Assembly: GCA_030684575.1 (NCBI GenBank)
Contig: JAUXVD010000020.1
Coordinates: 1-64,000, forward strand
DNA length: 64,000 nt
Origin: Nitrospirota bacterium
GTDB taxonomy: Bacteria; Nitrospirota; Nitrospiria; Nitrospirales; Nitrospiraceae
Direction: 5' to 3'
Position numbers and translations under genes: made by a program. This document shows, piece after piece, positions 1 to 64,000 of the stretch (position 1 is its first letter; each line of letters starts with the position of its first letter). The notes beneath the pieces were generated by a model. It searched no databases. It saw nothing but the letters and a program-made list of their open reading frames with translations, and had not been told where the DNA came from.

Positions 1-78
1 AAGGAGCCTGACCTGAAGCGGGCCCTGGGAATGAACGCGAACCATGACGGCATCGACGGAGCCCGGAAGGCTCCCTAA
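1..78 (+). CDS. C-terminal tail of an ORF entering from the left edge
   Basis: An open frame runs from base 1 to a TAA at 76-78 and gives 25 residues rich in basic and small amino acids. The repeats and integrase break just downstream look like an insertion-sequence right end, so this may be the last part of a transposition protein. The fragment is too short to assign to a family; that is inference from position only. Confidence 0.35.
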   Translation, partial: KEPDLKRALGMNANHDGIDGARKAP

Positions 79-96
79 CCCGGAGGACGGACCCCA

Positions 97-137
97 CAGT
101 TCTAATTGTCGCCAACCATCAATTCTAATTGACGTCA
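97..137. mobile_element. Probable right end of an insertion sequence (IS21-like repeats)
   Basis: Two copies of a 14-base motif (CA[G/A]TTCTAATTG[T/A]CG) lie 23 bases apart at 98-111 and 121-134. The second is followed by GTCA, and the integrase reading frame becomes unrecognisable exactly here. Repeated short motifs near the tips and a terminal CA are typical of IS21-family elements. The assignment is inference; the other end lies outside the window. Confidence 0.45.
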
Positions 138-808
138 GACAAGTCCACACGATCCCACGTCAGGGTGAGAATCTCTTCCAATCGCATTCCCGTATGGTAG
201 CCTGTCAGCAACACAGGCTTAAACCACGCTGACGCAGCCCCATAGAGCCGTGACCATTCCTCAGGCTCTAGCACTCGACTCCGTGCGTTCTTGGGCTTTG
301 GGGCTGACACCAGGGACGCCACATTGCGCGTCACAAGATCCCGCCTCATGGCCTGCTTGAGCATGTGCTTGAGGTAGCTATGGTCCACATTGACCGTCGC
401 CACCGCCCGACTTTTTCCCTGTTCCTGCCGAAAAGCTTCCACGTCCTTTGCCGCCAGATCCTGGAGGAGCCGGTGGCTCCCAAAGAACGGGACAATCACC
501 TTATCGATCCGCTGGCACCGTTCCTTGAAGGAGCGAAGCCGTGACACTTCCTCAATGGCCTTGTACTCTTTTGCCCATTCTCCCAACGTCATCACCGTGT
601 CTTGGACACGTTCACTCAACATGCCCCCTGACAGCAGCTTGGTCTTAATGATGGCCTCGTGCTGGTGGGCAATCGTCTTGTTGGCGCATCCCACTTTCCA
701 CCGCGTGAGTTTCGCACCGTGGATGCCGGACGCCAACGAGAGCGTCTTGCCGTTATCCAAGACACGGAACTCGACATAATAGCCGTCCTTCCGCTTCGTG
801 AGTCCCAT
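125..808 (-). pseudogene. Tyrosine recombinase/phage integrase, 3' part lost
   Basis: The 227-residue product has the N-terminal Arm/AP2-like segment (about 1-60), the SAM-like core-binding domain (about 70-165) and the start of the catalytic domain. The first catalytic arginine is present (TGMRLEEIL near residue 210). The frame then stops at TWDRVDLSDVN. The HxxR and active tyrosine are absent, so it cannot recombine as written; full-length relatives are about 350-400 residues. The break coincides with the IS-like repeats at 97-137, so insertion is the likely cause. It is the last gene of a leftward set with the XRE and excisionase genes. Confidence 0.8.
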
Positions 809-812
809 AGAC

Positions 813-1073
813 TCAGCCCCCTTTCTTCTTAATGGACTGTTCCCCTATCAACTCTGCTACGGTCACGCTGAGAGCCTTCGCCAACCTCCGCAACGTGCTC
901 AATTGCGGGTCCCCTTTCCCTGCTTCAAACTGTGCCAACGAGGACACCGCCACACCGGACGCTTTCTTGAGCGCCCGTAAACTCACCCCCTTTCCTTCTC
1001 GAATTTCCCGTAACCGTAGCATCGGGCCATGTTCTGCCATATCGGAACAGTTGTCAATGGGACTCAGGTTCAT
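813..1073 (-). CDS. XRE-family helix-turn-helix regulator
   Basis: The product is an 86-residue DNA-binding protein. The HTH_3 fold spans about residues 18-72, with the recognition region around VSLRALKKASGVAVSSLAQFEAGKGDP, and the tail is lysine-rich. A GTG start at 1112 is possible. I prefer the ATG at 1073 because it overlaps the excisionase stop as ATGA, which suggests translational coupling. In small integrative elements such proteins act as repressors of excision and replication genes; that role is inferred from context. The nested palindrome at 1558-1613 is a candidate operator. Confidence 0.8.
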   Translation of the reverse strand: MNLSPIDNCSDMAEHGPMLRLREIREGKGVSLRALKKASGVAVSSLAQFEAGKGDPQLSTLRRLAKALSVTVAELIGEQSIKKKGG

Positions 1074-1261
1074 TTTGAGGGCATCGGCATGACTGTTTGT
1101 TGCTTGAGCCACTTGTCCAACAACTCCAGATCGAACTTGACCAACCGCCCCAGTTTCACATGGGGAATCCGCCTCTGGCTGACCATCGTGTAGATGGTGT
1201 CAGGGGCCAATCCGGTATAGCCGCTTACTTCTTTCACGTTTAAAAGTTTTCTTGATAACAT
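1070..1261 (-). CDS. Excisionase-type HTH DNA-binding protein
   Basis: The product is a 63-residue winged-HTH of the excisionase/MerR-like class (HTH_17): LLNVKEVSGYTGLAPDTIYTMVSQRRIPHVKLGRLVKF. The pattern of a short HTH, then RRIPHxKxGRxVKF, then a tryptophan helix (LDKWL) is diagnostic. ATG at 1261 has a G-rich Shine-Dalgarno; a GTG at 1279 is an alternative. It lies directly before the XRE gene (ATGA overlap) and the broken integrase. A role as recombination directionality factor or target-site binder is inferred. Confidence 0.8.
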   Translation of the reverse strand: MLSRKLLNVKEVSGYTGLAPDTIYTMVSQRRIPHVKLGRLVKFDLELLDKWLKQQTVMPMPSK

Positions 1262-1368
1262 CGCCCCCCTTATCTCCACGCTACCCCCACCCTGGATATG
1301 CGCGTAAACTGCTGATTCTTAAGGTTTATCATCACGACCTGTCACTTTTCTTTTTGGCCGTGGCAACC

Positions 1369-1533
1369 TCAGTCCTCCGCATGAACTGCGAGCCCCTTTA
1401 CCGGACGCTTGCCTAGTCGATACGGCCACAGGGCGCACATAGTCACGGGACACAGCCGCACTTCCTTGGGTTGCTGACAGCTACAGTCAAGACACTTGGC
1501 ACGGATAGACTGAACAGGTGTTAGATGCTTCAT
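1369..1533 (-). CDS. Small Cys-rich phage/ICE-type protein (54 aa)
   Basis: ATG at 1533 is preceded by a perfect AGGAGG seven bases upstream. The product has four or five spaced cysteines (AKCLDCSC, then RLCPVTMCALWPYRLGKRP). This layout, IRAKCLDC...EVxLCPVxxCxLWPYRxGKRP, recurs in small proteins of prophages and integrative elements, where the cysteines probably bind zinc. Function is not known to me. It sits between the RepA-like gene and the excisionase gene in the same orientation. Confidence 0.75.
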   Translation of the reverse strand: MKHLTPVQSIRAKCLDCSCQQPKEVRLCPVTMCALWPYRLGKRPVKGLAVHAED

Positions 1534-1557
1534 AAACAGCCTCCTGAAATGAAAAAT

Positions 1558-1613
1558 CCTAGGGCAGGCTCACGAATTCTATATAGATATCGTGAAGCCT
1601 AGATTCCCTAGGG
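1558..1613. repeat. Nested inverted repeats upstream of the small Cys-rich gene
   Basis: Outer arms are CCTAGGG (1558-1564) and CCCTAGGG (1606-1613). Middle arms are AGGCT and AAGCCT. An inner imperfect palindrome with CACGA and TCGTG tips spans 1571-1594 around an AT-rich centre. It lies 25-80 bases before the small Cys-rich gene, so it could be a promoter/operator for the nearby XRE protein or an RNA hairpin. No function is demonstrated. Confidence 0.5.
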
Positions 1614-1761
1614 CTCGGTTATGGAATGCAATTTTCTTGAGCTATCGCTATCGTTCTGTTGTCTTACCTCCAAAGTTCCTAAGCTATGGCCCCTTCGGGG
1701 CGGAAGAGAAGAGCCTCGGCTCGCTTTGCAAGGCGTCGCTCGCCTTCGTCTTACACAGGCA

Positions 1762-2868
1762 TTATCCAGCCACTGGTTCGAGTTGCTCTTTCGATTTGTC
1801 CAAGGGCTCAGGGTTAGGCTCCGAAGTTGGATGAATCGAATTCCGGCGGTAGCAGTACGGGGATCCCTTACAACCTTTCCCTGTACGAAGAACTCCATCC
1901 TTGAGTGTTGCAGAAGCTCTTGCTATGTCCTGCTTTGACAGACCTGTTGCCTTTATCAGTTCCTCCGTGGACTGATCGTTCTCCGTAAGAGCTGCCCCAA
2001 ATTTCTCGGCTTTTGCTTTAGTTGACACTTCGTCAGGTGTGCCGAGGACCTCATAGCCGTCCTCTCCCTTCTGAACGATAAGTTTTATGGGAGAATCCGC
2101 GTACCTAGAAATGGCCTCAAGCGAACGTTGCTGATTGACTCCCCCTGTGCGTTTCATAGAGATGGCGATATCAAGCAAACCAGCGAGTGCTGACGACCCA
2201 CGAATTTCTTGTCCGTGCTCCCCACCTTGCTTCCGCGTATGGGCAAGGACCAACCAGGCCGCTTTAGTTGAACGAATCAACTGAAGGAGAGGGTGTCCAT
2301 ACTTATTTACCTGTCCAGCGTCATTCTCATCCGGCAAACGCCACCAAGCATGAAGGGTATCCACGACAACTAGACCGATGTTCTCCTGCATGATGTAGGA
2401 GTGCATATCGTGGAACACTGCTGGGTCATAGGGCAATGGAGCAAATATCACCTTCACCAGCCCTAATATCTCATCTCCGCCGCTTCGTCTTAGCCGAGCG
2501 ACAATATCCCGCCTATGCTCTTCAAGGCCCAGGAGCAACACCTTCTTTTGGGCCACCTCTCTCCCCAGGAATGATTTTCCTGTAGCAACTGCTACGATGG
2601 CATCATAGGCAAAAGTAGTCTTCCCCAGCTTTGGCGGACCAGCCAGAAGAGTCCATACACCTTCCGCTAGATATCCTTCGAGTACCCATGGGACATCCTC
2701 TTCCACCTCTTCGTAGAGCACTCCAATGTCCACCGGAGAAAAAACGCCTTTATGAATTGATTCGTCCAAGCCCCCCTGTGCATGGGTGCGCACTGGAAGA
2801 ATCTCATCAGCCTGCTTAGGCTGGATGGAAACCTCATCTGCAACTAACGATGCTTCTGTTTTAGACAT
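1762..2868 (-). CDS. RepA-like AAA ATPase (mobile-element replication helicase)
   Basis: The 368-residue product is a RecA-fold ATPase of the AAA_25/RepA class. Walker A is GPPKLGKTT (about residues 77-85), Walker B is IGLVVVDTL (about 155), and sensor-like ALAHTRK and RGSSALAGLLD motifs follow. A small helical domain resembling a winged helix (TEELIKATGLSKQDIARASATLKDG) comes near 300, with a low-complexity tail. Such proteins are hexameric helicases for plasmid, phage or satellite replication. AAAGGGA precedes the ATG. It is the first gene of the leftward element set. Confidence 0.8.
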   Translation of the reverse strand: MSKTEASLVADEVSIQPKQADEILPVRTHAQGGLDESIHKGVFSPVDIGVLYEEVEEDVPWVLEGYLAEGVWTLLAGPPKLGKTTFAYDAIVAVATGKSFLGREVAQKKVLLLGLEEHRRDIVARLRRSGGDEILGLVKVIFAPLPYDPAVFHDMHSYIMQENIGLVVVDTLHAWWRLPDENDAGQVNKYGHPLLQLIRSTKAAWLVLAHTRKQGGEHGQEIRGSSALAGLLDIAISMKRTGGVNQQRSLEAISRYADSPIKLIVQKGEDGYEVLGTPDEVSTKAKAEKFGAALTENDQSTEELIKATGLSKQDIARASATLKDGVLRTGKGCKGSPYCYRRNSIHPTSEPNPEPLDKSKEQLEPVAG

Positions 2869-3043
2869 AACAATCCCTTTCGACCGCTACACGCTGTAGC
2901 GATTCATATACGTTAAGGCCCGCTGTCATAGAACCGAGATGCTGTTGAATGGGTTTTAGAAATGTTACGGTAGTGCGTAGATTAGATGTGTGTTGACGAG
3001 GGTGATGTAGGGGGTAATTTTTGCAGTTTAGTTAAATGTTGAG
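2869..3043. other. AT-rich non-coding stretch upstream of the RepA-like gene
   Basis: The 175 bases are more AT-rich than the flanks and carry no convincing reading frame. This is where the RepA-gene promoter must lie, and an element origin could also lie here, but I see no iterons. Confidence 0.4.
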
Positions 3044-3241
3044 TCAGGAGAGGTTTAGTAGTTTTGTCTGCACATAATTAATCAGGTTATTTTGTGCCTT
3101 CAAAGAACCGCTCTGCGAAATTCCTCCCTTCGTTTCAACGCGAGCGAAAATTGTTGTATCAATTTTCGTTTTCGATTTTAGCTTACGGGTATAGCTGCAC
3201 CCGGCGCAGGATTTCGTGAATTTCACAGGTTTCTGCGCCAA
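3044..3241 (-). CDS. Hypothetical small basic protein
   Basis: A 65-residue frame starts with TTG, preceded by AAGGAG at suitable spacing. The product is lysine/threonine-rich with one CAGC pair and no recognised domain. It could be an accessory gene of the adjacent element or spurious; the ribosome binding site is the main support. Confidence 0.35.
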   Translation of the reverse strand: MAQKPVKFTKSCAGCSYTRKLKSKTKIDTTIFARVETKGGISQSGSLKAQNNLINYVQTKLLNLS

Positions 3242-3260
3242 CGTCAGCTCCTTAAGCTAC

Positions 3261-3290
3261 TCGAATCCCCCCCCCGTTCGGGCCACATTT
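3261..3290 (+). repeat. Possible tRNA 3'-end fragment (candidate attachment site)
   Basis: The stretch TCGAAT, nine C, then GTTCGGGCCACA resembles the T-loop and acceptor strand of a tRNA without the rest of the gene. It lies at the distal edge of the leftward element set, where an attR copy of a tRNA 3' end would be expected. The stem lengths do not fit a tRNA perfectly, so this is tentative. Confidence 0.3.
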
Positions 3291-3503
3291 GCCATTCAAA
3301 TACTTAACCCACCTGCTTGAATCAAGATTGCTGTGACGCTGCTGGTCCTGCCCTCGCCAAGAAAACTTGTCACTCGACAGATTTCGGTGCCACGGCCAGG
3401 TCAAATGCCTCCCCCCATTTTCCAACGGGGAACAGTTATGTGGACTTGGCACGAAATTACCTGCCCGCACCACGGCAAAAAAAGTCAGCTATGAGGTATC
3501 GCC

Positions 3504-4358
3504 TTGACGCTCTCGGGGCTCCGCGCCATACTGCACCACATGCGCGCCCTCTTCGTCATAATCCTCCTGGCTGCACTTGTTCTCCCCACCGTTGCCGTTG
3601 CTGCAACTCAGACCCTCACGGCGACTCATACCTATGTGATGGGGGACAACGATAGTCGGAATGATGCTCGGCAACTCTGCTTCCTTGTTGCCAAGAGGAA
3701 GGTCTTGGAGCAAGCAGGCTCGTTTATCCAATCATCGTCTGAAGTGAAGAACTTTGATTTGACAAGAGACCAGATTACTTCATATTCCGCAGCAGTCTTA
3801 AGTGTGGAGATCGTCAAAGAAGACTACGGCTTTACCAATGGGCACAACACTCTGACACTGACTGTCAAAGCGGATGTAGATGTTGCTGATGTTCAAAAGC
3901 GATTGAAAGCAATCCTTGCCGATAAGAGTCTTCAGGGAAAGATCGAGGGGCAACAGCAGGAAATCAGACAACTGGAGCAGCAAGTCCAGGCATTGAATTC
4001 CCGCCTCAGCGTGGCTCCTATCACTTCAACAGGCGAACTACGGAAGGAACGAACCGTTGTATTTGGCAATATCGAGGAGTTGTATAAAAAGAAGTTAGCC
4101 GCCGTGGAGGCTATCACAGGAAAAACGAAACTTATTCGCCAATTCATTGTTCGCAATATGACCAGGGCGGAGGTTTGGGGAATCCTTGGTCAATCGCGTT
4201 CATCGTTCAACGCATTTAAAGTTGGTGACAGGCATGAGAATTATGGAGATTTGTGGATTTGTTTTGAGCATGATTTAGTGGTTGGTATTGGCACGAGTAT
4301 TCACATCCCCTACACTCAAGACTTGAGTGGGAGTTGCGTTCCCAACGAACTCAAATAG
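3504..4358 (+). CDS. Exported coiled-coil protein of unknown function
   Basis: The 284-residue frame carries a signal peptide (hydrophobic run LFVIILLAALVLPTVAVA). An N-terminal domain (about 35-130) resembles the small alpha/beta domains of LPP20/FlgT-like envelope proteins (TATHTYVMGDNDSRNDARQL). A coiled coil (about 140-170, QQQEIRQLEQQVQALNSRL) and a C-terminal domain with two Cys follow. TTG at 3504 has GAGG seven bases upstream; ATG at 3540 is an alternative that still gives a signal peptide but has no clear ribosome site. Function is unknown. Confidence 0.65.
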   Translation: MTLSGLRAILHHMRALFVIILLAALVLPTVAVAATQTLTATHTYVMGDNDSRNDARQLCFLVAKRKVLEQAGSFIQSSSEVKNFDLTRDQITSYSAAVLSVEIVKEDYGFTNGHNTLTLTVKADVDVADVQKRLKAILADKSLQGKIEGQQQEIRQLEQQVQALNSRLSVAPITSTGELRKERTVVFGNIEELYKKKLAAVEAITGKTKLIRQFIVRNMTRAEVWGILGQSRSSFNAFKVGDRHENYGDLWICFEHDLVVGIGTSIHIPYTQDLSGSCVPNELK

Positions 4359-4398
4359 CTTTGGCTGGTCATCGCAGCAGTCAAAAGAAGGAATACCA

Positions 4399-4449
4399 AT
4401 GGCTGATTTCTACAATTGCTTTTGTTGCAATAAGGTCATTCCTTCATGA
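4399..4449 (+). pseudogene. 5' part of a split zinc-ribbon gene
   Basis: ATG at 4399 has a strong AGAAGGA site seven bases upstream. It encodes only 16 residues (MADFYNCFCCNKVIPS), including a CxxC pair, before TGA. The next frame (4446-4592, -1 relative) starts in an ATGA overlap and supplies the second CxxC. The two together read as one small zinc ribbon, so this is either a frameshifted gene or a translationally coupled pair. Confidence 0.5.
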
Positions 4450-4592
4450 ATGTCCCAGAAAAGAAATGTCCCTCATGTGGCAGTACCGACGGTGAAATTT
4501 TAGCGCAGGACCAATTTGATAAGAGCTTTGAGGCTGGTGCCATCTTCAATATTGACCCCACAACAGGGAAACGTGCCAAGAAACGAAAATGA
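4446..4592 (+). CDS. Zinc-ribbon small protein, 3' part of a split gene
   Basis: The 48-residue frame begins at an ATG overlapping the previous stop. It holds a CPSCG knuckle near its start and a basic tail (GKRAKKRK). A single CxxC cannot complete a zinc site. The missing pair lies in the 16-residue frame just upstream, pointing to one ancestral protein of about 64 residues. No own ribosome site is visible, which fits coupling or frameshifting. Confidence 0.5.
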   Translation: MNVPEKKCPSCGSTDGEILAQDQFDKSFEAGAIFNIDPTTGKRAKKRK

Positions 4593-4733
4593 GAAGACCC
4601 CCCGTCTATCAATACAAGTTATTCCCTACGTCACGACTTGTGGGTTGAACCGAGGCCGGTCCGCCGTGGGAGTGGCGGAAGCGCAAATAGCCGATATGGA
4701 TTGGCGGCGAATTGCCCGTAAGTTCAAGAAGCT

Positions 4734-5735
4734 TTAGCACGGTCCCGCCCACCCTGGTGGGCACGCTGGCCTCACTGGACGACCTGTAGCATCCATGCCT
4801 ACCCCAGGCCCGTAAGCATTCGGCGTGATCTGACCAAGCGCAGGACCACCAAAGTCAGGTTGCCACACGAATGGCCTACCTGTCGCATCCGCATTCATAC
4901 CTGGCCCATAGGCATTCGGCCTGTATCCTCCAAGGAATCCACTTCCAGGAAGACCACTCTGTCCTAAGTCGGGAATTGCTGAATTAAATGCGCCTTGAGG
5001 TGAGCTCTGGCGCGGCCTAGATCCATTGGTGGCTTTAGACTGCTCTTCTAGCCATCCAAAGATCTCGGTATCTGTGGCCAATCTGCCATGGAGATTTCCC
5101 GCAGCGTTATCTGCACGAAATGTTGCTTCGGCGACTACTCGCGCAGTGTCCTGAAGTCTGTTAATTGCCCATCCTCGCCAATTTGGACCCGCGAGGCCGT
5201 GTTGCTCGTTCATTGAGTCAATCCTTGAGTCAATCTCTCTTGTTACCTGATTGGCCGATGGGTAGTCATATCTGTTACTAGCAATACCGTGCTGCTCTTT
5301 CAAAAGACCCAGTTCCCCAAGTAGTTCTTGCCCAACCCGATACTCAAACTTCCGAGTGGCCGCAATCACGTCGGGAACCGTCAATGTAGATCGATACCCA
5401 CCAATGCGCCAGTTGCGAAAAGACTGCTGCTTATCGAACGAGAGGTATATCTCCCACCCTTGCCCTGCTTGGTCCGAAAGTCCTGTGCCGTTAGCTTTCC
5501 ATAGCCAAAGCAGGTCTTTCCCATCAGCTGATACATTTCCATTATCGTCGCTAAACGTGACCTCATGCCGGGACACAGGCTCGCCCCATTGCTTTACATA
5601 ATAGGCCTGTTCGTGGCTCCCAATTAGTGCGTCTAAATTGGCCCATGCTCCACGGTCTGACTTTGACCAAGTACCGTGTGAGGCGCAGCCACCGAACAGG
5701 AATAGACACATGGTAACGAGAACGATGGTTTTCAC
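4734..5735 (-). CDS. Lipoprotein with C-terminal NAYGPG repeats
   Basis: I place the start at GTG 5735 rather than the ATG at 5843. GGGAG lies seven bases upstream, and the protein then opens with a lipoprotein signal (KTIVLVTMCLFLFGGC). The mature protein (about 315 residues) has a helical middle (about 130-220) and a glycine/proline-rich tail with two copies of PNAYGPG(x)nMDATGRP. That motif occurs in small envelope proteins of unknown function. Outer-membrane anchoring is inferred from the lipobox. It converges with the split zinc-ribbon gene. Confidence 0.65.
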   Translation of the reverse strand: MKTIVLVTMCLFLFGGCASHGTWSKSDRGAWANLDALIGSHEQAYYVKQWGEPVSRHEVTFSDDNGNVSADGKDLLWLWKANGTGLSDQAGQGWEIYLSFDKQQSFRNWRIGGYRSTLTVPDVIAATRKFEYRVGQELLGELGLLKEQHGIASNRYDYPSANQVTREIDSRIDSMNEQHGLAGPNWRGWAINRLQDTARVVAEATFRADNAAGNLHGRLATDTEIFGWLEEQSKATNGSRPRQSSPQGAFNSAIPDLGQSGLPGSGFLGGYRPNAYGPGMNADATGRPFVWQPDFGGPALGQITPNAYGPGVGMDATGRPVRPACPPGWAGPC

Positions 5736-5843
5736 CGCAAGGCTCCCAGGGTATGATGAGCAGGCAGAGTATGGGCCGGTCACAAATATCAGACAAGCGA
5801 ATCTTTCATGTTTATGCACGGTCCCATGAACGCAGACACGCAT

Positions 5844-6245
5844 TGAGGATTCGGTGAGGCGTGGGTGTGTTTAGCCGTACCAACCAAGGGACCCAAAAGA
5901 GGCCCCCGCCTGCCGAACAAGGCCTCTTACGACTATCACACAAGTTCCCTCAGGCCTTTTTGAAATTTCAAAATATTATCGAAGCTCTTTTCCAAGAGCT
6001 ACGTATAAGGCTTTACCTGATAGACACTGGCCTGCCGCAAGCGTGGGGGGAACAAGGGTGGCCCCAGGGGGGGGGTGCACATGGGGAGGAAACAGGTGTT
6101 ATTCCAGTGTTAAGAAGAGCGGCAAACCTGGGAGAAATGAACCGACGAGCAACAAAGAGAACCAACTCACCAACACCGCCACTAGAGCGGGAGGAGAAGG
6201 GGATTGCCCAATCATCAACGACTTGAGCAACCCCCTCCGACACAA
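5844..6245. other. Gene-poor stretch with a hairpin at 5897-5928
   Basis: No convincing gene is visible. AAGAGGCC (5897-5904) and GGCCTCTT (5921-5928) form an 8-bp stem with a 16-base loop. A 121-codon plus-strand frame (5861-6226) has no domain, biased composition and no ribosome site, and was not called. The stretch lies between the accessory genes and the tRNA-Leu fragment and is probably decayed island DNA. Confidence 0.5.
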
Positions 6246-6264
6246 TCCCGCCTTCGGCACCAAC
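6246..6264 (+). repeat. Duplicated tRNA-Leu 3' end (integration scar)
   Basis: These 19 bases (TCCCGCCTTCGGCACCAAC) are identical to the acceptor strand plus CCA of the tRNA-Leu(GAG) gene at 59370-59453, but no tRNA body precedes them. Isolated tRNA 3' ends are the usual footprint of an integrase-driven insertion. The copy here is on the opposite strand to the 59-kb gene, so its direct-repeat partner would be a tRNA-Leu to the left of the window. Confidence 0.65.
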
Positions 6265-6422
6265 TCCATTTAAAATCCGCCTCTGATTGTCGGGCCAAAG
6301 TTGATGCTCGGCCTCGATTTCGTCCCGGCACCCTAGCCATCTGCTGGTCGTAGGTTCACACAAACAGGGCAGGCTCCCTCGCGAAAATAGTGAGCGGGTA
6401 TTGTTTGCTCTGATCGCTCTGC

Positions 6423-7343
6423 TTACTCTCCCCTGGAGAGGGACTGCCGCATCAATCGATCCAACCTGTGATCCAACTCGGCGAAGTCCTCCAAGACCTC
6501 AATATGAGATTGCTCGAAGAGATTCCGTAACGTGAGTGCGCCATGTCCGCCGACAGCCAGGGCTGAGACAGGACCGACCTCATGCGTAAGGGCCTGGATC
6601 AGCTCTGTCGCTGTGGCATCGGACAAGGCGATGGGAAATGACAGGATCGTGAGGTCGGGCTTCACTTTCCCACAGAGGTCTGCCAGTGAGGAAACGGGCA
6701 CATTGGCTCCCAGATAGTACACTCGACAGCCGCGGACGCGACATCGATAGGCCACTGCCAACGCGGCAATGTCATGTTCTTCGCCGGGCGGGCAGGCAAC
6801 GACCAGCTTGGCCCCAAACTCAGCGACCGGAAGCTGATTCATGGCCGTGAAGATCTTTTGTTGGATTTGCTTCGTGACGTAATGTTCGATGGCCACGGTC
6901 AGCTGTCCACCGTGCCAGAGCTCTCCTACCTGTTCCTGGAGCGGAAGCAGGATTCCGTGAAGCGCTTCCTCAAATGGCACGACTGCCACTGCACCGTTCA
7001 AACGCTTTTCAAAAGTCACACGATCGAAGGGGCTCAGTGTGGACAGGAGTTCACGCAGAAGTCGGCTGAAGGTATTGTCGACGAATGATACCTGCGGCGC
7101 GCTGGCTCTGGCGCGGCTCAACAACTCTTCGCGCCCCAATTTCGACAACTCCCCTATCGAACCTCCAGCATCCAGCTGTTCTTTGAGGTATCTCAGCAGC
7201 GCAACATCCTCATCAGAATAATTGCGATACCGATTGGCCCCTCTGGTGGGTTTCAGGAGGTCAAATCGACGCTCCCACACACGAATTACATCTCTAGACA
7301 AACCAGTAAGTTTTGCAACTCTGTGAATTCTATGATTATTCAT
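6423..7343 (-). CDS. carH: CarH/LitR-type B12-dependent light-sensing repressor
   Basis: The 306-residue product has a MerR-type winged HTH (about 1-70, HRVAKLTGLSRDVIRVWERRF), a four-helix cobalamin cap (about 90-175) and a Rossmann B12-binding domain (about 178-300). The cap holds the diagnostic W-x9-EH motif (W143, E153, H154; WHGGQLTVAIEH), and H190 in PGEEHDIA is the expected lower cobalt ligand. In this family the adenosylcobalamin-bound tetramer represses in the dark, and light breaks the Co-C bond and releases DNA. It is divergent from a 25-gene plus-strand run and has matching half-sites between them, so autoregulation and control of that run are likely. Confidence 0.85.
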   Translation of the reverse strand: MNNHRIHRVAKLTGLSRDVIRVWERRFDLLKPTRGANRYRNYSDEDVALLRYLKEQLDAGGSIGELSKLGREELLSRARASAPQVSFVDNTFSRLLRELLSTLSPFDRVTFEKRLNGAVAVVPFEEALHGILLPLQEQVGELWHGGQLTVAIEHYVTKQIQQKIFTAMNQLPVAEFGAKLVVACPPGEEHDIAALAVAYRCRVRGCRVYYLGANVPVSSLADLCGKVKPDLTILSFPIALSDATATELIQALTHEVGPVSALAVGGHGALTLRNLFEQSHIEVLEDFAELDHRLDRLMRQSLSRGE

Positions 7344-7367
7344 CGTATTTACGAACTCCCATACAAA

Positions 7368-7397
7368 TCTATACCCTTACAGTCTAATGTTTGTCAA
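7368..7397 (-). promoter_or_regulatory. Predicted sigma-70 promoter of carH
   Basis: On the minus strand, TTGACA (7397-7392) and TATAGA (7373-7368) are separated by 18 bases, about 25 bases before the carH start. It overlaps the leftmost repressor half-site, consistent with self-repression. Confidence 0.55.
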
Positions 7398-7474
7398 ATA
7401 ATAACTACATTAACACTTGACACATTGGACAAATTGGTTTATACATTAGACATACATGTTGCAAACATTGAACA
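7383..7474. promoter_or_regulatory. Operator array of TnnACA half-sites for CarH
   Basis: Near-identical 10-mers recur at 7413 (ACACTTGACA), 7422 (ACATTGGACA), 7443 (ACATTAGACA) and 7465 (ACATTGAACA), with an inverted copy at 7381-7390. All direct copies fit TnnACA, the direct-repeat half-site reported for CarH DNA-binding domains. They are spaced by 9 and then by about 22 bases, and they cover both divergent promoters. Confidence 0.6.
7417..7445 (+). promoter_or_regulatory. Predicted sigma-70 promoter of the light-response run
   Basis: TTGACA (7417-7422) and TATACA (7440-7445) are separated by 17 bases, fifty bases before the first gene. Both hexamers lie inside the TnnACA array, so bound CarH would exclude RNA polymerase. 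Confidence 0.6.
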
Positions 7475-7494
7475 GTCAGCCTACGGAGGTGATT

Positions 7495-7746
7495 ATGGCA
7501 AGCATGTCGAGGGAGAGAATAGGGGCTGAACGGCCAGGAACTCAGGCCATCTCTGCTTCAGTCCAACAGGAATTGAGATGCGGCAGGTGCGGGGGACTCA
7601 TGGTGAGCGACGGCTGCATAGATTTGCTGGGCAGCAGGGGTCAGCCGGAGTTTGCTGCGATACGTTGCGTCCAATGTGGTGAGGTCATCGATCCCGTAAT
7701 CCGGCGTAACCGGCAGCTTCGACAGGACCAGCCGATTGTTGCTTAA
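7495..7746 (+). CDS. Small zinc-ribbon protein
   Basis: The start at 7495 follows GGAGGTGATT. The 83-residue product has two CxxC knuckles (RCGRCGGLMV and IRCVQCGEVIDPVI) around a short beta hairpin, typical of a single zinc ribbon. A paralogue with the same pattern lies at 11558-11926. It is the first gene behind the predicted CarH-controlled promoter. DNA-, RNA- or protein-binding is possible; function unknown. Confidence 0.75.
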   Translation: MASMSRERIGAERPGTQAISASVQQELRCGRCGGLMVSDGCIDLLGSRGQPEFAAIRCVQCGEVIDPVIRRNRQLRQDQPIVA

Positions 7747-7846
7747 GCCGGATACATGGAGCAGCATAGTAAGAGTAGTGTCAGTGTCGTAGGGTTATTT
7801 TTAAGCAGCCGGATATCCCGGCGTGGTTTAACCAAGGAGGTTTCCC

Positions 7847-8812
7847 ATGCGGAGTCAAACAGTGCGTCAGGTCGGATTAGGGGTGGTATTGATGGCGGGA
7901 GCCATCTCCATCGCGGCAGCAGCGGACATGCCGGGTAGCGACAAGGACATGGTGCTCATCCCGAAGGGGGAGTTCACCATGGGGAGCAGTCACCATTCAG
8001 ATGAGGCCAAGCACCAGGTCGTACTCGATGCCTATTTGATCGACAAGTTCGAAGCGTCGAACGCCAGGTACAAGGAGTTTATGAAGGCCAGCGGTCACCC
8101 GGCTCCGGCCTATTGGGACGATCCGCGGCTCAGCAAAGCCAATCAGCCGGTGGTCGGTGTGAGCTGGACTGACGCCAGCGCCTTCTGCAAGTGGGATGGG
8201 AAGCGGCTTCCCACGGAAGCAGAATGGGAGCGTGCGGCGAAAGGTCCGGAAGGCGATAACCATTATCCATGGGGCCACATGCTTGATCCCAAGAAAGCCA
8301 ACTATGGACAGAATGTCGGCCATACCACGCCGGTGGATTCCTACCCCGAGGGAGTGAGCGGCTACGGGGTCTACAACATGGCGGGGAACGTCTTCGAATG
8401 GGTGGAGGACTGGTATGACCAGAAATACTACAAGGACAGCATCGCGCTGAATCCGAAGGGCGCCGAGAAGGGCTACAACTTTGCCAATCAAGGCCCCGTG
8501 AAGGTGTTGCGCGGCGGCTCCTGGCTCGCGCCGGAAACCTCGCTCCATACGAGCCACCGGTTCTGGAATCAGCCTGATAATAATTCCTATGGGGTCGGAT
8601 TGGGCTTCCGTTGCGCCAAATCGGCACAGACCGTGTCTGACGAAGCCATGCAAGCAGGCCACGACGCCTTCATTCAGGCATTAGTCGCAATGGGTGCCGA
8701 GAAGAATGCCGATGCGATGGCCTCCATCGAAAAGGCCTTGGCTTCGGAGCCGGGGAACAAGGAATACCTGGCGACTCGCGATCTGATCAAAAAGAGCATG
8801 AAGAAGAAATAG
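7847..8812 (+). CDS. Exported FGE/SUMF1-fold protein, catalytic Cys absent
   Basis: The 321-residue product has a signal peptide (about 1-26), an FGE-sulfatase (SUMF1) domain (about 33-255) and a C-terminal helical, TPR-like tail (about 262-321). Fold hallmarks are visible: VLIPKGEFTMGS, RLPTEAEWERAAKG, YNMAGNVFEWVEDWY and RGGSW...GFRCA. True formylglycine-generating enzymes have a CHxxYC active site after RGGS. Here it reads LAPETSLHTSH, so it cannot oxidise sulfatase cysteines by that chemistry. AAGGAGG precedes the ATG. It is a paralogue of the next gene. A role in binding or in another oxidase reaction is open. Confidence 0.85.
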   Translation: MRSQTVRQVGLGVVLMAGAISIAAAADMPGSDKDMVLIPKGEFTMGSSHHSDEAKHQVVLDAYLIDKFEASNARYKEFMKASGHPAPAYWDDPRLSKANQPVVGVSWTDASAFCKWDGKRLPTEAEWERAAKGPEGDNHYPWGHMLDPKKANYGQNVGHTTPVDSYPEGVSGYGVYNMAGNVFEWVEDWYDQKYYKDSIALNPKGAEKGYNFANQGPVKVLRGGSWLAPETSLHTSHRFWNQPDNNSYGVGLGFRCAKSAQTVSDEAMQAGHDAFIQALVAMGAEKNADAMASIEKALASEPGNKEYLATRDLIKKSMKKK

Positions 8813-8824
8813 TTGAAGAACTCA

Positions 8825-8857
8825 GGGGAGGGGGACCGCATTGCCGCCCCCCTCCCC
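8825..8857 (+). terminator. GC-rich hairpin between the two FGE-like genes
   Basis: GGGGAGGGGG (8825-8834) faces a C-rich complement ending near 8857 and forms a stable stem. There is no clear T-tract, so it may attenuate or stabilise RNA rather than fully terminate. Confidence 0.45.
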
Positions 8858-8885
8858 CGACCCTCGTCGTGACAGGAGGTCTGAC

Positions 8886-9944
8886 ATGAATCGATCTAGA
8901 GCATTACTGGCGACGGTCCTGGTATCGGGCGTAACGATGCTGGCTGGACCAAGCTATGCCGAAGAATCCCTCATCCCCAAGGACATGGTCTATATCGGAC
9001 AAGGGCCATCGGTGATGGGAATCGACAAGCAGGCGCCTGTGGGCTCAGGCAAACAGCCCACAGCCTATGACAAGAGAATGAAGGGTCCCCAGTCCGCTGA
9101 GGCATTTCAGGACGAAGGTCCGGCCCACATGGTGTTCTTGGATTCATACCTCATGGATACCTACGAAGTCTCCAACAAGGACTATGGCGAATTCGTCAAG
9201 ACGAAAGGCCATCCGGCTCCGGCCTACTGGGACGATCCTCGCTTGAATAAGCCGGGGCAGCCAGTGGTCGGCGTAAATTGGGACGACGCGAAATCGTTCT
9301 GTGCCTATCGCGGGAAGCGGCTTCCAACGGAAGCGGAATGGGAAAAGGCCGCTCGTGGCCCCAAGGCCAGCCTCTATCCCTGGGGCAATGACTTCGATCC
9401 GGCCAAAGTCAACTATGGGAAAAATCACGACGCGACTATGCCGGTGGATTCCTATCCTGAAGGTGTCAGTTATTATGGCGTCTACAACTTGGCGGGCAAT
9501 GTGTTCGAGTGGGTCTCGGACTGGTACGACCCGCGTTACTATGACCGGCTGGAAACGATGGTCAATCCAGCCGGTCCGGCAAAGGCCGTGTGGATCGGTG
9601 GGACCGGGACCTATGTAGATCGGCTCACAGTCGGTGAAAAGCGCGTCATTCGTGGCGGATCGTGGATCGCGCCCGAAGGGACCGTCAGAGCGACGCACCG
9701 GTTCTGGAATCACCCACTCAATAACAGCTATGGCGTGGGTCTCGGCTTCCGCTGTGCCAAGAGCGCTCCACCGGAAATCGAACAGCAGATCAGGGACAGC
9801 TACATCGCGGCGTTGGTGGACATGGGACGAGAACGGTTTACGGAGGCGACGCAGGCGGTGGCCAAGGGGTTGGCCATCGATCCCAAAAATCTCGAACTGC
9901 TGGAGCTTCGATTGCTGATTGAACAGTCGATGAAGCGGTCGTGA
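8886..9944 (+). CDS. Second exported FGE/SUMF1-fold protein, catalytic Cys absent
   Basis: The start is taken at ATG 8886 after ACAGGAGGTCTGAC, not the ATG at 8841. The 352-residue product has a signal peptide (ending near SYAEES), a SUMF1 domain with RLPTEAEWEKAARG and YNLAGNVFEWVSDWY, and RGGSWIAPEGTVRATHRFW where the two active-site cysteines should be. Its tail again looks like one TPR hairpin (AAL...AKGLAIDPKNLELLEL). Identity with the previous gene indicates tandem duplication. It has an extra N-terminal loop of about 30 residues before the FLDSYLMD strand. Confidence 0.85.
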   Translation: MNRSRALLATVLVSGVTMLAGPSYAEESLIPKDMVYIGQGPSVMGIDKQAPVGSGKQPTAYDKRMKGPQSAEAFQDEGPAHMVFLDSYLMDTYEVSNKDYGEFVKTKGHPAPAYWDDPRLNKPGQPVVGVNWDDAKSFCAYRGKRLPTEAEWEKAARGPKASLYPWGNDFDPAKVNYGKNHDATMPVDSYPEGVSYYGVYNLAGNVFEWVSDWYDPRYYDRLETMVNPAGPAKAVWIGGTGTYVDRLTVGEKRVIRGGSWIAPEGTVRATHRFWNHPLNNSYGVGLGFRCAKSAPPEIEQQIRDSYIAALVDMGRERFTEATQAVAKGLAIDPKNLELLELRLLIEQSMKRS

Positions 9945-9997
9945 GGAAATATTGCGACGGTTTTTGCTCATGGTTTGATCGTGACGGAGGGGCAGCT

Positions 9998-10366
9998 ATG
10001 GCACAGGACAAGATTCTCCTTTCAGGAATTGTACTCATCGCACTACTCGGGACCTCCCCCCTACAGGCAGATCCCATCGATCCTGCCCGGCATCCATACC
10101 CGGAGAATGCACAGGCGGTGCATAAGGCCGAGCATGATGTGGACCAAGCCTGGGAGGTGTACCACCGTGCGGCCTTAGGAGGCACGGTGGCCTCCCCTGC
10201 GTTACAGGCTGACATCGAAGAACACCTGCATGAAGCCAGGACCCTGATACCCCAGGCACGCGAGGCAGCCGAGCGGGGAGATCGGCAACAGGTGGAGCAG
10301 CTCGTACGCCAAGTGAAAATCCATACCACCAAGGCCATCGAGGGGAGCAAGGAGCAGAAGAAATGA
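9998..10366 (+). CDS. Small exported helical protein
   Basis: ATG 9998 follows GGAGGGGCAGCT; the longer frame from 9941 lacks support. The product has 122 residues with a signal peptide (cleavage near PLQADP) and a helical body of heptad-like segments (EEHLHEARTLIPQAREAAERGDR...), similar in style to small metal-binding or DUF4398-type periplasmic proteins. It lies between two FGE-like genes and overlaps the next start by ATGA, so the products probably work together. No function assigned. Confidence 0.7.
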   Translation: MAQDKILLSGIVLIALLGTSPLQADPIDPARHPYPENAQAVHKAEHDVDQAWEVYHRAALGGTVASPALQADIEEHLHEARTLIPQAREAAERGDRQQVEQLVRQVKIHTTKAIEGSKEQKK

Positions 10367-11202
10367 CACAAGGTCTGAGGAGAAGAGAAACCGGCTGGAG
10401 AAGTATTGTGGCAATGATGGCCCTCGCCTATGCCGTTGTACCTGTCGTGGCAGCTGCGCCGGCGGCCAAGGAGCTCGACCAGGTCTCCATGGTGACGATT
10501 CCGGCTGGCGCATTTCTGATGGGGAATCCGGAAGGCAAAGGCCGGGCAGATGAATGGCCGCAGCGATCGGTGTACCTCGACGAGTTTGCGATCGATCAGG
10601 TCGAAGTGACCAATGAACGGTATCTGGCGTTCGTCGCCACCACGGGCCATCGAAGCCCTCCGAACCCCTATGGCACCGGCCCGCTCTCATCCGTGAAGGG
10701 TATCGAACAACTTCCGGTCGTGCAGGCCACCTGGTACGACGCTAAGTCCTATTGTAGTTGGACCAAGAAACGGCTCCCGACAGAAGCGGAATGGGAGAAG
10801 GCCGCTCGCGGCACCGATGGCCGGCTGTTTCCCTGGGGCAATGAACCAGGGACATCGAAGCGGGCGAACTTCGACCGTGAGTGGGAGGATGAGCACACCT
10901 TGCATCCGGTCGGGTCCTTGCCAGGCGGCGACTCCCCCTACGGCGTGAAAGACATGTCCGGCAATGCTCGCGAGTGGGTGCAAGATTGGTATGACCCTGA
11001 GTATTACCAGCATGCGCCGGATCGAAATCCTCAGGGTCCTGACAAAAAGGGTGTCGTGCGATCGATTCGCGGCGGATCCTGGCATAGCCCGATCTCGGAC
11101 ATTACGACGACAGCTCGCGGGCGCGGCGGATTCGCGCTACAGACTCACGGAACGGGCTTTCGCTGTGTCCGTAGTCTCGAAACCCAGACCCAGCAGCGGT
11201 AA
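10363..11202 (+). CDS. Third exported FGE/SUMF1-fold protein
   Basis: The 279-residue product has an N-terminal signal or membrane segment (about 14-32) and a SUMF1 domain (about 42-270) with MVTIPAGAFLMGN, RLPTEAEWEKAARG, MSGNAREWVQDWYDP and GTGFRCV. After RGGSW the sequence reads HSPISDITTTARGR, again with no catalytic cysteine pair. It lacks the TPR-like tail of the first two. It overlaps the preceding small gene (ATGA), so the pair is translationally coupled. Confidence 0.85.
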   Translation: MTQGLRRRETGWRSIVAMMALAYAVVPVVAAAPAAKELDQVSMVTIPAGAFLMGNPEGKGRADEWPQRSVYLDEFAIDQVEVTNERYLAFVATTGHRSPPNPYGTGPLSSVKGIEQLPVVQATWYDAKSYCSWTKKRLPTEAEWEKAARGTDGRLFPWGNEPGTSKRANFDREWEDEHTLHPVGSLPGGDSPYGVKDMSGNAREWVQDWYDPEYYQHAPDRNPQGPDKKGVVRSIRGGSWHSPISDITTTARGRGGFALQTHGTGFRCVRSLETQTQQR

Positions 11203-11419
11203 ACAGTGGATGTGCTGAGGCAATGACACGAGCGGGGCATCGAAGAAATACGGAGGCCGGTTTCTTGTTTCCATCAGGGTGGCGCCGCGACTCCGCACGG
11301 CGTCTCCCGCTGAGGCAGACAGCTCCCTCCATCGGGAGGGACCTGTCTCCTCAGTATGCACAAGAGGTTCGCGGCAAGAGTGAAAAAGCGAGACTGACGA
11401 ATCCGATAAGGAGAACCGC
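11203..11419 (+). other. Intergenic region with a long structured hairpin
   Basis: No gene is seen. At 11310-11354, CTGAGGCAGACAG pairs with CTGTCTCCTCAG, and an inner CTCCC/GGGAG stem closes a TCCATC loop; only one bulge interrupts about 17 bp. A second stem (GCGCCG/CGGCG) lies at about 11282-11303. There is no T-run. It could be a processing or regulatory structure in the long transcript; it does not match a riboswitch I recognise. Confidence 0.55.
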
Positions 11420-11539
11420 ATGGAACAGATGATCTGGTGGGCCATGGGAACGTTGTGCTTATGGGCAAGTGCCGCGGTATGGAGACCGGCTGTCGGGGTG
11501 CGGCGTCAGACCGGATCGGGCAGGCCTCGAATCCGGTGA
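11420..11539 (+). CDS. Small membrane peptide (39 aa)
   Basis: ATG 11420 follows AAGGAG with six-base spacing. The 39-residue product has one hydrophobic segment (MIWWAMGTLCLWASAAVW) and an arginine-rich C-terminus, typical of a single-pass, N-out small membrane protein. Function is unknown; support is the ribosome site and the membrane segment. Confidence 0.5.
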   Translation: MEQMIWWAMGTLCLWASAAVWRPAVGVRRQTGSGRPRIR

Positions 11540-11557
11540 GGAGCAGGCTGTTGACTC

Positions 11558-11926
11558 TTGTGCTCCCCAGCGGGGGTTCCAGTGGCATCGAGCGGGAGAC
11601 CGAACAATCCTCTACCCTTCGCCCCGCTTTCCGGCGACCGAACCTGTATGCGCTGTGGGGGGCTGCTGGTCACGGAATATTATCTGGACCTTCAGGACGA
11701 TACCGGTCAAATCGGCGTCACGGGATTGCGTTGCACCAGTTGTGGTGAGGTCGTCGATCCGGTCATTCTCAGGAACCGATTGAACCAAACGCCTGATCTG
11801 TTGTACGGCACGAAGCAAAGAAAATACGCACTCCGGGTCGATCGGGGAATGTCGGATGGGCCACATCGAAGCGGCCATAAGAATGACAGGCAGCTAGGCG
11901 ACTACCGAATTGTCGGTACCGCGTAA
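11558..11926 (+). CDS. Small zinc-ribbon protein, paralogue of 7495-7746
   Basis: The 122-residue frame opens with TTG; GTG at 11582 behind GGGGG is an alternative. Two knuckles (TCMRCGGLLV and LRCTSCGEVVDPVI) match the first zinc-ribbon protein, including the shared GEVxDPVIxRNR segment after the second pair. The C-terminal basic extension is longer and poorly conserved. It sits at the boundary between the FGE-like block and the photolyase/lipid block. Confidence 0.65.
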   Translation: MCSPAGVPVASSGRPNNPLPFAPLSGDRTCMRCGGLLVTEYYLDLQDDTGQIGVTGLRCTSCGEVVDPVILRNRLNQTPDLLYGTKQRKYALRVDRGMSDGPHRSGHKNDRQLGDYRIVGTA

Positions 11927-11937
11927 GGAGATGAGCC

Positions 11938-12855
11938 ATGCACATTGTCGTCGCAGGCGGAACGGGCTTCATCGGTCGGCCCTTATGTGCCTCGCTCGCT
12001 CAGGCGGGGCATCGGGTCACGCTCCTCACGAGAAGGAAGGAAGAGGCGCAACGGTTGTTCAGCTCCGCTGTGACGGCCGTCGAGTGGAATGGCACTGAGA
12101 CGGGGGCCTGGGAGCAATCTCTCGAAGGGGCCGATGCTGTCATCAATCTCGCCGGTGCACCCATTGCTGATGCACGCTGGACCGATGCCCGCAAGCGCCT
12201 CCTCACTCTAAGCCGGGTCCTCACCACTCGCCTGCTAGTAGTAGCCATATCCCGCCGGTCCTCCAAACCCCGTACGCTGATTAACGCCTCTGGTATCGGC
12301 TACTACGGAGCCTGCGACGATCATATTCTGGATGAGGGTGCTGCGCGCGGCCAAGGCTTTCTGGCCGATCTATGTCTTACCTGGGAATCGGAGGCGCTGC
12401 GAGCTGCGGAGTTCGGGGTGCGAGTCGTCATGTTGCGGACCGGAATGGTGCTCGAACAAGACGGCGGGGCCTTGCCGAAGATGTTGTTACCGTTCCGTCT
12501 CTTTGCGGGTGGCCCGATCCTGCCGGGCACGCAATGGGTATCCTGGATCCATCGGCGCGATCACATCGGTTTGATCCAATGGCTGCTCGCAACACCAAGC
12601 ATCTCCGGTCCCGTCAATGCGGTGGCGCCAGAGGCAGTCAGGATGAACCGGTTCTGCGAGGTGCTCGGACAAACACTCCATCGGCCTTCCTGGCTTCCCG
12701 TGCCGGGCTTCGCGTTACACCTGGCATTAGGTGAGCTGGGGACACTCATGACCACGGGCCAACGGGTCCATCCGGCGAAGGGCCTCTCAGGGGGCTACGT
12801 CTTTCAGTATCCGACGTTGGAACCGGCGCTACGAGCGATTTTCGCTAAGGCCTAG
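11938..12855 (+). CDS. TIGR01777-family NAD(P)-dependent epimerase/SDR
   Basis: The 305-residue product is an extended short-chain dehydrogenase. The N-terminal nucleotide motif is GGTGFIG (7-13); DAVINLAGAPI is at about 68-78 and ASGIGYYGACDD contains the YYG signature; DUF1731 forms the C-terminus (about 250-300). The family (YfcH, plant SulA-like) has no settled substrate. AAGGAG precedes the start. Related reductases recur in light- and singlet-oxygen-induced clusters with photolyase and Cfa genes, as here. Confidence 0.85.
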   Translation: MHIVVAGGTGFIGRPLCASLAQAGHRVTLLTRRKEEAQRLFSSAVTAVEWNGTETGAWEQSLEGADAVINLAGAPIADARWTDARKRLLTLSRVLTTRLLVVAISRRSSKPRTLINASGIGYYGACDDHILDEGAARGQGFLADLCLTWESEALRAAEFGVRVVMLRTGMVLEQDGGALPKMLLPFRLFAGGPILPGTQWVSWIHRRDHIGLIQWLLATPSISGPVNAVAPEAVRMNRFCEVLGQTLHRPSWLPVPGFALHLALGELGTLMTTGQRVHPAKGLSGGYVFQYPTLEPALRAIFAKA

Positions 12856-12866
12856 AGGAGCTGGAG

Positions 12867-13337
12867 ATGCTGTCGCTGATTGAGTATTTGCATGCGGTCG
12901 CCATTGCCGTTCTGGTCGGGAAGGTCGTGCTGTTGTCTTTTGTCGTGGCGCCCATTCTTGCGAAGAGCCTGGAGCGGGATCCGTTCGGGACAGTCGTCCG
13001 CCGTCTATTTCCTGCCTACTACGCCTTAGGGATGGGAACCGCCATGTTCGGGTTGGTCTTGTTGAGTGGGCTGGCCATGTTCAAGGGTATGAGTCCCTCA
13101 CTGCAGTCGGCGGGCGGGATCTGGCTCATTATTTTGGCGGCCGAAGCCTATTGTCGATCGCCGATGACACCGCGGAGTAATGCCATGAGGGATCTGCTGA
13201 AGAAGCAGGAACAATCTGGCGCCGTCGATCCGAATCTTCAGGCCGCATGGAAACGGCTCCATCAGCGATCTATTTATCTGAACTCCCTCGTGTTAGTGGC
13301 AGGACTCGTCCTGCTTGGACTCTCACATCACTGGTAG
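12867..13337 (+). CDS. DUF4149/TMEM205-like membrane protein
   Basis: The 156-residue product has about four transmembrane helices: at 5-30, a second pair near 50-100, and one at the C-terminus (LVLVAGLVLLGL). The FPAYYALG motif after the first helix is characteristic of the family. Function is unknown. GAGGAGCTGGAG precedes the ATG. Confidence 0.7.
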   Translation: MLSLIEYLHAVAIAVLVGKVVLLSFVVAPILAKSLERDPFGTVVRRLFPAYYALGMGTAMFGLVLLSGLAMFKGMSPSLQSAGGIWLIILAAEAYCRSPMTPRSNAMRDLLKKQEQSGAVDPNLQAAWKRLHQRSIYLNSLVLVAGLVLLGLSHHW

Positions 13338-13356
13338 CTCACAAGGAGGAACGGAC

Positions 13357-13809
13357 ATGAGAATCAGAGGCATCCCCGTCGCGATAGGATTGATGTTGGG
13401 CCTTCTGTTGGCAGGTGGAATTGAAGCGGCTGACCAGCCAATGGGCCAGGCTCCGTATGGGCACGGAAGCGACGCCACCCTCCCGAACGGCGTGATCGGC
13501 GTCTCGCTGCATGTCGGGGCGGAACGGATCGGTGACCCGGCCTCGTTATATGTGGCCCATGTACATCCGGAGGGTCCCGCCCAGCAATCAGGTCTCAAGC
13601 ATGGAGATGAAGTGCTCACGGTGAACGGTGCGGCAGTCACAGGGAAGACCTATGAGCAGGTGGTGAAGATGGTGCGCGGAGAGGCTGGGACAGCAGTGAA
13701 ATTGGGGGTAAAAGGAGAAGGCGGAATGCGCGAAATCTCGATCACGCGCATCGCCAGCGAAAAACTCTATAAAGGCGAGATGGGATCCCATGGTGGGCCT
13801 GCCCGATAG
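13357..13809 (+). CDS. Exported PDZ-domain protein
   Basis: ATG 13357 follows ACAAGGAGGAACGGAC. The 150-residue product has a signal peptide (cleavage near GGIEAAD) and one PDZ domain (about 45-130), with GVSLHV, a GLKHGDEVLTVNG hairpin and VVKMVRGEAGT. No protease domain is present, so it probably acts as a peptide-binding adaptor in the periplasm. Confidence 0.8.
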   Translation: MRIRGIPVAIGLMLGLLLAGGIEAADQPMGQAPYGHGSDATLPNGVIGVSLHVGAERIGDPASLYVAHVHPEGPAQQSGLKHGDEVLTVNGAAVTGKTYEQVVKMVRGEAGTAVKLGVKGEGGMREISITRIASEKLYKGEMGSHGGPAR

Positions 13810-13815
13810 GAGTGC

Positions 13816-14337
13816 ATGATGATCAACAGCCTGATAACACTCGCGGTTCTTGGACTCGTGGTCCTGCTTGGCGGGAGCCCGGCCTTAGGTGAGCAGGCCG
13901 GCGCAGTACGGACCAGCCTGATGAAGGCGCAGATCTATCTGGCGGCAGCCGATTATCGTCGGGCGCTGGAGGTGTGCCAGAAAGAAATCGACGACGCTCC
14001 CTCCGTCGAGGCCTATGTCCATTTAACCTATGTGTTCCACGCGATCGACGCCTACTTGGACCATCTCGCCGAAAAAGAGCGGTGGGTCGCCGTAGAACAG
14101 CTCTATCTTAATCTCGCTTACAAGGATGCGGAGGACTTGATCGATCCTCCGGGCGGGCTGGCTCGCATGGCGAAGGAAATGATCCAGACCGGTGTCCATC
14201 AGCAATCAGATGTGAGCGCCGCAATGGCGACCAGACTGAACAAGAGCGAAACAGAACGGTTGTGGCAGCAACAGGCTCAATGGCGTACGGCCCATCCACA
14301 GACCTGGTGGACCGGTATTCCGGACGCATGGCGCTGA
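13816..14337 (+). CDS. Exported helical protein of unknown function
   Basis: The 173-residue product has a signal peptide (LAVLGLVVLLGGSPALG) and an all-helical mature part reminiscent of a TPR-like unit (KAQIYLAAADYRRALEVCQKEID). ATG 13816 or 13819 both follow GGAG. It sits six bases after the PDZ gene, so the two are probably co-translated partners. Confidence 0.65.
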   Translation: MMINSLITLAVLGLVVLLGGSPALGEQAGAVRTSLMKAQIYLAAADYRRALEVCQKEIDDAPSVEAYVHLTYVFHAIDAYLDHLAEKERWVAVEQLYLNLAYKDAEDLIDPPGGLARMAKEMIQTGVHQQSDVSAAMATRLNKSETERLWQQQAQWRTAHPQTWWTGIPDAWR

Positions 14338-14382
14338 CGAGCGCGCGAGATTGAACAATGTGTTCTGACCTATGAGGTTGCG

Positions 14383-14805
14383 ATGCGCGCGAAGCGGGCC
14401 GGACTGGACATCAAAATACTGGGTGGCCTCTTTCTGATCTTCGGCACGGTCGATCTGATCGTCATCGCCCTGTTTCCTTCCTACGCCTTCAAGTTGTTCG
14501 GCATGGCTGTGACCGGCCCCTCGTCCTATCTTGTGAAGCTCCACGCCCCTGCCGTGCACCTGCTCATAGGCTACGGGTTCCTCTGGCTCAGACCCTGGGC
14601 CTGGGGCCTGAGCATGGCCTATGCAGGATTCGGTCTGGTGAGCGAGACCATGAATCAATTGTCGTTCGGCTTTCATCCCGTCCGCTCGGGCTTCATGGCC
14701 ACGACAATGCTGTTTCTGGCCTATCTGATCAAAAGACGGACGCTCTTCACCGATGAGTACACCATGATGGAGCAGCACAGTCCGGCATCGGAGGAGACGC
14801 ACTGA
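14383..14805 (+). CDS. Four-helix integral membrane protein
   Basis: The 140-residue product has four hydrophobic segments (about 8-30, 45-65, 70-90, 100-118) and an acidic C-terminal tail. It has no recognised domain. Its stop overlaps the photolyase start by one base, so it is in the same transcript and likely accessory to that block. Confidence 0.65.
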   Translation: MRAKRAGLDIKILGGLFLIFGTVDLIVIALFPSYAFKLFGMAVTGPSSYLVKLHAPAVHLLIGYGFLWLRPWAWGLSMAYAGFGLVSETMNQLSFGFHPVRSGFMATTMLFLAYLIKRRTLFTDEYTMMEQHSPASEETH

Positions 14806-16253
14806 TGAGAGGAGTGGTCTGGCTCAGACGGGATCTGCGGCTGCGAGATCAACCGGCGCTCACTGCGGCCTGCACTGAATGCGATGAGGTCATTCCGCTC
14901 TTTGTATTCGACGATCCCCTCCTGCGTTCCGGGCAATTCGGCTCATCTTGCGTGACGTTCATGGTCTCCTGTCTGGTAGAGCTGGCCGGGACCCTGGACG
15001 AGCGAGGCCTTTCTCTACAATGGCGGCGGGGGGATCAGATCGAAGAGGTGCTCCGTTTCGTCGACGGCGTCAAGGCCGATGCGATCTACTGGAATCGCGA
15101 TTATGAACCGGCGTCGATCCTGCGAGATCGGAAAGTTCAGCAGGATCTTATGGCTCGTGGAGTGGTCGTTCGCACGTTCAAGGACCATGTGGTCTTCGAG
15201 GCCGAAGAGATCAGAGGGTCGACGGGAGATCCATTGCAGCGATACAGTGCCTATCGCGCCCGATGGTGGACCAAGTGGCATGCCGCACCCCCGCCGCTCC
15301 TACCCTCCCCTGCCAGATTGCGGAAACAGCGAACCGGCACCTCGTCACCCGGCATGGCGCTGCCGACAGTGGAAGAGCTCGGCTATCAGAACGTTCCCTT
15401 ATGGATCAAGCCGGGAGAGAAGGAGGCACAGCGGAGGCTCCGCTGGTTTCTCGATGGTCCTGTCCATCGCTATGTTGAAGGACGGAATCTTCCTGCGATC
15501 GACGGAACATCAAAATTATCTCCACAGTTCCGGTTCGGGACGCTCTCGGTACGGACCGCCGTGCATGCAGCCTTAGGCACACTCGCGACAGGCGGCCCCG
15601 TCTCGCGTCGCGACCTGCTCACCTGGATCGATGAATTGATCTGGCGGGAATTTTTCCAGCAAATCTTGTCCTCGTTTCCACAAGTGGCCTCCGGCCCGTT
15701 CCGAAGCAAGAACGGATTGCCCAGGCCCCGTCCAGCGGGAGCGGAGCGGAATCGTCTCTATGCTGCCTGGTGCGAAGGACGAACCGGTTATCCGCTGGTG
15801 GATGCAGGCATGCGGCAGCTGAACCAGACCGGCTGGATGCATAATCGCGTGCGGATGGTCGTGGCGTCGTTTCTCATCAAGGATCTTTGCATCGATTGGC
15901 AAAGTGGGGAGCGTTATTTCATGCAGCAACTCATCGATGCCGACCTGGCGGCCAATAACGGCAATTGGCAATGGGCCTCCGCGACAGGGACGGATTCCAT
16001 GCCGGGGTACAGGATTTTCAATCCCCTACTACAGAGCAAGAAGTTCGATCCGGACGGTGCCTACGTCCGACAGTATCTGCCGGAGCTTGCCGCCGTACCG
16101 ACTAACCGGATTCATGCGCCACATCTGATGACTCTGGACGAACAGGCTCTAGCCGGGTGCCGTATTGGCAGAGACTATCCTTCGCCCATCGTGGATCACC
16201 GGCAGGCCCGCGATGAATATTTAGCCCTTGGCAAACAACTGGTGACGAAATGA
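14805..16253 (+). CDS. phrB: Deoxyribodipyrimidine photolyase (CPD class I)
   Basis: The 482-residue product repairs UV-induced cyclobutane dimers using FADH- and blue light. The N-terminal antenna domain (about 1-130, VVWLRRDLRLRDQPAL) and C-terminal FAD domain (about 200-475) are complete. FAD/DNA-binding motifs are visible: DELIWREFFQQIL, GRTGYPLVDAGMRQLNQTGWMHNRVRM, and NNGNWQWASATGTDSMPGYRIFNP. Length matches the family. It overlaps the upstream gene by one base and the RudS gene by ATGA. Placement behind a B12 light-sensing repressor fits light induction. Confidence 0.93.
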   Translation: MRGVVWLRRDLRLRDQPALTAACTECDEVIPLFVFDDPLLRSGQFGSSCVTFMVSCLVELAGTLDERGLSLQWRRGDQIEEVLRFVDGVKADAIYWNRDYEPASILRDRKVQQDLMARGVVVRTFKDHVVFEAEEIRGSTGDPLQRYSAYRARWWTKWHAAPPPLLPSPARLRKQRTGTSSPGMALPTVEELGYQNVPLWIKPGEKEAQRRLRWFLDGPVHRYVEGRNLPAIDGTSKLSPQFRFGTLSVRTAVHAALGTLATGGPVSRRDLLTWIDELIWREFFQQILSSFPQVASGPFRSKNGLPRPRPAGAERNRLYAAWCEGRTGYPLVDAGMRQLNQTGWMHNRVRMVVASFLIKDLCIDWQSGERYFMQQLIDADLAANNGNWQWASATGTDSMPGYRIFNPLLQSKKFDPDGAYVRQYLPELAAVPTNRIHAPHLMTLDEQALAGCRIGRDYPSPIVDHRQARDEYLALGKQLVTK

Positions 16254-17203
16254 CGACCCTGGCGCTCCGTCTCGGGATCAGCCGTTGTCTCCTGGGGGAC
16301 GAAGTCCGGTTCGACGGGGGCCATAAGCGGGACAGTTTTCTGACCGATGTGTTGGCTCAATACGTGGAGTGGGTCCCGGTCTGCCCTGAGGTAGAAGCCG
16401 GTCTCGGCGCGCCCAGGGAAGCGATGCGGCTGATTGGTGATCCTCATCATCCACGGCTTGTGACAATCAAGAGTGGGACAGATCACACAGTCGCGGTCGA
16501 AAAGATGACCGAGAATCGTATCAAGGAACTCGAGGAGTTGGATCTCTCAGGGTATGTCTTTAAAAAGGGTTCGCCGAGCTGCGGGATGGAGCGGGTTCGT
16601 ATCTACAATGAGCAGGGGATGCCCAACCGGAATGGAGTCGGGCTGTTCGCCCGGGCTTTTATCGAGCAGTTTCCGCTGATTCCGGTCGAGGAGGAAGGGC
16701 GGCTTTGTGATGCGCCGCTCAGAGAGAATTTTATCGAACGGATCTTCTGTTACCGCCGCTGGCAGGATCTCGTACAGAGCGGAGTCACGAGGCAGAATCT
16801 GGTGCAGTTCCACACGATCCACAAATATTTGCTGTTGGCCCATAGCCCGCAGCAGTACCAAGTCCTCGGGCGGCTCGTCGGTCAAGCGGAGCGGTACCGT
16901 CCCAAGGAACTTGCAACCCGCTATGGCGAACTGTTCATGAACGCCTTGGCCATGAAGGCAACGGTGCGCAAGCATGTGAATGTCCTCCAACATATCCTGG
17001 GCTACTTCAAGGACCGATTGGGGTCTCAGGAAAAAGCTGAACTGTTGGTCGTGATCGGCGATTATCATCGTGGCCTCACGCCCCTGGTGGTTCCCCTGAC
17101 CCTGATCAAGCACTACGTCCGGATCTTTGACGTCAGCTACATTCGCGATCAGGTCTATCTCAATCCGCATCCAAAGGAGCTCATGTTGCGTAACCATGTG
17201 TAG
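16250..17203 (+). CDS. rudS: RudS-type tRNA 4-thiouridine desulfidase (DUF523-DUF1722)
   Basis: The 317-residue product is a two-domain protein. The TudS/DUF523 domain (about 1-150) has the three Fe-S cysteines C13 (SRCLLG), C45 (PVCPEVEAGLG) and C111 (GSPSCG). DUF1722 (about 185-310, FHTIHKYLLLAHSPQQYQVLGR) follows. Characterised fusions of this type (RudS) remove sulfur from s4U in tRNA using a [4Fe-4S] cluster and lessen near-UV growth arrest. The ATGA overlap with photolyase supports a joint UV/light role. Older annotations call it YbgA-like. Confidence 0.85.
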   Translation: MTTLALRLGISRCLLGDEVRFDGGHKRDSFLTDVLAQYVEWVPVCPEVEAGLGAPREAMRLIGDPHHPRLVTIKSGTDHTVAVEKMTENRIKELEELDLSGYVFKKGSPSCGMERVRIYNEQGMPNRNGVGLFARAFIEQFPLIPVEEEGRLCDAPLRENFIERIFCYRRWQDLVQSGVTRQNLVQFHTIHKYLLLAHSPQQYQVLGRLVGQAERYRPKELATRYGELFMNALAMKATVRKHVNVLQHILGYFKDRLGSQEKAELLVVIGDYHRGLTPLVVPLTLIKHYVRIFDVSYIRDQVYLNPHPKELMLRNHV

Positions 17204-17215
17204 AGAGGAGCCACC

Positions 17216-17587
17216 ATGCCACATGTCGTCATAGAAGAAGCCGGAGATCTGCAGGGCGTTTACCAGGCCTTCACGCCGATCATTCAGCGGGCGGGGACCG
17301 ATATTCTGAAAGTGCAGGAATGCTACCTGGGACGAAGTGGCAAAGAAGCACTCCTGGAGTCGATCGCGATCGAGCAGGGTGTTGCGTGCAATTTTTTCGT
17401 ACAGCTCAAATTGCACGAGAACGCTATCACGGTTCGGCTCTTGCCTGCCACAGATCCTGAGAAGACCCCCGCGGTGAAGAAGGTGATGGCCCTGGTGGCG
17501 GGATTCATCCGGACAGTATACCCGGGGAGTCGTTACGGGAAGACCAACCTACAAGACTACCTCGAGGCTACAACTGATTCACGGTGA
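17216..17587 (+). CDS. Conserved-looking hypothetical protein (123 aa)
   Basis: A soluble alpha/beta protein without signal peptide or membrane segment. It contains a hydrophobic core strand (ITVRLLPATD) and a C-terminal amphipathic segment with Tyr-Gly-Lys (SRYGKTNLQDYL). I recognise no domain. A GAGAGGAG site precedes the ATG, and the gene lies 12 bases after rudS in the same run. Confidence 0.65.
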   Translation: MPHVVIEEAGDLQGVYQAFTPIIQRAGTDILKVQECYLGRSGKEALLESIAIEQGVACNFFVQLKLHENAITVRLLPATDPEKTPAVKKVMALVAGFIRTVYPGSRYGKTNLQDYLEATTDSR

Positions 17588-17626
17588 AAGAAAACGGATG
17601 CGAGTTTACACAAGAGGAGCAACAAG

Positions 17627-18136
17627 ATGGCGGCAACGATGCGAGGAGTGATTTTAGTTGGTCATGGCGGCATTCCCAAGGGCTGCCCGCAGGAATTCGT
17701 GACGAAACTGAAACGGCTGGAGGGTCAGCGGCGTGCCGCAAAGATACCGCCTTCGGCAGAAGAAATCGAATTGGATACCAAGATCCGCCAGATGCCGAGG
17801 ACCCCGGAGACGGACCCCTATCAATCGGGGCTTGAAGCGGTGGCGGCTCAGTTGAAAGCCAACCTGGGAGAGGTGTTATTCGCCGTGGCCTACAATGAGT
17901 TCTGTGCGCCAACCTTGGAAGCATCGGTGGAGGAGTTGGTCCAGAAGGGCGCGACCCACATTACCGTGACCACGACGATGTTCACGCCTGGCGGATCACA
18001 CTCAGAGGTGGAAATTCCTGAAATCCTCGACCACTTGAGGCCGCTGTATCCGGATGTCGAACTGCGTTACGCCTGGCCGTTCGATTTGAAACTTGTCGCG
18101 AACATGCTGGCAGAGCAGGTGAAGCGCTTTTCCTGA
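17627..18136 (+). CDS. CbiX/sirohydrochlorin chelatase-like protein
   Basis: The 169-residue product has the CbiX/SirB N-terminal signature (GVILVGHGG, His at about 13) and a second strand with THITVTTTMFTPGGSHSEVEIPE, providing the second metal-site histidines. Chelatases of this fold insert Co2+ or Fe2+ or Ni2+ into sirohydrochlorin-type tetrapyrroles. An insertion (about 30-65) makes it longer than minimal CbiX. Near a B12-dependent regulator a link to cobalamin supply is tempting, but the substrate is unproven. Confidence 0.7.
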   Translation: MAATMRGVILVGHGGIPKGCPQEFVTKLKRLEGQRRAAKIPPSAEEIELDTKIRQMPRTPETDPYQSGLEAVAAQLKANLGEVLFAVAYNEFCAPTLEASVEELVQKGATHITVTTTMFTPGGSHSEVEIPEILDHLRPLYPDVELRYAWPFDLKLVANMLAEQVKRFS

Positions 18137-18304
18137 CAACATCTCACGGCGGACCCAACCGCGCGTGTATCGCATGAGGATAGAAGGATATGGGGAGCGA
18201 CGACACGGTGATCCGACGACTAGCCGTTCCGCTATCAGTGGCTCTTGACGATGGAACCTGTTTCACAGTGCAGGGAACATGGGACCATGTTGGAGGTTAA
18301 GCCC

Positions 18305-19369
18305 ATGCAACATCTCACGCCTCTTGTATTAAACCTGGCCGAACAGGGGCTCTTTCCGGACGTGGCAACTCGATGGGGGATTCGGCAATTGCTTAAGCAG
18401 CGCCTCCGGGACATCCGGTCAGGTGACGCTCGAGCAGCAGCGCGGCAGGAAATGAGATTTATCGAGGAAATGCGTCGTGCGCCCATCGCAGTGGTACCGG
18501 AGAAAGCCAATGATCAGCACTACGAGGTCCCGGCTGAGTTCTTCCGGCAGGTCCTCGGGCCTCACCTGAAATACAGCAGCGCGTTCTGGCCCGCCAACGC
18601 GACGACCCTAGCCCAAGCAGAAGCCGCCGGCCTGCGTGAGTCCTGCCTGCATGCGGGCCTGATGAACGGGCAGACGGTTCTTGAGCTCGGATGCGGTTGG
18701 GGGTCCCTTACGTTGTGGATGGCGGAGCATTACCCCGACAGCCGTATCACGGCGGTCTCCAATTCCCGCTCGCAGCGGGCTTACATCGAGGCCCAGGCCA
18801 GAGAACGTGGCCTGCAGAACCGGGTTCGGGTATTGACCTGCGACATGAATACATTCGAGATCGACCCCGGGCAATTCGATCGGGTGGTGTCGGTAGAAAT
18901 GTTCGAACACATGCGTAACTGGCCTGACCTATTTGCGCGCGTCCGACGATGGCTGAGACCGGGCGGCCAGTTCTTCATGCACGTGTTCGTGCATCGCGCT
19001 ACTTCGTACTTGTTCGAAGACCGAGGGCCTGCCGACTGGATGAGTCGTCAATTTTTCACGGGCGGGATGATGCCCAGCGCTGGCCTGCCGCTGGCCTGTC
19101 AGGACCAACTCGCCTGTGTGGCCCGCTGGCGGTGGGACGGCACGCACTATGAGAAAACGGCCAACGCCTGGCTGACCAATATGGATGCCGCCCGCGAGAC
19201 ACTCTGGCCCGTGATCGAGCGTATCTACGGCAAGGCCCACGCGCGAGCCTGGTGGGGGCGGTGGCGTATCTTCTTTATGGCCTGTGCCGAGCTGTTCGGC
19301 TATGAGGAGGGCCGACAATGGGGGGTCAATCACTATCTCTTCGAAAAACCAGCGGCGAGTGCTTCATGA
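18305..19369 (+). CDS. Cfa-family SAM-dependent methyltransferase (first)
   Basis: ATG 18305 follows GGAGG at eight bases; upstream starts lack support. The 354-residue product is a COG2230 methyltransferase. SAM motif I is VLELGCGWGSLTLWMA, motif II surroundings are FDRVVSVEMFEHM, and SQRAYIEAQARERGL is typical. It lacks the N-terminal domain of true cyclopropane synthases and resembles the plant coclaurine-N-methyltransferase-like branch found in light/singlet-oxygen clusters. It may methylate unsaturated acyl chains. It overlaps the following DUF2878 gene (ATGA). Confidence 0.85.
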   Translation: MQHLTPLVLNLAEQGLFPDVATRWGIRQLLKQRLRDIRSGDARAAARQEMRFIEEMRRAPIAVVPEKANDQHYEVPAEFFRQVLGPHLKYSSAFWPANATTLAQAEAAGLRESCLHAGLMNGQTVLELGCGWGSLTLWMAEHYPDSRITAVSNSRSQRAYIEAQARERGLQNRVRVLTCDMNTFEIDPGQFDRVVSVEMFEHMRNWPDLFARVRRWLRPGGQFFMHVFVHRATSYLFEDRGPADWMSRQFFTGGMMPSAGLPLACQDQLACVARWRWDGTHYEKTANAWLTNMDAARETLWPVIERIYGKAHARAWWGRWRIFFMACAELFGYEEGRQWGVNHYLFEKPAASAS

Positions 19370-19917
19370 AGATGAGCACCACGATGATCCTGAGCAACTT
19401 CGTACTCTTTCAAATCGGCTGGTTTGCGTGTGTGTGGAGCGCCGCGGCACACAAGCCCTGGATCGGCGTGCTGGTGACGACGGGAGTGGTGGGCGCGCAT
19501 GTGCTCCGCGCTGCCCTGCCAATGGCGGAGCTCAAGCTGGTATTCCTGGCACTCGCCTTGGGACTCGTCTTCGACAGCCTGTTGGTATGGGAGGGCTGGC
19601 TTCAATATTCCTCGGGAATCATGATCCAACACATTGCCCCCTATTGGATCGTGGCGTTGTGGGGGCTCTTCGCAACCCTCTTGAATGTTTCGTTGCGTTG
19701 GATGAGGGGGCGCTGGGTCATCGCAGTTGTGTTTGGAGCTGCCGGGGGTCCTGCCGCCTACTATGGTGGCCTCCGCCTAGGCGCGCTGGAATTCGGCAAT
19801 ATGCCCGCGGGTCTGTTAGCTCTGGCCATTGGCTGGGCGGTGCTGACGCCGCTGCTGCTGGCATTGTCGGCTCGTTTTGACGGCTATGCCGGTCTGCTGG
19901 AGAAGAAGACATCATGA
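19366..19917 (+). CDS. DUF2878 membrane protein
   Basis: Start set at ATG 19366, which overlaps the methyltransferase stop as ATGA. The 183-residue product has five or six transmembrane helices. The motif NFVLFQIGWFACVWSAA, with HxPWIG after it, is characteristic of DUF2878. The family co-occurs with Cfa-like enzymes and DUF1295 in light-inducible clusters; activity unknown. A broken second copy lies at 25475-25969. Confidence 0.8.
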   Translation: MKMSTTMILSNFVLFQIGWFACVWSAAAHKPWIGVLVTTGVVGAHVLRAALPMAELKLVFLALALGLVFDSLLVWEGWLQYSSGIMIQHIAPYWIVALWGLFATLLNVSLRWMRGRWVIAVVFGAAGGPAAYYGGLRLGALEFGNMPAGLLALAIGWAVLTPLLLALSARFDGYAGLLEKKTS

Positions 19918-20723
19918 GTCTATCGCTCTATGTCTTGGGACTAGTTTCAACGCTGGGTCTGGCGACCCTGACATGGGTGGTCAGCGTCCTCAAGCGCGAT
20001 GTGAGCATCGTGGACGGCGTATGGGCCTTGATGCTCCTCGCCGCCGCGACGGTGTACGCCACCGGCGCGGAGCCCTATACGGGACGGACGACGCTCATCC
20101 TGACGCTGGTTGTGCTGTGGGCCGTGCGCCTGTCAGCCCATATCATCCATCGTAACTGGGGTGAGCCAGAGGACCGGCGTTATCGAGACATCCGCCAGAA
20201 ATACGAACCCAATTTCGCATTGAAGAGTCTTGGCCTCATCTTCTGGTTTCAGGCGGGACTGGCATCGATCATCTCCATGCCCCTCTGGCCGGCTCTTACC
20301 GTTCCGGTCGAAGCGGGATCCATCGATATACTGGCGACGACGGTATGGACCGTCGGCATGATTTTCGAAGGTATCGGAGATTGGCAGCTGTCACGGTTCA
20401 AAGCCGACCCGGCGAACCACGGCAAGGTGATGGACCGCGGACTCTGGCGCTACACACGGCATCCCAACTACTTCGGCGAGTGCCTGATCTGGTGGGGCTT
20501 CTTCCTCTTTGCGCTGCCCGCCGGGGCCTGGTGGACGGTCGCGGGGCCCCTGCTCCTCACATATATGCTCTTGAAATTCTCAGGCGTGACCTTGATGGAG
20601 CAGACCATCGTCGAGCGGCGACCGGCGTATCGAGCCTACATCGCAAGGACCAATGCCTTCATTCCCGGTCCGCCGAAACAGGGTATGCAGGCCTCCATTC
20701 CAGGAAATAGACGTCATGATTAG
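19914..20723 (+). CDS. DUF1295 membrane protein (steroid 5-alpha-reductase-like)
   Basis: The 269-residue product has about seven transmembrane helices. The C-terminal signature (GLWRYTRHPNYFGECLIWWGFF) defines the DUF1295/ICMT-like fold that binds NADPH or SAM near the membrane. It overlaps both neighbours (ATGA upstream, eight bases downstream). Homologues accompany COG2907/DUF1365/Cfa genes in the singlet-oxygen response of Rhodobacter; a role in reducing or modifying unsaturated acyl chains is inferred. Confidence 0.85.
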   Translation: MSLSLYVLGLVSTLGLATLTWVVSVLKRDVSIVDGVWALMLLAAATVYATGAEPYTGRTTLILTLVVLWAVRLSAHIIHRNWGEPEDRRYRDIRQKYEPNFALKSLGLIFWFQAGLASIISMPLWPALTVPVEAGSIDILATTVWTVGMIFEGIGDWQLSRFKADPANHGKVMDRGLWRYTRHPNYFGECLIWWGFFLFALPAGAWWTVAGPLLLTYMLLKFSGVTLMEQTIVERRPAYRAYIARTNAFIPGPPKQGMQASIPGNRRHD

Positions 20724-21387
20724 CGCGTGTTCCGCGACCAGCGGGTTTCGTATCGCGGTGGCCTTTCTCGGATTCCTGACGTGCCTTGGAAGCGCATCCC
20801 AACAGGCTTGGAGCGCCGCCTCACAGACCTATGACTTCAAGGTCTTCCTTGGCAAGGATGAAATCGGACACCAGCGCTTTAACATCTCTTCGGAAGGCGA
20901 CCGGACCCAGGTCCAGGTAGACGCGCAGTTCACGGTCAAATTCCTGTACATCACGGTCTACACCTATCGGCATACCAACGTCGAAACATGGAAGGGGACG
21001 TGCCTGCGCGAAATTCACGCGGAGACGGATGATAACGGCGACTCTTTCTTCGTGAACGGAATTGTTCGGAACGGACAGTTGCAGGTGCAGACACAGGCCG
21101 GGAACTGGATTGGCGAGGGATGTATCAAGACCTTTGCCTACTGGAACCCTGAGTGGATTAAGGGCGAGCGATTGCTGAATTCGCAGACCGGCGAACATCA
21201 GCCAGTATCGATTCTTGCGGTGGGTGAAGAGACGATCCCCGTGCAGGGAGTCCCGACGCGAGCCATCCACCGCCGGATCGTTACGGATAAGTTTGCGGTC
21301 GATCTCTGGTACACCTTGAACGGCAGATGGGTCGCGCTGCAATCCACCACGAAAAAGGGCGACACCCTTCGCTATACGCTCCAGTGA
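20716..21387 (+). CDS. Exported DUF6134-family protein
   Basis: Start set at ATG 20716, inside the end of the DUF1295 gene. The 223-residue product has a signal peptide (through about residue 35) and a beta-rich body (YDFKVFLGKDEIGHQRFNI), the pattern of the DUF6134 family. Such proteins are predicted periplasmic lipid- or envelope-associated beta proteins of unknown role. It lies directly before the lipocalin gene. Confidence 0.7.
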   Translation: MISACSATSGFRIAVAFLGFLTCLGSASQQAWSAASQTYDFKVFLGKDEIGHQRFNISSEGDRTQVQVDAQFTVKFLYITVYTYRHTNVETWKGTCLREIHAETDDNGDSFFVNGIVRNGQLQVQTQAGNWIGEGCIKTFAYWNPEWIKGERLLNSQTGEHQPVSILAVGEETIPVQGVPTRAIHRRIVTDKFAVDLWYTLNGRWVALQSTTKKGDTLRYTLQ

Positions 21388-21394
21388 GGACCCC

Positions 21395-21925
21395 ATGTCA
21401 TCTATGAAGCCATCATTCTTCTTGCCCATTATGCTGCTCGTACTCGCAGCCTGCGGCAGCCCACCACCCATTCACACCGCGACAACCGTGGACCTGGAGC
21501 GGTTCATGGGGGACTGGTATGTCATCGCCAATATTCCAACCTTTATTGAGACGAATGCCTACAACGCCATGGAGTCCTATCGCATGGACCAGGATGGCAC
21601 AGTGGCCACTACCTTTAGCTTCCGCGAGGGCGGCTTTGAGAGGGAGCGCAAAACCTATCATCCGACCGGCTATATCATCGACAGGCAATCGAATGCTGTC
21701 TGGGGCATGCAATTCATCTGGCCGATCAAGTCCGACTATCGCATTATCTACGTAAACGATGCCTACGACCAGACCATCATTGGCAGGATACAACGCGATT
21801 ACGTCTGGCTGATGGCACGAACACCGCAGATTTCCGAAGCTGATTACCAGCGGTTCCTGCAGCTCATCACCAAGGAAGGCTACGATGTCTCCAAAGTCCG
21901 GAGGGTGCCACAACAGTGGAACTAG
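21395..21925 (+). CDS. blc: Lipocalin lipoprotein (Blc-type)
   Basis: The 176-residue product has a lipoprotein signal (LLVLAACGS) and a bacterial lipocalin barrel: DLERFMGDWYVIANIPTF is the first conserved motif and YVWLMARTP the third. Blc proteins bind lysophospholipids or fatty acids at the outer membrane. GAGG precedes the ATG. It belongs to the lipid-remodelling block. Confidence 0.88.
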   Translation: MSSMKPSFFLPIMLLVLAACGSPPPIHTATTVDLERFMGDWYVIANIPTFIETNAYNAMESYRMDQDGTVATTFSFREGGFERERKTYHPTGYIIDRQSNAVWGMQFIWPIKSDYRIIYVNDAYDQTIIGRIQRDYVWLMARTPQISEADYQRFLQLITKEGYDVSKVRRVPQQWN

Positions 21926-22043
21926 TGGGCCATGGGGGAAATATGGGACACGGTGATCGCTCTGGGTTAACAGACCAGCCCTGAGTGGGAGCCGGGTCGT
22001 CGCTCATCGCCAGTACGAGGGAATCAGCCCGGGTGTCGCTGCG

Positions 22044-22109
22044 ATGACGACCTCTTTTGCAATCAATCTTGGTCCGAACCCGATCAACGAGGCGCTGAAG
22101 ACCGTATGA
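22044..22109 (+). CDS. Possible 21-residue coupling ORF before the COG2907 gene
   Basis: The frame encodes [21 protein letters not shown] and its TGA overlaps the next start as ATGA. The COG2907 gene has no visible Shine-Dalgarno, so translation could be coupled through this frame. The same frame stays open back to about 21957, so it might equally be the tail of a lost gene. Confidence 0.3.
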   Translation: MTTSFAINLGPNPINEALKTV

Positions 22110-23368
22110 AAATCGCGATTGTCGGCACAGGCATCTCGGGGATGGTCGCAGCCTATCTACTTCACCGAGATCATGAGATCACCGTCTTCGAGGCCGCCGG
22201 GTATGTCGGAGGACACACGAATACGATTGATGTCACATTGAATGGCCAGACCTATGCCATCGACACGGGATTCATCGTCTTCAACGACTGGACCTACCCG
22301 AATTTCATTGCGCTGCTGAAGAAGCTCGGCGTCGAATCGCAGGCGAGCGACATGAGTTTCAGTGTCAAGTGCGAGCGGACCGGCCTGGAGTACAACGGCG
22401 CGTCACTGAATACACTCTTCGCCCAACGACGAAATCTTCTCCAGCCGTCGTTCTATCGCATGATCCGCGACATCCTCCGCTTCAATCGTGAATCGTTGGA
22501 ACTCCTCCGCCAGCCGGAGCCCGGCCCGTCGCTCAAGGCGTATCTTGAGGCGAACCGCTACTCAAGCGAGTTCATCGACCACTATATTGTGCCCATGGGA
22601 GCGGCAATCTGGTCCGCCGACCATGCCACAATGTCGGACTTTCCTGCCCGCTACCTGGTGCAGTTCTTCAAAAACCACGGCATGTTATCCGTCGATCACC
22701 GTCCGACATGGCGCGTGGTCCAGGGGGGATCGCGGCGTTACGCTGAAACATTGGTTGCGTCGTTTCGGGATCGCATCCATCTGAAGTCGCCGGTCGAATC
22801 GATCAGCCGCTATCCGGACTTCGTGGAGGTCCGTACCCGTCTCGCCGGTCGAAACGAGCGGACGCTCCGGTTCGACCATGTGATGATAGGCACGCACAGC
22901 AATCAGGCGCTCGCGATGCTGGCCGACCCTTCACCGAGTGAACAAGACATCCTGGGCGCTATCCGCTACCAAGAGAATGAAGCAGTGCTGCATACCGATG
23001 CGTCGCTCCTGCCTCGCAGGAAACTGGCCTGGGCTGCCTGGAACTATCATCTCCTGCCCACTCAACCGGATCGTGCGGTGGTGACCTATCACATGAATCG
23101 GCTCCAGCGTCTGTCGGCCTCTCACGAATTCTGCGTAACCTTGAACCATACGCGGGCCATCGATCCGGCCAAGATCCTGCGCCGTATCACCTATCACCAT
23201 CCGATCTATTCGCCGGAAGCGGTTGCGGCGCAGAAGCGGCATGGCGCGATCAGCGGGATCAATAGAACATCCTACTGCGGCGCGTACTGGGGCTTTGGAT
23301 TCCACGAGGATGGGGTGAAGAGCGCGTTGGCAGCCTGCAAGCCATTCGGCAAGGATCTGTCGTCATGA
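22106..23368 (+). CDS. FAD-dependent oxidoreductase, COG2907 family
   Basis: The 420-residue product is an amine-oxidase-type flavoprotein. The Rossmann dinucleotide motif is at 4-32 ([26 protein letters not shown]) and GGHTNTI is the conserved segment after it; a substrate domain follows. Related flavoproteins work with Cfa-like methyltransferases to desaturate acyl chains in Rhodobacter furan-fatty-acid synthesis (UfaD/UfaM); equivalence here is inference. It overlaps DUF1365 by ATGA. Confidence 0.87.
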
Positions 23369-24156
23369 ACAGTTGTATCTACACCGGGAACGTTCGGCAC
23401 CGTCGCTTCAGTCCGGTGCCGCATGCCTTCACCTACCGGCTCTTCATGATGTATCTGGATTTGGACGAACTGCCGACGGTGTTCAGACCGCACTGGCTCT
23501 GGTCTGTCGATCGAAGCGGCTTGGCTTCGTTCAAACGCAGGGACCACTTCGGCGATCCAGCTATTCCGTTGGATCACGCGGTTCGCGAGTTGGTGCAACA
23601 ACATACGGGTCTGCGACCAACCGGTCCCATCAGGCTGCTCTCCCACCTCCGGTACTTCGGCTATGTCTTTAATCCGGTCAGCTTCTATTTTTGCTACGAC
23701 TCGTCAGGCGATCACGTCGAGTCCATTGTCGCAGAGATCACGAATACGCCCTGGGGTGAGAGACATTGTTACGTGTTGGGGCCAAAAGACAACCTGGCAG
23801 TGGGATCGCGCAAGCGGTACCGCCTGAACAAAGTGTTTCACATCTCTCCGTTCATCGACATGAACGTGGCCTATGATTGGAGGTTTTCCGATCCGACAAC
23901 TCAACTGGCCATCCATATGGAAAATCTTCGTGACGGCCAACCGTTCTTCGACGCAACGATGGTGCTGAAGCGGAAGGAGGTCTCCAGTGCCTCACTCGCG
24001 CAGGTACTCGTGCAATATCCCCTGATGACGGCACAAGTCATCGGAGCCATCCATTGGCAAGCACTAAAGCTGTGGCTCAAGGGAGTTCCGTTTCTTTCAC
24101 ATCCGAAGAAAGAGAAGGAGGCGTCGCCAGAGGCGACGAGGCAATCACACCCATGA
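23365..24156 (+). CDS. DUF1365 protein
   Basis: The 263-residue soluble protein has the DUF1365 hallmarks: the N-terminal [19 protein letters not shown], then [18 protein letters not shown] and [14 protein letters not shown]. The family is almost always encoded between a COG2907 flavoprotein and a Cfa-type methyltransferase, exactly as here, with ATGA overlaps on both sides. The reaction is unknown; a role in modifying unsaturated fatty acyl chains is inferred from the partnership. Confidence 0.88.
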
Positions 24157-25457
24157 ATCACACCACCACTCCGTCCGATCTGACTATCGAGTCTCCCCTG
24201 GCCCTGACAGCATCCCCTTCCCGCGCCCTGGCGTGGCTCTATCGCCTCGCCAGACGAGCGGTGTTCTTCCGGTTGCAACCGCTCCGCCATGGTGCGATCA
24301 CCATCGTCGAAGGCCATCAGCGTCATACTTTTGGTGACGTGACCGCAGCCTGTCCGCTCCACGCGACGATCACGGTTCACGATGCCCATACCTATCTCGA
24401 CCTTGCATTGGGCGGGACGATCGGTGTCGCCGATGCGTTCCGATGGGGCCTCTGGACCTGCGACAACCTGACATCATTGGTGAGGATCTTCGTCCAGAAC
24501 CGCGAACTATTGGCAGGCATAGAAGGAGGACTCGCGACGCTCACCAAGCCTCTACTCAAGGCCATTCATTGGCTCAATCGCAACACGAAAGCAGGCAGCA
24601 AGAAAAACATCGCGGCCCATTACGATCTGGGCAATGAGTTTTTTCGCCTCATGCTTGATGAAACGATGATGTATTCCTGTGCCTATTTCGAACGGCCGGA
24701 TGCGACCCTGGCAGAGGCTTCGCGAGCCAAGAACGAACGGATCTGCCGAAAGTTACAATTGCTGCCGAGCGACCATCTGCTGGAAATCGGCACCGGTTGG
24801 GGCGGCTTTGCCATCCATGCCGCCTCACAGTACGGGTGCCGCGTGACCACCACCACGATCTCGCAGCAGCAATATACGGTCGCGGTTCAACGGGTGGAAG
24901 AAGCGGGGCTGACCGATCGTATCACGGTGATACTGAAGGACTACCGCGATCTGCCTCACCTGACCCAGCAATTCGACAAACTAGTCTCGATCGAAATGAT
25001 CGAAGCGGTGGGCTATCAATTCTTCGAAACATTCTTTGCCGTCTGCAGCCGGATGCTGAAGCCCAACGGGCTGATGTTGATTCAAGGCATCACGATCGAC
25101 GAAGGCATTTACGAACAGGCCAAGCGGTCCGTCGATTTCATTCAGCACTTCATGTTTCCCGGAAGCTGCATCCCTTCGGTCTCTGCATTGACTCAAGCCT
25201 CTGCAACAGGCGGCAGTCTCAGCCTCGTGGAGTTGGAAGACATCGGCGCCCACTATCCCTTCACTCTGCGAGCCTGGCAGCACAATCTGTCCGAGAGAGG
25301 CTCACAGATCTCGGCGCTAGGCTATCAACCGGAGTTTCTCCGCCTCTGGAATTTCTATCTTTGCTACTGTGAAGGTGGATTCCTCGAGCGCTCCATCAGC
25401 GATGTGCATCTCCTCTTTGCAAAGCCTGGGTGGCGCGCTGCCTCCGTCGAATACTGA
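24153..25457 (+). CDS. cfa: Cyclopropane-fatty-acyl-phospholipid synthase family (second)
   Basis: ATG 24153 overlaps the DUF1365 stop; the longer frame from 24054 lies inside that gene. The 434-residue product has an N-terminal lipid-binding domain (about 30-130) and a SAM domain (about 145-400): [47 protein letters not shown] and PGSCIPS are Cfa motifs. It transfers a methylene or methyl group from SAM to unsaturated phospholipid acyl chains. It is distinct from the shorter homologue at 18305. Confidence 0.9.
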
Positions 25458-25474
25458 GCCGAATCTAGAACGTC

Positions 25475-25969
25475 ATGGGATTTCAAGTGGCGTGGTTCGC
25501 CTGCGTCTTTTGAGCCACGCACGACCACCCCTGGCTCAGCCCTCTCGCGGTCCTGCTTCTCTTGGCAGGGCACATCGCGACCGTTCCGGAATGGCAACAG
25601 GCCGTCCGCCGTATCCTGTTCATCGGCCTGCTCGAAATGTTTGTCTGCAGCATACTGGGGTTTGTGGGAGGGCTCCAGTATCGAGACGGCCTTGGCGCCG
25701 GTTGGGTCTACCCTCTCTGGGTGGTCTTTGCAACGACGCTGAAACGTTCCCTCGGCTGGCGGGAGGGACGGTATGCAGCCGAAGCACTCGTGGAAGGAAT
25801 CTTCGGTCCGCTCAATTATGACGGCGGTCATGCGGCAGGAGCCTTACGCGTGAGAGGAGACCTTGTTGACGGCCTTCTGGTCTTAATGGTTCTTTGGACA
25901 GTTCTACTTCCAGGGCTCTTGTGGCTGGGAACAGCATCCAATCTCAAGCCGAAAATGGTGAGAGGTTGA
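25475..25969 (+). pseudogene. Second DUF2878 gene, interrupted by an in-frame TGA
   Basis: From ATG 25475 the frame reads MGFQVAWFACVF, then TGA at 25511-25513, then continues open to 25969. The pattern aligns with the intact DUF2878 protein (FQIGWFACVW at the same place), so the stop replaces a small residue at the end of the first helix. The remaining 150 residues keep several membrane helices. Translation from a downstream TTG is possible, but the N-terminal motif would be lost. A nonsense mutation is the simplest view. Confidence 0.65.
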
Positions 25970-26102
25970 ATCGGCCATGGAGTCGGTAAACCTTGCCCTG
26001 ATCGGATATCTGTCTCGGCGAGAGGCTCCACGAAAAGTCAGATGCGATCCGCCCGCGAGCAGTGTAGAATGCCGCCGACGACCTTACTTTCTAGGAGACA
26101 CG

Positions 26103-26690
26103 ATGGCAACCGAGACTCACAAGCAACAACTGGCCAGGGCATTTCACGACACGCAGTCGTTTAAATGGGATCCTGGTATAGGGTTCACACTCGCCTCGGG
26201 TCTGAAGAGCCCCTTCTATGTCGATTGCCGGTCTTTGATGGCCCATCCTGGATCGCGCCGCATTGTGGCCAGCCTGGCCTATGAGGCATTGAGGCCGGTC
26301 GAGCTCGACTGCCTTGGGGGTCTTGAGATCGGGGCGATTTCCATTGCCACGAGTATCTCGGACTTTGCGTTCATCGCCCAACCACCTCGAACATGGCGGA
26401 CCTTCGTGGTGCGAAAGCAAGCGAAGGATCATGGGCTCGGGAAACTTATTGAAGGATCGTTTCAACCAGGGGATCGAGCCGTGATCGTGGACGATGTGCT
26501 CACCAGCGGGGGATCACTCCTCAAGGCAGTCGCGGCTGCCAGGGGCGCAGGCCTGGTGGTGACGCATGCCTTGGTGATTGTCGATCGGAAGGAGCAGGAT
26601 GGAAGACAGAAGGTAGAAGCTGAAGGGCTGACCCTCCTGAGCCTCTTAACCATTGACGACTTGACGAATGCGCGGCCAACCCCCTCGTAG
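26103..26690 (+). CDS. pyrE: Orotate phosphoribosyltransferase
   Basis: ATG 26103 follows AGGAGACACG; the longer frame is not needed. The 195-residue product converts orotate and PRPP to orotidine-5'-phosphate in pyrimidine synthesis. Visible motifs are the PRPP loop AVIVDDVLTSGGS (about 125-137), FTLASGLKSPFYVDCR near the N-terminus and the VVRKQAKDHGLGKLIEG flexible loop. Size fits. It is a housekeeping gene after the light-response run, perhaps with its own promoter in 25970-26100. Confidence 0.92.
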   Translation: MATETHKQQLARAFHDTQSFKWDPGIGFTLASGLKSPFYVDCRSLMAHPGSRRIVASLAYEALRPVELDCLGGLEIGAISIATSISDFAFIAQPPRTWRTFVVRKQAKDHGLGKLIEGSFQPGDRAVIVDDVLTSGGSLLKAVAAARGAGLVVTHALVIVDRKEQDGRQKVEAEGLTLLSLLTIDDLTNARPTPS

Positions 26691-26701
26691 GGAAACGACT
26701 C

Positions 26702-27010
26702 TTACTTACACTGAAACTCCATGCCCCACCGGCGCTCCCGTACGAGTTCCTGCGCGCCTTCAACCGGACTGACCATACGAGATCGGCCCTTCGTTTCGCC
26801 CTCCCGCACAATGGTATAGGGACCGCCGCATTTTTCTTTCATCAGGGCCAGCGCATCTTTGCGAAACGATGACAGCATCGATCCCTGCTCCCCTTTGAAG
26901 GGATAGGAGACAACCCCTCCGTCCTCCCGTTCCTGAACCAGTTTGGCTCCTTCGGCGCAGCCGAGCAGAAACATGACCATGAGGAGGATGAGGCTTGACC
27001 AAATCTTCAT
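26702..27010 (-). CDS. Small lipoprotein
   Basis: The 102-residue product has a lipoprotein signal (LILLMVMFLLGC) and a short mature domain with two further cysteines (KCGG and FQCK) that may pair. Its pattern (KEKCGGPYTIVREGE) resembles small envelope proteins seen widely in Gram-negative genomes. It converges with pyrE. Function unknown. Confidence 0.7.
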   Translation of the reverse strand: MKIWSSLILLMVMFLLGCAEGAKLVQEREDGGVVSYPFKGEQGSMLSSFRKDALALMKEKCGGPYTIVREGETKGRSRMVSPVEGAQELVRERRWGMEFQCK

Positions 27011-27085
27011 GCGGTCCCTATCATATTCATGAGAATGCTCTCAGTGGAGCGATTGTCCACCCTAATTACAGCAAGGAGACCAGAC

Positions 27086-27511
27086 ATGACCATGCGCATA
27101 TTCATCACCCTCGCCAGTCTGCTGCTCCTGACCACCGTCACGATCAGTGGCGTCTCGGCGTATCATTCCTATTTGCTCACCGTGCAGCAATTACGAGCCG
27201 GATTGACCAAAGGCTCCTCAATGAGCCAGAAGGGCTTTATCTTGATCGATGTCCGATCCACGGATGAACATGCGGCCGGATTCATTCCAGGAACCGATGC
27301 GAACATCGACTTCAAAGAAATCAAGGCACGGCACCGGGAAATCGGAGCCCAGCTGGAAGACCATCTCGTGGTCTATTGCCAGTCAGGCCAGCGCAGCAAC
27401 ATTGCCGCAGAAACGTTGGCAGACTTGGGCTACCGCCATGTCTATAACGTCACCGGCAGCATGAACGCCTGGCTTGAGGCGGGCTTTCCGGTTGAACCTG
27501 GATCCCGCTAG
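27086..27511 (+). CDS. Exported rhodanese-domain protein
   Basis: ATG 27086 follows AAGGAG at eight bases. The 141-residue product has an N-terminal signal or anchor and one rhodanese domain (about 30-135) with LIDVRSTDEHAAGFIPG and the active-site loop VVYCQSGQRSN, catalytic cysteine present. Such proteins carry sulfane sulfur in the periplasm. No sulfur-metabolism partner is adjacent. Confidence 0.85.
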   Translation: MTMRIFITLASLLLLTTVTISGVSAYHSYLLTVQQLRAGLTKGSSMSQKGFILIDVRSTDEHAAGFIPGTDANIDFKEIKARHREIGAQLEDHLVVYCQSGQRSNIAAETLADLGYRHVYNVTGSMNAWLEAGFPVEPGSR

Positions 27512-27635
27512 CCGGAGACTGAAACAGTCCGCCAGCATCGTTCTCGCTTCGTTCAGAGGCTCACCGTACCTCAAGGGTACCCCTCGCCTCTTCGCTCGTT
27601 GCAGCCTTGCTGGACGGTCTGTTTGAGCATCCGGC
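27512..27635 (-). repeat. Dispersed intergenic repeat, copy A
   Basis: About 124 bases begin immediately after the rhodanese stop. Its tips are inverted (CAGTCCGCCAGC and GCTGGACGGTCTG) around a GTACC/GGGTAC inner stem. Reverse-complemented, it aligns over its whole length with the stretch at 63752-63875. The element is non-coding and probably forms a long hairpin in RNA. Confidence 0.7.
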
Positions 27636-27746
27636 ATGGGTGAGCCCCTCATGTCCCAGATGTGCAGATGGTCGAATCCCCTCAGTGCCTGAATAGTTTT
27701 TCCGCAGCCTGCCAGCCCAATATACTTCTCCACGATCTCATCCGTT

Positions 27747-28634
27747 CTATCGGGCCTTGGTGGCCGGTGGGTCGCGGCGCGGACTGATCCCGATCACGGC
27801 CGGAAGCCCAATGTGGATTGTCGTGCTGCCTTCTAACAACGGTATCCAACTGTGAAAGCCTGCCATCGCCATCGTGGCCTGTCGAAGCGACGGGCTGACG
27901 GCGACATCGGAGGAGGACCCTCCATCCATGGCCATGACCTGGCGCAGGGAAGGAAAGGCATCGCGCAGACATTCTCCAAGGGCATGGAGCGATACCACTT
28001 CCGTGGTCTTGAGGATCAGCAGATGTCCATTGCCTTGTTCTGCGACAAGGGTCTGATGGGCGCGTTTCCCGGTTTGCCGCACGCGGACTTTTCCTGTCCG
28101 GTCCAACAACATCAGCGACTGCGCGACTTCTCGATAGGGAACGTGCTGTTCGTCGAACGTGTCAAAGGTTAAGTCCTGAACCCGCGCGCGTCGCAAACCA
28201 GCCTCAACCGGTTCTGCCGTAAACAGTCCCAGCCAGGTTGCATGCCGCTTACTCCCCATCGAGCGCCCGTTCCCATAGAGGAGGCCAAGGTATGCATAAT
28301 TCTCACGGAACAGCCCCGCATTAAAGACCAGGTCGTGGCCGGTACGTTCTTGCCATTGGCGAATATCGGGCGGATCCGAAAGACCCTCTTGCTGATAGTA
28401 ATGCACGGTAAAGCGATAACGTTCGGGGTCGATGTCCACGGCGATCAACGGGGCCACGTCTGGACATTGCGGGTGAGGATTCCAGATAGAGATGGATAAA
28501 CCTTCGCCCAGTCGATCCCCCAAGAGGTCCTGTGCCCTTGCGATCGACTGGCCGCTGAACATGACAAAGAGGATACCCAGGAGAAATTGGGTGATACGGA
28601 GGAACGGCCATTGGATGCGATGGTCCTGCACCAT
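27747..28634 (-). CDS. Exported phosphodiester glycosidase-like protein (NAGPA domain)
   Basis: The 295-residue product has an N-terminal signal or membrane segment (about 12-34) and a DUF2233/NAGPA domain (about 65-270). Motifs are DLVFNAGLFREN (the NAG/NGG-type motif), SLMLLDRTGKV and the catalytic-site MAMDGGSSSDV. Homologues hydrolyse sugar phosphodiesters or act on wall polymers in the envelope. No operon partner is obvious. Confidence 0.82.
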   Translation of the reverse strand: MVQDHRIQWPFLRITQFLLGILFVMFSGQSIARAQDLLGDRLGEGLSISIWNPHPQCPDVAPLIAVDIDPERYRFTVHYYQQEGLSDPPDIRQWQERTGHDLVFNAGLFRENYAYLGLLYGNGRSMGSKRHATWLGLFTAEPVEAGLRRARVQDLTFDTFDEQHVPYREVAQSLMLLDRTGKVRVRQTGKRAHQTLVAEQGNGHLLILKTTEVVSLHALGECLRDAFPSLRQVMAMDGGSSSDVAVSPSLRQATMAMAGFHSWIPLLEGSTTIHIGLPAVIGISPRRDPPATKAR

Positions 28635-28724
28635 AAGTTCTCAGAGTCGAGCATAAAGAGCGCCGCTCGGGAGCGTCAATTCAATCGAGGAAGAGCGGCA
28701 CAGTTGCGGCGTAGGCTTGCGTCG

Positions 28725-30347
28725 TCAGCGCGCGCTTGGCTCGGATGTCGAAACGCCGGCGCCGGTCTTGTCCGACGGCATACTGGCATCGAGCAAATTG
28801 CGGACGGCGTGGGCCAGGACTTCAGGAGTGAAGGGCTTTTGTAAAAAGGCCGTTGTGCCTTCCTCTTGTCCTGCCATGATGCCGACATCATCCATATACC
28901 CCGACATAAACAGCGTTCGCAAATCCGGCTTGATGGCGGAAAGATGCTGTGCCAACTCCCGTCCACCCATTCCGGGCATGACGACATCGGTCAACAGCAG
29001 TTGTAGCGATCCTACCTGCTGTGTCGCCAGCAAACAGGCTTCGATACCGCTCTTGGCTTCGAGCACGCGGTATCCCAGCTTCCGCAGTTCGTCTCGTACA
29101 AGCGTACGGACGCTCGGCTCATCTTCCACCACAAGAATCGTTTCCGTGCCTCGCTGAGGTTGTCTCGATGACTGTGTCGGCGGGGGGATGAAGAGATCGG
29201 ATTCGACGTTCGGGAAATAGAGGTCGAAGCGCGTGCCATGACCCACTCGGCTGGTGACGTCGATGGCCCCGCCGCATTGGGTGACAATGCCAAACACCGT
29301 GGAGAGGCCCAGACCGCTGCCCTTCCCCTCCCCCTTCGTCGTGAAGAATGGCTCAAAGATATGGGATTGTGTCTTGCGGTCCATCCCGCATCCGGTATCC
29401 GTAACAGCCAATCGGACATAGGGACCTGGCGCCACCGGAGTGAGGTGATAGACCGGACTACGGGTCAATTCAACCTGGGCTGTTTCAATCGTCAGCGTCC
29501 CGCCATTCGGCATGGCATCCCGTGCGTTGACGACGAGATTGACCAGGACCTGCTCAAGCTGAGCCTGGTCGGCGCACAACCGCCCATTCGTTGGGTCGAG
29601 CGTGGTGACCAGCTTGATATTCGTACCGATCAGACGACCCAGCAGACTGACTAAACTTGTGACTGCGGTGTTGAGCGACAACACTTTGGGGTCCAGCGAT
29701 TGCTTGCGACTGAAGGCGAGTAGCTGTCGGATCAACGTCGCGGCCCGTTCGCCGGCCTTCAAGGTTTCATCGACCTTTCCCCGAAGAGGATGCTGAGGGC
29801 CAAGTTCCGTCGAGATGACTTGGCTATAACCCAAGATAACGGTCAGGAGATTGTTGAAGTCATGCGCGATCCCTCCCGCCAACCGTCCCACCGCTTCCAT
29901 CTTCTGGGACTGCCGAAACTGTTTCTCGCTCTGCCGAAGGGCCTCTTCAGCCCGTTGCCGTTCGGCTCGATCGTCGAGCTCGCGCAATGCGCGCTGAATC
30001 GATGGCACCAATCGTCCAAGCCGTTGCTTGAGGACATAGTCCGTCGCGCCTTGATGCATGGCGTCGATCGCCAGCTCCTCTCCGATGGTGGCCGAAACGA
30101 AGAGAAACGGCACGTCAGGACAAAGCTGACGGGCTAACGTGAGAGCGGCCATGCCATCGAAACCTGGGATCGAATAATCCGCGAGGATGAGATCGATCCG
30201 GCCGGCCCTCAGGGCTGCCACAAAGGCTTGACGCGTGTCGACGAGTTGCGACTGACAGGGAATTCCCCCCTCGATCAAGGTGGCCGTAATCAATTCGGCG
30301 TCAACCCTATTATCTTCAAGTTGGAGTAGACGGAGAGGGGTTTTCAC
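28725..30347 (-). CDS. Hybrid histidine kinase, REC-HisKA-HATPase-REC
   Basis: The 540-residue soluble product has an N-terminal receiver (about 5-120), a kinase core with H-box GGIAHDFNNLLTVI (about 160) and N/G boxes (VNLVVNARDAM, DTGCGMD, GSGLGLSTVFGIV), then a second receiver (about 405-520, LLTDVVMPGMGG). No sensor or membrane segment is present, so input comes through phosphorylation of the first receiver. It follows the Rcp1-like regulator and the CHASE3 kinase in the same direction, forming a relay set. Confidence 0.88.
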   Translation of the reverse strand: MKTPLRLLQLEDNRVDAELITATLIEGGIPCQSQLVDTRQAFVAALRAGRIDLILADYSIPGFDGMAALTLARQLCPDVPFLFVSATIGEELAIDAMHQGATDYVLKQRLGRLVPSIQRALRELDDRAERQRAEEALRQSEKQFRQSQKMEAVGRLAGGIAHDFNNLLTVILGYSQVISTELGPQHPLRGKVDETLKAGERAATLIRQLLAFSRKQSLDPKVLSLNTAVTSLVSLLGRLIGTNIKLVTTLDPTNGRLCADQAQLEQVLVNLVVNARDAMPNGGTLTIETAQVELTRSPVYHLTPVAPGPYVRLAVTDTGCGMDRKTQSHIFEPFFTTKGEGKGSGLGLSTVFGIVTQCGGAIDVTSRVGHGTRFDLYFPNVESDLFIPPPTQSSRQPQRGTETILVVEDEPSVRTLVRDELRKLGYRVLEAKSGIEACLLATQQVGSLQLLLTDVVMPGMGGRELAQHLSAIKPDLRTLFMSGYMDDVGIMAGQEEGTTAFLQKPFTPEVLAHAVRNLLDASMPSDKTGAGVSTSEPSAR

Positions 30348-30365
30348 AAATCCTTTACAGGGCAG

Positions 30366-30821
30366 CTAGTTGGTCGACTTTGAGCTATCCGGGGGCGGTT
30401 CGTTGATGATGCCCCAAAATACGCTGAGTTCTTTCACGGCCGTGATGAACTGATGAAACTCAACCGGTTTCACCACATAGGCATTGGCGCCTAGCGCATA
30501 ACTTTGTGCCAAATCGCACTCCTCGCGCGAGGACGTGAGCATAACGACCGGAATCGGTTTGAGATTCACGTCGTTCTTGATCGTCCGTAACACTTCGAGT
30601 CCGTCGACTTTCGGCATCTTGAGGTCGAGGAACACGACCACGGGATTGCCCTGCTCTCTGGAGGCAAAGGCCCCGCGGCAATAGAGGTAGTCGAGGACTT
30701 CAGCCCCGTCATGGCAGACCACCACCTTATCGGCGATGTGATGTTCCTCCATGGCGGCGAGCGCCAACTCGGCGTCACGAGGGTTGTCTTCTGCAAGCAA
30801 GATTGGTTTGACCGTGGTCAT
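30366..30821 (-). CDS. Rcp1-like single-domain response regulator
   Basis: The start is set at ATG 30821, which overlaps the upstream kinase stop (ATGA). The 151-residue product is a stand-alone receiver with ILLAEDNPRDAEL (acidic pair), VVFLDLKMPKVDG (phosphoryl Asp), LTSS and VVKPVE. This subfamily (Rcp1) is typically paired with bacteriophytochrome-like kinases such as the one just upstream. There is no output domain. Confidence 0.88.
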   Translation of the reverse strand: MTTVKPILLAEDNPRDAELALAAMEEHHIADKVVVCHDGAEVLDYLYCRGAFASREQGNPVVVFLDLKMPKVDGLEVLRTIKNDVNLKPIPVVMLTSSREECDLAQSYALGANAYVVKPVEFHQFITAVKELSVFWGIINEPPPDSSKSTN

Positions 30822-32296
30822 TTGAGAGACCTCGCGACTGGAAGGGAAAAGTAGAAGGTCGCGCCCTGACCGAGCGCCCCTTCGGCCCAAGTCCGCCCAC
30901 CATGCCGATGGATTATCCGGCGCACGTTTGCGAGCCCGATGCCGGTCCCTTCAAACTCATCGCTCCGATGGAGACGCTGAAACACCCCGAACAGCTTATT
31001 CACATACTGCATGTCGAATCCCACCCCATTGTCTCGCACAAAGATCTCGACCTCGCTCGGGTTGCGTTTCGCGGCGCCGATCTCGATCTTCGCCTCAGGC
31101 CTGGTGGCGGTGAATTTCACGGCATTGGTGATGAGATTCACAAACACTTGGCGAAGCATCGCCGGATCGCCTAATACGAGCGGCAATGGGCTCATTGTCC
31201 AGGAGATTGTGCGGCCTTGCAAGTCAAGATGCAAATCGTGGAGGACCGTCTTGACGAGCTGATCTAAATTGACCGTGGTGCGCAGCATGTCCTGCCGGCC
31301 CATGCGGGAAAACACCAGCAAATCGTCAATGAGCTGCCCCATCTGTCTGGCGGAGTCTGAAATTGTCTGGAGATACCGGCGCGCTTTGTCATTGAGCGCC
31401 TCGCCGGCTGCTTTCGACAAGAGGGCGGCATACCCGTCGATATGACGGAGTGGGGCACGCAGGTCATGCGACACGGAATAGCTGAAGGCTTCCAACTCTT
31501 TGTTGGCAGCCTGCAGCAATTCACCACGATGTTCCAGCTCCGCGGCGACGCGGCGACGCTCGGTGACATCGTGATGGATGAGAAAGTAGACGGAGGCCAA
31601 GAGAACCAACTGCAAGAGCGCGCCCAGTCCGAGCAAGGCAATCGTATGTCTCGTGCTTTCGGCGGACTGACGGACTCGGGCCTGAAGGGCTCCCCGCTCG
31701 GCCCCGTCAAGCTCAGTCATCACCGCATGAATCCGCTCAAGCTCGTTCTTTGCCGCTCCGGAGAGGGCGAGGTGGCGGACCGCTTCATAGCCGTCTTTCT
31801 GTCGTCTGGTGATGGCGCGCGCCTCCGCATCCAATTGCCGGTCGATGAGCGCGTCGAGCGTCGCCACCCGGGACTGCTGTTCAAGCCGCTCGTTCGTCAA
31901 CCCCCTGAGATACCGAAGGTATTCCGGCATCTGCTCGACGGTACTCCGGTACAGTTTCAAATAGGATTCTTCCCCGGTCACCAGGTATCGTCGATGCCCG
32001 CGCTCAGTCGAATCGAGGGCTTCGGTTACCGATTCGAGCAGCTGCAGTAACTCATGGCTCTTGCTGTCGAGCCGGCTATTCTCAATCAACACGGAGGTGT
32101 TGCGATAGGAAATGGCGCTGATCACCACGATGCCGGCAAAGACGAGCCCAAAGCCTGCGAGGACGCGCCGCTCGATCGACCAATGGGTCAACCATTCCAT
32201 GAGTCTTCCGCTCTTGGGAGTCGGCGCCAGGTTGGTGCCGGGAGCCGATTCAGGCGTGATGGGCGTGACCGGAGATTGTGGTGCGACCAAAGCCAT
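30818..32296 (-). CDS. Membrane sensor histidine kinase with CHASE3 domain
   Basis: The 492-residue product has TM1 (about 45-67), a CHASE3 periplasmic domain (about 68-210: ALDSTERGHRRYLVTGEESYL), TM2 (about 217-240), then a phytochrome-type kinase core: H-box SVSHDLRAPLRHIDGYA, NLITNAVKFTATR, DNGVGFD and GTGIGLANVRRIIHRHGG. The missing HAMP and the core type match kinases that signal to Rcp1-like regulators. It is first gene of the trio. Confidence 0.9.
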   Translation of the reverse strand: MALVAPQSPVTPITPESAPGTNLAPTPKSGRLMEWLTHWSIERRVLAGFGLVFAGIVVISAISYRNTSVLIENSRLDSKSHELLQLLESVTEALDSTERGHRRYLVTGEESYLKLYRSTVEQMPEYLRYLRGLTNERLEQQSRVATLDALIDRQLDAEARAITRRQKDGYEAVRHLALSGAAKNELERIHAVMTELDGAERGALQARVRQSAESTRHTIALLGLGALLQLVLLASVYFLIHHDVTERRRVAAELEHRGELLQAANKELEAFSYSVSHDLRAPLRHIDGYAALLSKAAGEALNDKARRYLQTISDSARQMGQLIDDLLVFSRMGRQDMLRTTVNLDQLVKTVLHDLHLDLQGRTISWTMSPLPLVLGDPAMLRQVFVNLITNAVKFTATRPEAKIEIGAAKRNPSEVEIFVRDNGVGFDMQYVNKLFGVFQRLHRSDEFEGTGIGLANVRRIIHRHGGRTWAEGALGQGATFYFSLPVARSLK

Positions 32297-32426
32297 GCCT
32301 CAAGCGTCTGCGGGCGTGAATATGCGAGGAAATACTGAGGCCACTATACTCTGAGCCGGGAAACCCTGCAAAAAATATTGTAGCAGACTTCTCGCCGAAC
32401 GCTGCGAGGAACGGACTCGTATGGAT

Positions 32427-33929
32427 TTACCCACCGACTGGAATGTCGGCAGGGGGAACGGGAAGGGAGACGGATGGGTCCGCGAATCCGGAAAACATCA
32501 TCGTGGCCGAGACGACCCAATCGGCGAAGGGTTGCGGATAAATACCGATCACAAGGGTGCCCGCGAGACAGACGTACAGTACGGCTTTGATCGGGCCGGA
32601 CACCGTAATGGGGGAAGGATCGTGAGGTTCGCTGATATACATCTTCTTCACCACGATCAGGTAGTAATACATCGAAATCACGATGTTGATCAGGCCCACC
32701 GTGATGAGCACGTAGAGCCCTTCTTTCATGGCCGCCACAAAAATATAGATCTTGCCGATGAAGCCGGCCAACGGGGGCACACCGGCCAGAGACAAGAGAA
32801 AAATCAGCATCGAAAAAGCAAGAAAGGGCGAGCGCCGCCCGAGCCCACTGTAATCGTCGATTTCCTCGCTCCCGATCGCTTCACTGACGGCGATGATAAT
32901 GGCGAAGGCCCCGAGATTGGCAAAGAGATAGGTCAACAGATAGAACAGAATCGCGTCGCTCCCCATCTTGGTACCGGCCGCGAGACCGATCAACACATTG
33001 CCGACCTGGGCGATACCGGAATAGGCCAAGAGCCGTTTCATGTTCTTCTGGGCGATCGCCACGATGTTCCCGTAAGTCATGGACATGACGGACGTGGCAA
33101 CGAGCAGCAAGACCCAGATCGGCTTAAACGTCGCCAAAGCGACGAAGAACATCCTGAGGAGGATGGCAAAGGCCGCCCCCTTCGGGGCGATCGAGAGATA
33201 GGCCGTCACCGGCGTTGGCGCCCCATGATAGGTATCAGGAATCCAGGAGTGAAACGGCACCGCGCCGATTTTGAACCCTAATGCACCGAAGATCAGCAGG
33301 AAGCCGATAGCCAGGCCCGGTGTCGCCTGGGCCGACTTCATTTCGGAAAACACCAGCTTGCCGGTTTCTCCATAGACCAAACTAATGCCATAGGCGAGGA
33401 GGCCCGCGGCAAAGATACCCAGGATGAAAAATTTGATACCCGCTTCGTTCGAGGCCATATCCTCACGAAGGTAGGCAACCAAGATGTAGAAACCGAAAGT
33501 GGAAAACTCCAACGTGACGAACACCGACAACAAATCGTTGGCGGAGGCCATAAACATCATGCCGAGCGCCGACATCACAATCAGGAAATAATACTCTCCG
33601 CGGAAAAACTTGAATCGATGAATGTAGTCGATGGAGGCCAGAATAACGAGGATCGTCGATCCGACGATGAACATTTTGAAGAACAAGGCCATCCGGTCGA
33701 GGACAAACATATTGGCAAAGAGGGTCCCGGTGACGCCGGTCACATCGAACCAGACCAGGCAGCCGAGCGTGGCAGCGAGACCTGCAATGCTTAAATATGC
33801 CAACTGTTCGTTGGGCAGCCGGGGAAAGGAGAAATCGACGATCAGGATGAGGGCCAACCAGAGCGTGAGCAGAATTTCCGGCAGCAGCAACAACAGATCG
33901 GAGGGAGACATCGTCAGCGAAAAGTTCAT
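32427..33929 (-). CDS. nuoN: NADH-quinone oxidoreductase subunit N
   Basis: The 500-residue antiporter-like membrane subunit has about fourteen helices. Typical motifs are SANDLLSVFVTLEFSTFGFYILVA (with the pumping glutamate), HSWIPDTYHGAPTPVTAYLS and KRLLAYSGIAQVGNVLIG. It is the last gene of the leftward cluster and overlaps the upstream nuoM by four bases. Confidence 0.95.
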   Translation of the reverse strand: MNFSLTMSPSDLLLLLPEILLTLWLALILIVDFSFPRLPNEQLAYLSIAGLAATLGCLVWFDVTGVTGTLFANMFVLDRMALFFKMFIVGSTILVILASIDYIHRFKFFRGEYYFLIVMSALGMMFMASANDLLSVFVTLEFSTFGFYILVAYLREDMASNEAGIKFFILGIFAAGLLAYGISLVYGETGKLVFSEMKSAQATPGLAIGFLLIFGALGFKIGAVPFHSWIPDTYHGAPTPVTAYLSIAPKGAAFAILLRMFFVALATFKPIWVLLLVATSVMSMTYGNIVAIAQKNMKRLLAYSGIAQVGNVLIGLAAGTKMGSDAILFYLLTYLFANLGAFAIIIAVSEAIGSEEIDDYSGLGRRSPFLAFSMLIFLLSLAGVPPLAGFIGKIYIFVAAMKEGLYVLITVGLINIVISMYYYLIVVKKMYISEPHDPSPITVSGPIKAVLYVCLAGTLVIGIYPQPFADWVVSATMMFSGFADPSVSLPVPPADIPVGG

Positions 33930-35617
33930 GGCCGACCTCCGCTCACGGGGGCGCTGGCGAATGGCAATGAACGATCAGCGAGAGGTAGATTGTTGTCGCC
34001 TCTGGCCTCTAGCCTCAACCCTGTCGTCTCCGCAGCGACCGGCACCACGCGGGTGATCTTAGCAATCAGCGGATCGACACCCGATCGCACCACGTTATAC
34101 AGGTGCATGGGGAAGAAAAAGAATCCGATACTGACGGTGATCATGATCAAGAGCGGCAGACGATCGACTGCGGACACGGCATCATGTGCGTGGCTATACT
34201 TCTGGTCCATGGGTCCATAGAAGAGCCCGCGCATCATCTTGAACAAGTAGGCTAAGGTCAACACGATTCCAACCACGGCCACGATGACCTGAAACGGGTA
34301 CTTGTTCCAACTGCCCACGATGATCATGACTTCAGCGATGAAGTTTATGGTGCCGGGGACACCGATCGAGGCCATACAGCCGATCACGAAACAGCCGGAG
34401 ATGAACGGCATGCGATTCGAGAGTCCGCCGAGCGAGGGAATGTCCCTGGTGTGCGTCTGATCGTAGACCCATCCGGCCATCGCGAAGAGCATCCCTGTGG
34501 CCATGGCATGGGCGAACATATACATCACCGCGCCGGTCAAGCTGATGTAGTCCAGAGCTGCCATGCCTAAGAACACATACCCCATATGACTCGAGCTGGA
34601 ATATCCGATGACGTACTTGGTGTCTTTGGCATAATAGGCCACGAACCCGCCGTACACGATGCTGAACATACAGAGCACAGCCGCGATGGGCATCAGCTCT
34701 CGTGTCGTTTCCGGCAAGATCTCAAAGGCGACCCGAATGATGGAGAAATGGCCAAGCTTCATCAACACGCCCGCATGCAGCATGCTCGTGGCAGCCGGCG
34801 CGGCGGCATGGCCCACGGGGGACCAGGAGTGCAACGGCCAGATCGGAGCGATCGAAGCAAATCCGAAGAAGATCAGGAGCCAAATAATCTTGTCCAGCGT
34901 CGTGCCTAGGACCGGGATATTCATCAAGTTGGCATGCTCTCGCAGAACCAGGATGTCGAACGTATTCAGTCCGGAATACTTATAGATCAACAGGATCCCC
35001 ATGAACGCTGCGACGGCAAAGGCTGAGAGGAAGAGCACTAACTTCATCGCAGCATATTCTTTGCTGTTAGACCCGAAGTTGAAAATAAACCCGACTGAAT
35101 CACGCTGTTTGAGGCCCTCCGGATCCGTCATCTCGTTGTACTTCTTGGTGTGACTTCCCCACATGCCCAAGAGGAGATACATGGGGATGACGGACATCTC
35201 GTAGAAGAAGTAGAGAAAGAACAGGTCCAGCGACATAAACACGCCGATGGTGGCCGCGGCAAGGATGAGCAACCAGATATAAAATTCTTTCGTCCGGTCC
35301 TTCACGTGCCAAGAAACGAAAATTCCTGCGAACAGCAAAATGCCAGAAGCCAGAACCAGGGGAGTACCGATGCCGTCCACCCCGAGGTGGAGCGAGATGC
35401 CCAGCTGACGCGACCATTCGAACTTCTGAACGAACTGGAAGCCACCCCTCACATGGTCGTAGGCATAAAAGAGGTAGAGCGAGGCAAGAAGACAGATGAA
35501 GGCCGATCCCGCCGCAATCCCACGCACGAGCATCGCCTGCCGGTTTGAGACGAAAATCAGCGCGATGGCTCCCGCGAAGGGAGCAAATAGGATGTAGAGG
35601 AGCGCGTAGTCACCCAT
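33926..35617 (-). CDS. nuoM: NADH-quinone oxidoreductase subunit M, second copy
   Basis: The start is ATG 35617 (MGDYALLYILFAPF), five bases after the first nuoM; the longer frame to 35749 lies inside that gene. The 563-residue product keeps the pumping glutamate (FFYEMSVIPMYLLLGMWG) and TM7-8 lysine/histidine motif (MLHAGVLMKLGHFS). It carries an insertion of about 25 residues after LGMWG and a long soluble C-tail. It differs strongly from the first NuoM, so it is an old duplication rather than a recent tandem copy. Confidence 0.93.
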   Translation of the reverse strand: MGDYALLYILFAPFAGAIALIFVSNRQAMLVRGIAAGSAFICLLASLYLFYAYDHVRGGFQFVQKFEWSRQLGISLHLGVDGIGTPLVLASGILLFAGIFVSWHVKDRTKEFYIWLLILAAATIGVFMSLDLFFLYFFYEMSVIPMYLLLGMWGSHTKKYNEMTDPEGLKQRDSVGFIFNFGSNSKEYAAMKLVLFLSAFAVAAFMGILLIYKYSGLNTFDILVLREHANLMNIPVLGTTLDKIIWLLIFFGFASIAPIWPLHSWSPVGHAAAPAATSMLHAGVLMKLGHFSIIRVAFEILPETTRELMPIAAVLCMFSIVYGGFVAYYAKDTKYVIGYSSSSHMGYVFLGMAALDYISLTGAVMYMFAHAMATGMLFAMAGWVYDQTHTRDIPSLGGLSNRMPFISGCFVIGCMASIGVPGTINFIAEVMIIVGSWNKYPFQVIVAVVGIVLTLAYLFKMMRGLFYGPMDQKYSHAHDAVSAVDRLPLLIMITVSIGFFFFPMHLYNVVRSGVDPLIAKITRVVPVAAETTGLRLEARGDNNLPLADRSLPFASAPVSGGRP

Positions 35618-35622
35618 ACGAA

Positions 35623-37185
35623 TTAATCCACCTTTACCGGCTGTTTGGATTCGGTCGACGCCACGGCCCCCCGCTCCAGTCGATCGACCAGCGCCTGCAC
35701 CGACCCATTCATCGTTCGTAAAAACGGAGCGGGATAGAGCCCAATCCACAGAATCATGATCGATAAGGCCGATGCGATCACCACCTCGCGGGGATGCAAA
35801 TCACTGATGGAGTCTTTCACGGCCTTGCCGACTGGTCCCAACATGGCCCGCTCGTAGTACCAGAGAAAATAGGCTGCGCCGGTGATGATGCCGGTCACCG
35901 CGATTCCGCCATACAGCCAATTTGCCGTGAAGGCTCCCAGGAGAATGAGGAATTCGCCGACAAAACCATTCGTGCCAGGCAGGCCAATCGACGCCAGCCC
36001 GATGAGCAGAAAAAAACTTGCGAGTAGAGGGGTCAGTTTGGCCATACCGCCGAATGCGCTCAGTTCGGTGGTCTGCTGCCGTGAGTAGAGAAAGCCCGCG
36101 ATAAAAAACAACCCTGCCGTGCTGAACCCCAGATTGATCATGGTCAGCAGGCTGCCTTGAAGCCCCTGATAGTTCAGAGCAAACAGACCGATTACCACAA
36201 ACCCGAGATGGCTGATGCTGCTGAATGCCAGGAGCCGGCGAAAATCCGACTGGATCAGCGCCATGATTGCGCCATACAGAATGGCCGCTAAGCCAAGCAC
36301 CATGGTCACCATGACGACGGTCTGACTCTTCGACGCGTCTGGTAACAAGGGAATGCTAAAGCGGATAAACCCGAACGTCCCGAGCTTCAATCCGGCCAAT
36401 ACCACCGCCATCCCGATCGGCCCTTCGAGGAGCGCATTCGGGAGCCAAGTATGAAATGGGAACAGCGGGGCCTTAAAGGCGAAGCCGAGAAAGAGGAGCC
36501 AAAAGATAAGAACCTGTTGGCTGAACGGGATCGGCACGGAGAGCAAGGCCAACAAATCAAACGAATAGGCCGGTTCGATATGGCGCACCATCGCCCACTG
36601 GTGATAGTTGAGGTCTAACAGCGCGATGCCCACCAGCATGAAGACACTACCCAGCAGGGTATAGAGCACATATTTCAATGCTGCGTAATGCCGCTCCGCG
36701 CCTCCACCCCAGAGTTTAATCAGAAAATAACTGGGGATCAGCATCAACTCCCAGAAGACGAAAAACAGGATCAAGTCGATGGAGAGGAAGACCCCCATCG
36801 TCGTCGTCTCGAGCGCGAGGAGCGCCATCATGTAGAGCTTCACTTGGTGACGGACAGTATCCCAAGAATAGATGACGATCAGAACCGTGAGGAATGCCGT
36901 GAGCCCAACGAAGAGTACGCTGATCCCATCGACCGCAAGGTGGTAACTGATCCCAAGGGCGGGAATCCATTCCACATGTTCTGCGAACTGCATCGCGGCT
37001 GATTCGGGAATGAAGCGTAAGAGCACGAAGACGGAAAGGGCCAACTCCACCAACGCAATCGTCAAGGCAGAAGTTCGGACCATATCCTCATCGTCGAATA
37101 GCCATAGGACGACAGCCCCGACGAGGGGGAGAAATAACATACAGGTGAGAATCGGAAATGTGGACGCCAGTTCTTCTAACATCAA
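35623..37185 (-). CDS. nuoM: NADH-quinone oxidoreductase subunit M, first copy
   Basis: The 520-residue antiporter-like subunit has the pumping glutamate in FVFWELMLIPSYFLIKLWG, lysine in LAGLKLGTFGFIRF, and the discontinuous helix sequence FRRLLAFSSISHLGFVVIGLF. It directly precedes the second nuoM. Two M subunits in one cluster define the 2M complex I described for Nitrospira and some other groups, expected to translocate additional protons per two electrons. Confidence 0.93.
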   Translation of the reverse strand: MMLEELASTFPILTCMLFLPLVGAVVLWLFDDEDMVRTSALTIALVELALSVFVLLRFIPESAAMQFAEHVEWIPALGISYHLAVDGISVLFVGLTAFLTVLIVIYSWDTVRHQVKLYMMALLALETTTMGVFLSIDLILFFVFWELMLIPSYFLIKLWGGGAERHYAALKYVLYTLLGSVFMLVGIALLDLNYHQWAMVRHIEPAYSFDLLALLSVPIPFSQQVLIFWLLFLGFAFKAPLFPFHTWLPNALLEGPIGMAVVLAGLKLGTFGFIRFSIPLLPDASKSQTVVMVTMVLGLAAILYGAIMALIQSDFRRLLAFSSISHLGFVVIGLFALNYQGLQGSLLTMINLGFSTAGLFFIAGFLYSRQQTTELSAFGGMAKLTPLLASFFLLIGLASIGLPGTNGFVGEFLILLGAFTANWLYGGIAVTGIITGAAYFLWYYERAMLGPVGKAVKDSISDLHPREVVIASALSIMILWIGLYPAPFLRTMNGSVQALVDRLERGAVASTESKQPVKVD

Positions 37186-37191
37186 TGTGCT

Positions 37192-39156
37192 TTATCGTTG
37201 CATGATGAGCTGAACAATCACCGCCAAGAGAAAGAGCCCTGCCACAATTATTGCCGCATAATGATGGACCATCCCACTCTGGAGTTGCCGCCATTGACGG
37301 GCAATGAGATGGTTACCATACCCGATGACATTGAGGCCGGCGTAGACCATGTATTTTTCCATCCAGGTCGATCCCGCCGCACCCAACTCTGCCATCTGCG
37401 CGACCCCTCGTACGAGGCCATCGATCACAGTCCGGTCGAACCAATCGAGCAACTGCCCCAGTTTCTTGATGGGCTCCACCCAGACGAGATCGTAGAATTC
37501 ATCGACATAGTACTTGTTGAGCAAGGTCGTATAGACCACCTGAAATTTTGCCGCCAGGCGCTCCGGCGCCGAGAGATTCACGCTGTAAAAATAATGCGCG
37601 ACACCCCAGCCCAACAACGCAATTCCTGTGGCAATCATCATGAGTGTGAGTACGAGTCCGGTACTGGCCTCATGCTCCCCTCCTATGCCTACGACCGGTG
37701 CCAAAAATTGATGGAGCCAGCCATGCTCAGGGGGGAAGCCCAGGAATCCGCCAAAAACGGATAACACCCCTAACGCCATGAGCGGACCAACCATCACTGT
37801 CGGGGACTCATGGACATGTTCCTCGGTATGGTGATCCATCCGCGACGTGCCATAAAAGGTCAGATAGGTCAGGCGGAACATGTAGAAGGAGGTCAACAAT
37901 GCGCCGATGGCCGCCATGCCGTAGAGTAGATAATGTTCATGCGTAAAGGCATGGGCCAGGATTTCATCTTTACTCCAGAAACCTGCCAACGGCGGAATAC
38001 CCGCGATCGCAACGGTACCGATCAGAAACAGTCGGTAGGTCCAGGGGATTTTCGTGCTGAGACCGCCCATCTTTCGAATGTCTTGTTCGCCCGAGAGCGC
38101 GTGGATCACCGACCCGGCGGAGAGGAACAAGAGGGCCTTGAAGAAGGCATGGGTCATAAGATGGAACACGGCCGCTGAGTAGGCGCCGATACCGCATCCG
38201 AGAAACATGTACCCGAGCTGGCTCACCGTCGAATAGGCCAAGACCCGCTTAATGTCCGTTTGCACGAGACCAATGGTGGCGGCGAAGAGTGCCGTGATGC
38301 CGCCAATAGTTCCGACCCAAAACATCGCTGTGGGCGACATGTCGAAAATGGCATGGTTCCGCACGATCATGTAGACCCCGGCCGTCACCATCGTCGCGGC
38401 ATGGATAAGGGCGCTCACCGGCGTCGGTCCCTCCATCGCGTCCGGGAGCCAGGTGTAGAGGGGAAGCTGGGCTGATTTGCCGATGGCACCGACAAGCAGG
38501 CAGAGCGCAATTGCCGTGGCCATGTCCGGAGACAGTTGTCCGACCTGGGCAAAGACCTTCGTGTAGTCCAGCGTCTTGAAATTGATGAAGATCAGAAAGA
38601 TCGCCAGCAGAAATCCGGCATCCCCGATGCGGTTCACCACGAACGCTTTCGAGGCGGCTTTGGCGGCGGAAACCTTGTCGTAGTAATAGCCGATCAAGAG
38701 ATAGGAACAGAGTCCGACCCCCTCCCAGCCGATAAAGAGGACGACATAGTTGTTCCCCATGACAAGGAGCAACATGGAAACCATGAAGAGGTTCATATAG
38801 GCGAAGAATCTGGAGAATCCCGCTTCTCCATGCATGTAGCCGATGGAGTAGACGTGAATCAACAAACCAACGCCCGTAACCACCAGTAGCATGATGCAGG
38901 TGAGCGGATCGACCAGATAGGCCAGATTGATATTGAGGTCGCCGCCGAAGATCCATTGATAGGCGATGACTTCATGCGCGGTATCGGTCCGCAAGACGTC
39001 GATAAACACCCCGAGCGTGCAGAGAAATGACAACCCGACTGAGCCCCAGGCCAGCCGGTGTGCGATCTCGTGGGAGTATTTCCTGCCAGCGAGACCGTTC
39101 ATGATAGCGGCCAGCAAAGGAAATACCGGAATGAGCTTTATGAGTAGATCGGTCAC
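37192..39156 (-). CDS. nuoL: NADH-quinone oxidoreductase subunit L
   Basis: The 654-residue distal antiporter-like subunit has the core with FIGWEGVGLCSYLLIGYYY, LPLYTWLPDAMEGPTPVSALIHAATMVTAGVYM and TDIKRVLAYSTVSQLGYMFLGCG. The C-terminal amphipathic lateral helix and last TM helix (HHYAAIIVAGLFLLAVIVQ) are present. It is about 40 residues longer than E. coli NuoL, so a lateral helix spanning a further M subunit is not obvious from length alone. Six bases separate it from nuoM. Confidence 0.95.
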   Translation of the reverse strand: MTDLLIKLIPVFPLLAAIMNGLAGRKYSHEIAHRLAWGSVGLSFLCTLGVFIDVLRTDTAHEVIAYQWIFGGDLNINLAYLVDPLTCIMLLVVTGVGLLIHVYSIGYMHGEAGFSRFFAYMNLFMVSMLLLVMGNNYVVLFIGWEGVGLCSYLLIGYYYDKVSAAKAASKAFVVNRIGDAGFLLAIFLIFINFKTLDYTKVFAQVGQLSPDMATAIALCLLVGAIGKSAQLPLYTWLPDAMEGPTPVSALIHAATMVTAGVYMIVRNHAIFDMSPTAMFWVGTIGGITALFAATIGLVQTDIKRVLAYSTVSQLGYMFLGCGIGAYSAAVFHLMTHAFFKALLFLSAGSVIHALSGEQDIRKMGGLSTKIPWTYRLFLIGTVAIAGIPPLAGFWSKDEILAHAFTHEHYLLYGMAAIGALLTSFYMFRLTYLTFYGTSRMDHHTEEHVHESPTVMVGPLMALGVLSVFGGFLGFPPEHGWLHQFLAPVVGIGGEHEASTGLVLTLMMIATGIALLGWGVAHYFYSVNLSAPERLAAKFQVVYTTLLNKYYVDEFYDLVWVEPIKKLGQLLDWFDRTVIDGLVRGVAQMAELGAAGSTWMEKYMVYAGLNVIGYGNHLIARQWRQLQSGMVHHYAAIIVAGLFLLAVIVQLIMQR

Positions 39157-39157
39157 A

Positions 39158-39460
39158 TTACCACTTCAAGAGATTCATCTCGTCCACGTTCGTGGAGATC
39201 TTTCCACGGAACACAACGATGATGATGGCGAGCCCGATTGCCGCTTCTCCGGCCGCAATGGCAATGACGAAAAGCGCCACCAGTTGACCCGCCATGGATT
39301 CCAAGTAATAGGAAAAAGCGACGAGGTTAATGTTCGCCGCGTTCAACATGATCTCGGCGGACATCAATACGATGATGAAGTTCCGTCTGATCAAGACGCC
39401 GAGCAGGCCGGTAATAAACAGCACGGCGCTGACGGCGACATATGCACTTAAAGGAACCAT
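39158..39460 (-). CDS. nuoK: NADH-quinone oxidoreductase subunit K
   Basis: The 100-residue three-helix subunit has the conserved glutamates in SAEIMLNAANINL and AAGEAAIGLAI, both part of the proton/coupling path. It starts two bases from nuoL. Confidence 0.95.
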   Translation of the reverse strand: MVPLSAYVAVSAVLFITGLLGVLIRRNFIIVLMSAEIMLNAANINLVAFSYYLESMAGQLVALFVIAIAAGEAAIGLAIIIVVFRGKISTNVDEMNLLKW

Positions 39461-39472
39461 AGGCCGAGCCCC

Positions 39473-39997
39473 TTACCTTCCACGCTTGTCAACGATCGGC
39501 TTCGGTGTTTTTGCCAGCACGATCGCTCCGATGACCGCGCCCAACAGGAACACTCCGACGATTTCGAACTGCAAGAGATAGTCACTGAACATCTTGATTC
39601 CGACCGCGTAGGTATCGCCATCCTGAAGTACCGCCACGGTTGGGGCGTCGCCCTTTGCGCCTGCGTAGGGTGAGCGGAGCAGGAGACTCAGGACGTAGAC
39701 CGATCCAAGAGCGGCTGGAGCGAGAAAATACCGGTACGAGGAATGAAGGTATCGATCGTCGGTTTTCAAATTCATCAACATCAGCACAAAGAGATACAAG
39801 ACAAGGATCGCACCGGCGTAGACGATGACTTGTACGGCCCAGATGAACTCGGCGTTGAGCAGGATGAAGAGCCCGGAGACGTGAAGCAGCAGGGCCAGGA
39901 GAGCCAGGCCGCAATGCACTGGATGCTTGAGCGCGACCGTCATGACGCCCGCGACAATACTGACCAGTGCGAAGTAGGTGAAAAATACCAAAACCAT
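39473..39997 (-). CDS. nuoJ: NADH-quinone oxidoreductase subunit J
   Basis: The 174-residue subunit has five membrane helices. TM3 carries the pi-bulge motif EFIWAVQVIVYAGAILVLYLFVLML. It follows nuoI by eight bases; nuoH, normally upstream of nuoI, is missing here. Confidence 0.95.
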   Translation of the reverse strand: MVLVFFTYFALVSIVAGVMTVALKHPVHCGLALLALLLHVSGLFILLNAEFIWAVQVIVYAGAILVLYLFVLMLMNLKTDDRYLHSSYRYFLAPAALGSVYVLSLLLRSPYAGAKGDAPTVAVLQDGDTYAVGIKMFSDYLLQFEIVGVFLLGAVIGAIVLAKTPKPIVDKRGR

Positions 39998-40005
39998 CGA
40001 TCGAT

Positions 40006-40593
40006 TCAGCCCAGATGCTTAGGTGGTGATTGAGTCGGCTTCATCACCGATTGCGGGAAGTAATACCGATATTCCCGGCTTTCCTCAACGTTCTGTTCCT
40101 GATTATGCGCGTATAAGTATTTTTTTGCATCGTCGAGATGCCGTTCGCCTATTTCATACAGCCGCTTCTTGTCGAACAGCAGGGTCCGTTTATCGTGAGT
40201 CGAAAACTCGTACATCTTGGTCATGGCTAAGGCGTTGACGGGACAGGCCTCGACACAGTAGCCGCAAAAGACACATTTCGTAATATCGATGTAAAACTCG
40301 CTGGCGAATCGCTGCAGCGGACGCGCCTCATCTTCCGAACTGACGACCTTGATACAGCGGGATGGACAGGCGGCTTCACAGAGATCACAGCCGACACACC
40401 GTTCCTGATGATCGTCGTAACGCAACAGGGCCAGTGCCCCCCGATGTGTATCGGGAAGAACGCGTTGCTCCCGCGGGTACTGGAACGTGATGGGCTTGTG
40501 GAACATGTGCTTGAACGTCACCTTCATCGCGTCCCAAATTTCATAAAACAACGCGGCATGGAGAATGTTCTTGATCAGTACGGTGACACGCAT
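40006..40593 (-). CDS. nuoI: NADH-quinone oxidoreductase subunit I (2x[4Fe-4S])
   Basis: The 195-residue peripheral subunit has two CxxCxxCxxxCP motifs (CVGCDLCEAACPSRC and CVFCGYCVEACPVNA) for clusters N6a/N6b. The N-terminal amphipathic helix that docks to the membrane arm is present. It lies 20 bases after nuoG, leaving no room for nuoH. Confidence 0.95.
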   Translation of the reverse strand: MRVTVLIKNILHAALFYEIWDAMKVTFKHMFHKPITFQYPREQRVLPDTHRGALALLRYDDHQERCVGCDLCEAACPSRCIKVVSSEDEARPLQRFASEFYIDITKCVFCGYCVEACPVNALAMTKMYEFSTHDKRTLLFDKKRLYEIGERHLDDAKKYLYAHNQEQNVEESREYRYYFPQSVMKPTQSPPKHLG

Positions 40594-40613
40594 CGATGTT
40601 TCCCTGCTTCCCC

Positions 40614-43310
40614 TTATGCTTTTTCGATCGTCACGCCGATACGCTTAAACGAAGGAACTCCGGTGGTCGGATCGACCTGGACCGACATCAGATCTTTGAC
40701 CGGAGGCTCGTTGAAATGCTCCGGAAAGAAACAGGTCTGCGGGGCGACGGACTGATCCGGCTGCACCGCCACTTGCAGTGAACCACGATCCGACGTCAGG
40801 CGCACCGTACCCCCTTCATTCACCGCAAGCCGTTTCATGTCTTCCGGATTCATTCTGAGCCGGCCGGTATTCGGAGCGATCTTGATGAGCCCGGGAGCTT
40901 CCGTAGACATTTTCCCGGAATGATACAGGATCTGTCCCATCAACAGCCCATAGGGTCGCTGGGCCTTGGCGTCCGACGGAGCCGGGGCTCGATAACGCGC
41001 GGCCACTTCAACGGCATACCCGTTCGACAGATAGCGATCCACCGTCGGGACGAGCTTCCGAGGCTGTCCGAGGTTGTAGTACCCGGGCAACAACTTCATG
41101 ATCTCGGCTTGAATGTCGTTCGACGATTCATATTCCCATTGACAGCCCAGCGCATTGGCCAATGCCGTCATGATGTGCCAGTCCGGCAAACTTTCCCCGA
41201 CCGGATCCAGCGCCTCCCGAACGCGCAGAACACGGCCTTCCAGGTTGGTAAAGGTGCCGTCTTTTTCCGCAGAGGTACAAGCCGGCAACACCGCATGAGC
41301 CATGCGCGCAGTCTCGGTCAGGAAGGGATCCTGGACGACGAGTAACTCCAGCCGATCCAACGCCGCACGAACCTCCATCGATGCCGGCAACGTGGCGAGC
41401 GGGTTTTCTCCGATCAGATACAGCGCACGGATCTGGCCACTCTTGCAGCGATTGAGAATCTCGACGAGGTTCGCGCCGGATCCGGCTGCCGGGAGCGTGA
41501 CGTCCCAGGCCTTCGCAAAACGGTCGCGAGCGACCTGATCGCTGAAGGAGGCTTGACCGGGAAGGAATTCAGGGGCGACGCCCATATCGACGGCACCCTG
41601 CTCGTTCGGCTCCTCCGTCACCGTATTCACGCCACAGCCAGGTTGGCCTAACCTACCGGTGACCCAGGCGAGATCCATCAGTTTCAAGACATTCTGATAT
41701 CCGTCGGGCTGCCGGACGATGCCCTCGGCACAGAGAATGATGGAGCGTGGCGCTTCGGCGAAGATCGCCGCAGTGGTTTTCAAGGCTTCAACCGACATGC
41801 CCGTCCGCGCCGCCACCTGCTCCAATGACACGTGGGCCACCGCGGCCTTCAGGGCCTCAAACGCCTTCGGATGCTTCCCGGTCGTGTCCTCATCGATCAA
41901 CCCCAGTTCCAGCGTGGCCTTCACGAGTCCGTCGATCACGAGCCCTTCCGTTCCGGGGCTGATGAGATAGGGATGAGATGCCAGCTTGGCCATATTCGTG
42001 ACGGCGGAATCGATGACGACCACCTGCGCCTGATAAACACGAATCGCTTCCTTGATCCGTACGGCTGTGAGCGGGTTGGTCTCCGTAAGGTTCGAGCCGA
42101 TGAGTAGGATGGCTTTGGCCTTCGTCAAATCTTCCCAGTCGTTCGGGCTCCGCCCTATCCCCAAGGCATGCCGGGAGGCATGCACGAAGTTGAGGTGGCC
42201 ATAGCGCGCACTGCTGTCGAACTGGTTGGTCCGGAACCCGGTTCGCATGAGCTTCTGGAAGAGATACAGCTCCTCGTTGGTGCAACGGGCGGTAATCAAA
42301 CCGGCAATCGCGTCGGGTCCATGCTTGAGACGGATTTCAGAGAACTGCTCCACCACCTGATGCATGGCTTCGAGCCAAGGAACTTCGACGAGCTGATTGC
42401 CTTTGCGAAGGAGCGGTTGCTTGAGGCGTGCGGCACTATCGATGTACTCGAACCCGAAGCGCCCGCGCACGCATAGGCCGCCGTGCCCCTTGGCCGTATC
42501 AGCCCGGTCACCCCATTTGTTCTTCCAGGATAGCGGCGAGGTCACACGAACGACTTCAGCATCCTTGGTCTCAAGGTGCATCTGACAACCGTCCCCACAG
42601 TAGTTACAGGTCGTGGTGGTTTTCTTCATCTGCCACGGCTTGTACAAATACTTGGAAAACTTATTCGTAATGGCACCGACCGGACAGACGGCGAGGCAGT
42701 CTCCGCAGAACTCGCAGGAGAGCGCGAGGTCTCCCTTCGGCACGACTTGATTGAAGCCGCCCTTCTTCATGAACTGCAACGCATCGATCATCAAGACGTC
42801 CTTACAGACGTTGATACATTCTGCACAGGCGATGCAGCGGTTCATATTGAAGTCGAGCACCGGGCTGCGGGTATCTTCCGGAATAAATTTCTGTTTGGCG
42901 TTGGCCAAGTTCGTGACCCCGTGCTGGAAGGCCATATCTTGCAGTTCGCAATGGCCGTCGGCATCACAGACCGGACAGTCGAGAGGATGAACCGAGAGGT
43001 GTTTCTCCACCGCTTTCTTCCTGGCCTGGAAGAGATCGTCGCCCTCGGTTCTGATCACCATGCCGGCGGCGGCTTTGGCGGTGCAGGAACGGACCGGCGC
43101 TTTCTTGCCTTCCTGCATGACCAAACACATGCCGCAGGAGCCGAAGGGATCGAAGGTATAGTGGTAACACATGGCCGGAATGATCTTGCCCGTGCTCGAG
43201 ATCACGTCGTAGAGCGAGACTCCGTCCTTCGCAGTCACGGTCTTCCCGTCGATCGACAGCTCGATCGCGACGGCCTCTACCTCTGGATTGGTTGCTGGCT
43301 TCAAGCCCAT
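40614..43310 (-). CDS. nuoG: NADH-quinone oxidoreductase subunit G, FDH-like
   Basis: The 898-residue product has [2Fe-2S] ligands (CYHY, CGMC and RSC), the HxxxCxxCxxxxxC motif for N5 (HPLDCPVCDADGHC), two complete ferredoxin motifs (CIACAECINVC and CEFCGDCLAVC) and the molybdopterin-type domain with its own [4Fe-4S] site (CNYCGDGC...LCVRGRF). Two full ferredoxin motifs and the FDH-like Mo domain differ from E. coli NuoG. Without nuoE/F in the cluster, electrons may enter or leave through this subunit, for example to ferredoxin; that is inference. Confidence 0.92.
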   Translation of the reverse strand: MGLKPATNPEVEAVAIELSIDGKTVTAKDGVSLYDVISSTGKIIPAMCYHYTFDPFGSCGMCLVMQEGKKAPVRSCTAKAAAGMVIRTEGDDLFQARKKAVEKHLSVHPLDCPVCDADGHCELQDMAFQHGVTNLANAKQKFIPEDTRSPVLDFNMNRCIACAECINVCKDVLMIDALQFMKKGGFNQVVPKGDLALSCEFCGDCLAVCPVGAITNKFSKYLYKPWQMKKTTTTCNYCGDGCQMHLETKDAEVVRVTSPLSWKNKWGDRADTAKGHGGLCVRGRFGFEYIDSAARLKQPLLRKGNQLVEVPWLEAMHQVVEQFSEIRLKHGPDAIAGLITARCTNEELYLFQKLMRTGFRTNQFDSSARYGHLNFVHASRHALGIGRSPNDWEDLTKAKAILLIGSNLTETNPLTAVRIKEAIRVYQAQVVVIDSAVTNMAKLASHPYLISPGTEGLVIDGLVKATLELGLIDEDTTGKHPKAFEALKAAVAHVSLEQVAARTGMSVEALKTTAAIFAEAPRSIILCAEGIVRQPDGYQNVLKLMDLAWVTGRLGQPGCGVNTVTEEPNEQGAVDMGVAPEFLPGQASFSDQVARDRFAKAWDVTLPAAGSGANLVEILNRCKSGQIRALYLIGENPLATLPASMEVRAALDRLELLVVQDPFLTETARMAHAVLPACTSAEKDGTFTNLEGRVLRVREALDPVGESLPDWHIMTALANALGCQWEYESSNDIQAEIMKLLPGYYNLGQPRKLVPTVDRYLSNGYAVEVAARYRAPAPSDAKAQRPYGLLMGQILYHSGKMSTEAPGLIKIAPNTGRLRMNPEDMKRLAVNEGGTVRLTSDRGSLQVAVQPDQSVAPQTCFFPEHFNEPPVKDLMSVQVDPTTGVPSFKRIGVTIEKA

Positions 43311-43383
43311 AAACGTTCCCCAGTACTAAGGCCTGAGCGCTGAGCTCTCAGATGGCTCTCTGCCTGTTTACGCTCAGTGCGTC

Positions 43384-44628
43384 TCATCGGTCGCACTCAC
43401 CCATCACAATATCATAGCTCCCGAAGAGGGTGATCGCATCGGCGATCATATAACCTCTGGACATATAATCGAATGCGCCCATGTGAATAAACGACGGGGC
43501 GCGAATCTTCAAGCGGTAGGGTTTTCCGCCGCCCGTGCTGACGATATAGAATCCCAACTCGCCCTTATGCGCTTCGGTGCCGCAGTAAATCTCTCCCACA
43601 GGGGCGTCGAAACCCTGCGAGAAGAGCTTGAATTGCTGGATCATAGATTCCAGGTTCGTGAAGACTCGCTGTTTCGGCGGCAACGTGACGCTGGGCACAT
43701 CGGCCATAATGGGACCGTCCTGCATTTGCTCCAGACATTGCCGAATGATCTTCACACTTTCATAGAGTTCTTGGACACGAATCCAGTATCGATCGTAGGT
43801 GTCGCCGTTCTTACCGAGCGGCACACTGAACTCACACTTCGGGTACGCCGAATAGGGCTCGGCCTTACGAAGGTCGTAGTCGACGCCCGAGGCGCGGAGC
43901 GTCGGCCCGCTGAGGCCGAAGCTGACGGCATCTTCCGCCGAAATAACCGCCACACCTTTCGTCCGCGCGACCCAAATCCGATTCGTCTCCAGGAAAATCA
44001 CGTACTCATCGATTTTTGGCGGAAAATAATCCAGGAACTGCTTCAGCTTATCGAGCAGCGAGGCGGTCAAATCCCGCTCGACACCGCCGATGCGGTACCA
44101 GCTGGTCGTCAGCCGCGCGCCACAGAGTTCGTCGAACCAATCCAGCAGAATTTCCCGATCCCGAAAACAATAGAAAAAGACGGTCATCGCCCCGATGTCG
44201 AGCGCCTGCGTACCGAGCCAGAACTGATGACCGATGATACGCTGAACCTCCGCCACGATCGTGCGCAGATATTCTGCGCGATCCGGCACGGTGATGTTCA
44301 TGAGTTTTTCGACCGCGCGGCAGTAGGCGAAATTGTTGTACATCGCGCAGACGTAATCGAGCCGGTCGGTGTGGGGAATAAATTGGTGATAGGTGCCGTC
44401 TTCCGCGAGTTTTTCCACTCCGCGATGCAGAAATCCCAACACCGGAGTCGACTTCACGAGGCGTTCGCCCTCCAACTCAAGGATCACTTTCAGCACTCCA
44501 TGGGTCGCGGGGTGCTGGGGACCCATGTTGAGCAGGAGTTCCTCCGTGCGCAAGGTCGGGAGGGTCTCGCTCTCCGGATGGGCCGGATCGACCTTATAAA
44601 CGGTTGTGCGTTGATCTTCAAAGGCCAT
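43384..44628 (-). CDS. nuoD: NADH-quinone oxidoreductase subunit D
   Basis: The 414-residue quinone-site subunit has GPQHPATHGVLKVILELEGE, LGFLHRGVEKL and the C-terminal AFDYMSRGYMIADAITLFGSYDIVMGECDR. It is separate from NuoC (no CD fusion). It follows nuoC by eight bases; about 70 bases separate it from nuoG. Confidence 0.96.
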   Translation of the reverse strand: MAFEDQRTTVYKVDPAHPESETLPTLRTEELLLNMGPQHPATHGVLKVILELEGERLVKSTPVLGFLHRGVEKLAEDGTYHQFIPHTDRLDYVCAMYNNFAYCRAVEKLMNITVPDRAEYLRTIVAEVQRIIGHQFWLGTQALDIGAMTVFFYCFRDREILLDWFDELCGARLTTSWYRIGGVERDLTASLLDKLKQFLDYFPPKIDEYVIFLETNRIWVARTKGVAVISAEDAVSFGLSGPTLRASGVDYDLRKAEPYSAYPKCEFSVPLGKNGDTYDRYWIRVQELYESVKIIRQCLEQMQDGPIMADVPSVTLPPKQRVFTNLESMIQQFKLFSQGFDAPVGEIYCGTEAHKGELGFYIVSTGGGKPYRLKIRAPSFIHMGAFDYMSRGYMIADAITLFGSYDIVMGECDR

Positions 44629-44636
44629 CGTCTGTC

Positions 44637-45140
44637 CTACCGGGCCGTTTCATCCAAGAACTCAAACGTGTCACGCCAGCCCTTGCCACGAAGCGGAAAA
44701 TCTTTTCGTAGCGGATACCCTTCGGTGTAATCGTCGGGCATGAGGATCCGGCGGAGATCCGGGTGATGCCGGAAGCGAATGCCCATCATGTCATAGACTT
44801 CACGCTCCATGAAGTCTGCACCTTTCCAGAGATCCGTCAGAGAATCCACAATGCAATCCGATTCAGGCACTCGAGTTTTGAGCCGGATGCGCTGACGTTT
44901 TTTAATCGAGTAGAACTCGTACACGACCTCAAATCGCTCTTCGTCATCAGGCCAATCGACTGAACTCACGTGCACGATGTAATCGAAGTCCATGGCCGGA
45001 TCGTCGTGAAGATATTGTGCGACCTCATGAAGGCGGTCCCGCGTCACGGTCACCGCGAGATCGCCGCGCCACTCCACGACTTTCACCAGGCCGATCGGGA
45101 AGGTATCCTGGATTTGGCTGGCCAATTGCTGCAATGACAT
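44637..45140 (-). CDS. nuoC: NADH-quinone oxidoreductase subunit C
   Basis: The 167-residue 30-kDa subunit has the signature KGADFMEREVYDMMGIRFRHHPDLRRILMPDDYTEGYPLRKDFP split over its C-terminal half. It follows nuoB by seven bases. Confidence 0.95.
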   Translation of the reverse strand: MSLQQLASQIQDTFPIGLVKVVEWRGDLAVTVTRDRLHEVAQYLHDDPAMDFDYIVHVSSVDWPDDEERFEVVYEFYSIKKRQRIRLKTRVPESDCIVDSLTDLWKGADFMEREVYDMMGIRFRHHPDLRRILMPDDYTEGYPLRKDFPLRGKGWRDTFEFLDETAR

Positions 45141-45147
45141 GGGGGAC

Positions 45148-45681
45148 CTAAATCTTAATTTTAAAGCCGGGCTTAACCTGGTCCGGCTGCGTCAGAAACA
45201 CACGTTTGAGCATGATCCGTTCTTGCAACTTGAGAATGCCGTCAAACAGCGCCTCAGGGGTTGGAGGACAACCCGGCACATAGATATCCACCGGCACAAA
45301 GCGATCGACGCCCTGAACGACGCTATAACTGTCGTAAATATTTCCTGACGTGGCGCAGGATCCCATCGCAATGACATATTTCGGTTCTGGCATCTGGTCG
45401 TAAATTTTCCGGATCACCGGCGCCATCCGGCGACAGACGGTGCCAGCGACAATCATGAGATCCGACTGCCGTGGTGAGGCCCGGAAGACGCCGGCCCCAT
45501 AACGATCCATATCGTAGCGTGACGACACCGCCGCGATCATTTCGATCGCGCAGCAGGCCAGACCGAACGTCATAGGCCAGAGCGAACCTTTGCGAGCCCA
45601 ATTCACCGCTTTTTCGACCGTTGTGGTCACGATGTCTGGGGTGCCGTCCTTATCGTGACGACCGATTTGAATTAGTCCCAT
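45148..45681 (-). CDS. nuoB: NADH-quinone oxidoreductase subunit B (cluster N2)
   Basis: The 177-residue subunit has the four N2 ligands: GLACCAIEM (adjacent pair), GTVC, and GSCA with PGCPP. It overlaps nuoA by ten bases. Confidence 0.96.
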
Positions 45682-46055
45682 TCCAGGGCTCCCTTACGCC
45701 AGGCATAGACATAGGCCACCAAGAACAACCCGATGAAGACCAGCATTTCAATCAACCCGATCAACCCTATTTTGGTGAAGACCACCGCCCATGGGTAGAG
45801 AAAGATGACTTCAATATCGAAAATCACAAAGAGCATCGCGAAGATGTAGTACCGAACGGGAAACGGCATCCGAGCATCGGAAAACGGCTCCGATCCGCAC
45901 TCATAGGTAGAGAGCTTCTCAGATTCTGGATACTTCGGTTGGACGAGATAACTGAGGATCAGCGTCACCACGCCAAACGCCAGCGCCACGAAAGTGAACA
46001 GCAGAATCGGGAAGTATCGGGTCAGGTACTCAAGAAGCAACTCAAAACCGCTCAT
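45672..46055 (-). CDS. nuoA: NADH-quinone oxidoreductase subunit A
   Basis: The 127-residue subunit has three membrane helices and the conserved loop YECGSEPF...[10 protein letters not shown] followed by [12 protein letters not shown]. It is the first gene of the cluster; its promoter must lie in 46056-46290. Confidence 0.95.
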
Positions 46056-46293
46056 AGGGCTGACCTTTCAACACCTTGAGATACAAAAGAGAGCGGGATC
46101 TTAGACCCTGGATTGCAGTGATAGCAAGCGTCCAAAGGACCTACGGTTTCGTCCCGAAAGTCCTAGGCTCTATTATGTGGATACTTATTCTGTTGCTGAC
46201 TCAATAATGAACCAAGGGGAACGGCTGGATAGGCTATGACCAACCAACGACTCCACCAAACTCACGAGCTTTTGTCAGGCTGAAGTTGCTGAT

Positions 46294-46503
46294 CTATGAG
46301 GAATTCTTCGCTTTATTGGGCGGGGTAGGTGCCATGTGATCAGATGGCATACGTAAGTGCGATGGTGGCACCTGATCGACGTAATCCCATTCTGGCTCCA
46401 GAGCCGAGAAAGCCTTGGCTTTCTTGCGTCGATGAATCTGGGTTTCGATAGGGGAACGACCGTGAGGTCGGGCTTTGTGGGCAGGCGGCAGTTCAGGCGC
46501 CAT
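46294..46503 (-). CDS. Small proline-rich hypothetical protein
   Basis: ATG 46503 has AGGGGGA about eight bases upstream. The 69-residue product is rich in proline, basic residues and histidine and has no domain or membrane segment. It could be a small cytoplasmic protein or spurious; the ribosome site favours a gene. The flanking 46056-46293 holds no further gene. Confidence 0.45.
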   Translation of the reverse strand: MAPELPPAHKARPHGRSPIETQIHRRKKAKAFSALEPEWDYVDQVPPSHLRMPSDHMAPTPPNKAKNSS

Positions 46504-46593
46504 CGAATATTCCCCCTGTATGAAAGCTCTACTGACAGATCACCTTAACATCGAGTGAATTGGCGGGTCAACGAGGGCAAGACCTCAATATTC

Positions 46594-46621
46594 TTGACAA
46601 TACAGGACTATTTGCTATGGT
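46594..46621 (+). promoter_or_regulatory. Predicted sigma-70 promoter of the OmpA-family gene
   Basis: TTGACA (46594-46599) and TATGGT (46616-46621) are separated by 16 bases, about 40 bases before the start codon. Only the -35 box is perfect. Confidence 0.45.
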
Positions 46622-46660
46622 TCTGACAGCACTACTTGCCTTACACGAAGGACAACCACC

Positions 46661-48190
46661 ATGACTCACTATTCAACAAAATGTGCCGTGTCTCTCATGG
46701 TTTTGACCCTGGCCACGCCACTCCCTCCTTTGGCCTGGGCAACTGACGATTTGAGTTCAGTCCAATTCGGAGAGCAGGCCTTAGCCTATTCTTCTGGATC
46801 CATTCAGCGATCGACCCCCCAAGATGGATTCGTGAACGTGATCACCGGCGACAATCAGACCACCGGAGACCACATGATCTTGGGTAGCCGGGATGTCCTC
46901 TACCTCCGGCTAAAAAATCCAGGAGATGTCGTACCTGGGGATCTTTTCACAATCTATCGACGAGTATACAAAGTCTTCCATCCCATCACTGGGCAATACT
47001 TGGGCTATTTGGTCAATCGGCTTGCCGTGGTTCAGGTGAGCCAGATTGATAAGACACTGACCACCGTCAAGGTCCTTCGCGCCTACGCTGCTGTGTCGCC
47101 TGGCGACCCCGTGATGAAGTTTGTGCTTCCGACCGAGGAGGGAGCGACCACTGATCAGCCTTCCGACGGTGATGTGGAGGGACGAATTGTAGAGTTCCAG
47201 TCCAACATGGGCCTCATGAACATGGTGGCGCAAAGAAATGTCGTCTATCTGGATCGAGGACGGGAAGACGGGGTCAGAGCCGGGGATCGCATGGACATCG
47301 TGCGGTCAGGAGGAAACCTTCCTCCACGGGTCGTGGGTGAATTAAAAATCCTCTCCATGGAGGACCGAACCTCCACGGCGTTGATCACGAAGTCGATTGC
47401 TCGTGTTCTCAAGGGCGATCGTTTCCGCGTGAAAGTTCGCGCGCCTGAAATCATGCCAATCTCTCGATCGTCCCAACAGTCTCTGGGTATTTCCCCCGTT
47501 GTCGCTCCTTCTCCAAGCAGGTTTCAAGTCCAGAATGCTGCCAAAGAAACCAGAATCAGCCTTGGCGATCTCATGAAGCAACTTCGGTTTGAATCGGGCG
47601 AAGCCACGATCAAGGCCGAAGGTTACCAGGTACTCGATGAGCTGATTGCGTATCTTAAAACCACTGCTGGCGATCGGCAGATTCGCATCGAGGGCCATGC
47701 GGATAACCGGGAAATCGGCCCCTCGCTCAAGTCGCTGTACCGGACGAATTGGGACCTGTCGAAAGCTCGGGCCGGAATCGTCCTTCGTTACTTGACCGAA
47801 AAGGGTGCCATCGATTCGGCGAAACTGTCGTCGGTTGGCTATGGGGATACCAAGCCCTTGGCCAGCAATGCCACAGAGCCGGGCAGGCAGAGAAACCGCC
47901 GTGTGGACATCGTGCTCTATTCACCTGATTCAGTGAAGGACCCGTCTGCAGCATCGACGAAGCCCGTCGAAACTGGTGAGAACGGCTACAATATGTCCCG
48001 CCTCAGTTCAGCGGAGGACGGGACTCCGATCTCTCCAATGGATTCTGCGATTCCAGCGGCTTCAACAGATCCGTCTCTGGCAACCCCCTCATCTGTCCCT
48101 ACAGATCCTGCAATGGAAACCATTCCAGCATCGACTGACCAGGGCAAGCCAGATCAGACCCCTGCTGCTCCGGCCACGCCATTACAATAG
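46661..48190 (+). CDS. Exported OmpA-family peptidoglycan-binding protein
   Basis: The 509-residue product has a signal peptide (to about 28), a beta-rich region with two repeated segments (about 70-155 and 175-270: YLRLKNPGDVVPGDLFTIYR versus YLDRGREDGVRAGDRMDIVR), an OmpA C-terminal domain (about 305-425: IEGHADNREIG, NWDLSKARAGIVLRYL, GYGDTKPLASN, RRVDIVL) and a Ser/Pro/Thr-rich tail of about 85 residues. It probably links outer envelope and wall. It is a single-gene unit between a promoter and a strong hairpin. Confidence 0.85.
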   Translation: MTHYSTKCAVSLMVLTLATPLPPLAWATDDLSSVQFGEQALAYSSGSIQRSTPQDGFVNVITGDNQTTGDHMILGSRDVLYLRLKNPGDVVPGDLFTIYRRVYKVFHPITGQYLGYLVNRLAVVQVSQIDKTLTTVKVLRAYAAVSPGDPVMKFVLPTEEGATTDQPSDGDVEGRIVEFQSNMGLMNMVAQRNVVYLDRGREDGVRAGDRMDIVRSGGNLPPRVVGELKILSMEDRTSTALITKSIARVLKGDRFRVKVRAPEIMPISRSSQQSLGISPVVAPSPSRFQVQNAAKETRISLGDLMKQLRFESGEATIKAEGYQVLDELIAYLKTTAGDRQIRIEGHADNREIGPSLKSLYRTNWDLSKARAGIVLRYLTEKGAIDSAKLSSVGYGDTKPLASNATEPGRQRNRRVDIVLYSPDSVKDPSAASTKPVETGENGYNMSRLSSAEDGTPISPMDSAIPAASTDPSLATPSSVPTDPAMETIPASTDQGKPDQTPAAPATPLQ

Positions 48191-48205
48191 GCTCCCAGAA
48201 GGATG

Positions 48206-48239
48206 GGGGAGGGTTGACGTTGAATCGTCAACCCTCCCC
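48206..48239 (+). terminator. Strong hairpin after the OmpA-family gene
   Basis: GGGGAGGGTTGACG and its exact complement CGTCAACCCTCCCC form a 14-bp stem with a six-base loop, 15 bases after the stop. There is no T-run, so termination may need Rho or the hairpin may protect the 3' end. Confidence 0.65.
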
Positions 48240-48313
48240 TGCATCCCCTTCCACATCCACACCGTGCCGTCTCTCTCGTTGTTCCCACTTTTCCACTGCT
48301 GCTACAATGCCGC

Positions 48314-50638
48314 ATGATTTCGATGCAGGTGCCCCTTCCACCCATAAAGCCTGAGGCCCTTTTCGCAGATGTTATTGTGCCTCGGCATCTGGCAGGTCCG
48401 TTCACCTACCGCGTGCCATTATCACTCCGTCCCTCTTTGCGCGTGGGGCACCTCGTACTTGTACCCTTCGGACGATCGATGCTCCAAGGAGCGGTGATCG
48501 CCCTCTTCCCTGTTCTGCCCTATAGTCTCGACCCGGCACGCCTCAAGGACATTCACTCATTGCTCCCGGCGGGAGCCGCAGCAGATGTGTCCTCGAACCT
48601 GTTTGAACTCTCGCGGAAGATAGCCGAACAATATGTCGCGCCATGGGGACAATGCCTCAGGCTGGTGCTGCCACCAGCACCCAAACCCCAAGCGCAGATC
48701 AGCTACTACGAACTGACAGAGCGAGGGAGGGCTGCTCATGCGGCCCGCGAACCCTGTTCGGCAAAAGCGCGGGCATTACTCACGAAGTTGGGGAAACAAT
48801 CGATCGCACTGCGTCGGCCATCCCGCAGTCCTGTCACAGCTGATCTCTTAGAAGATTTCACGGCTCGCGGATGGGTGGTGGAGAGTCAAGACTTGCCAGC
48901 TGCTACGGCGTCACCTCCCTCTCAGCTTTCCCTTCAGGCCGGACAAACCTCTTTCACCATCACCAGCCCACTGTTCCCTGATCCGGCCACAGCTTGGGCC
49001 GCACCGTTGTTCCAAGCGCTGAACCGCCAAGAAACTTCTCGGGTTCTGGTCCAGGCTCCCTGGGCCGATCGATTAAGCTTACTGCAGCAATCCATTCGTC
49101 TCGTGCTCGACCGTGGGCAAACGGCCCTCATCCTCGTAGGCGAAGCAGAACGGGCCCAATGGATTGCACGCTTGATTCGTGATGACGGGAATGGCATCTC
49201 CCCGGTCTGTGTCCATGGCGGTCTTTCAGGCCAAACCAAAGCTGCGCTGTGGGATCAGATTCAGCGGAAGGTCGCTCGAGTCATCGTGGGAACCCGTTCA
49301 GCCATCTTTCTCCCAATGACCACCATCGGAGCGATCTGGGTCGAGGAAGAAGAGGATGCGGCATTTAAAGAGGAACAGGAGCCACATTACCATGCACGGG
49401 ACGTGGCCTGGCTGAGAGCACAGACTGAGCAGACCTTGCTGGTCCTGAGCTCTTCCCATCCCAGCCTTGAGACCAGAGCAGCAGTAGAACAACGCGGCGG
49501 CGTAATTTGCAAATTTCTACCACCGGATGCAAGACCGAACATACGGATCGTTGATTTACGCGATCACGGCTACGGCACAGTGCTGAGCCAGCCGCTCATT
49601 CGAGCGATCGAGCAGACGATCGGTCGCAAAGCCGGCGTCCTGCTGTTTCTGAACCGGAAGGGTTATGCCGGTGCGCTCGTCTGTCGTGACTGCGGCCAGG
49701 TCCCCCGCTGTCCTGCCTGTCGTGTCGCGCTGATGTATTCCCGGCAGGCGGGCCGACTGCACTGCTCCTACTGCGGAACCGTGGCACCCATCCCCGAGAC
49801 CTGCGGCACCTGCTCCGGCCCTCGCATGCAGTCGATCGGAGAGGGGACGGAACGGGTGGAAGAGGATGCGAAGCGACTGTTTCCCCGGTCAACCGTGCTT
49901 CGGCTCGATGGAGATACCATGAAAAGGCCGGCACAAGCCGAGGCCCTCTGGCGGAGGGTCGAACAGGGAGAATGGAATATTATCGTCGGAACACAATTGC
50001 TGCTAAGGCATAGACCTCTCACAACCATGGGCCTCGTGGGGATTGTACAGGCAGATGCCGGCCTCAATGTACCGGATTTTCGATCCGCCGAACGGACCTA
50101 TCACACGCTCCTCGACGCGGTCAGCCTCGCCGCCTCAGCAGAGGCCGGTGGCCAAGTTTTCATACAAACCTCTCTCGCCTCTCATCATGCGATTCAGGCT
50201 GTGGTCCAGAACGACGAATCCGTTTTTGTCTCGGAAGAGCTCTCCCAGCGGATGGCCTTGGGATATCCACCGGCGGTCTATCTCATTGCCCTCCTCGTAT
50301 CTGGGACCGACGAGAACATGGTGCGTAACGCGGCCACAACATGGGTGGCCCGACTTATCGCCTGCGCGTCGCCCTCCGTGGTTGGACAAAGCGCCACGGC
50401 CAAAACCCATTCAACGGCTCAACCGATTGGCCGTCCAGACCGTCTCACAGTGCTGGGGCCGGTTCCATCTGCGGTGGCGAAACTCCGGGGACGGTATCGA
50501 TGGCAGATACTTGTGAAGTCGCTGGAACGGGACGTGGGACTCGACGCGGTACGGACCACGGTGAAGGAACTGGAGCGGACGTATCAGCGCCGGGGGATCA
50601 AGTTCGACGTCGACGTCGATCCGATCGAGATGCGCTAG
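48314..50638 (+). CDS. priA: PriA homologue with degenerate helicase motifs
   Basis: The 774-residue product keeps the PriA plan: the N-terminal 3'BD (VIVPRHLAGPFTYRVP), winged helix, two RecA-like lobes, the zinc module with eight cysteines (457, 460, 466, 469, 484, 487, 497, 500) and a C-terminal domain. The ATPase motifs are gone. Walker A (GxxGSGKT) reads VLVQAPWADRLSLL (about 244-257), DEEH reads EEEED (344-348), GSATP reads SSSHPS, and QVAGRAGR reads DAVSLAASAEAGG (about 601-613). It is therefore probably not a helicase but may still recognise stalled forks and recruit the replisome; actinobacterial PriA shows a similar loss. Confidence 0.85.
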   Translation: MISMQVPLPPIKPEALFADVIVPRHLAGPFTYRVPLSLRPSLRVGHLVLVPFGRSMLQGAVIALFPVLPYSLDPARLKDIHSLLPAGAAADVSSNLFELSRKIAEQYVAPWGQCLRLVLPPAPKPQAQISYYELTERGRAAHAAREPCSAKARALLTKLGKQSIALRRPSRSPVTADLLEDFTARGWVVESQDLPAATASPPSQLSLQAGQTSFTITSPLFPDPATAWAAPLFQALNRQETSRVLVQAPWADRLSLLQQSIRLVLDRGQTALILVGEAERAQWIARLIRDDGNGISPVCVHGGLSGQTKAALWDQIQRKVARVIVGTRSAIFLPMTTIGAIWVEEEEDAAFKEEQEPHYHARDVAWLRAQTEQTLLVLSSSHPSLETRAAVEQRGGVICKFLPPDARPNIRIVDLRDHGYGTVLSQPLIRAIEQTIGRKAGVLLFLNRKGYAGALVCRDCGQVPRCPACRVALMYSRQAGRLHCSYCGTVAPIPETCGTCSGPRMQSIGEGTERVEEDAKRLFPRSTVLRLDGDTMKRPAQAEALWRRVEQGEWNIIVGTQLLLRHRPLTTMGLVGIVQADAGLNVPDFRSAERTYHTLLDAVSLAASAEAGGQVFIQTSLASHHAIQAVVQNDESVFVSEELSQRMALGYPPAVYLIALLVSGTDENMVRNAATTWVARLIACASPSVVGQSATAKTHSTAQPIGRPDRLTVLGPVPSAVAKLRGRYRWQILVKSLERDVGLDAVRTTVKELERTYQRRGIKFDVDVDPIEMR

Positions 50639-51086
50639 GTGCGATCTTGTTCTGCTGAGGCGGCTCAACGTGTGACACAACTGAATCGCTCATGGGTACG
50701 TCGGGTGATGGGGCGACGAGGGGTTGACCGATTCGCTTGAACAGCCCGTAGGAAAAGGTGATCCAAAATATTGCCGAAAAGAGGCCTGTCAGCACAGCCG
50801 AGAGGATCGTTCCCATCTGATCGTCGGTCGGCTCTGCCGTGATCGACCGGACCTGCACCATCGTGACGATGGGCCAGGCCAGACTCTCCAGCCCAATCAA
50901 CAGAGTCGCCCAGGCCCAGACCAGTGCAATGGTCCGCCCCCGCCAGAGGAGAAAGCCTGCAACCGCCCCTACGACGAGCGCAATGCCCCAGAGCGAAAAC
51001 GAGTCCCACGCCAGCCAGGCACCCGCCGCCACGACAAGACTGCCCAGCAAGGCATTGAATTGAGGGCTCCACCATGTCGTGACCAT
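50598..51086 (-). CDS. Hypothetical membrane protein
   Basis: The 162-residue product has four hydrophobic segments (about 8-25, 30-47, 52-75, 95-118) and a polar arginine-rich tail. Its 3' end overlaps the 3' end of priA by 41 bases on the other strand. No domain recognised. Confidence 0.6.
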   Translation of the reverse strand: MVTTWWSPQFNALLGSLVVAAGAWLAWDSFSLWGIALVVGAVAGFLLWRGRTIALVWAWATLLIGLESLAWPIVTMVQVRSITAEPTDDQMGTILSAVLTGLFSAIFWITFSYGLFKRIGQPLVAPSPDVPMSDSVVSHVEPPQQNKIAPSASRSDRRRRRT

Positions 51087-51175
51087 ATTCTTTGCTGTCC
51101 TCCGTGGATGATGCGAGAGGCAGTGTGAATTCTGACGACGTGGTTGTCAATGCAGGCGAGTTGAGAAGACGGAGG

Positions 51176-51550
51176 CTATGGCTGCAACTCGGCTTGGATC
51201 GTCTCGACGAGGGTTTTCATCTCAAAGGGCTTCTGAAGGGTACGGTGGGCGCCGAGCATTTTGGCAACGTCGAGAAAGTTGAGAATACCAATCATGTCGC
51301 TCCCGCCGGTGATCGCAATGACTTTCACCTTTGGAAATTCACGCCGCAACGTGGCGGTGGTCTCCAGACCATCCTGATCGGGCATCAAAATATCCATCAC
51401 GACCACGTCGGCGGGGGCCAGCCGATATTGCTGGAGCGCTTCCTTCCCGTCACGCGCTTCCGTGACGTGATAACCGGCCTGCTCCAATGTTTCGCGGATT
51501 AATAGACGGATTTGGTCTTCGTCATCGACGACAAGAATAGATGGCATCAC
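51176..51550 (-). CDS. Single-domain response regulator (CheY-like)
   Basis: The 124-residue receiver has LVVDDEDQIR, phosphoryl Asp in VVVMDILMPDQDG, AITGG and KPFE. It has no output domain. It is in the same direction as, and downstream of, the NarL-type regulator and giant PAS kinase, so it may be part of that relay. Confidence 0.88.
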   Translation of the reverse strand: MMPSILVVDDEDQIRLLIRETLEQAGYHVTEARDGKEALQQYRLAPADVVVMDILMPDQDGLETTATLRREFPKVKVIAITGGSDMIGILNFLDVAKMLGAHRTLQKPFEMKTLVETIQAELQP

Positions 51551-51712
51551 ATTCCTCGACTTCGGTGAATGACTCTAACCGCGGTTCACCTTACGCAGTA
51601 TCGTCAGGAGAGAACCGCCTGACTTTATCATCTCCCTGATGGGCGGGCAAACAAACAATGTATCTCGACAGGACGCAACGCCTCGACTAGAGCCGTTTAG
51701 CTCCGGCCTGCA

Positions 51713-51753
51713 CCACCTTCTTCGTCAAGCCTGGCGCTTGACGAAGAAGGTGG
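51713..51753 (-). terminator. Perfect 18-bp hairpin spanning the regulator stop codon
   Basis: CCACCTTCTTCGTCAAGC and its exact complement flank a five-base loop. The stop codon of the NarL-type regulator lies inside the structure. There is no following T-run. It may terminate, or protect the mRNA end. Confidence 0.6.
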
Positions 51754-52381
51754 CAGCTTGGGCGCGCCGTGAGATATGGAGTTTTTGGAACATGTTGGCG
51801 AGGTAATTCTTCACCGTCTTGTCGCTGAGTTGCATCGTGGTGGCGATTTCCTTGTTGGTCAACCCTTCCGCTACCAATGCCAGCACGCGCTCTTCTTGAG
51901 GAGAAAGAGATTGCCCTTGCACCGGGCCATTCTGCTCGGGCCAAGCCTTAATCCAATTCAGTGCCCGTTGGGTCAATGTTGGATTCAGAATCGATTGTCC
52001 GCTGAACACGGTGCGAATCGATCGAACCAACAGGCTGGAGTCGATGTCCTTGAGCACGTATCCCTGTGCGCCGGCCAATACCGCCGCCAGCACGGACTCC
52101 TCGTCTGCATACGACGTGAGAAAGATAATCCGTGTCGTCGGATAGCTGGCGAGAATCGCACGGCAGGCGTCGACGCCGGATCCATCGGGAAGTCGCACGT
52201 CCATCAGGACGATGTCCGGTCTCAGTCGCTTCACCGTCCGGACCGCAGCGGCCTTGGTGCCTGCCTCGCCGACAACGAGAATGCCGTGATTGTTGTGCAG
52301 GACGGTTCGCAGGCCGACACGGACCACTTCGTGATCGTCGACCAGGAGTAGTCGAATCGGCTTGGTTCTAGGGGTGGACAT
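51725..52381 (-). CDS. NarL/LuxR-family response regulator
   Basis: The 218-residue product has a receiver (about 8-125; LLLVDDHEVVR, phosphoryl Asp in IVLMDVRLPDGSG) and a LuxR HTH (about 150-212; SPQEERVLALVAEGLTNKEIATTMQLSDKTVKNYLANMF). It overlaps the end of the giant PAS kinase gene by 14 bases, so the two form a cognate NarX/NarL-type pair. Targets are unknown. Confidence 0.92.
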   Translation of the reverse strand: MSTPRTKPIRLLLVDDHEVVRVGLRTVLHNNHGILVVGEAGTKAAAVRTVKRLRPDIVLMDVRLPDGSGVDACRAILASYPTTRIIFLTSYADEESVLAAVLAGAQGYVLKDIDSSLLVRSIRTVFSGQSILNPTLTQRALNWIKAWPEQNGPVQGQSLSPQEERVLALVAEGLTNKEIATTMQLSDKTVKNYLANMFQKLHISRRAQAATFFVKRQA

Positions 52382-55300
52382 AGGATTCTTCTTTCGGCAA
52401 GTCCAGGACGACTCGTGTGCCCCTATCGATTTTCGAGGTGACGGTAAACCGTCCCCCGATCTTCTGCGCCCGCGCAGCCATATTAATCAATCCATGTCCG
52501 GTCCCCTTGACGGCCTCCGGACTGAAGCCACGGCCATCGTCGCGAATGCTTAACCGGACACCCTGTTTCAGCATCTTGAGCGATACCCTGGCCTCGTGGG
52601 CGCGGCCATGCCGGATGCAATTACTCACGGCTTCCTGGATCACGAGGAGCAGGTGCATCGACTGTTCAGTCGAGATGGCCTGGGCGGCACGGTCCTCGAC
52701 CGCGAGGCGGACGCGCGTGGCTTGGTGCTGTGTCATGGTGTCCAGCATCTGTTGCAACGCCGTCGGCAAGTCTTTCCCCTTGAGCAGGTCTGAGTCAAGG
52801 CCTGCAATGAAGTTCCGGATTTCGTGCATGACGTGGTTTAATTGCGCAATGGCCTGGTCGAGTGAGGGACCGGCCGTCTTGCCGCTCTTCGGAGACATCA
52901 TCGATTTGGTCGCTTCGAGGCCGAGCCCGACGGCGAAAAGCGACTGGAGGATGCCGTCATGCAGGTCTTGGCTGATCCGCTCGCGTTCGTCCAGGGCGGC
53001 GCGGAGATCCCGCTCGCGCCGGCGCAGGGTTTCCTCCATCCGCTTCCGCTCCGTAATGTCCGATGAGGCGCCAAGGACCATGTGTACCCGCCCCTCTTCG
53101 TCGAGCATGGGTCGTTTGACGGTCTGGAGCCAGCGGATGTTGCCTTTCGCATCCGTGAGTTGTTCTTCAGGCAGAAAGACCTCCCGGAGCGACTCAAACA
53201 CTTCACGATCTTTCTGGGAGAAGTAGTCCACCTCTGTGCCATTCGGATTGAAGTGCGCATCCGTCTTCCCTATCAGCTTGTCCACCGTCGTCCCGTAGGC
53301 GTCGGCGACCGCCTGATTCACCAATGTGAAACGCCCTTCGCGGTCTTTGGCGAAAATAAAGTTCGGGTCGGTATCGATGATCTGCCGGAGAAAGGCATGG
53401 GATCGCCTGAGCTCGTCTTCCGATCGTTTGATTTGCGTAATGTCATGTGCGACGCCGATGATGCCGATCATACGACCTGTCGCATCCCGATACGGCGCTT
53501 TCGTCGTCAAGTAGGTAATGCGCTTTCCGTCGACGACCGTGCTTTCTTCCATCGTCTGTGCGGTCCCGGAGGTGAGGATCTGTCGATCGGCGGCTTTGCA
53601 GCAGGCGACCAGATCGGCTGGCCATATGGCGTCGTCGCCTTTCCCCACGACCTCCTCGGCCGTCATTCCCACGACGCGGGCGCCGGCATGGTTCATGTGA
53701 AGATAGCGCCCCTCCAGGTCTTTCACGAATATGATATCGATGGTGGTCTCCATGATGGCGGAGAGGAGCGCGTGGCTTTTCTTCAGGGCATCCTCTGCTG
53801 CTTTCTGCTCAGTGACGTCCTGCCCCACGGTGACCATGCAACGCTTTCCATGGAGCTCGATCAACTCGGCAGAGACTCGGCAATGACGCGGCTCTCCGCT
53901 CTTGTCGCGAAGTACGACCTCGGCGTTTTTGATGGTGCCGTGCGTCGTGAGCTGTTCGACGAATTGTCCACGAACCTCAGGCGTTAGCCATAGGTGGAGA
54001 TCGGCACTGCTGTGTCCGCTGAGGTCTTCCCGTCGGTAGCTGAACAGCTCGAGGGCCGCATCGTTGGCGTCGACGAACAAGCCGGATTCCAGCTCTGAAA
54101 TCACGACGGGATAGGGACTGGACCGGAACGCTTTGGCAAAGCGCTCTTCGCTCAAGCGGAGGGCTTCTTCAGATTGCTTCCGTTCCGTGATATCGCGTGA
54201 GATGCCGATGATGCCAACGATCTTCCCATCGGGATCTCGAAACGGCGCCTTGGTTGTCTGGTAGACGGTGTAGCGGCCGCCGAGCAGGCTTCCCTCTTCG
54301 ACCGTGACAGGGGCTTCGGATTGCAGCACCTGTTGATCGGCAAGGTGGCAGGATGCGGCCAGTTCCGGCGGCCAGAGGGCGTAATCGGTCCACCCGATCA
54401 CGTCTGCTAGCGGCATGCCCAGAGCTTGCGCGCCGGCCTGATTCATGTGGAGATACTGTCCCTTGCGGTTCTTCACGAAAATGACGTCGGTCGCCGCATC
54501 CATGATGGCTGACAACAAGGCATGGTGCTGTCGCAGGGCTGCTTCGGCGCGCATGCGGTCGGTCACGTCCTCATTCAGGATAATCGCCCCGAGAATCTCT
54601 CCTGCCTCGCCGCGAATCGGCACGGCGGAATTTCTGACGCTTCTCCTCGTCCCTGCCGCCGTTTCGATCTCGATCATTTCATTCAACGCGGATCCCCCTC
54701 TGGCCATGACGGTTCCGATGGCCCAGCGATGCGGCGATTCGGCATCCCTGTTCGTCGTTTCCCACCACAATTTTCCGGAATCCTGATTCGTGAGCCCGAT
54801 ACGGACGGCGTCGGACCAGATCTGCTTCCCGATCGCATTGCCATAGAGAACCTGCCCACGCGCATCAGTAAACCAGACTCCGACGGGCAGAGTATCGAGC
54901 ACGGTTCGCAACTGCTGTTCGCTTCGCCGAAGGTCCTGGTGGGCTTGTTTCAATTCGGTAATGTCATCGAAGAAGGCCACCCAATGGGTGATGGCTCCGT
55001 CGGCATTCCGCATAGGGGCCGACCAGAGTTTGATGTCGATCAACGACCCGTCTTTCCGGAGCCGTCTCAACTCGAGGCCTCTGGCCCCGCCATCCCGGAT
55101 CGATTCATTCCATATCCGTTCGGACTCGGCCTCTTCACCAGGAGGAACCCAGGGGAACGATCTCCCCAGCACGTCCGCCTCTGTCCAGCCGAACATGGTC
55201 TGAGCCCCGGGATTCCAACTCAACAGCGTCCCCTCCGCATCGGTCGTGACGAGCGCCAATGGGGCGACCTCAATGAGGGCCTTGAGATGGTCACTGGTAC

Positions 55301-58300
55301 GGCACAACTGTTCCTCTGCCCGCTTGCGCTCGGTAATGTCACGCACAAACGCATAGTCGAGCTCCTTGCCTTCGTGCACAATAAAGTTGGCAACGACTTC
55401 CACCGGATAGATCTCCCCGGACTTGCTGCGATGCCGGGTTTCAAGACGCAGCAACTTTTTCCGTTTGAACTCTTCCCAGAACGTGGTCCAGACGTCCGGT
55501 GAAAAATCAGGATCGATGTCCATCACCGATTTGGTCAGTAATTCCTCTTTCGTATAGCCCAAGCGCTGACATGCCGACTCGTTGACGTCCAGAAAATATC
55601 CGTCGCTGCCGATGACGAAAATGAATTCAGTGGCATGATCGACCGCATATTGCGTCGTCCTCAGTCGGTCTTCCACCCGCTTGCGTTCGGTGATGTCGGA
55701 GTAGAGGCCGAGAATGGCGGGCTTGCCGTTCCAGGTGATACGGGCGGCTTCGACTTGCACCGGGAGCGTGGTCCCGTCCAGCTTTTGGTAGACACGCTCG
55801 GCTCGATGGACCGAGGTTCCGCCAGTGAGCAGCCGTCGCACATTCTCCCGAACCTCCTGGTGGTAATCCGGATGGATGAAGTCGAACGTGGGCCGTTTTA
55901 GAATTTCAGCGGGATCCGTGGCTCCCATAAGTTGGGCGCCTGTTTGGTTCACATAAACGGTCCGTCCTTCGGAAAAAACGAACACGCCTGATGGGGAGAG
56001 CTCAACCAGGGTTCGATAGCGTACCTCGCTCTCCCGCAAGGCCTCTTCCGCCCGCTTGCGTTCGGTAATGTCGCGCACAAAGGCGCAGTGAAGCTCCTGC
56101 CCGTCGTAGGAGAGATAGTTGATCTGTACTTCAACGGGGATCAACTGGCCTGCCTTGGACCGATGGAAGGTCTCAAGGGCCATGGTCTTGCACTGTTGGG
56201 TTTCTGCCCAGAATACGGGCCACCCGTCGGCCTGGAAATCAGGATTCAAGTCGTGGATCGTCATCGCGCACAACTCGGCTTTCGAATATCCCAGCATCAG
56301 ACTTGCAGCCTCGTTCACCTCGATAATTCGAGCCTCGCGATTGATCCAGTAGACTGCGTCCACGGCGTGATCGATTGTGAATTGCGCGAGCCGTAGCTTG
56401 CTCTCGGCCCGTTTGCGTTCGGTAATGTCGCGCACAAACGCGCTCAAAACGGGCTGATCTCCGACTTGGGTCGAGGCCATGGCAAACTCTACCGGAAACT
56501 CATGACCGTCCCGATGGAGGGCGGAGAACTCAAGTCGCCGTTTCGCTCCAAGGCTTTCCTGGTTCTGCACCACCCGCTGAACTCCGGCGAAATGCGCGTC
56601 CCGGAATTGAGGGGGGATGATCGTGTCGCTCAACCCGCGCCCGATCGCTTCATGAGCGGAGTAGCCGAACGTAGCCTCTGCCTGTGGATTCCACCCGACG
56701 ATGCGGCCGTCCATATCGATGGCAATGATGGCATCCAATGCTGTTTCAACAATCGAACGGCTCCGGGCTTCACTGTCGCGCAATGTGTCTTCTGCCTGCT
56801 TGCGCGCGGTGATGTCCGATTCAGAACCGGCCATTCGAAGTGCGGTTCCATCGTCCGCCCAAAGCGCTGCGCCTCGATCCAAAATCCACATATAGGACCC
56901 GTCTTTTCTCTGGACCCGATATTCTTCACAAAACTCCGACGCCTGTTTGGTCAAATAGGCGTCGAGACTCCGGAGCACGCGCTCGAGATCCTCTGGATGG
57001 ATACGGCATTGCCATTCGTCGACGTGATTCGTGATCTCGTGATCATCGAACCCACGTAAGGCCTTCCAGCGCGGGGAAAAAAAGACCTCTCCTGTCGAAA
57101 TGTTCCAATCCCAGATGCCGTCGTTGCTGCCTTGCAAGGCGAGCTGCCACCGTTCTTCGCTCGAACGAAGCGCCTGTTCAATTGTCTTCCGTTCGGTGAT
57201 ATCGAGGACGGTTCCGGCCATACTGAGCGGGTGGCCGGTGGCGTCTCGATGGACTTCGCCGCGCGCATGCACCACATGCACGGCACTGTTCGGACAGACA
57301 ATGCGGTACTCCATATCGAAGGGGGTCGTTCCCAGGAGCGCATCGTTGATCGTCGCCAAGACCCGGTCGTGGTCGTCAGGGAGTAATGCGGTCAAGAATG
57401 TGTCCAAGCTGGGGGTCGTGGAACCTGGCTCATGGCCGAAGATCCGGTACATCTCATCCGACCAGAGGATCTTGTGGTTGTCGATGTCCCATTCCCAACT
57501 CCCCAAATGGGCGAGCGCCTGCGCATCGACGAGATGACGCCGCTGTTGCTTCAGGGCTTCTTCCGCCCGCTTCATGTCGGATATGTCTCGCGCCACTCCG
57601 GTGATACCGATCGGCAGACCCTGCTGGTTCTTCAGGAGGGCGCCGGTCCAGCGATAGGGAATGAGGCAATGTTCTTTGGTCAGCAGATGGCCGAGGAGTT
57701 CTGCGTACCCCTCCGTGAAGGCTTGCTGAATGGCCGCCATGGTAGGGGCCTGTTCTTCCGCTGGGACAAAGTGCAAGGCCGGCTTGTTCATGAGCTCTGC
57801 TGAGGTGTATCCGGTGACCGCTTCGAGCCGGCTGTTCCAGTTCACCAAATTTCCCGCACAATCCAACGTAAACAGGATGTCGGGGATGGTCTCCATAATA
57901 TTCTGGCGGTCGAGCAGAGCCTGCTGGCGCTCTTCTTCGACGCGTTTCCGCTCGGTGATATCGCGAACGAGGCCACAGGTATAGCCTTCCCCCTGATATT
58001 CCAGGTAGATGACTGACACCTCGATGGGAAACTCCGTTCCATCTTTGCGCCGATGGACCGATTCATACAGAGCGGTCGTTCCTTGCTTGACCTGATCGAG
58101 GCGTTGTTGAAATCGAGAGGGATCGTGATGCGGGACGATATCCGAAATGCTGAGTGCAAGCAGTTCCTCTATCGAGTAACCCAGCGCGCGACGGGCGGCC
58201 TCATTCGCGTAGACCAATCGCTGTGATTCGTCGGCCCACAAAACCCCGTCGACTGCATGGTCGACGGAATATTGGGTGAACTGCAGGCGACGGTCGATGT

Positions 58301-58928
58301 CGCGTTGCGCGACTTCGGCGCGATAGCGATGCAATTCGGCGGTCGTGCGGGAGGCAAAGACCTCCATGAGTGATTTGAGCCGGTCAGAATTGCGGAGCGG
58401 CTTGGTATCCATCACGATTAAGAGTCCGACGACTTCTCCGGCCTTATTTTTGAGCGAGACGCCGCAGTGACTTTCGACGCCCAGGGTGGCCAGGTTGGGA
58501 AAGTGCGGGAACCGGGCTTGCACGCCCTGTTCGAAACACCAGAACGGAGAATCCAGCCCGGTGCCGCAGGGCGCATGTTCCAGGGCATATTCGATGTTCT
58601 CGATCAGCACGCCTCCGACCGACACGGCGAGTGTGCGGAGAATCTTTGTCTCGTCGCCCACGACCTCGCCGACGATGGCATATTGAACTTGCAGGGTGGC
58701 GGTCAGGTGAGTCACAAGCGACGCAAAAAACTCATCGCCGGTGTCTGCGGCAGTCCCTTCGATAATGGTGCGGAGCAGATGCGACTGTTCCTGGAGATCC
58801 TGCATCGCCTGCTCAAGGTGCCGGCTTTGCGCTTCCATCGCATGGTCTCGTTCGGCGACTTGGCATGTGAGGGCGGCGACCTGTGATCGCAGGGATTCGA
58901 GTTCTGACAGATGATCGGCACTGCTCAT
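52368..58928 (-). CDS. Giant multi-PAS sensor histidine kinase
   Basis: ATG 58928 follows GAGGAG at eight bases. The product is about 2186 residues: an N-terminal coiled coil (about 5-50), a GAF domain (about 55-200), about fourteen consecutive PAS/PAC units, each ending in a DITERKR-type linker, and a NarX-type core (HisKA_3 with ERISQDLHDGILQSLFAVGLGLE, then HATPase with IQEAVSNCIRHGRAHEARVSL and DDGRGFSPEAVKGTGHGLINMAARA). There is no membrane segment, so it senses cytoplasmic signals. Units 11 and 13 are close copies (HALLSAIM...YLHMN), showing growth by internal duplication. Confidence 0.92.
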   Translation of the reverse strand: MSSADHLSELESLRSQVAALTCQVAERDHAMEAQSRHLEQAMQDLQEQSHLLRTIIEGTAADTGDEFFASLVTHLTATLQVQYAIVGEVVGDETKILRTLAVSVGGVLIENIEYALEHAPCGTGLDSPFWCFEQGVQARFPHFPNLATLGVESHCGVSLKNKAGEVVGLLIVMDTKPLRNSDRLKSLMEVFASRTTAELHRYRAEVAQRDIDRRLQFTQYSVDHAVDGVLWADESQRLVYANEAARRALGYSIEELLALSISDIVPHHDPSRFQQRLDQVKQGTTALYESVHRRKDGTEFPIEVSVIYLEYQGEGYTCGLVRDITERKRVEEERQQALLDRQNIMETIPDILFTLDCAGNLVNWNSRLEAVTGYTSAELMNKPALHFVPAEEQAPTMAAIQQAFTEGYAELLGHLLTKEHCLIPYRWTGALLKNQQGLPIGITGVARDISDMKRAEEALKQQRRHLVDAQALAHLGSWEWDIDNHKILWSDEMYRIFGHEPGSTTPSLDTFLTALLPDDHDRVLATINDALLGTTPFDMEYRIVCPNSAVHVVHARGEVHRDATGHPLSMAGTVLDITERKTIEQALRSSEERWQLALQGSNDGIWDWNISTGEVFFSPRWKALRGFDDHEITNHVDEWQCRIHPEDLERVLRSLDAYLTKQASEFCEEYRVQRKDGSYMWILDRGAALWADDGTALRMAGSESDITARKQAEDTLRDSEARSRSIVETALDAIIAIDMDGRIVGWNPQAEATFGYSAHEAIGRGLSDTIIPPQFRDAHFAGVQRVVQNQESLGAKRRLEFSALHRDGHEFPVEFAMASTQVGDQPVLSAFVRDITERKRAESKLRLAQFTIDHAVDAVYWINREARIIEVNEAASLMLGYSKAELCAMTIHDLNPDFQADGWPVFWAETQQCKTMALETFHRSKAGQLIPVEVQINYLSYDGQELHCAFVRDITERKRAEEALRESEVRYRTLVELSPSGVFVFSEGRTVYVNQTGAQLMGATDPAEILKRPTFDFIHPDYHQEVRENVRRLLTGGTSVHRAERVYQKLDGTTLPVQVEAARITWNGKPAILGLYSDITERKRVEDRLRTTQYAVDHATEFIFVIGSDGYFLDVNESACQRLGYTKEELLTKSVMDIDPDFSPDVWTTFWEEFKRKKLLRLETRHRSKSGEIYPVEVVANFIVHEGKELDYAFVRDITERKRAEEQLCRTSDHLKALIEVAPLALVTTDAEGTLLSWNPGAQTMFGWTEADVLGRSFPWVPPGEEAESERIWNESIRDGGARGLELRRLRKDGSLIDIKLWSAPMRNADGAITHWVAFFDDITELKQAHQDLRRSEQQLRTVLDTLPVGVWFTDARGQVLYGNAIGKQIWSDAVRIGLTNQDSGKLWWETTNRDAESPHRWAIGTVMARGGSALNEMIEIETAAGTRRSVRNSAVPIRGEAGEILGAIILNEDVTDRMRAEAALRQHHALLSAIMDAATDVIFVKNRKGQYLHMNQAGAQALGMPLADVIGWTDYALWPPELAASCHLADQQVLQSEAPVTVEEGSLLGGRYTVYQTTKAPFRDPDGKIVGIIGISRDITERKQSEEALRLSEERFAKAFRSSPYPVVISELESGLFVDANDAALELFSYRREDLSGHSSADLHLWLTPEVRGQFVEQLTTHGTIKNAEVVLRDKSGEPRHCRVSAELIELHGKRCMVTVGQDVTEQKAAEDALKKSHALLSAIMETTIDIIFVKDLEGRYLHMNHAGARVVGMTAEEVVGKGDDAIWPADLVACCKAADRQILTSGTAQTMEESTVVDGKRITYLTTKAPYRDATGRMIGIIGVAHDITQIKRSEDELRRSHAFLRQIIDTDPNFIFAKDREGRFTLVNQAVADAYGTTVDKLIGKTDAHFNPNGTEVDYFSQKDREVFESLREVFLPEEQLTDAKGNIRWLQTVKRPMLDEEGRVHMVLGASSDITERKRMEETLRRRERDLRAALDERERISQDLHDGILQSLFAVGLGLEATKSMMSPKSGKTAGPSLDQAIAQLNHVMHEIRNFIAGLDSDLLKGKDLPTALQQMLDTMTQHQATRVRLAVEDRAAQAISTEQSMHLLLVIQEAVSNCIRHGRAHEARVSLKMLKQGVRLSIRDDGRGFSPEAVKGTGHGLINMAARAQKIGGRFTVTSKIDRGTRVVLDLPKEESYVHP

Positions 58929-58952
58929 AGTGCAACTCCTCGCCGCGTGCAA

Positions 58953-59369
58953 TGGTCGGGTAAAATGGCTGAGTGCGGATGTGGACGGCGAGATCGGGGA
59001 TGCGCCGTCACAGGGTGCGTTGAAGGCCCGTGGTCGTGCTGGTTCGGGAGAGAGTCTGGAGTCTGGGGGTCGGACGGCTCGCTATAGAACAACGGGATAC
59101 GCCATGACAGCGTATGCGTTGAATGCAGATCTGGTTGCAAGAACCGCATGGCGCCCACCCAGTCTGGTTGGTTCTGCAGGGTCACGTGAGAGGGCGCCAG
59201 TGTCCTATGGGGGGGCGTGAAAAGTCTAGACCCATATGGATCTAGCGACGGTTCCAGGACGTGTGGCGAAGATTGCGGACAGAATGTGGGTCAACAAGAA
59301 GGAGGAGCGTTTGCGCGGCATGCCTCGCGAACCGGTTCTCATGAGGACAGGAACGGAACAATGTTCTGT
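58953..59369. other. Gene-free stretch between the PAS kinase and tRNA-Leu
   Basis: No convincing gene is seen in about 417 bases. A near-palindrome of 20 bases (CTAGACCCATATGGATCTAG) lies around 59224-59243. The kinase promoter must lie near 58950-59100 on the minus strand. Confidence 0.4.
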
Positions 59370-59453
59370 TGGTGCCGAAGGCGGGACTTGAACCCGCACG
59401 GCTTGCGCCACACGCCCCTCAAACGTGCGTGTCTGCCATTTCACCACTTCGGC
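59370..59453 (-). tRNA. tRNA-Leu (anticodon GAG)
   Basis: On the minus strand an acceptor stem GCCGAAG pairs with CTTCGGC, followed by discriminator A and an encoded CCA. The anticodon loop TTGAGGG reads GAG, closed by CACGT/GCGTG. The T-arm is CGGGTTCAAGTCCCG. A short variable arm (about GGCGCAAGCC) fits a class II tRNA. It decodes CUC and CUU. Confidence 0.95.
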
Positions 59454-59571
59454 ATCAGAGGTCGTTTCAACGACGAGGGAGGCGCATTATAGAAGTGGGC
59501 CAAAATCCTTGTCAATCCATAGTCGCTCCGGTAGAATCGGGCGGCTCATAGTCACCGGGTCCCCCAACGTT

Positions 59572-60282
59572 GTGCAGAGTCACCAGATCCTCACCCCCAC
59601 GCTCGATGATGCCGCTGAACGGCAGAGCGACAAGCCTGTCGCCGCGCTGTTCGACGTCGACAACACGCTGCTGCCTGGAATCGCCAGCGAAGTACGATTC
59701 TTTCGGTATTTGTGGCGCCGCGGCCTGGTGGGATGGGGCGAGCTGAGCCGGAGCGCGGCCTGGCTGGTGCAGCATGTACCCCCATTCTCGCTGCACTCGC
59801 TCCGGGAACGAAAACTCTATCTGGCAGGGAAGCGCCCTGCCGACATCGAATCCTGTGCGAGGGAGTTCTGTCAGAGCGACATGATCGGCAAGGTATCCCG
59901 AGAGGGCCGCGCGAGATTGGACGCGCATCGCCAGGCCGGGCACCAGTTGATTCTTGTGACCGGCGCGCCAAACTTTTTGATTGAGCCTCTTGCAGATTTC
60001 TTGGACGTCCCGACGGTCTTTGCGGCGAAACCGGAGCAACGGGATTCCCTCTATACCGGCGCCTTGATTCCCCCGCTGCCCTATGGCCGGGGCAAACGTG
60101 AACTGATTCTCGCTCATGCGCAGGATCGGGGCCTCGATTTAGCCGGGTCCTACGCCTATGGCGACAGTCCCGGCGATTACGACCTTCTTGAACTGGTCAG
60201 GTACCCCTTGGTGGTCAACCCGATCAGGGGCATGGCTCTCATGGCGAGCCGGCGAGGGTGGCCGGTCGTCAAATGGGAATAA
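59572..60282 (+). CDS. HAD-superfamily hydrolase, subfamily IB
   Basis: The 236-residue product (GTG at 59572; exact start uncertain because the open frame runs back into the tRNA) has HAD motif I FDVDNTLL, motif II in LVTGAPNFLIEPLADFL and motif III YGDSPGDYDLLELV, with an alpha-helical cap typical of the SerB/CicA-like IB group. Such enzymes dephosphorylate phosphoserine, phospholipid-like or other small phosphomonoesters; substrate unknown. Confidence 0.8.
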   Translation: MQSHQILTPTLDDAAERQSDKPVAALFDVDNTLLPGIASEVRFFRYLWRRGLVGWGELSRSAAWLVQHVPPFSLHSLRERKLYLAGKRPADIESCAREFCQSDMIGKVSREGRARLDAHRQAGHQLILVTGAPNFLIEPLADFLDVPTVFAAKPEQRDSLYTGALIPPLPYGRGKRELILAHAQDRGLDLAGSYAYGDSPGDYDLLELVRYPLVVNPIRGMALMASRRGWPVVKWE

Positions 60283-60364
60283 AGACGTGAATCGTTCAAT
60301 GTTAACCATTTCTGCGACAAGACCGCGTCTCCACGTTTCCGCCATGCGCGTCACGTCTTGAGCT

Positions 60365-61000
60365 ATGCGCATCACCGAAATCTTTCATAGCATTCAAGGT
60401 GAATCGAGCTACGCCGGACAACCCTGCGTGTTTGTGCGGTTGACCGGCTGCCCGCTTCGCTGCACCTGGTGCGATACCGACTACTCATTTTACGGAGGAC
60501 AGGAGTCCCCCCTGGATGCCGTCTTGGAGAAGGTACACAGTTACGGGTGCCGCCTGGTGGAGGTGACCGGAGGAGAGCCGCTCGCTCAGCCTGAAAGTCT
60601 CCCCCTCATGACCAAACTCTGTGATGCCGGCTTTACGGTGCTGCTTGAGACCAGCGGCGCCATCGATATTACCCCCGTCGATCCACGGGTCCATGTCATC
60701 CTGGACGTGAAATGCCCGGGGAGCGGCATGACGGATCGGATGCATTGGCCGAACCTTTCCAGGCTGACCGCCAAGGATGAGGCGAAGTTTGTCCTGGCCG
60801 ACCGAGCCGATTACGACTGGGCCCGGGAAGTGCTTGTTGAGCATGACTTGGCCGGTCGTTGTCCGGTGCATTTCAGCCCGGTCTTTGCGTCGCTTGATCT
60901 GCGACAGCTGGCTGAGTGGATCCTGGCCGATCGCCTGCCGGTCCGTTTTCAATTGCAGATGCACAAATACATCTGGGCGCCGGACATGCGCGGGGTGTGA
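60365..61000 (+). CDS. queE: 7-carboxy-7-deazaguanine synthase
   Basis: The 211-residue radical-SAM enzyme rearranges 6-carboxy-tetrahydropterin to CDG in queuosine/7-deazaguanine synthesis. The N-terminal FHSIQGESSYAGQPCVFVRLTGC and cluster motif CPLRCTWCDTDYSF (CxxxCxxC) are diagnostic, with EVTGGEPLAQ for SAM binding. No other queuosine gene is in the window. Confidence 0.93.
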   Translation: MRITEIFHSIQGESSYAGQPCVFVRLTGCPLRCTWCDTDYSFYGGQESPLDAVLEKVHSYGCRLVEVTGGEPLAQPESLPLMTKLCDAGFTVLLETSGAIDITPVDPRVHVILDVKCPGSGMTDRMHWPNLSRLTAKDEAKFVLADRADYDWAREVLVEHDLAGRCPVHFSPVFASLDLRQLAEWILADRLPVRFQLQMHKYIWAPDMRGV

Positions 61001-61080
61001 AAAATAGCTGTCGGCGTTCAGCCGTCAGCTCTCAATTTTGGCTGAAAGCTGAGCGCTGATAGCTGACTGCTTCAACAAGG
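61001..61080. repeat. Short interspersed inverted/tandem repeat
   Basis: Variants of AGCTGTCAGC/GCTGATAGCTGA recur in both orientations (GCTGTCGGCG, CAGCCGTCAGCT, GGCTGAAAGCTGAGCGCTGATAGCTGAC) and can fold back over most of the gap. This looks like a mobile or recombinogenic intergenic repeat; a weaker relative lies near 43330-43375. Confidence 0.5.
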
Positions 61081-61088
61081 AGAGATGA

Positions 61089-62597
61089 ATGAAAATCATG
61101 CGGGTCACGGTACAGGTCGGAAAAGTAGAAACCGCTGCCACAGAGGTATTGGTCCTCACGCACTGCGACGGAGAGGGCTTGGGCACACAGGATGCGGCCC
61201 TGCTCGATCGAGCCCTCGGGGGTTCGTTGCGCAAGCTGCTGCAATCCAAGGAGTTCGAAGGCAAGGCCAACGAAGTCTTGCTCTACCACACACAGGGCTC
61301 AGTACCGGCCAAACGGTTGATACTGGTCGGCTTGGGCAAGAAGAAAGACGTCACGCTGGAGACGATCCGGCAAGCGATGGGCACCGCGGCGAAGCGTGCC
61401 CGTCAGGCGAAGGCCGGGTCCTTGACCGTGGTGTTTCCCACGGTAACCCCCGCCGGGATGTCATCGGTGGAAGTGGCGCAAGCGATGGTGGAAGGGGCGA
61501 TCCTCGGCAGTTATCAGTTCACCGTCTATCGGACCGCGGCGGCAGAACATGCCGTCGAAGGGATGAAGATTCTCATCCCGCAGAAGGGTCAGCTGAAGCA
61601 GGTGAGCGAAGGGGTCCGGCGCGGCGTCGCCACGGCAGAAGCCACGGTGTTCGTTCGCGACCTCTGCAATCATCCCTCCAATGTCCTCACGCCGACGAAG
61701 GTTGCCGAGGAAGCGAAAGCGATTGCGAAGGCCGAGAAGATTTCGATCAAGATTCTTGAGCAGAAAGAAATGGAGCGCTTGGGGATGGGAGCGCTGCTGG
61801 GCGTCGCGCGCGGGAGCCAGGAGCCGCCTAAGTTCATCATCCTGGAATACAACGGGGCCAAGAAGAAAGACGAGCGCCCGGTTGTGCTGGTCGGGAAGAC
61901 GATTACCTTCGATACGGGAGGGATCTCACTGAAGACCGCCGAAAACATGGAACGCATGAAGGCCGATATGACGGGAGGAGCCGAGGTCCTCGCCTCGATC
62001 CGCGCGGCGTCCAGACTCAAACTCCCGCTGCGTCTCATCAGTATCCTGCCTGTGGCGGAAAACATGCCGGGCGGCAGGGCGATGAAGCCAGGCGATGTCG
62101 TGACCACGCTCTCAGGAAAAACGGTTGAAGTGCAGAACACGGATGCAGAAGGGCGGCTCATCCTGGCCGACGGCCTGGCCTATGCGATGCGGTACAAGCC
62201 GGCGGCCCTGATCGACATTGCAACCCTCACGGGAGCCTGTGTTGTGGCGCTCGGCCAATTTGCGATCGGCATGTTCGGCACTGATCAAGCACTCAAAGAA
62301 CAGGTCCGGAAGTCAGGGCAGAAGGCGGGCGAGCGGGTCTGGGAGATGCCTCTGTGGGAGGAATACTTCGAACAGCTTAAGAGCGATGTGGCCGACATGC
62401 GCAACATCGGCGGACGTGGCGGCGGCATGATCACCGCAGCGCTCTTTCTGAGCAAGTTCGTAGGCGACTGCCCTTGGGTGCACCTCGATATCGCCAGTAC
62501 GGATTGGAGCGAACGGGAACGCGCCTACGTGCCGAAGGGACCCACCGCGATCGGGACCAGGCTGTTGTTGCAATACCTGATCGATCGGAGCCTGTAG
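61089..62597 (+). CDS. pepA: Leucyl aminopeptidase (M17)
   Basis: The 502-residue product has an N-terminal macro-like domain and catalytic domain with KTITFDTGGISLK, MKADMTGGAEVLAS and the family signature NTDAEGRLILADGL, supplying the two-metal ligands and catalytic Lys/Arg. It removes N-terminal leucine and related residues from peptides as a hexamer; some PepA proteins also bind DNA. AAGGAGA precedes the ATG. Confidence 0.95.
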   Translation: MKIMRVTVQVGKVETAATEVLVLTHCDGEGLGTQDAALLDRALGGSLRKLLQSKEFEGKANEVLLYHTQGSVPAKRLILVGLGKKKDVTLETIRQAMGTAAKRARQAKAGSLTVVFPTVTPAGMSSVEVAQAMVEGAILGSYQFTVYRTAAAEHAVEGMKILIPQKGQLKQVSEGVRRGVATAEATVFVRDLCNHPSNVLTPTKVAEEAKAIAKAEKISIKILEQKEMERLGMGALLGVARGSQEPPKFIILEYNGAKKKDERPVVLVGKTITFDTGGISLKTAENMERMKADMTGGAEVLASIRAASRLKLPLRLISILPVAENMPGGRAMKPGDVVTTLSGKTVEVQNTDAEGRLILADGLAYAMRYKPAALIDIATLTGACVVALGQFAIGMFGTDQALKEQVRKSGQKAGERVWEMPLWEEYFEQLKSDVADMRNIGGRGGGMITAALFLSKFVGDCPWVHLDIASTDWSERERAYVPKGPTAIGTRLLLQYLIDRSL

Positions 62598-62625
62598 CAG
62601 CCTGTCAGCAGGGGAGCACAATCGT

Positions 62626-63726
62626 ATGACGACGCGTGACAAAATCGGACAGCTCTTTATGGTCGGGTTTCTCGGCACGTCAGTGACCCGCGACCTGGCC
62701 TCCTTTATCAAGGAATACAAGCCTGGCGGTGTCATTCTGTTCTCGCGAAACCTCGAATCCGTCGAGCAGATGGTCGACTTGACCAACGATCTCCAGGCCT
62801 GTAGCCCCCATTCGCCGCTGTTGATCTCCATCGACCAAGAAGGGGGTCGGGTCTCCCGTCTTCCCAAGGGCTTTACAATTTTCCCGCCCTGCGAATTGCT
62901 CGGTCGCGCAAACTCGACCGAATTAGCCTATGCGGCTGCGGCAACCATTGCCAAAGAGCTGCGGGCAGTAGGCGTGAACATGAATATGGCGCCAGTGCTC
63001 GATGTGAACAGCAATCCGGATAATCCGGTTATCGGCGACCGCGCGTTCGGGGCGACGCCCGATGTGGTCTGCGAGTTGGGACTGGCGACGGCGGCGGGGC
63101 TGCAAGACAACAACGTTGTGGCCTGCGGGAAACACTTTCCCGGTCACGGCGATACGAATGTCGATTCCCACAAAGAGCTTCCGGTCGTCGCCGCCTCGCG
63201 CGAGCGATTGGAGACGGTCGAGTTTCCCCCGTTCCGCCGGGCCGTGACGCAGGGTATCGCGTCGATGATGACGGCGCATGTGCTCTACCGAACCCTCGAC
63301 CCTGAGCTGCCCGCCACGCTCTCGCCGACCATCATCAATGGATTATTGCGCCAGGAGCTGCGGTACGATGGAGTGGTTTTGACGGACGACTTAGAGATGC
63401 ACGCGATCATCGACCACTATGGCATAGAAGACGCGGCGGTTCGTGCGATGTCGGCAGGCTGCGACGTCTTGCTAATTTGCAAAGATCGGGATCGGGAAAT
63501 CGCCGCCTTCGAGGCCGTGGAGCAGGCGGTCGCATCGGGCACGATTTCGATGGAGAGGCTGAGCCTTTCAGCTTCTCGGATTGCCCGCCTGAAAGGCCGG
63601 TTTGTGTTGCCGTATAAACCGGTGACGATCTCCGACGCGAAACTCATAGCCGGGTGCCGGTCTCATCAGATGTTATTGCGCACAATCGATCAGGTTCGCG
63701 AGCGGTTATCGAACGTTGCGACGTGA
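62626..63726 (+). CDS. nagZ: Beta-N-acetylhexosaminidase (GH3)
   Basis: The 366-residue product has the NagZ motif KHFPGHGDTNVDSH (His/Asp catalytic dyad), ISIDQEGGRVSRL and the nucleophile region VVLTDDLEMHAI. It removes GlcNAc from muropeptides in peptidoglycan recycling. No signal peptide is visible, consistent with a cytoplasmic enzyme. Confidence 0.93.
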   Translation: MTTRDKIGQLFMVGFLGTSVTRDLASFIKEYKPGGVILFSRNLESVEQMVDLTNDLQACSPHSPLLISIDQEGGRVSRLPKGFTIFPPCELLGRANSTELAYAAAATIAKELRAVGVNMNMAPVLDVNSNPDNPVIGDRAFGATPDVVCELGLATAAGLQDNNVVACGKHFPGHGDTNVDSHKELPVVAASRERLETVEFPPFRRAVTQGIASMMTAHVLYRTLDPELPATLSPTIINGLLRQELRYDGVVLTDDLEMHAIIDHYGIEDAAVRAMSAGCDVLLICKDRDREIAAFEAVEQAVASGTISMERLSLSASRIARLKGRFVLPYKPVTISDAKLIAGCRSHQMLLRTIDQVRERLSNVAT

Positions 63727-63751
63727 TAATGCGAGAATGATGTGACGTTAG

Positions 63752-63875
63752 CCGGCTGCGCGAATAGGCCGCCCAGCAAGGCCGCAGCCGCGAACATACC
63801 GGAGGCGTAGCCTCGGGGCTACGTTGAGGAGGCGTTCGAGGCAAGTACGACGCTGGCGGACTGTTTGAGCAGCCG
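63752..63875 (+). repeat. Dispersed intergenic repeat, copy B
   Basis: About 124 bases after nagZ align with the reverse complement of 27512-27635. Shared segments include CCAGCAAGGC, GCTGGCGGACTGTTT and a central stem. The tips are inverted relative to each other. Confidence 0.7.
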
Positions 63876-63894
63876 CCTAGCGATAGGGGGAAAT

Positions 63895-64000
63895 GTGGCA
63901 CTCAAGAAAGGCGATATCCTGGACGAGTTCAAACGGCATCAACATGCCTGTGGATTGATCGTCAAAGTCATGGGCGGCGGCGAGGGATTTGAAAAGATCG
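63895..64000 (+). CDS. 5' end of a hypothetical gene, cut by the window edge
   Basis: GTG 63895 follows a G-rich site (AGGGGG) and opens a frame of 35 residues beginning MALKKGDILDEFKRHQHACG, still open at base 64000. I recognise no family from this much. It starts right after the dispersed repeat. Confidence 0.5.
   Translation, partial: MALKKGDILDEFKRHQHACGLIVKVMGGGEGFEKI

Follow-up and report, generated by a model that had tools for sequence, protein, structure and literature searches.

The window, meaning the whole 64,000-nucleotide stretch of Nitrospirota DNA analysed here, carries a carH gene on the complementary strand (6423-7343), which encodes a 306-residue protein with a MerR DNA-binding domain, a B12-binding helical bundle, and a Rossmann B12-binding domain. 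An intergenic region (7344-7494) separates carH from a rightward gene run. The source organism encodes the beta subunit of nitrite oxidoreductase, an NxrB-like protein with nitrite oxidoreductase subunit B as its top PDB match (5e-170); a first-pass annotation had taken it for a nitrite oxidiser. A corrinoid adenosyltransferase gene is also found in the genome. A search for the ammonia-oxidation gene family PF02461 gave no match, though its control set matched nowhere either. To the left of carH, a weakly phage-integrase-like protein (125-808) and an AAA_25 protein (1762-2868) are possibly the remnant of a mobile element.

The run, entirely on the forward strand, opens with a small CxxC...CxxC protein (7495-7746) with a conserved start codon and no Pfam family. 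Three FGE/SUMF1-fold proteins (PF03781; 7847-8812, 8886-9944, and 10363-11202) and a 141-residue protein (9941-10366) form a block (7847-11202) that the family retains downstream of the operator. A second CxxC...CxxC protein without a Pfam family (11558-11926) follows, and an SDR epimerase (DUF1731), a DUF4149 protein, and a PDZ protein also lie within 11558-13809. The DNA photolyase (14805-16253) is the only FAD_binding_7 match, and the sole photolyase found, in the genome. It is followed by a RudS-type tRNA 4-thiouridine desulfidase (DUF523/DUF1722), a 123-residue protein, and CbiX (16250-18136), and by a lipid module (18245-25969) composed of two CMAS methyltransferases, two DUF2878 proteins, DUF1295, DUF6134, a lipocalin, an FAD amine oxidase, and DUF1365. 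The gene order is largely conserved in the family, running from the CxxC protein through two FGE-fold proteins, the 141-residue protein, the third FGE-fold protein, the second CxxC protein, SDR, DUF4149, and PDZ to two small proteins, photolyase, RudS, and CbiX, while the lipid module is present in some relatives and missing from others. Inside the run, a promoter scan gave matches at chance level and terminator-like matches numbered 20 against 13.6 expected. The FGE-fold proteins are apparently secreted; the first, mostly 82-90% identical among relatives, lacks both active-site cysteines of the aligned FGE (RGGSWLAPETS vs RGGSYLCHDSYC), and by eye the same stretch is also without cysteine in the second and third.

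Two divergent promoters can be read in the intergenic region. The forward promoter has a -35 box TTGACA (7417-7422) and, 17 bp away, a -10 box TATACA (7440-7445). On the reverse strand, the carH promoter has a -35 box TTGACA (7392-7397) and, at a spacing of 18 bp, a -10 box read from the sequence as TATAGA (7368-7373), in which the forward-strand TA at 7372-7373 is invariant in 33 relatives. An automated promoter scan misses both, because its rule accepts only a -10 box with T as the sixth base, which excludes TATACA and TATAGA.

Three repeat modules overlap these promoters. In module F1, the forward -35 box lies within the repeat ACACTTGACA (7413-7422, TnnACA), and the TnnACA-bearing 11-mer ACATTGGACAA (7422-7432; decamer ACATTGGACA, 7422-7431), starting 9 bp after it, occupies the promoter spacer with TGGACA, the GGACA of which is almost invariant in relatives. 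Module F2 is an exact 11-bp DR-dr-DR ladder (DR, full repeat; dr, pseudorepeat) that begins in the -10 box and extends across the expected start site. Its first unit (ACATTAGACAT, 7443-7453; decamer ACATTAGACA, 7443-7452) overlaps the -10 box, its second is a degenerate pseudorepeat (ACATGTTGCAA, 7454-7464) that matches TnnACA perfectly in 6 of 48 relatives, and its third (ACATTGAACAG, 7465-7475; decamer ACATTGAACA, 7465-7474) again carries TnnACA. Module R, on the reverse strand (7401-7380), is a DR-dr pair covering the carH -35 box. This box lies inside R1 (TTATTTGACAA, 7391-7401; decamer TTATTTGACA, 7401-7392), which fits nnnnTnnACAn and includes a block conserved in relatives (7391-7398), and R2 (ACATTAGACTG, 7380-7390; decamer ACATTAGACT, 7390-7381) lies exactly 11 bp from R1 and has TnnACA without a mismatch in 30 of 45 relatives. 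The TGGACA of F1 precedes the ladder by 21 bp here, or by 22 bp in some of the relatives, and together with the ladder it looks like an array of five steps that slips by one base. The at least four ACAYTNGACA-like direct repeats that the first-pass annotation had described, all obeying TnnACA, are exact at 7413, 7422, 7443, and 7465 and overlap both forward boxes as it stated, but with spacings of 9, 21, and 22 bp they are neither a uniform repeat nor, as a whole, one 11-bp ladder; its single inverted copy over the carH promoter proves to be two units in 11-bp register.

CarH operators consist of tandem 11-bp 5'-nnnnTnnACAn-3' repeats, often with DR and dr mixed, that overlap the -35 or -10 box (PMC9304148). 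Such tandem repeats are found at 7443/7454/7465 and at 7401/7390, and they overlap -35 and -10 boxes that are read from the sequence and conserved, the start site being predicted. In the case of Thermus thermophilus CarH (TtCarH), the operator likewise consists of tandem 11-bp nnnnTnnACAn repeats over promoter elements, but the present locus differs in having extra off-register units at the -35 box, a second array on the opposite strand, and non-carotenoid targets. Myxobacterial CarH operators, with five repeats of mixed DR/dr (PMC9304148), share the long array of full and pseudorepeats with the -35 box inside one repeat and, in some species, the divergent promoters (PMC9304148); the present operator differs from them by slipping one base between spacer unit and ladder (21 bp in most relatives, 22 bp in some) and by having a conserved reverse array over the carH promoter. 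The Pseudomonas class II LitR proteins PplR and PmlR (PMC9758184) resemble the present system in their targets, which include photolyase, SDR, an FAD oxidoreductase, and the lipid enzyme UfaM. However, class II LitR has a LOV partner and TGTACA-N12-TGTACA sites (PMC9758184). By eye, 7344-7494 does not match the class II operator T(G/A)TACA-N12-TGTA(C/T)A and contains no TGTACA.

The CarH protein contains the Pfam domains MerR_1, B12-binding_2, and B12-binding. It thus keeps the full B12-binding region of the class I LitR/CarH architecture, whereas class II LitR has only the four-helix-bundle part. TtCarH is its top PDB sequence match (1e-24), and the predicted fold (mean pLDDT 85.2) has the TtCarH structure 5c8d as its top Foldseek match (7e-17); with TtCarH (PDB 5c8d/5c8e) it shares the MerR plus B12-binding architecture, the fold, and the W/E/H/H B12 residues. 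All four motifs of the CarH light signature, GxxW, EH, GxxH, and GxxxP (PMC11796333), are present (G140-W143, E153-H154, G187-H190, and G212-P216). The W-x9-EH motif (W143...E153-H154) and the cobalt-ligand H190 are intact, as had been claimed; W143, E153, H154, H190, and P216 are invariant in 17 aligned relatives, and G187 is kept in at least 90%. In contrast, three TtCarH residues with a reported importance for contacts within and between its dimers (PMC10442372) are not kept: E189, N214, and V173 stand at the aligned positions of Arg176, Asp201, and Gly160. The Arg176-Asp201 pair of the TtCarH head-to-tail dimer is therefore replaced, and the glycine of the B12 motif ExHxxG is replaced by Ala193 (ExHxxA). 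The Arg-Asp pair was treated as a feature of TtCarH rather than a defining one, because the oligomeric state varies within the CarH family (PMC9304148); given these replacements, the TtCarH dark oligomer cannot be assumed.

The same replacements speak for a reading in which CarH binds the operator without acting as a light switch, being either independent of B12 like myxobacterial CarA or a sensor of B12 supply or redox state; CarA and class II LitR do function without B12 (PMC9304148, PMC9758184). This reading is unlikely, since the four light-signature motifs, including the cobalt-ligand histidine, are present with nearly all their residues invariant in the 17 relatives, and a photolyase and RudS lie in the run. 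RudS often sits in light-responsive operons (PMC11417400), and in Pseudomonas photolyase, SDR, FAD oxidase, and UfaM are linked to LitR (PMC9758184); the photolyase and RudS of the run correspond to known LitR-controlled genes. That the protein is a B12 photoreceptor, as proposed earlier, is suggested by its motifs and fold; the tetramer-interface residues of Thermus CarH are not kept.

Conservation of the operator was followed in an alignment of the upstream regions of the window and its relatives, 33 sequences in all, in which the blocks 7382-7398, 7412-7431, 7440-7455, and 7462-7473 are kept and the remainder drifts. In 48 anchored operators, TnnACA follows ladder unit 1 at +11 in 6, at +22 in 27, and elsewhere three times; two relatives show a perfect three-step ladder. 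Furthermore, a sequence-only profile built from the forward half of the operator gave 138 matches, spread over 110 of the 175 genomes of the family. A divergent carH is found 48-126 bp away from about 124 of these (125 with one contig-edge case, G041:C20, entered by hand), and 114 of the 117 full-length carH genes have the operator. The family contains two carH types, approximately 53% identical, with the same operator at both, side by side in several genomes. Two or three copies of carH occur at some loci, among them G077:C53, G053:C1, and G065:C15, and every copy there has a separate operator.

In four relatives, L084-L087, only a remnant of the type 1 carH is left, with stops or an internal deletion (L084, 16400-17060; L085, 17950-18620; L086, 3950-4470; L087, 3700-4095), and the forward array is retained in front of it. 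This survival beside pseudogenes could mean that the repeats serve another regulator or a sigma factor and that carH merely adjoins them. Such an arrangement is very improbable: in each of the four genomes a second, intact carH lies in the same stretch and has the same operator, nearly all operators adjoin carH, and the register obeys the CarH rule. The reverse array at the decayed carH of L087 no longer has its TTGACA; L084 and L085 carry a few additional bases between the -10 box and the ladder, with the -35/-10 spacing still at 17 bp.

The significance of the repeats was assessed with 2000 dinucleotide shuffles of 7344-7494. Four ACAYTNGACA-like decamers (at least 8 of 9 positions matched) occur against a shuffle mean of 0.14, and the best three-step 11-bp ladder scores 23 of 27 against 14.6 ± 1.2; no shuffle reached either value. 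The bare TnnACA count of 6 is weak evidence, being reached by 3.2% of shuffles. Across the window, the one-mismatch decamer is not enriched (12 vs 10.8 expected), but 5 of the 12 lie inside the 94-bp stretch of the array. Chance repeats, or conservation owed to promoter boxes alone, can practically be dismissed: although both TTGACA boxes and TATACA fit TnnACA by default, no shuffle equals the array and 7426-7431, 7446-7454, and 7462-7473, all outside the boxes, are strongly conserved.

The register, the family-wide conservation, the near-exclusive co-location with carH, and the light signature of the protein together argue that 7380-7475 is very probably a CarH-type operator that keeps the two divergent promoters repressed in darkness, largely as the first-pass annotation proposed. 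We infer that CarH binds the DNA, that it does so in dependence on B12 and light, that regulation has the sign given here, and that the run is transcribed as one unit. In the dark, CarH loaded with adenosylcobalamin would bind the direct repeats of 11 bp found on the two strands, blocking RNA polymerase at the forward promoter (-35 box, spacer, -10 box, and start site) and at the carH promoter, with repression and autoregulation as the expected outcome. Blue or green light would then break the Co-C bond and release CarH from the DNA, and the forward run would be switched on as a photoprotection response comprising secreted FGE-fold proteins, SDR, photolyase, tRNA s4U desulfidase, and membrane-lipid enzymes.

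With the forward-half profile (E up to 5) and with a two-unit pattern, the genome of the window yields a single operator copy, so that control would extend to one long divergent gene run; weak or differently built sites could escape these searches. The region of ladder unit 3 is the sole two-unit match, and a triple perfect TnnACA ladder is absent from this genome by pattern search owing to the degenerate middle unit. On this single copy, a scattered regulon was rejected, and the regulon of the earlier proposal reduces to a single run. More tentatively, and with doubt outweighing confidence, the family may possess a common light response in which two CarH types act through one composite operator, lack the Arg-Asp dimer contact, assemble differently in the dark (for example, as two units that span the gap between the -35 and start-site arrays), and govern a programme of envelope repair, not of carotenoid synthesis, that centres on secreted FGE-fold proteins lacking catalytic cysteines.

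Blue-green light inhibits nitrite oxidation and the growth of Nitrospira (PMC9797979). In the literature searched, light sensing in the Nitrospira group is not described, and the sole paper found on Nitrospira and CarH concerns Leptospirillum and cites CarH from other bacteria only. The type of switch is already known; the novelty lies in its occurrence across the family of nitrite-oxidising Nitrospiraceae and in a target other than carotenoid genes. With the operator in 110 of 175 family genomes, light sensing in these nitrifiers becomes directly testable and its target genes are indicated; in more than 100 related genomes the array is kept ahead of a run that contains the one light-powered DNA-repair enzyme recognised in the cell. 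A Nitrospira-type carH (88%) with the operator also occurs in a bin labelled Pyrinomonadaceae (JAMQPH010000073.1), reflecting either mis-binning or transfer.
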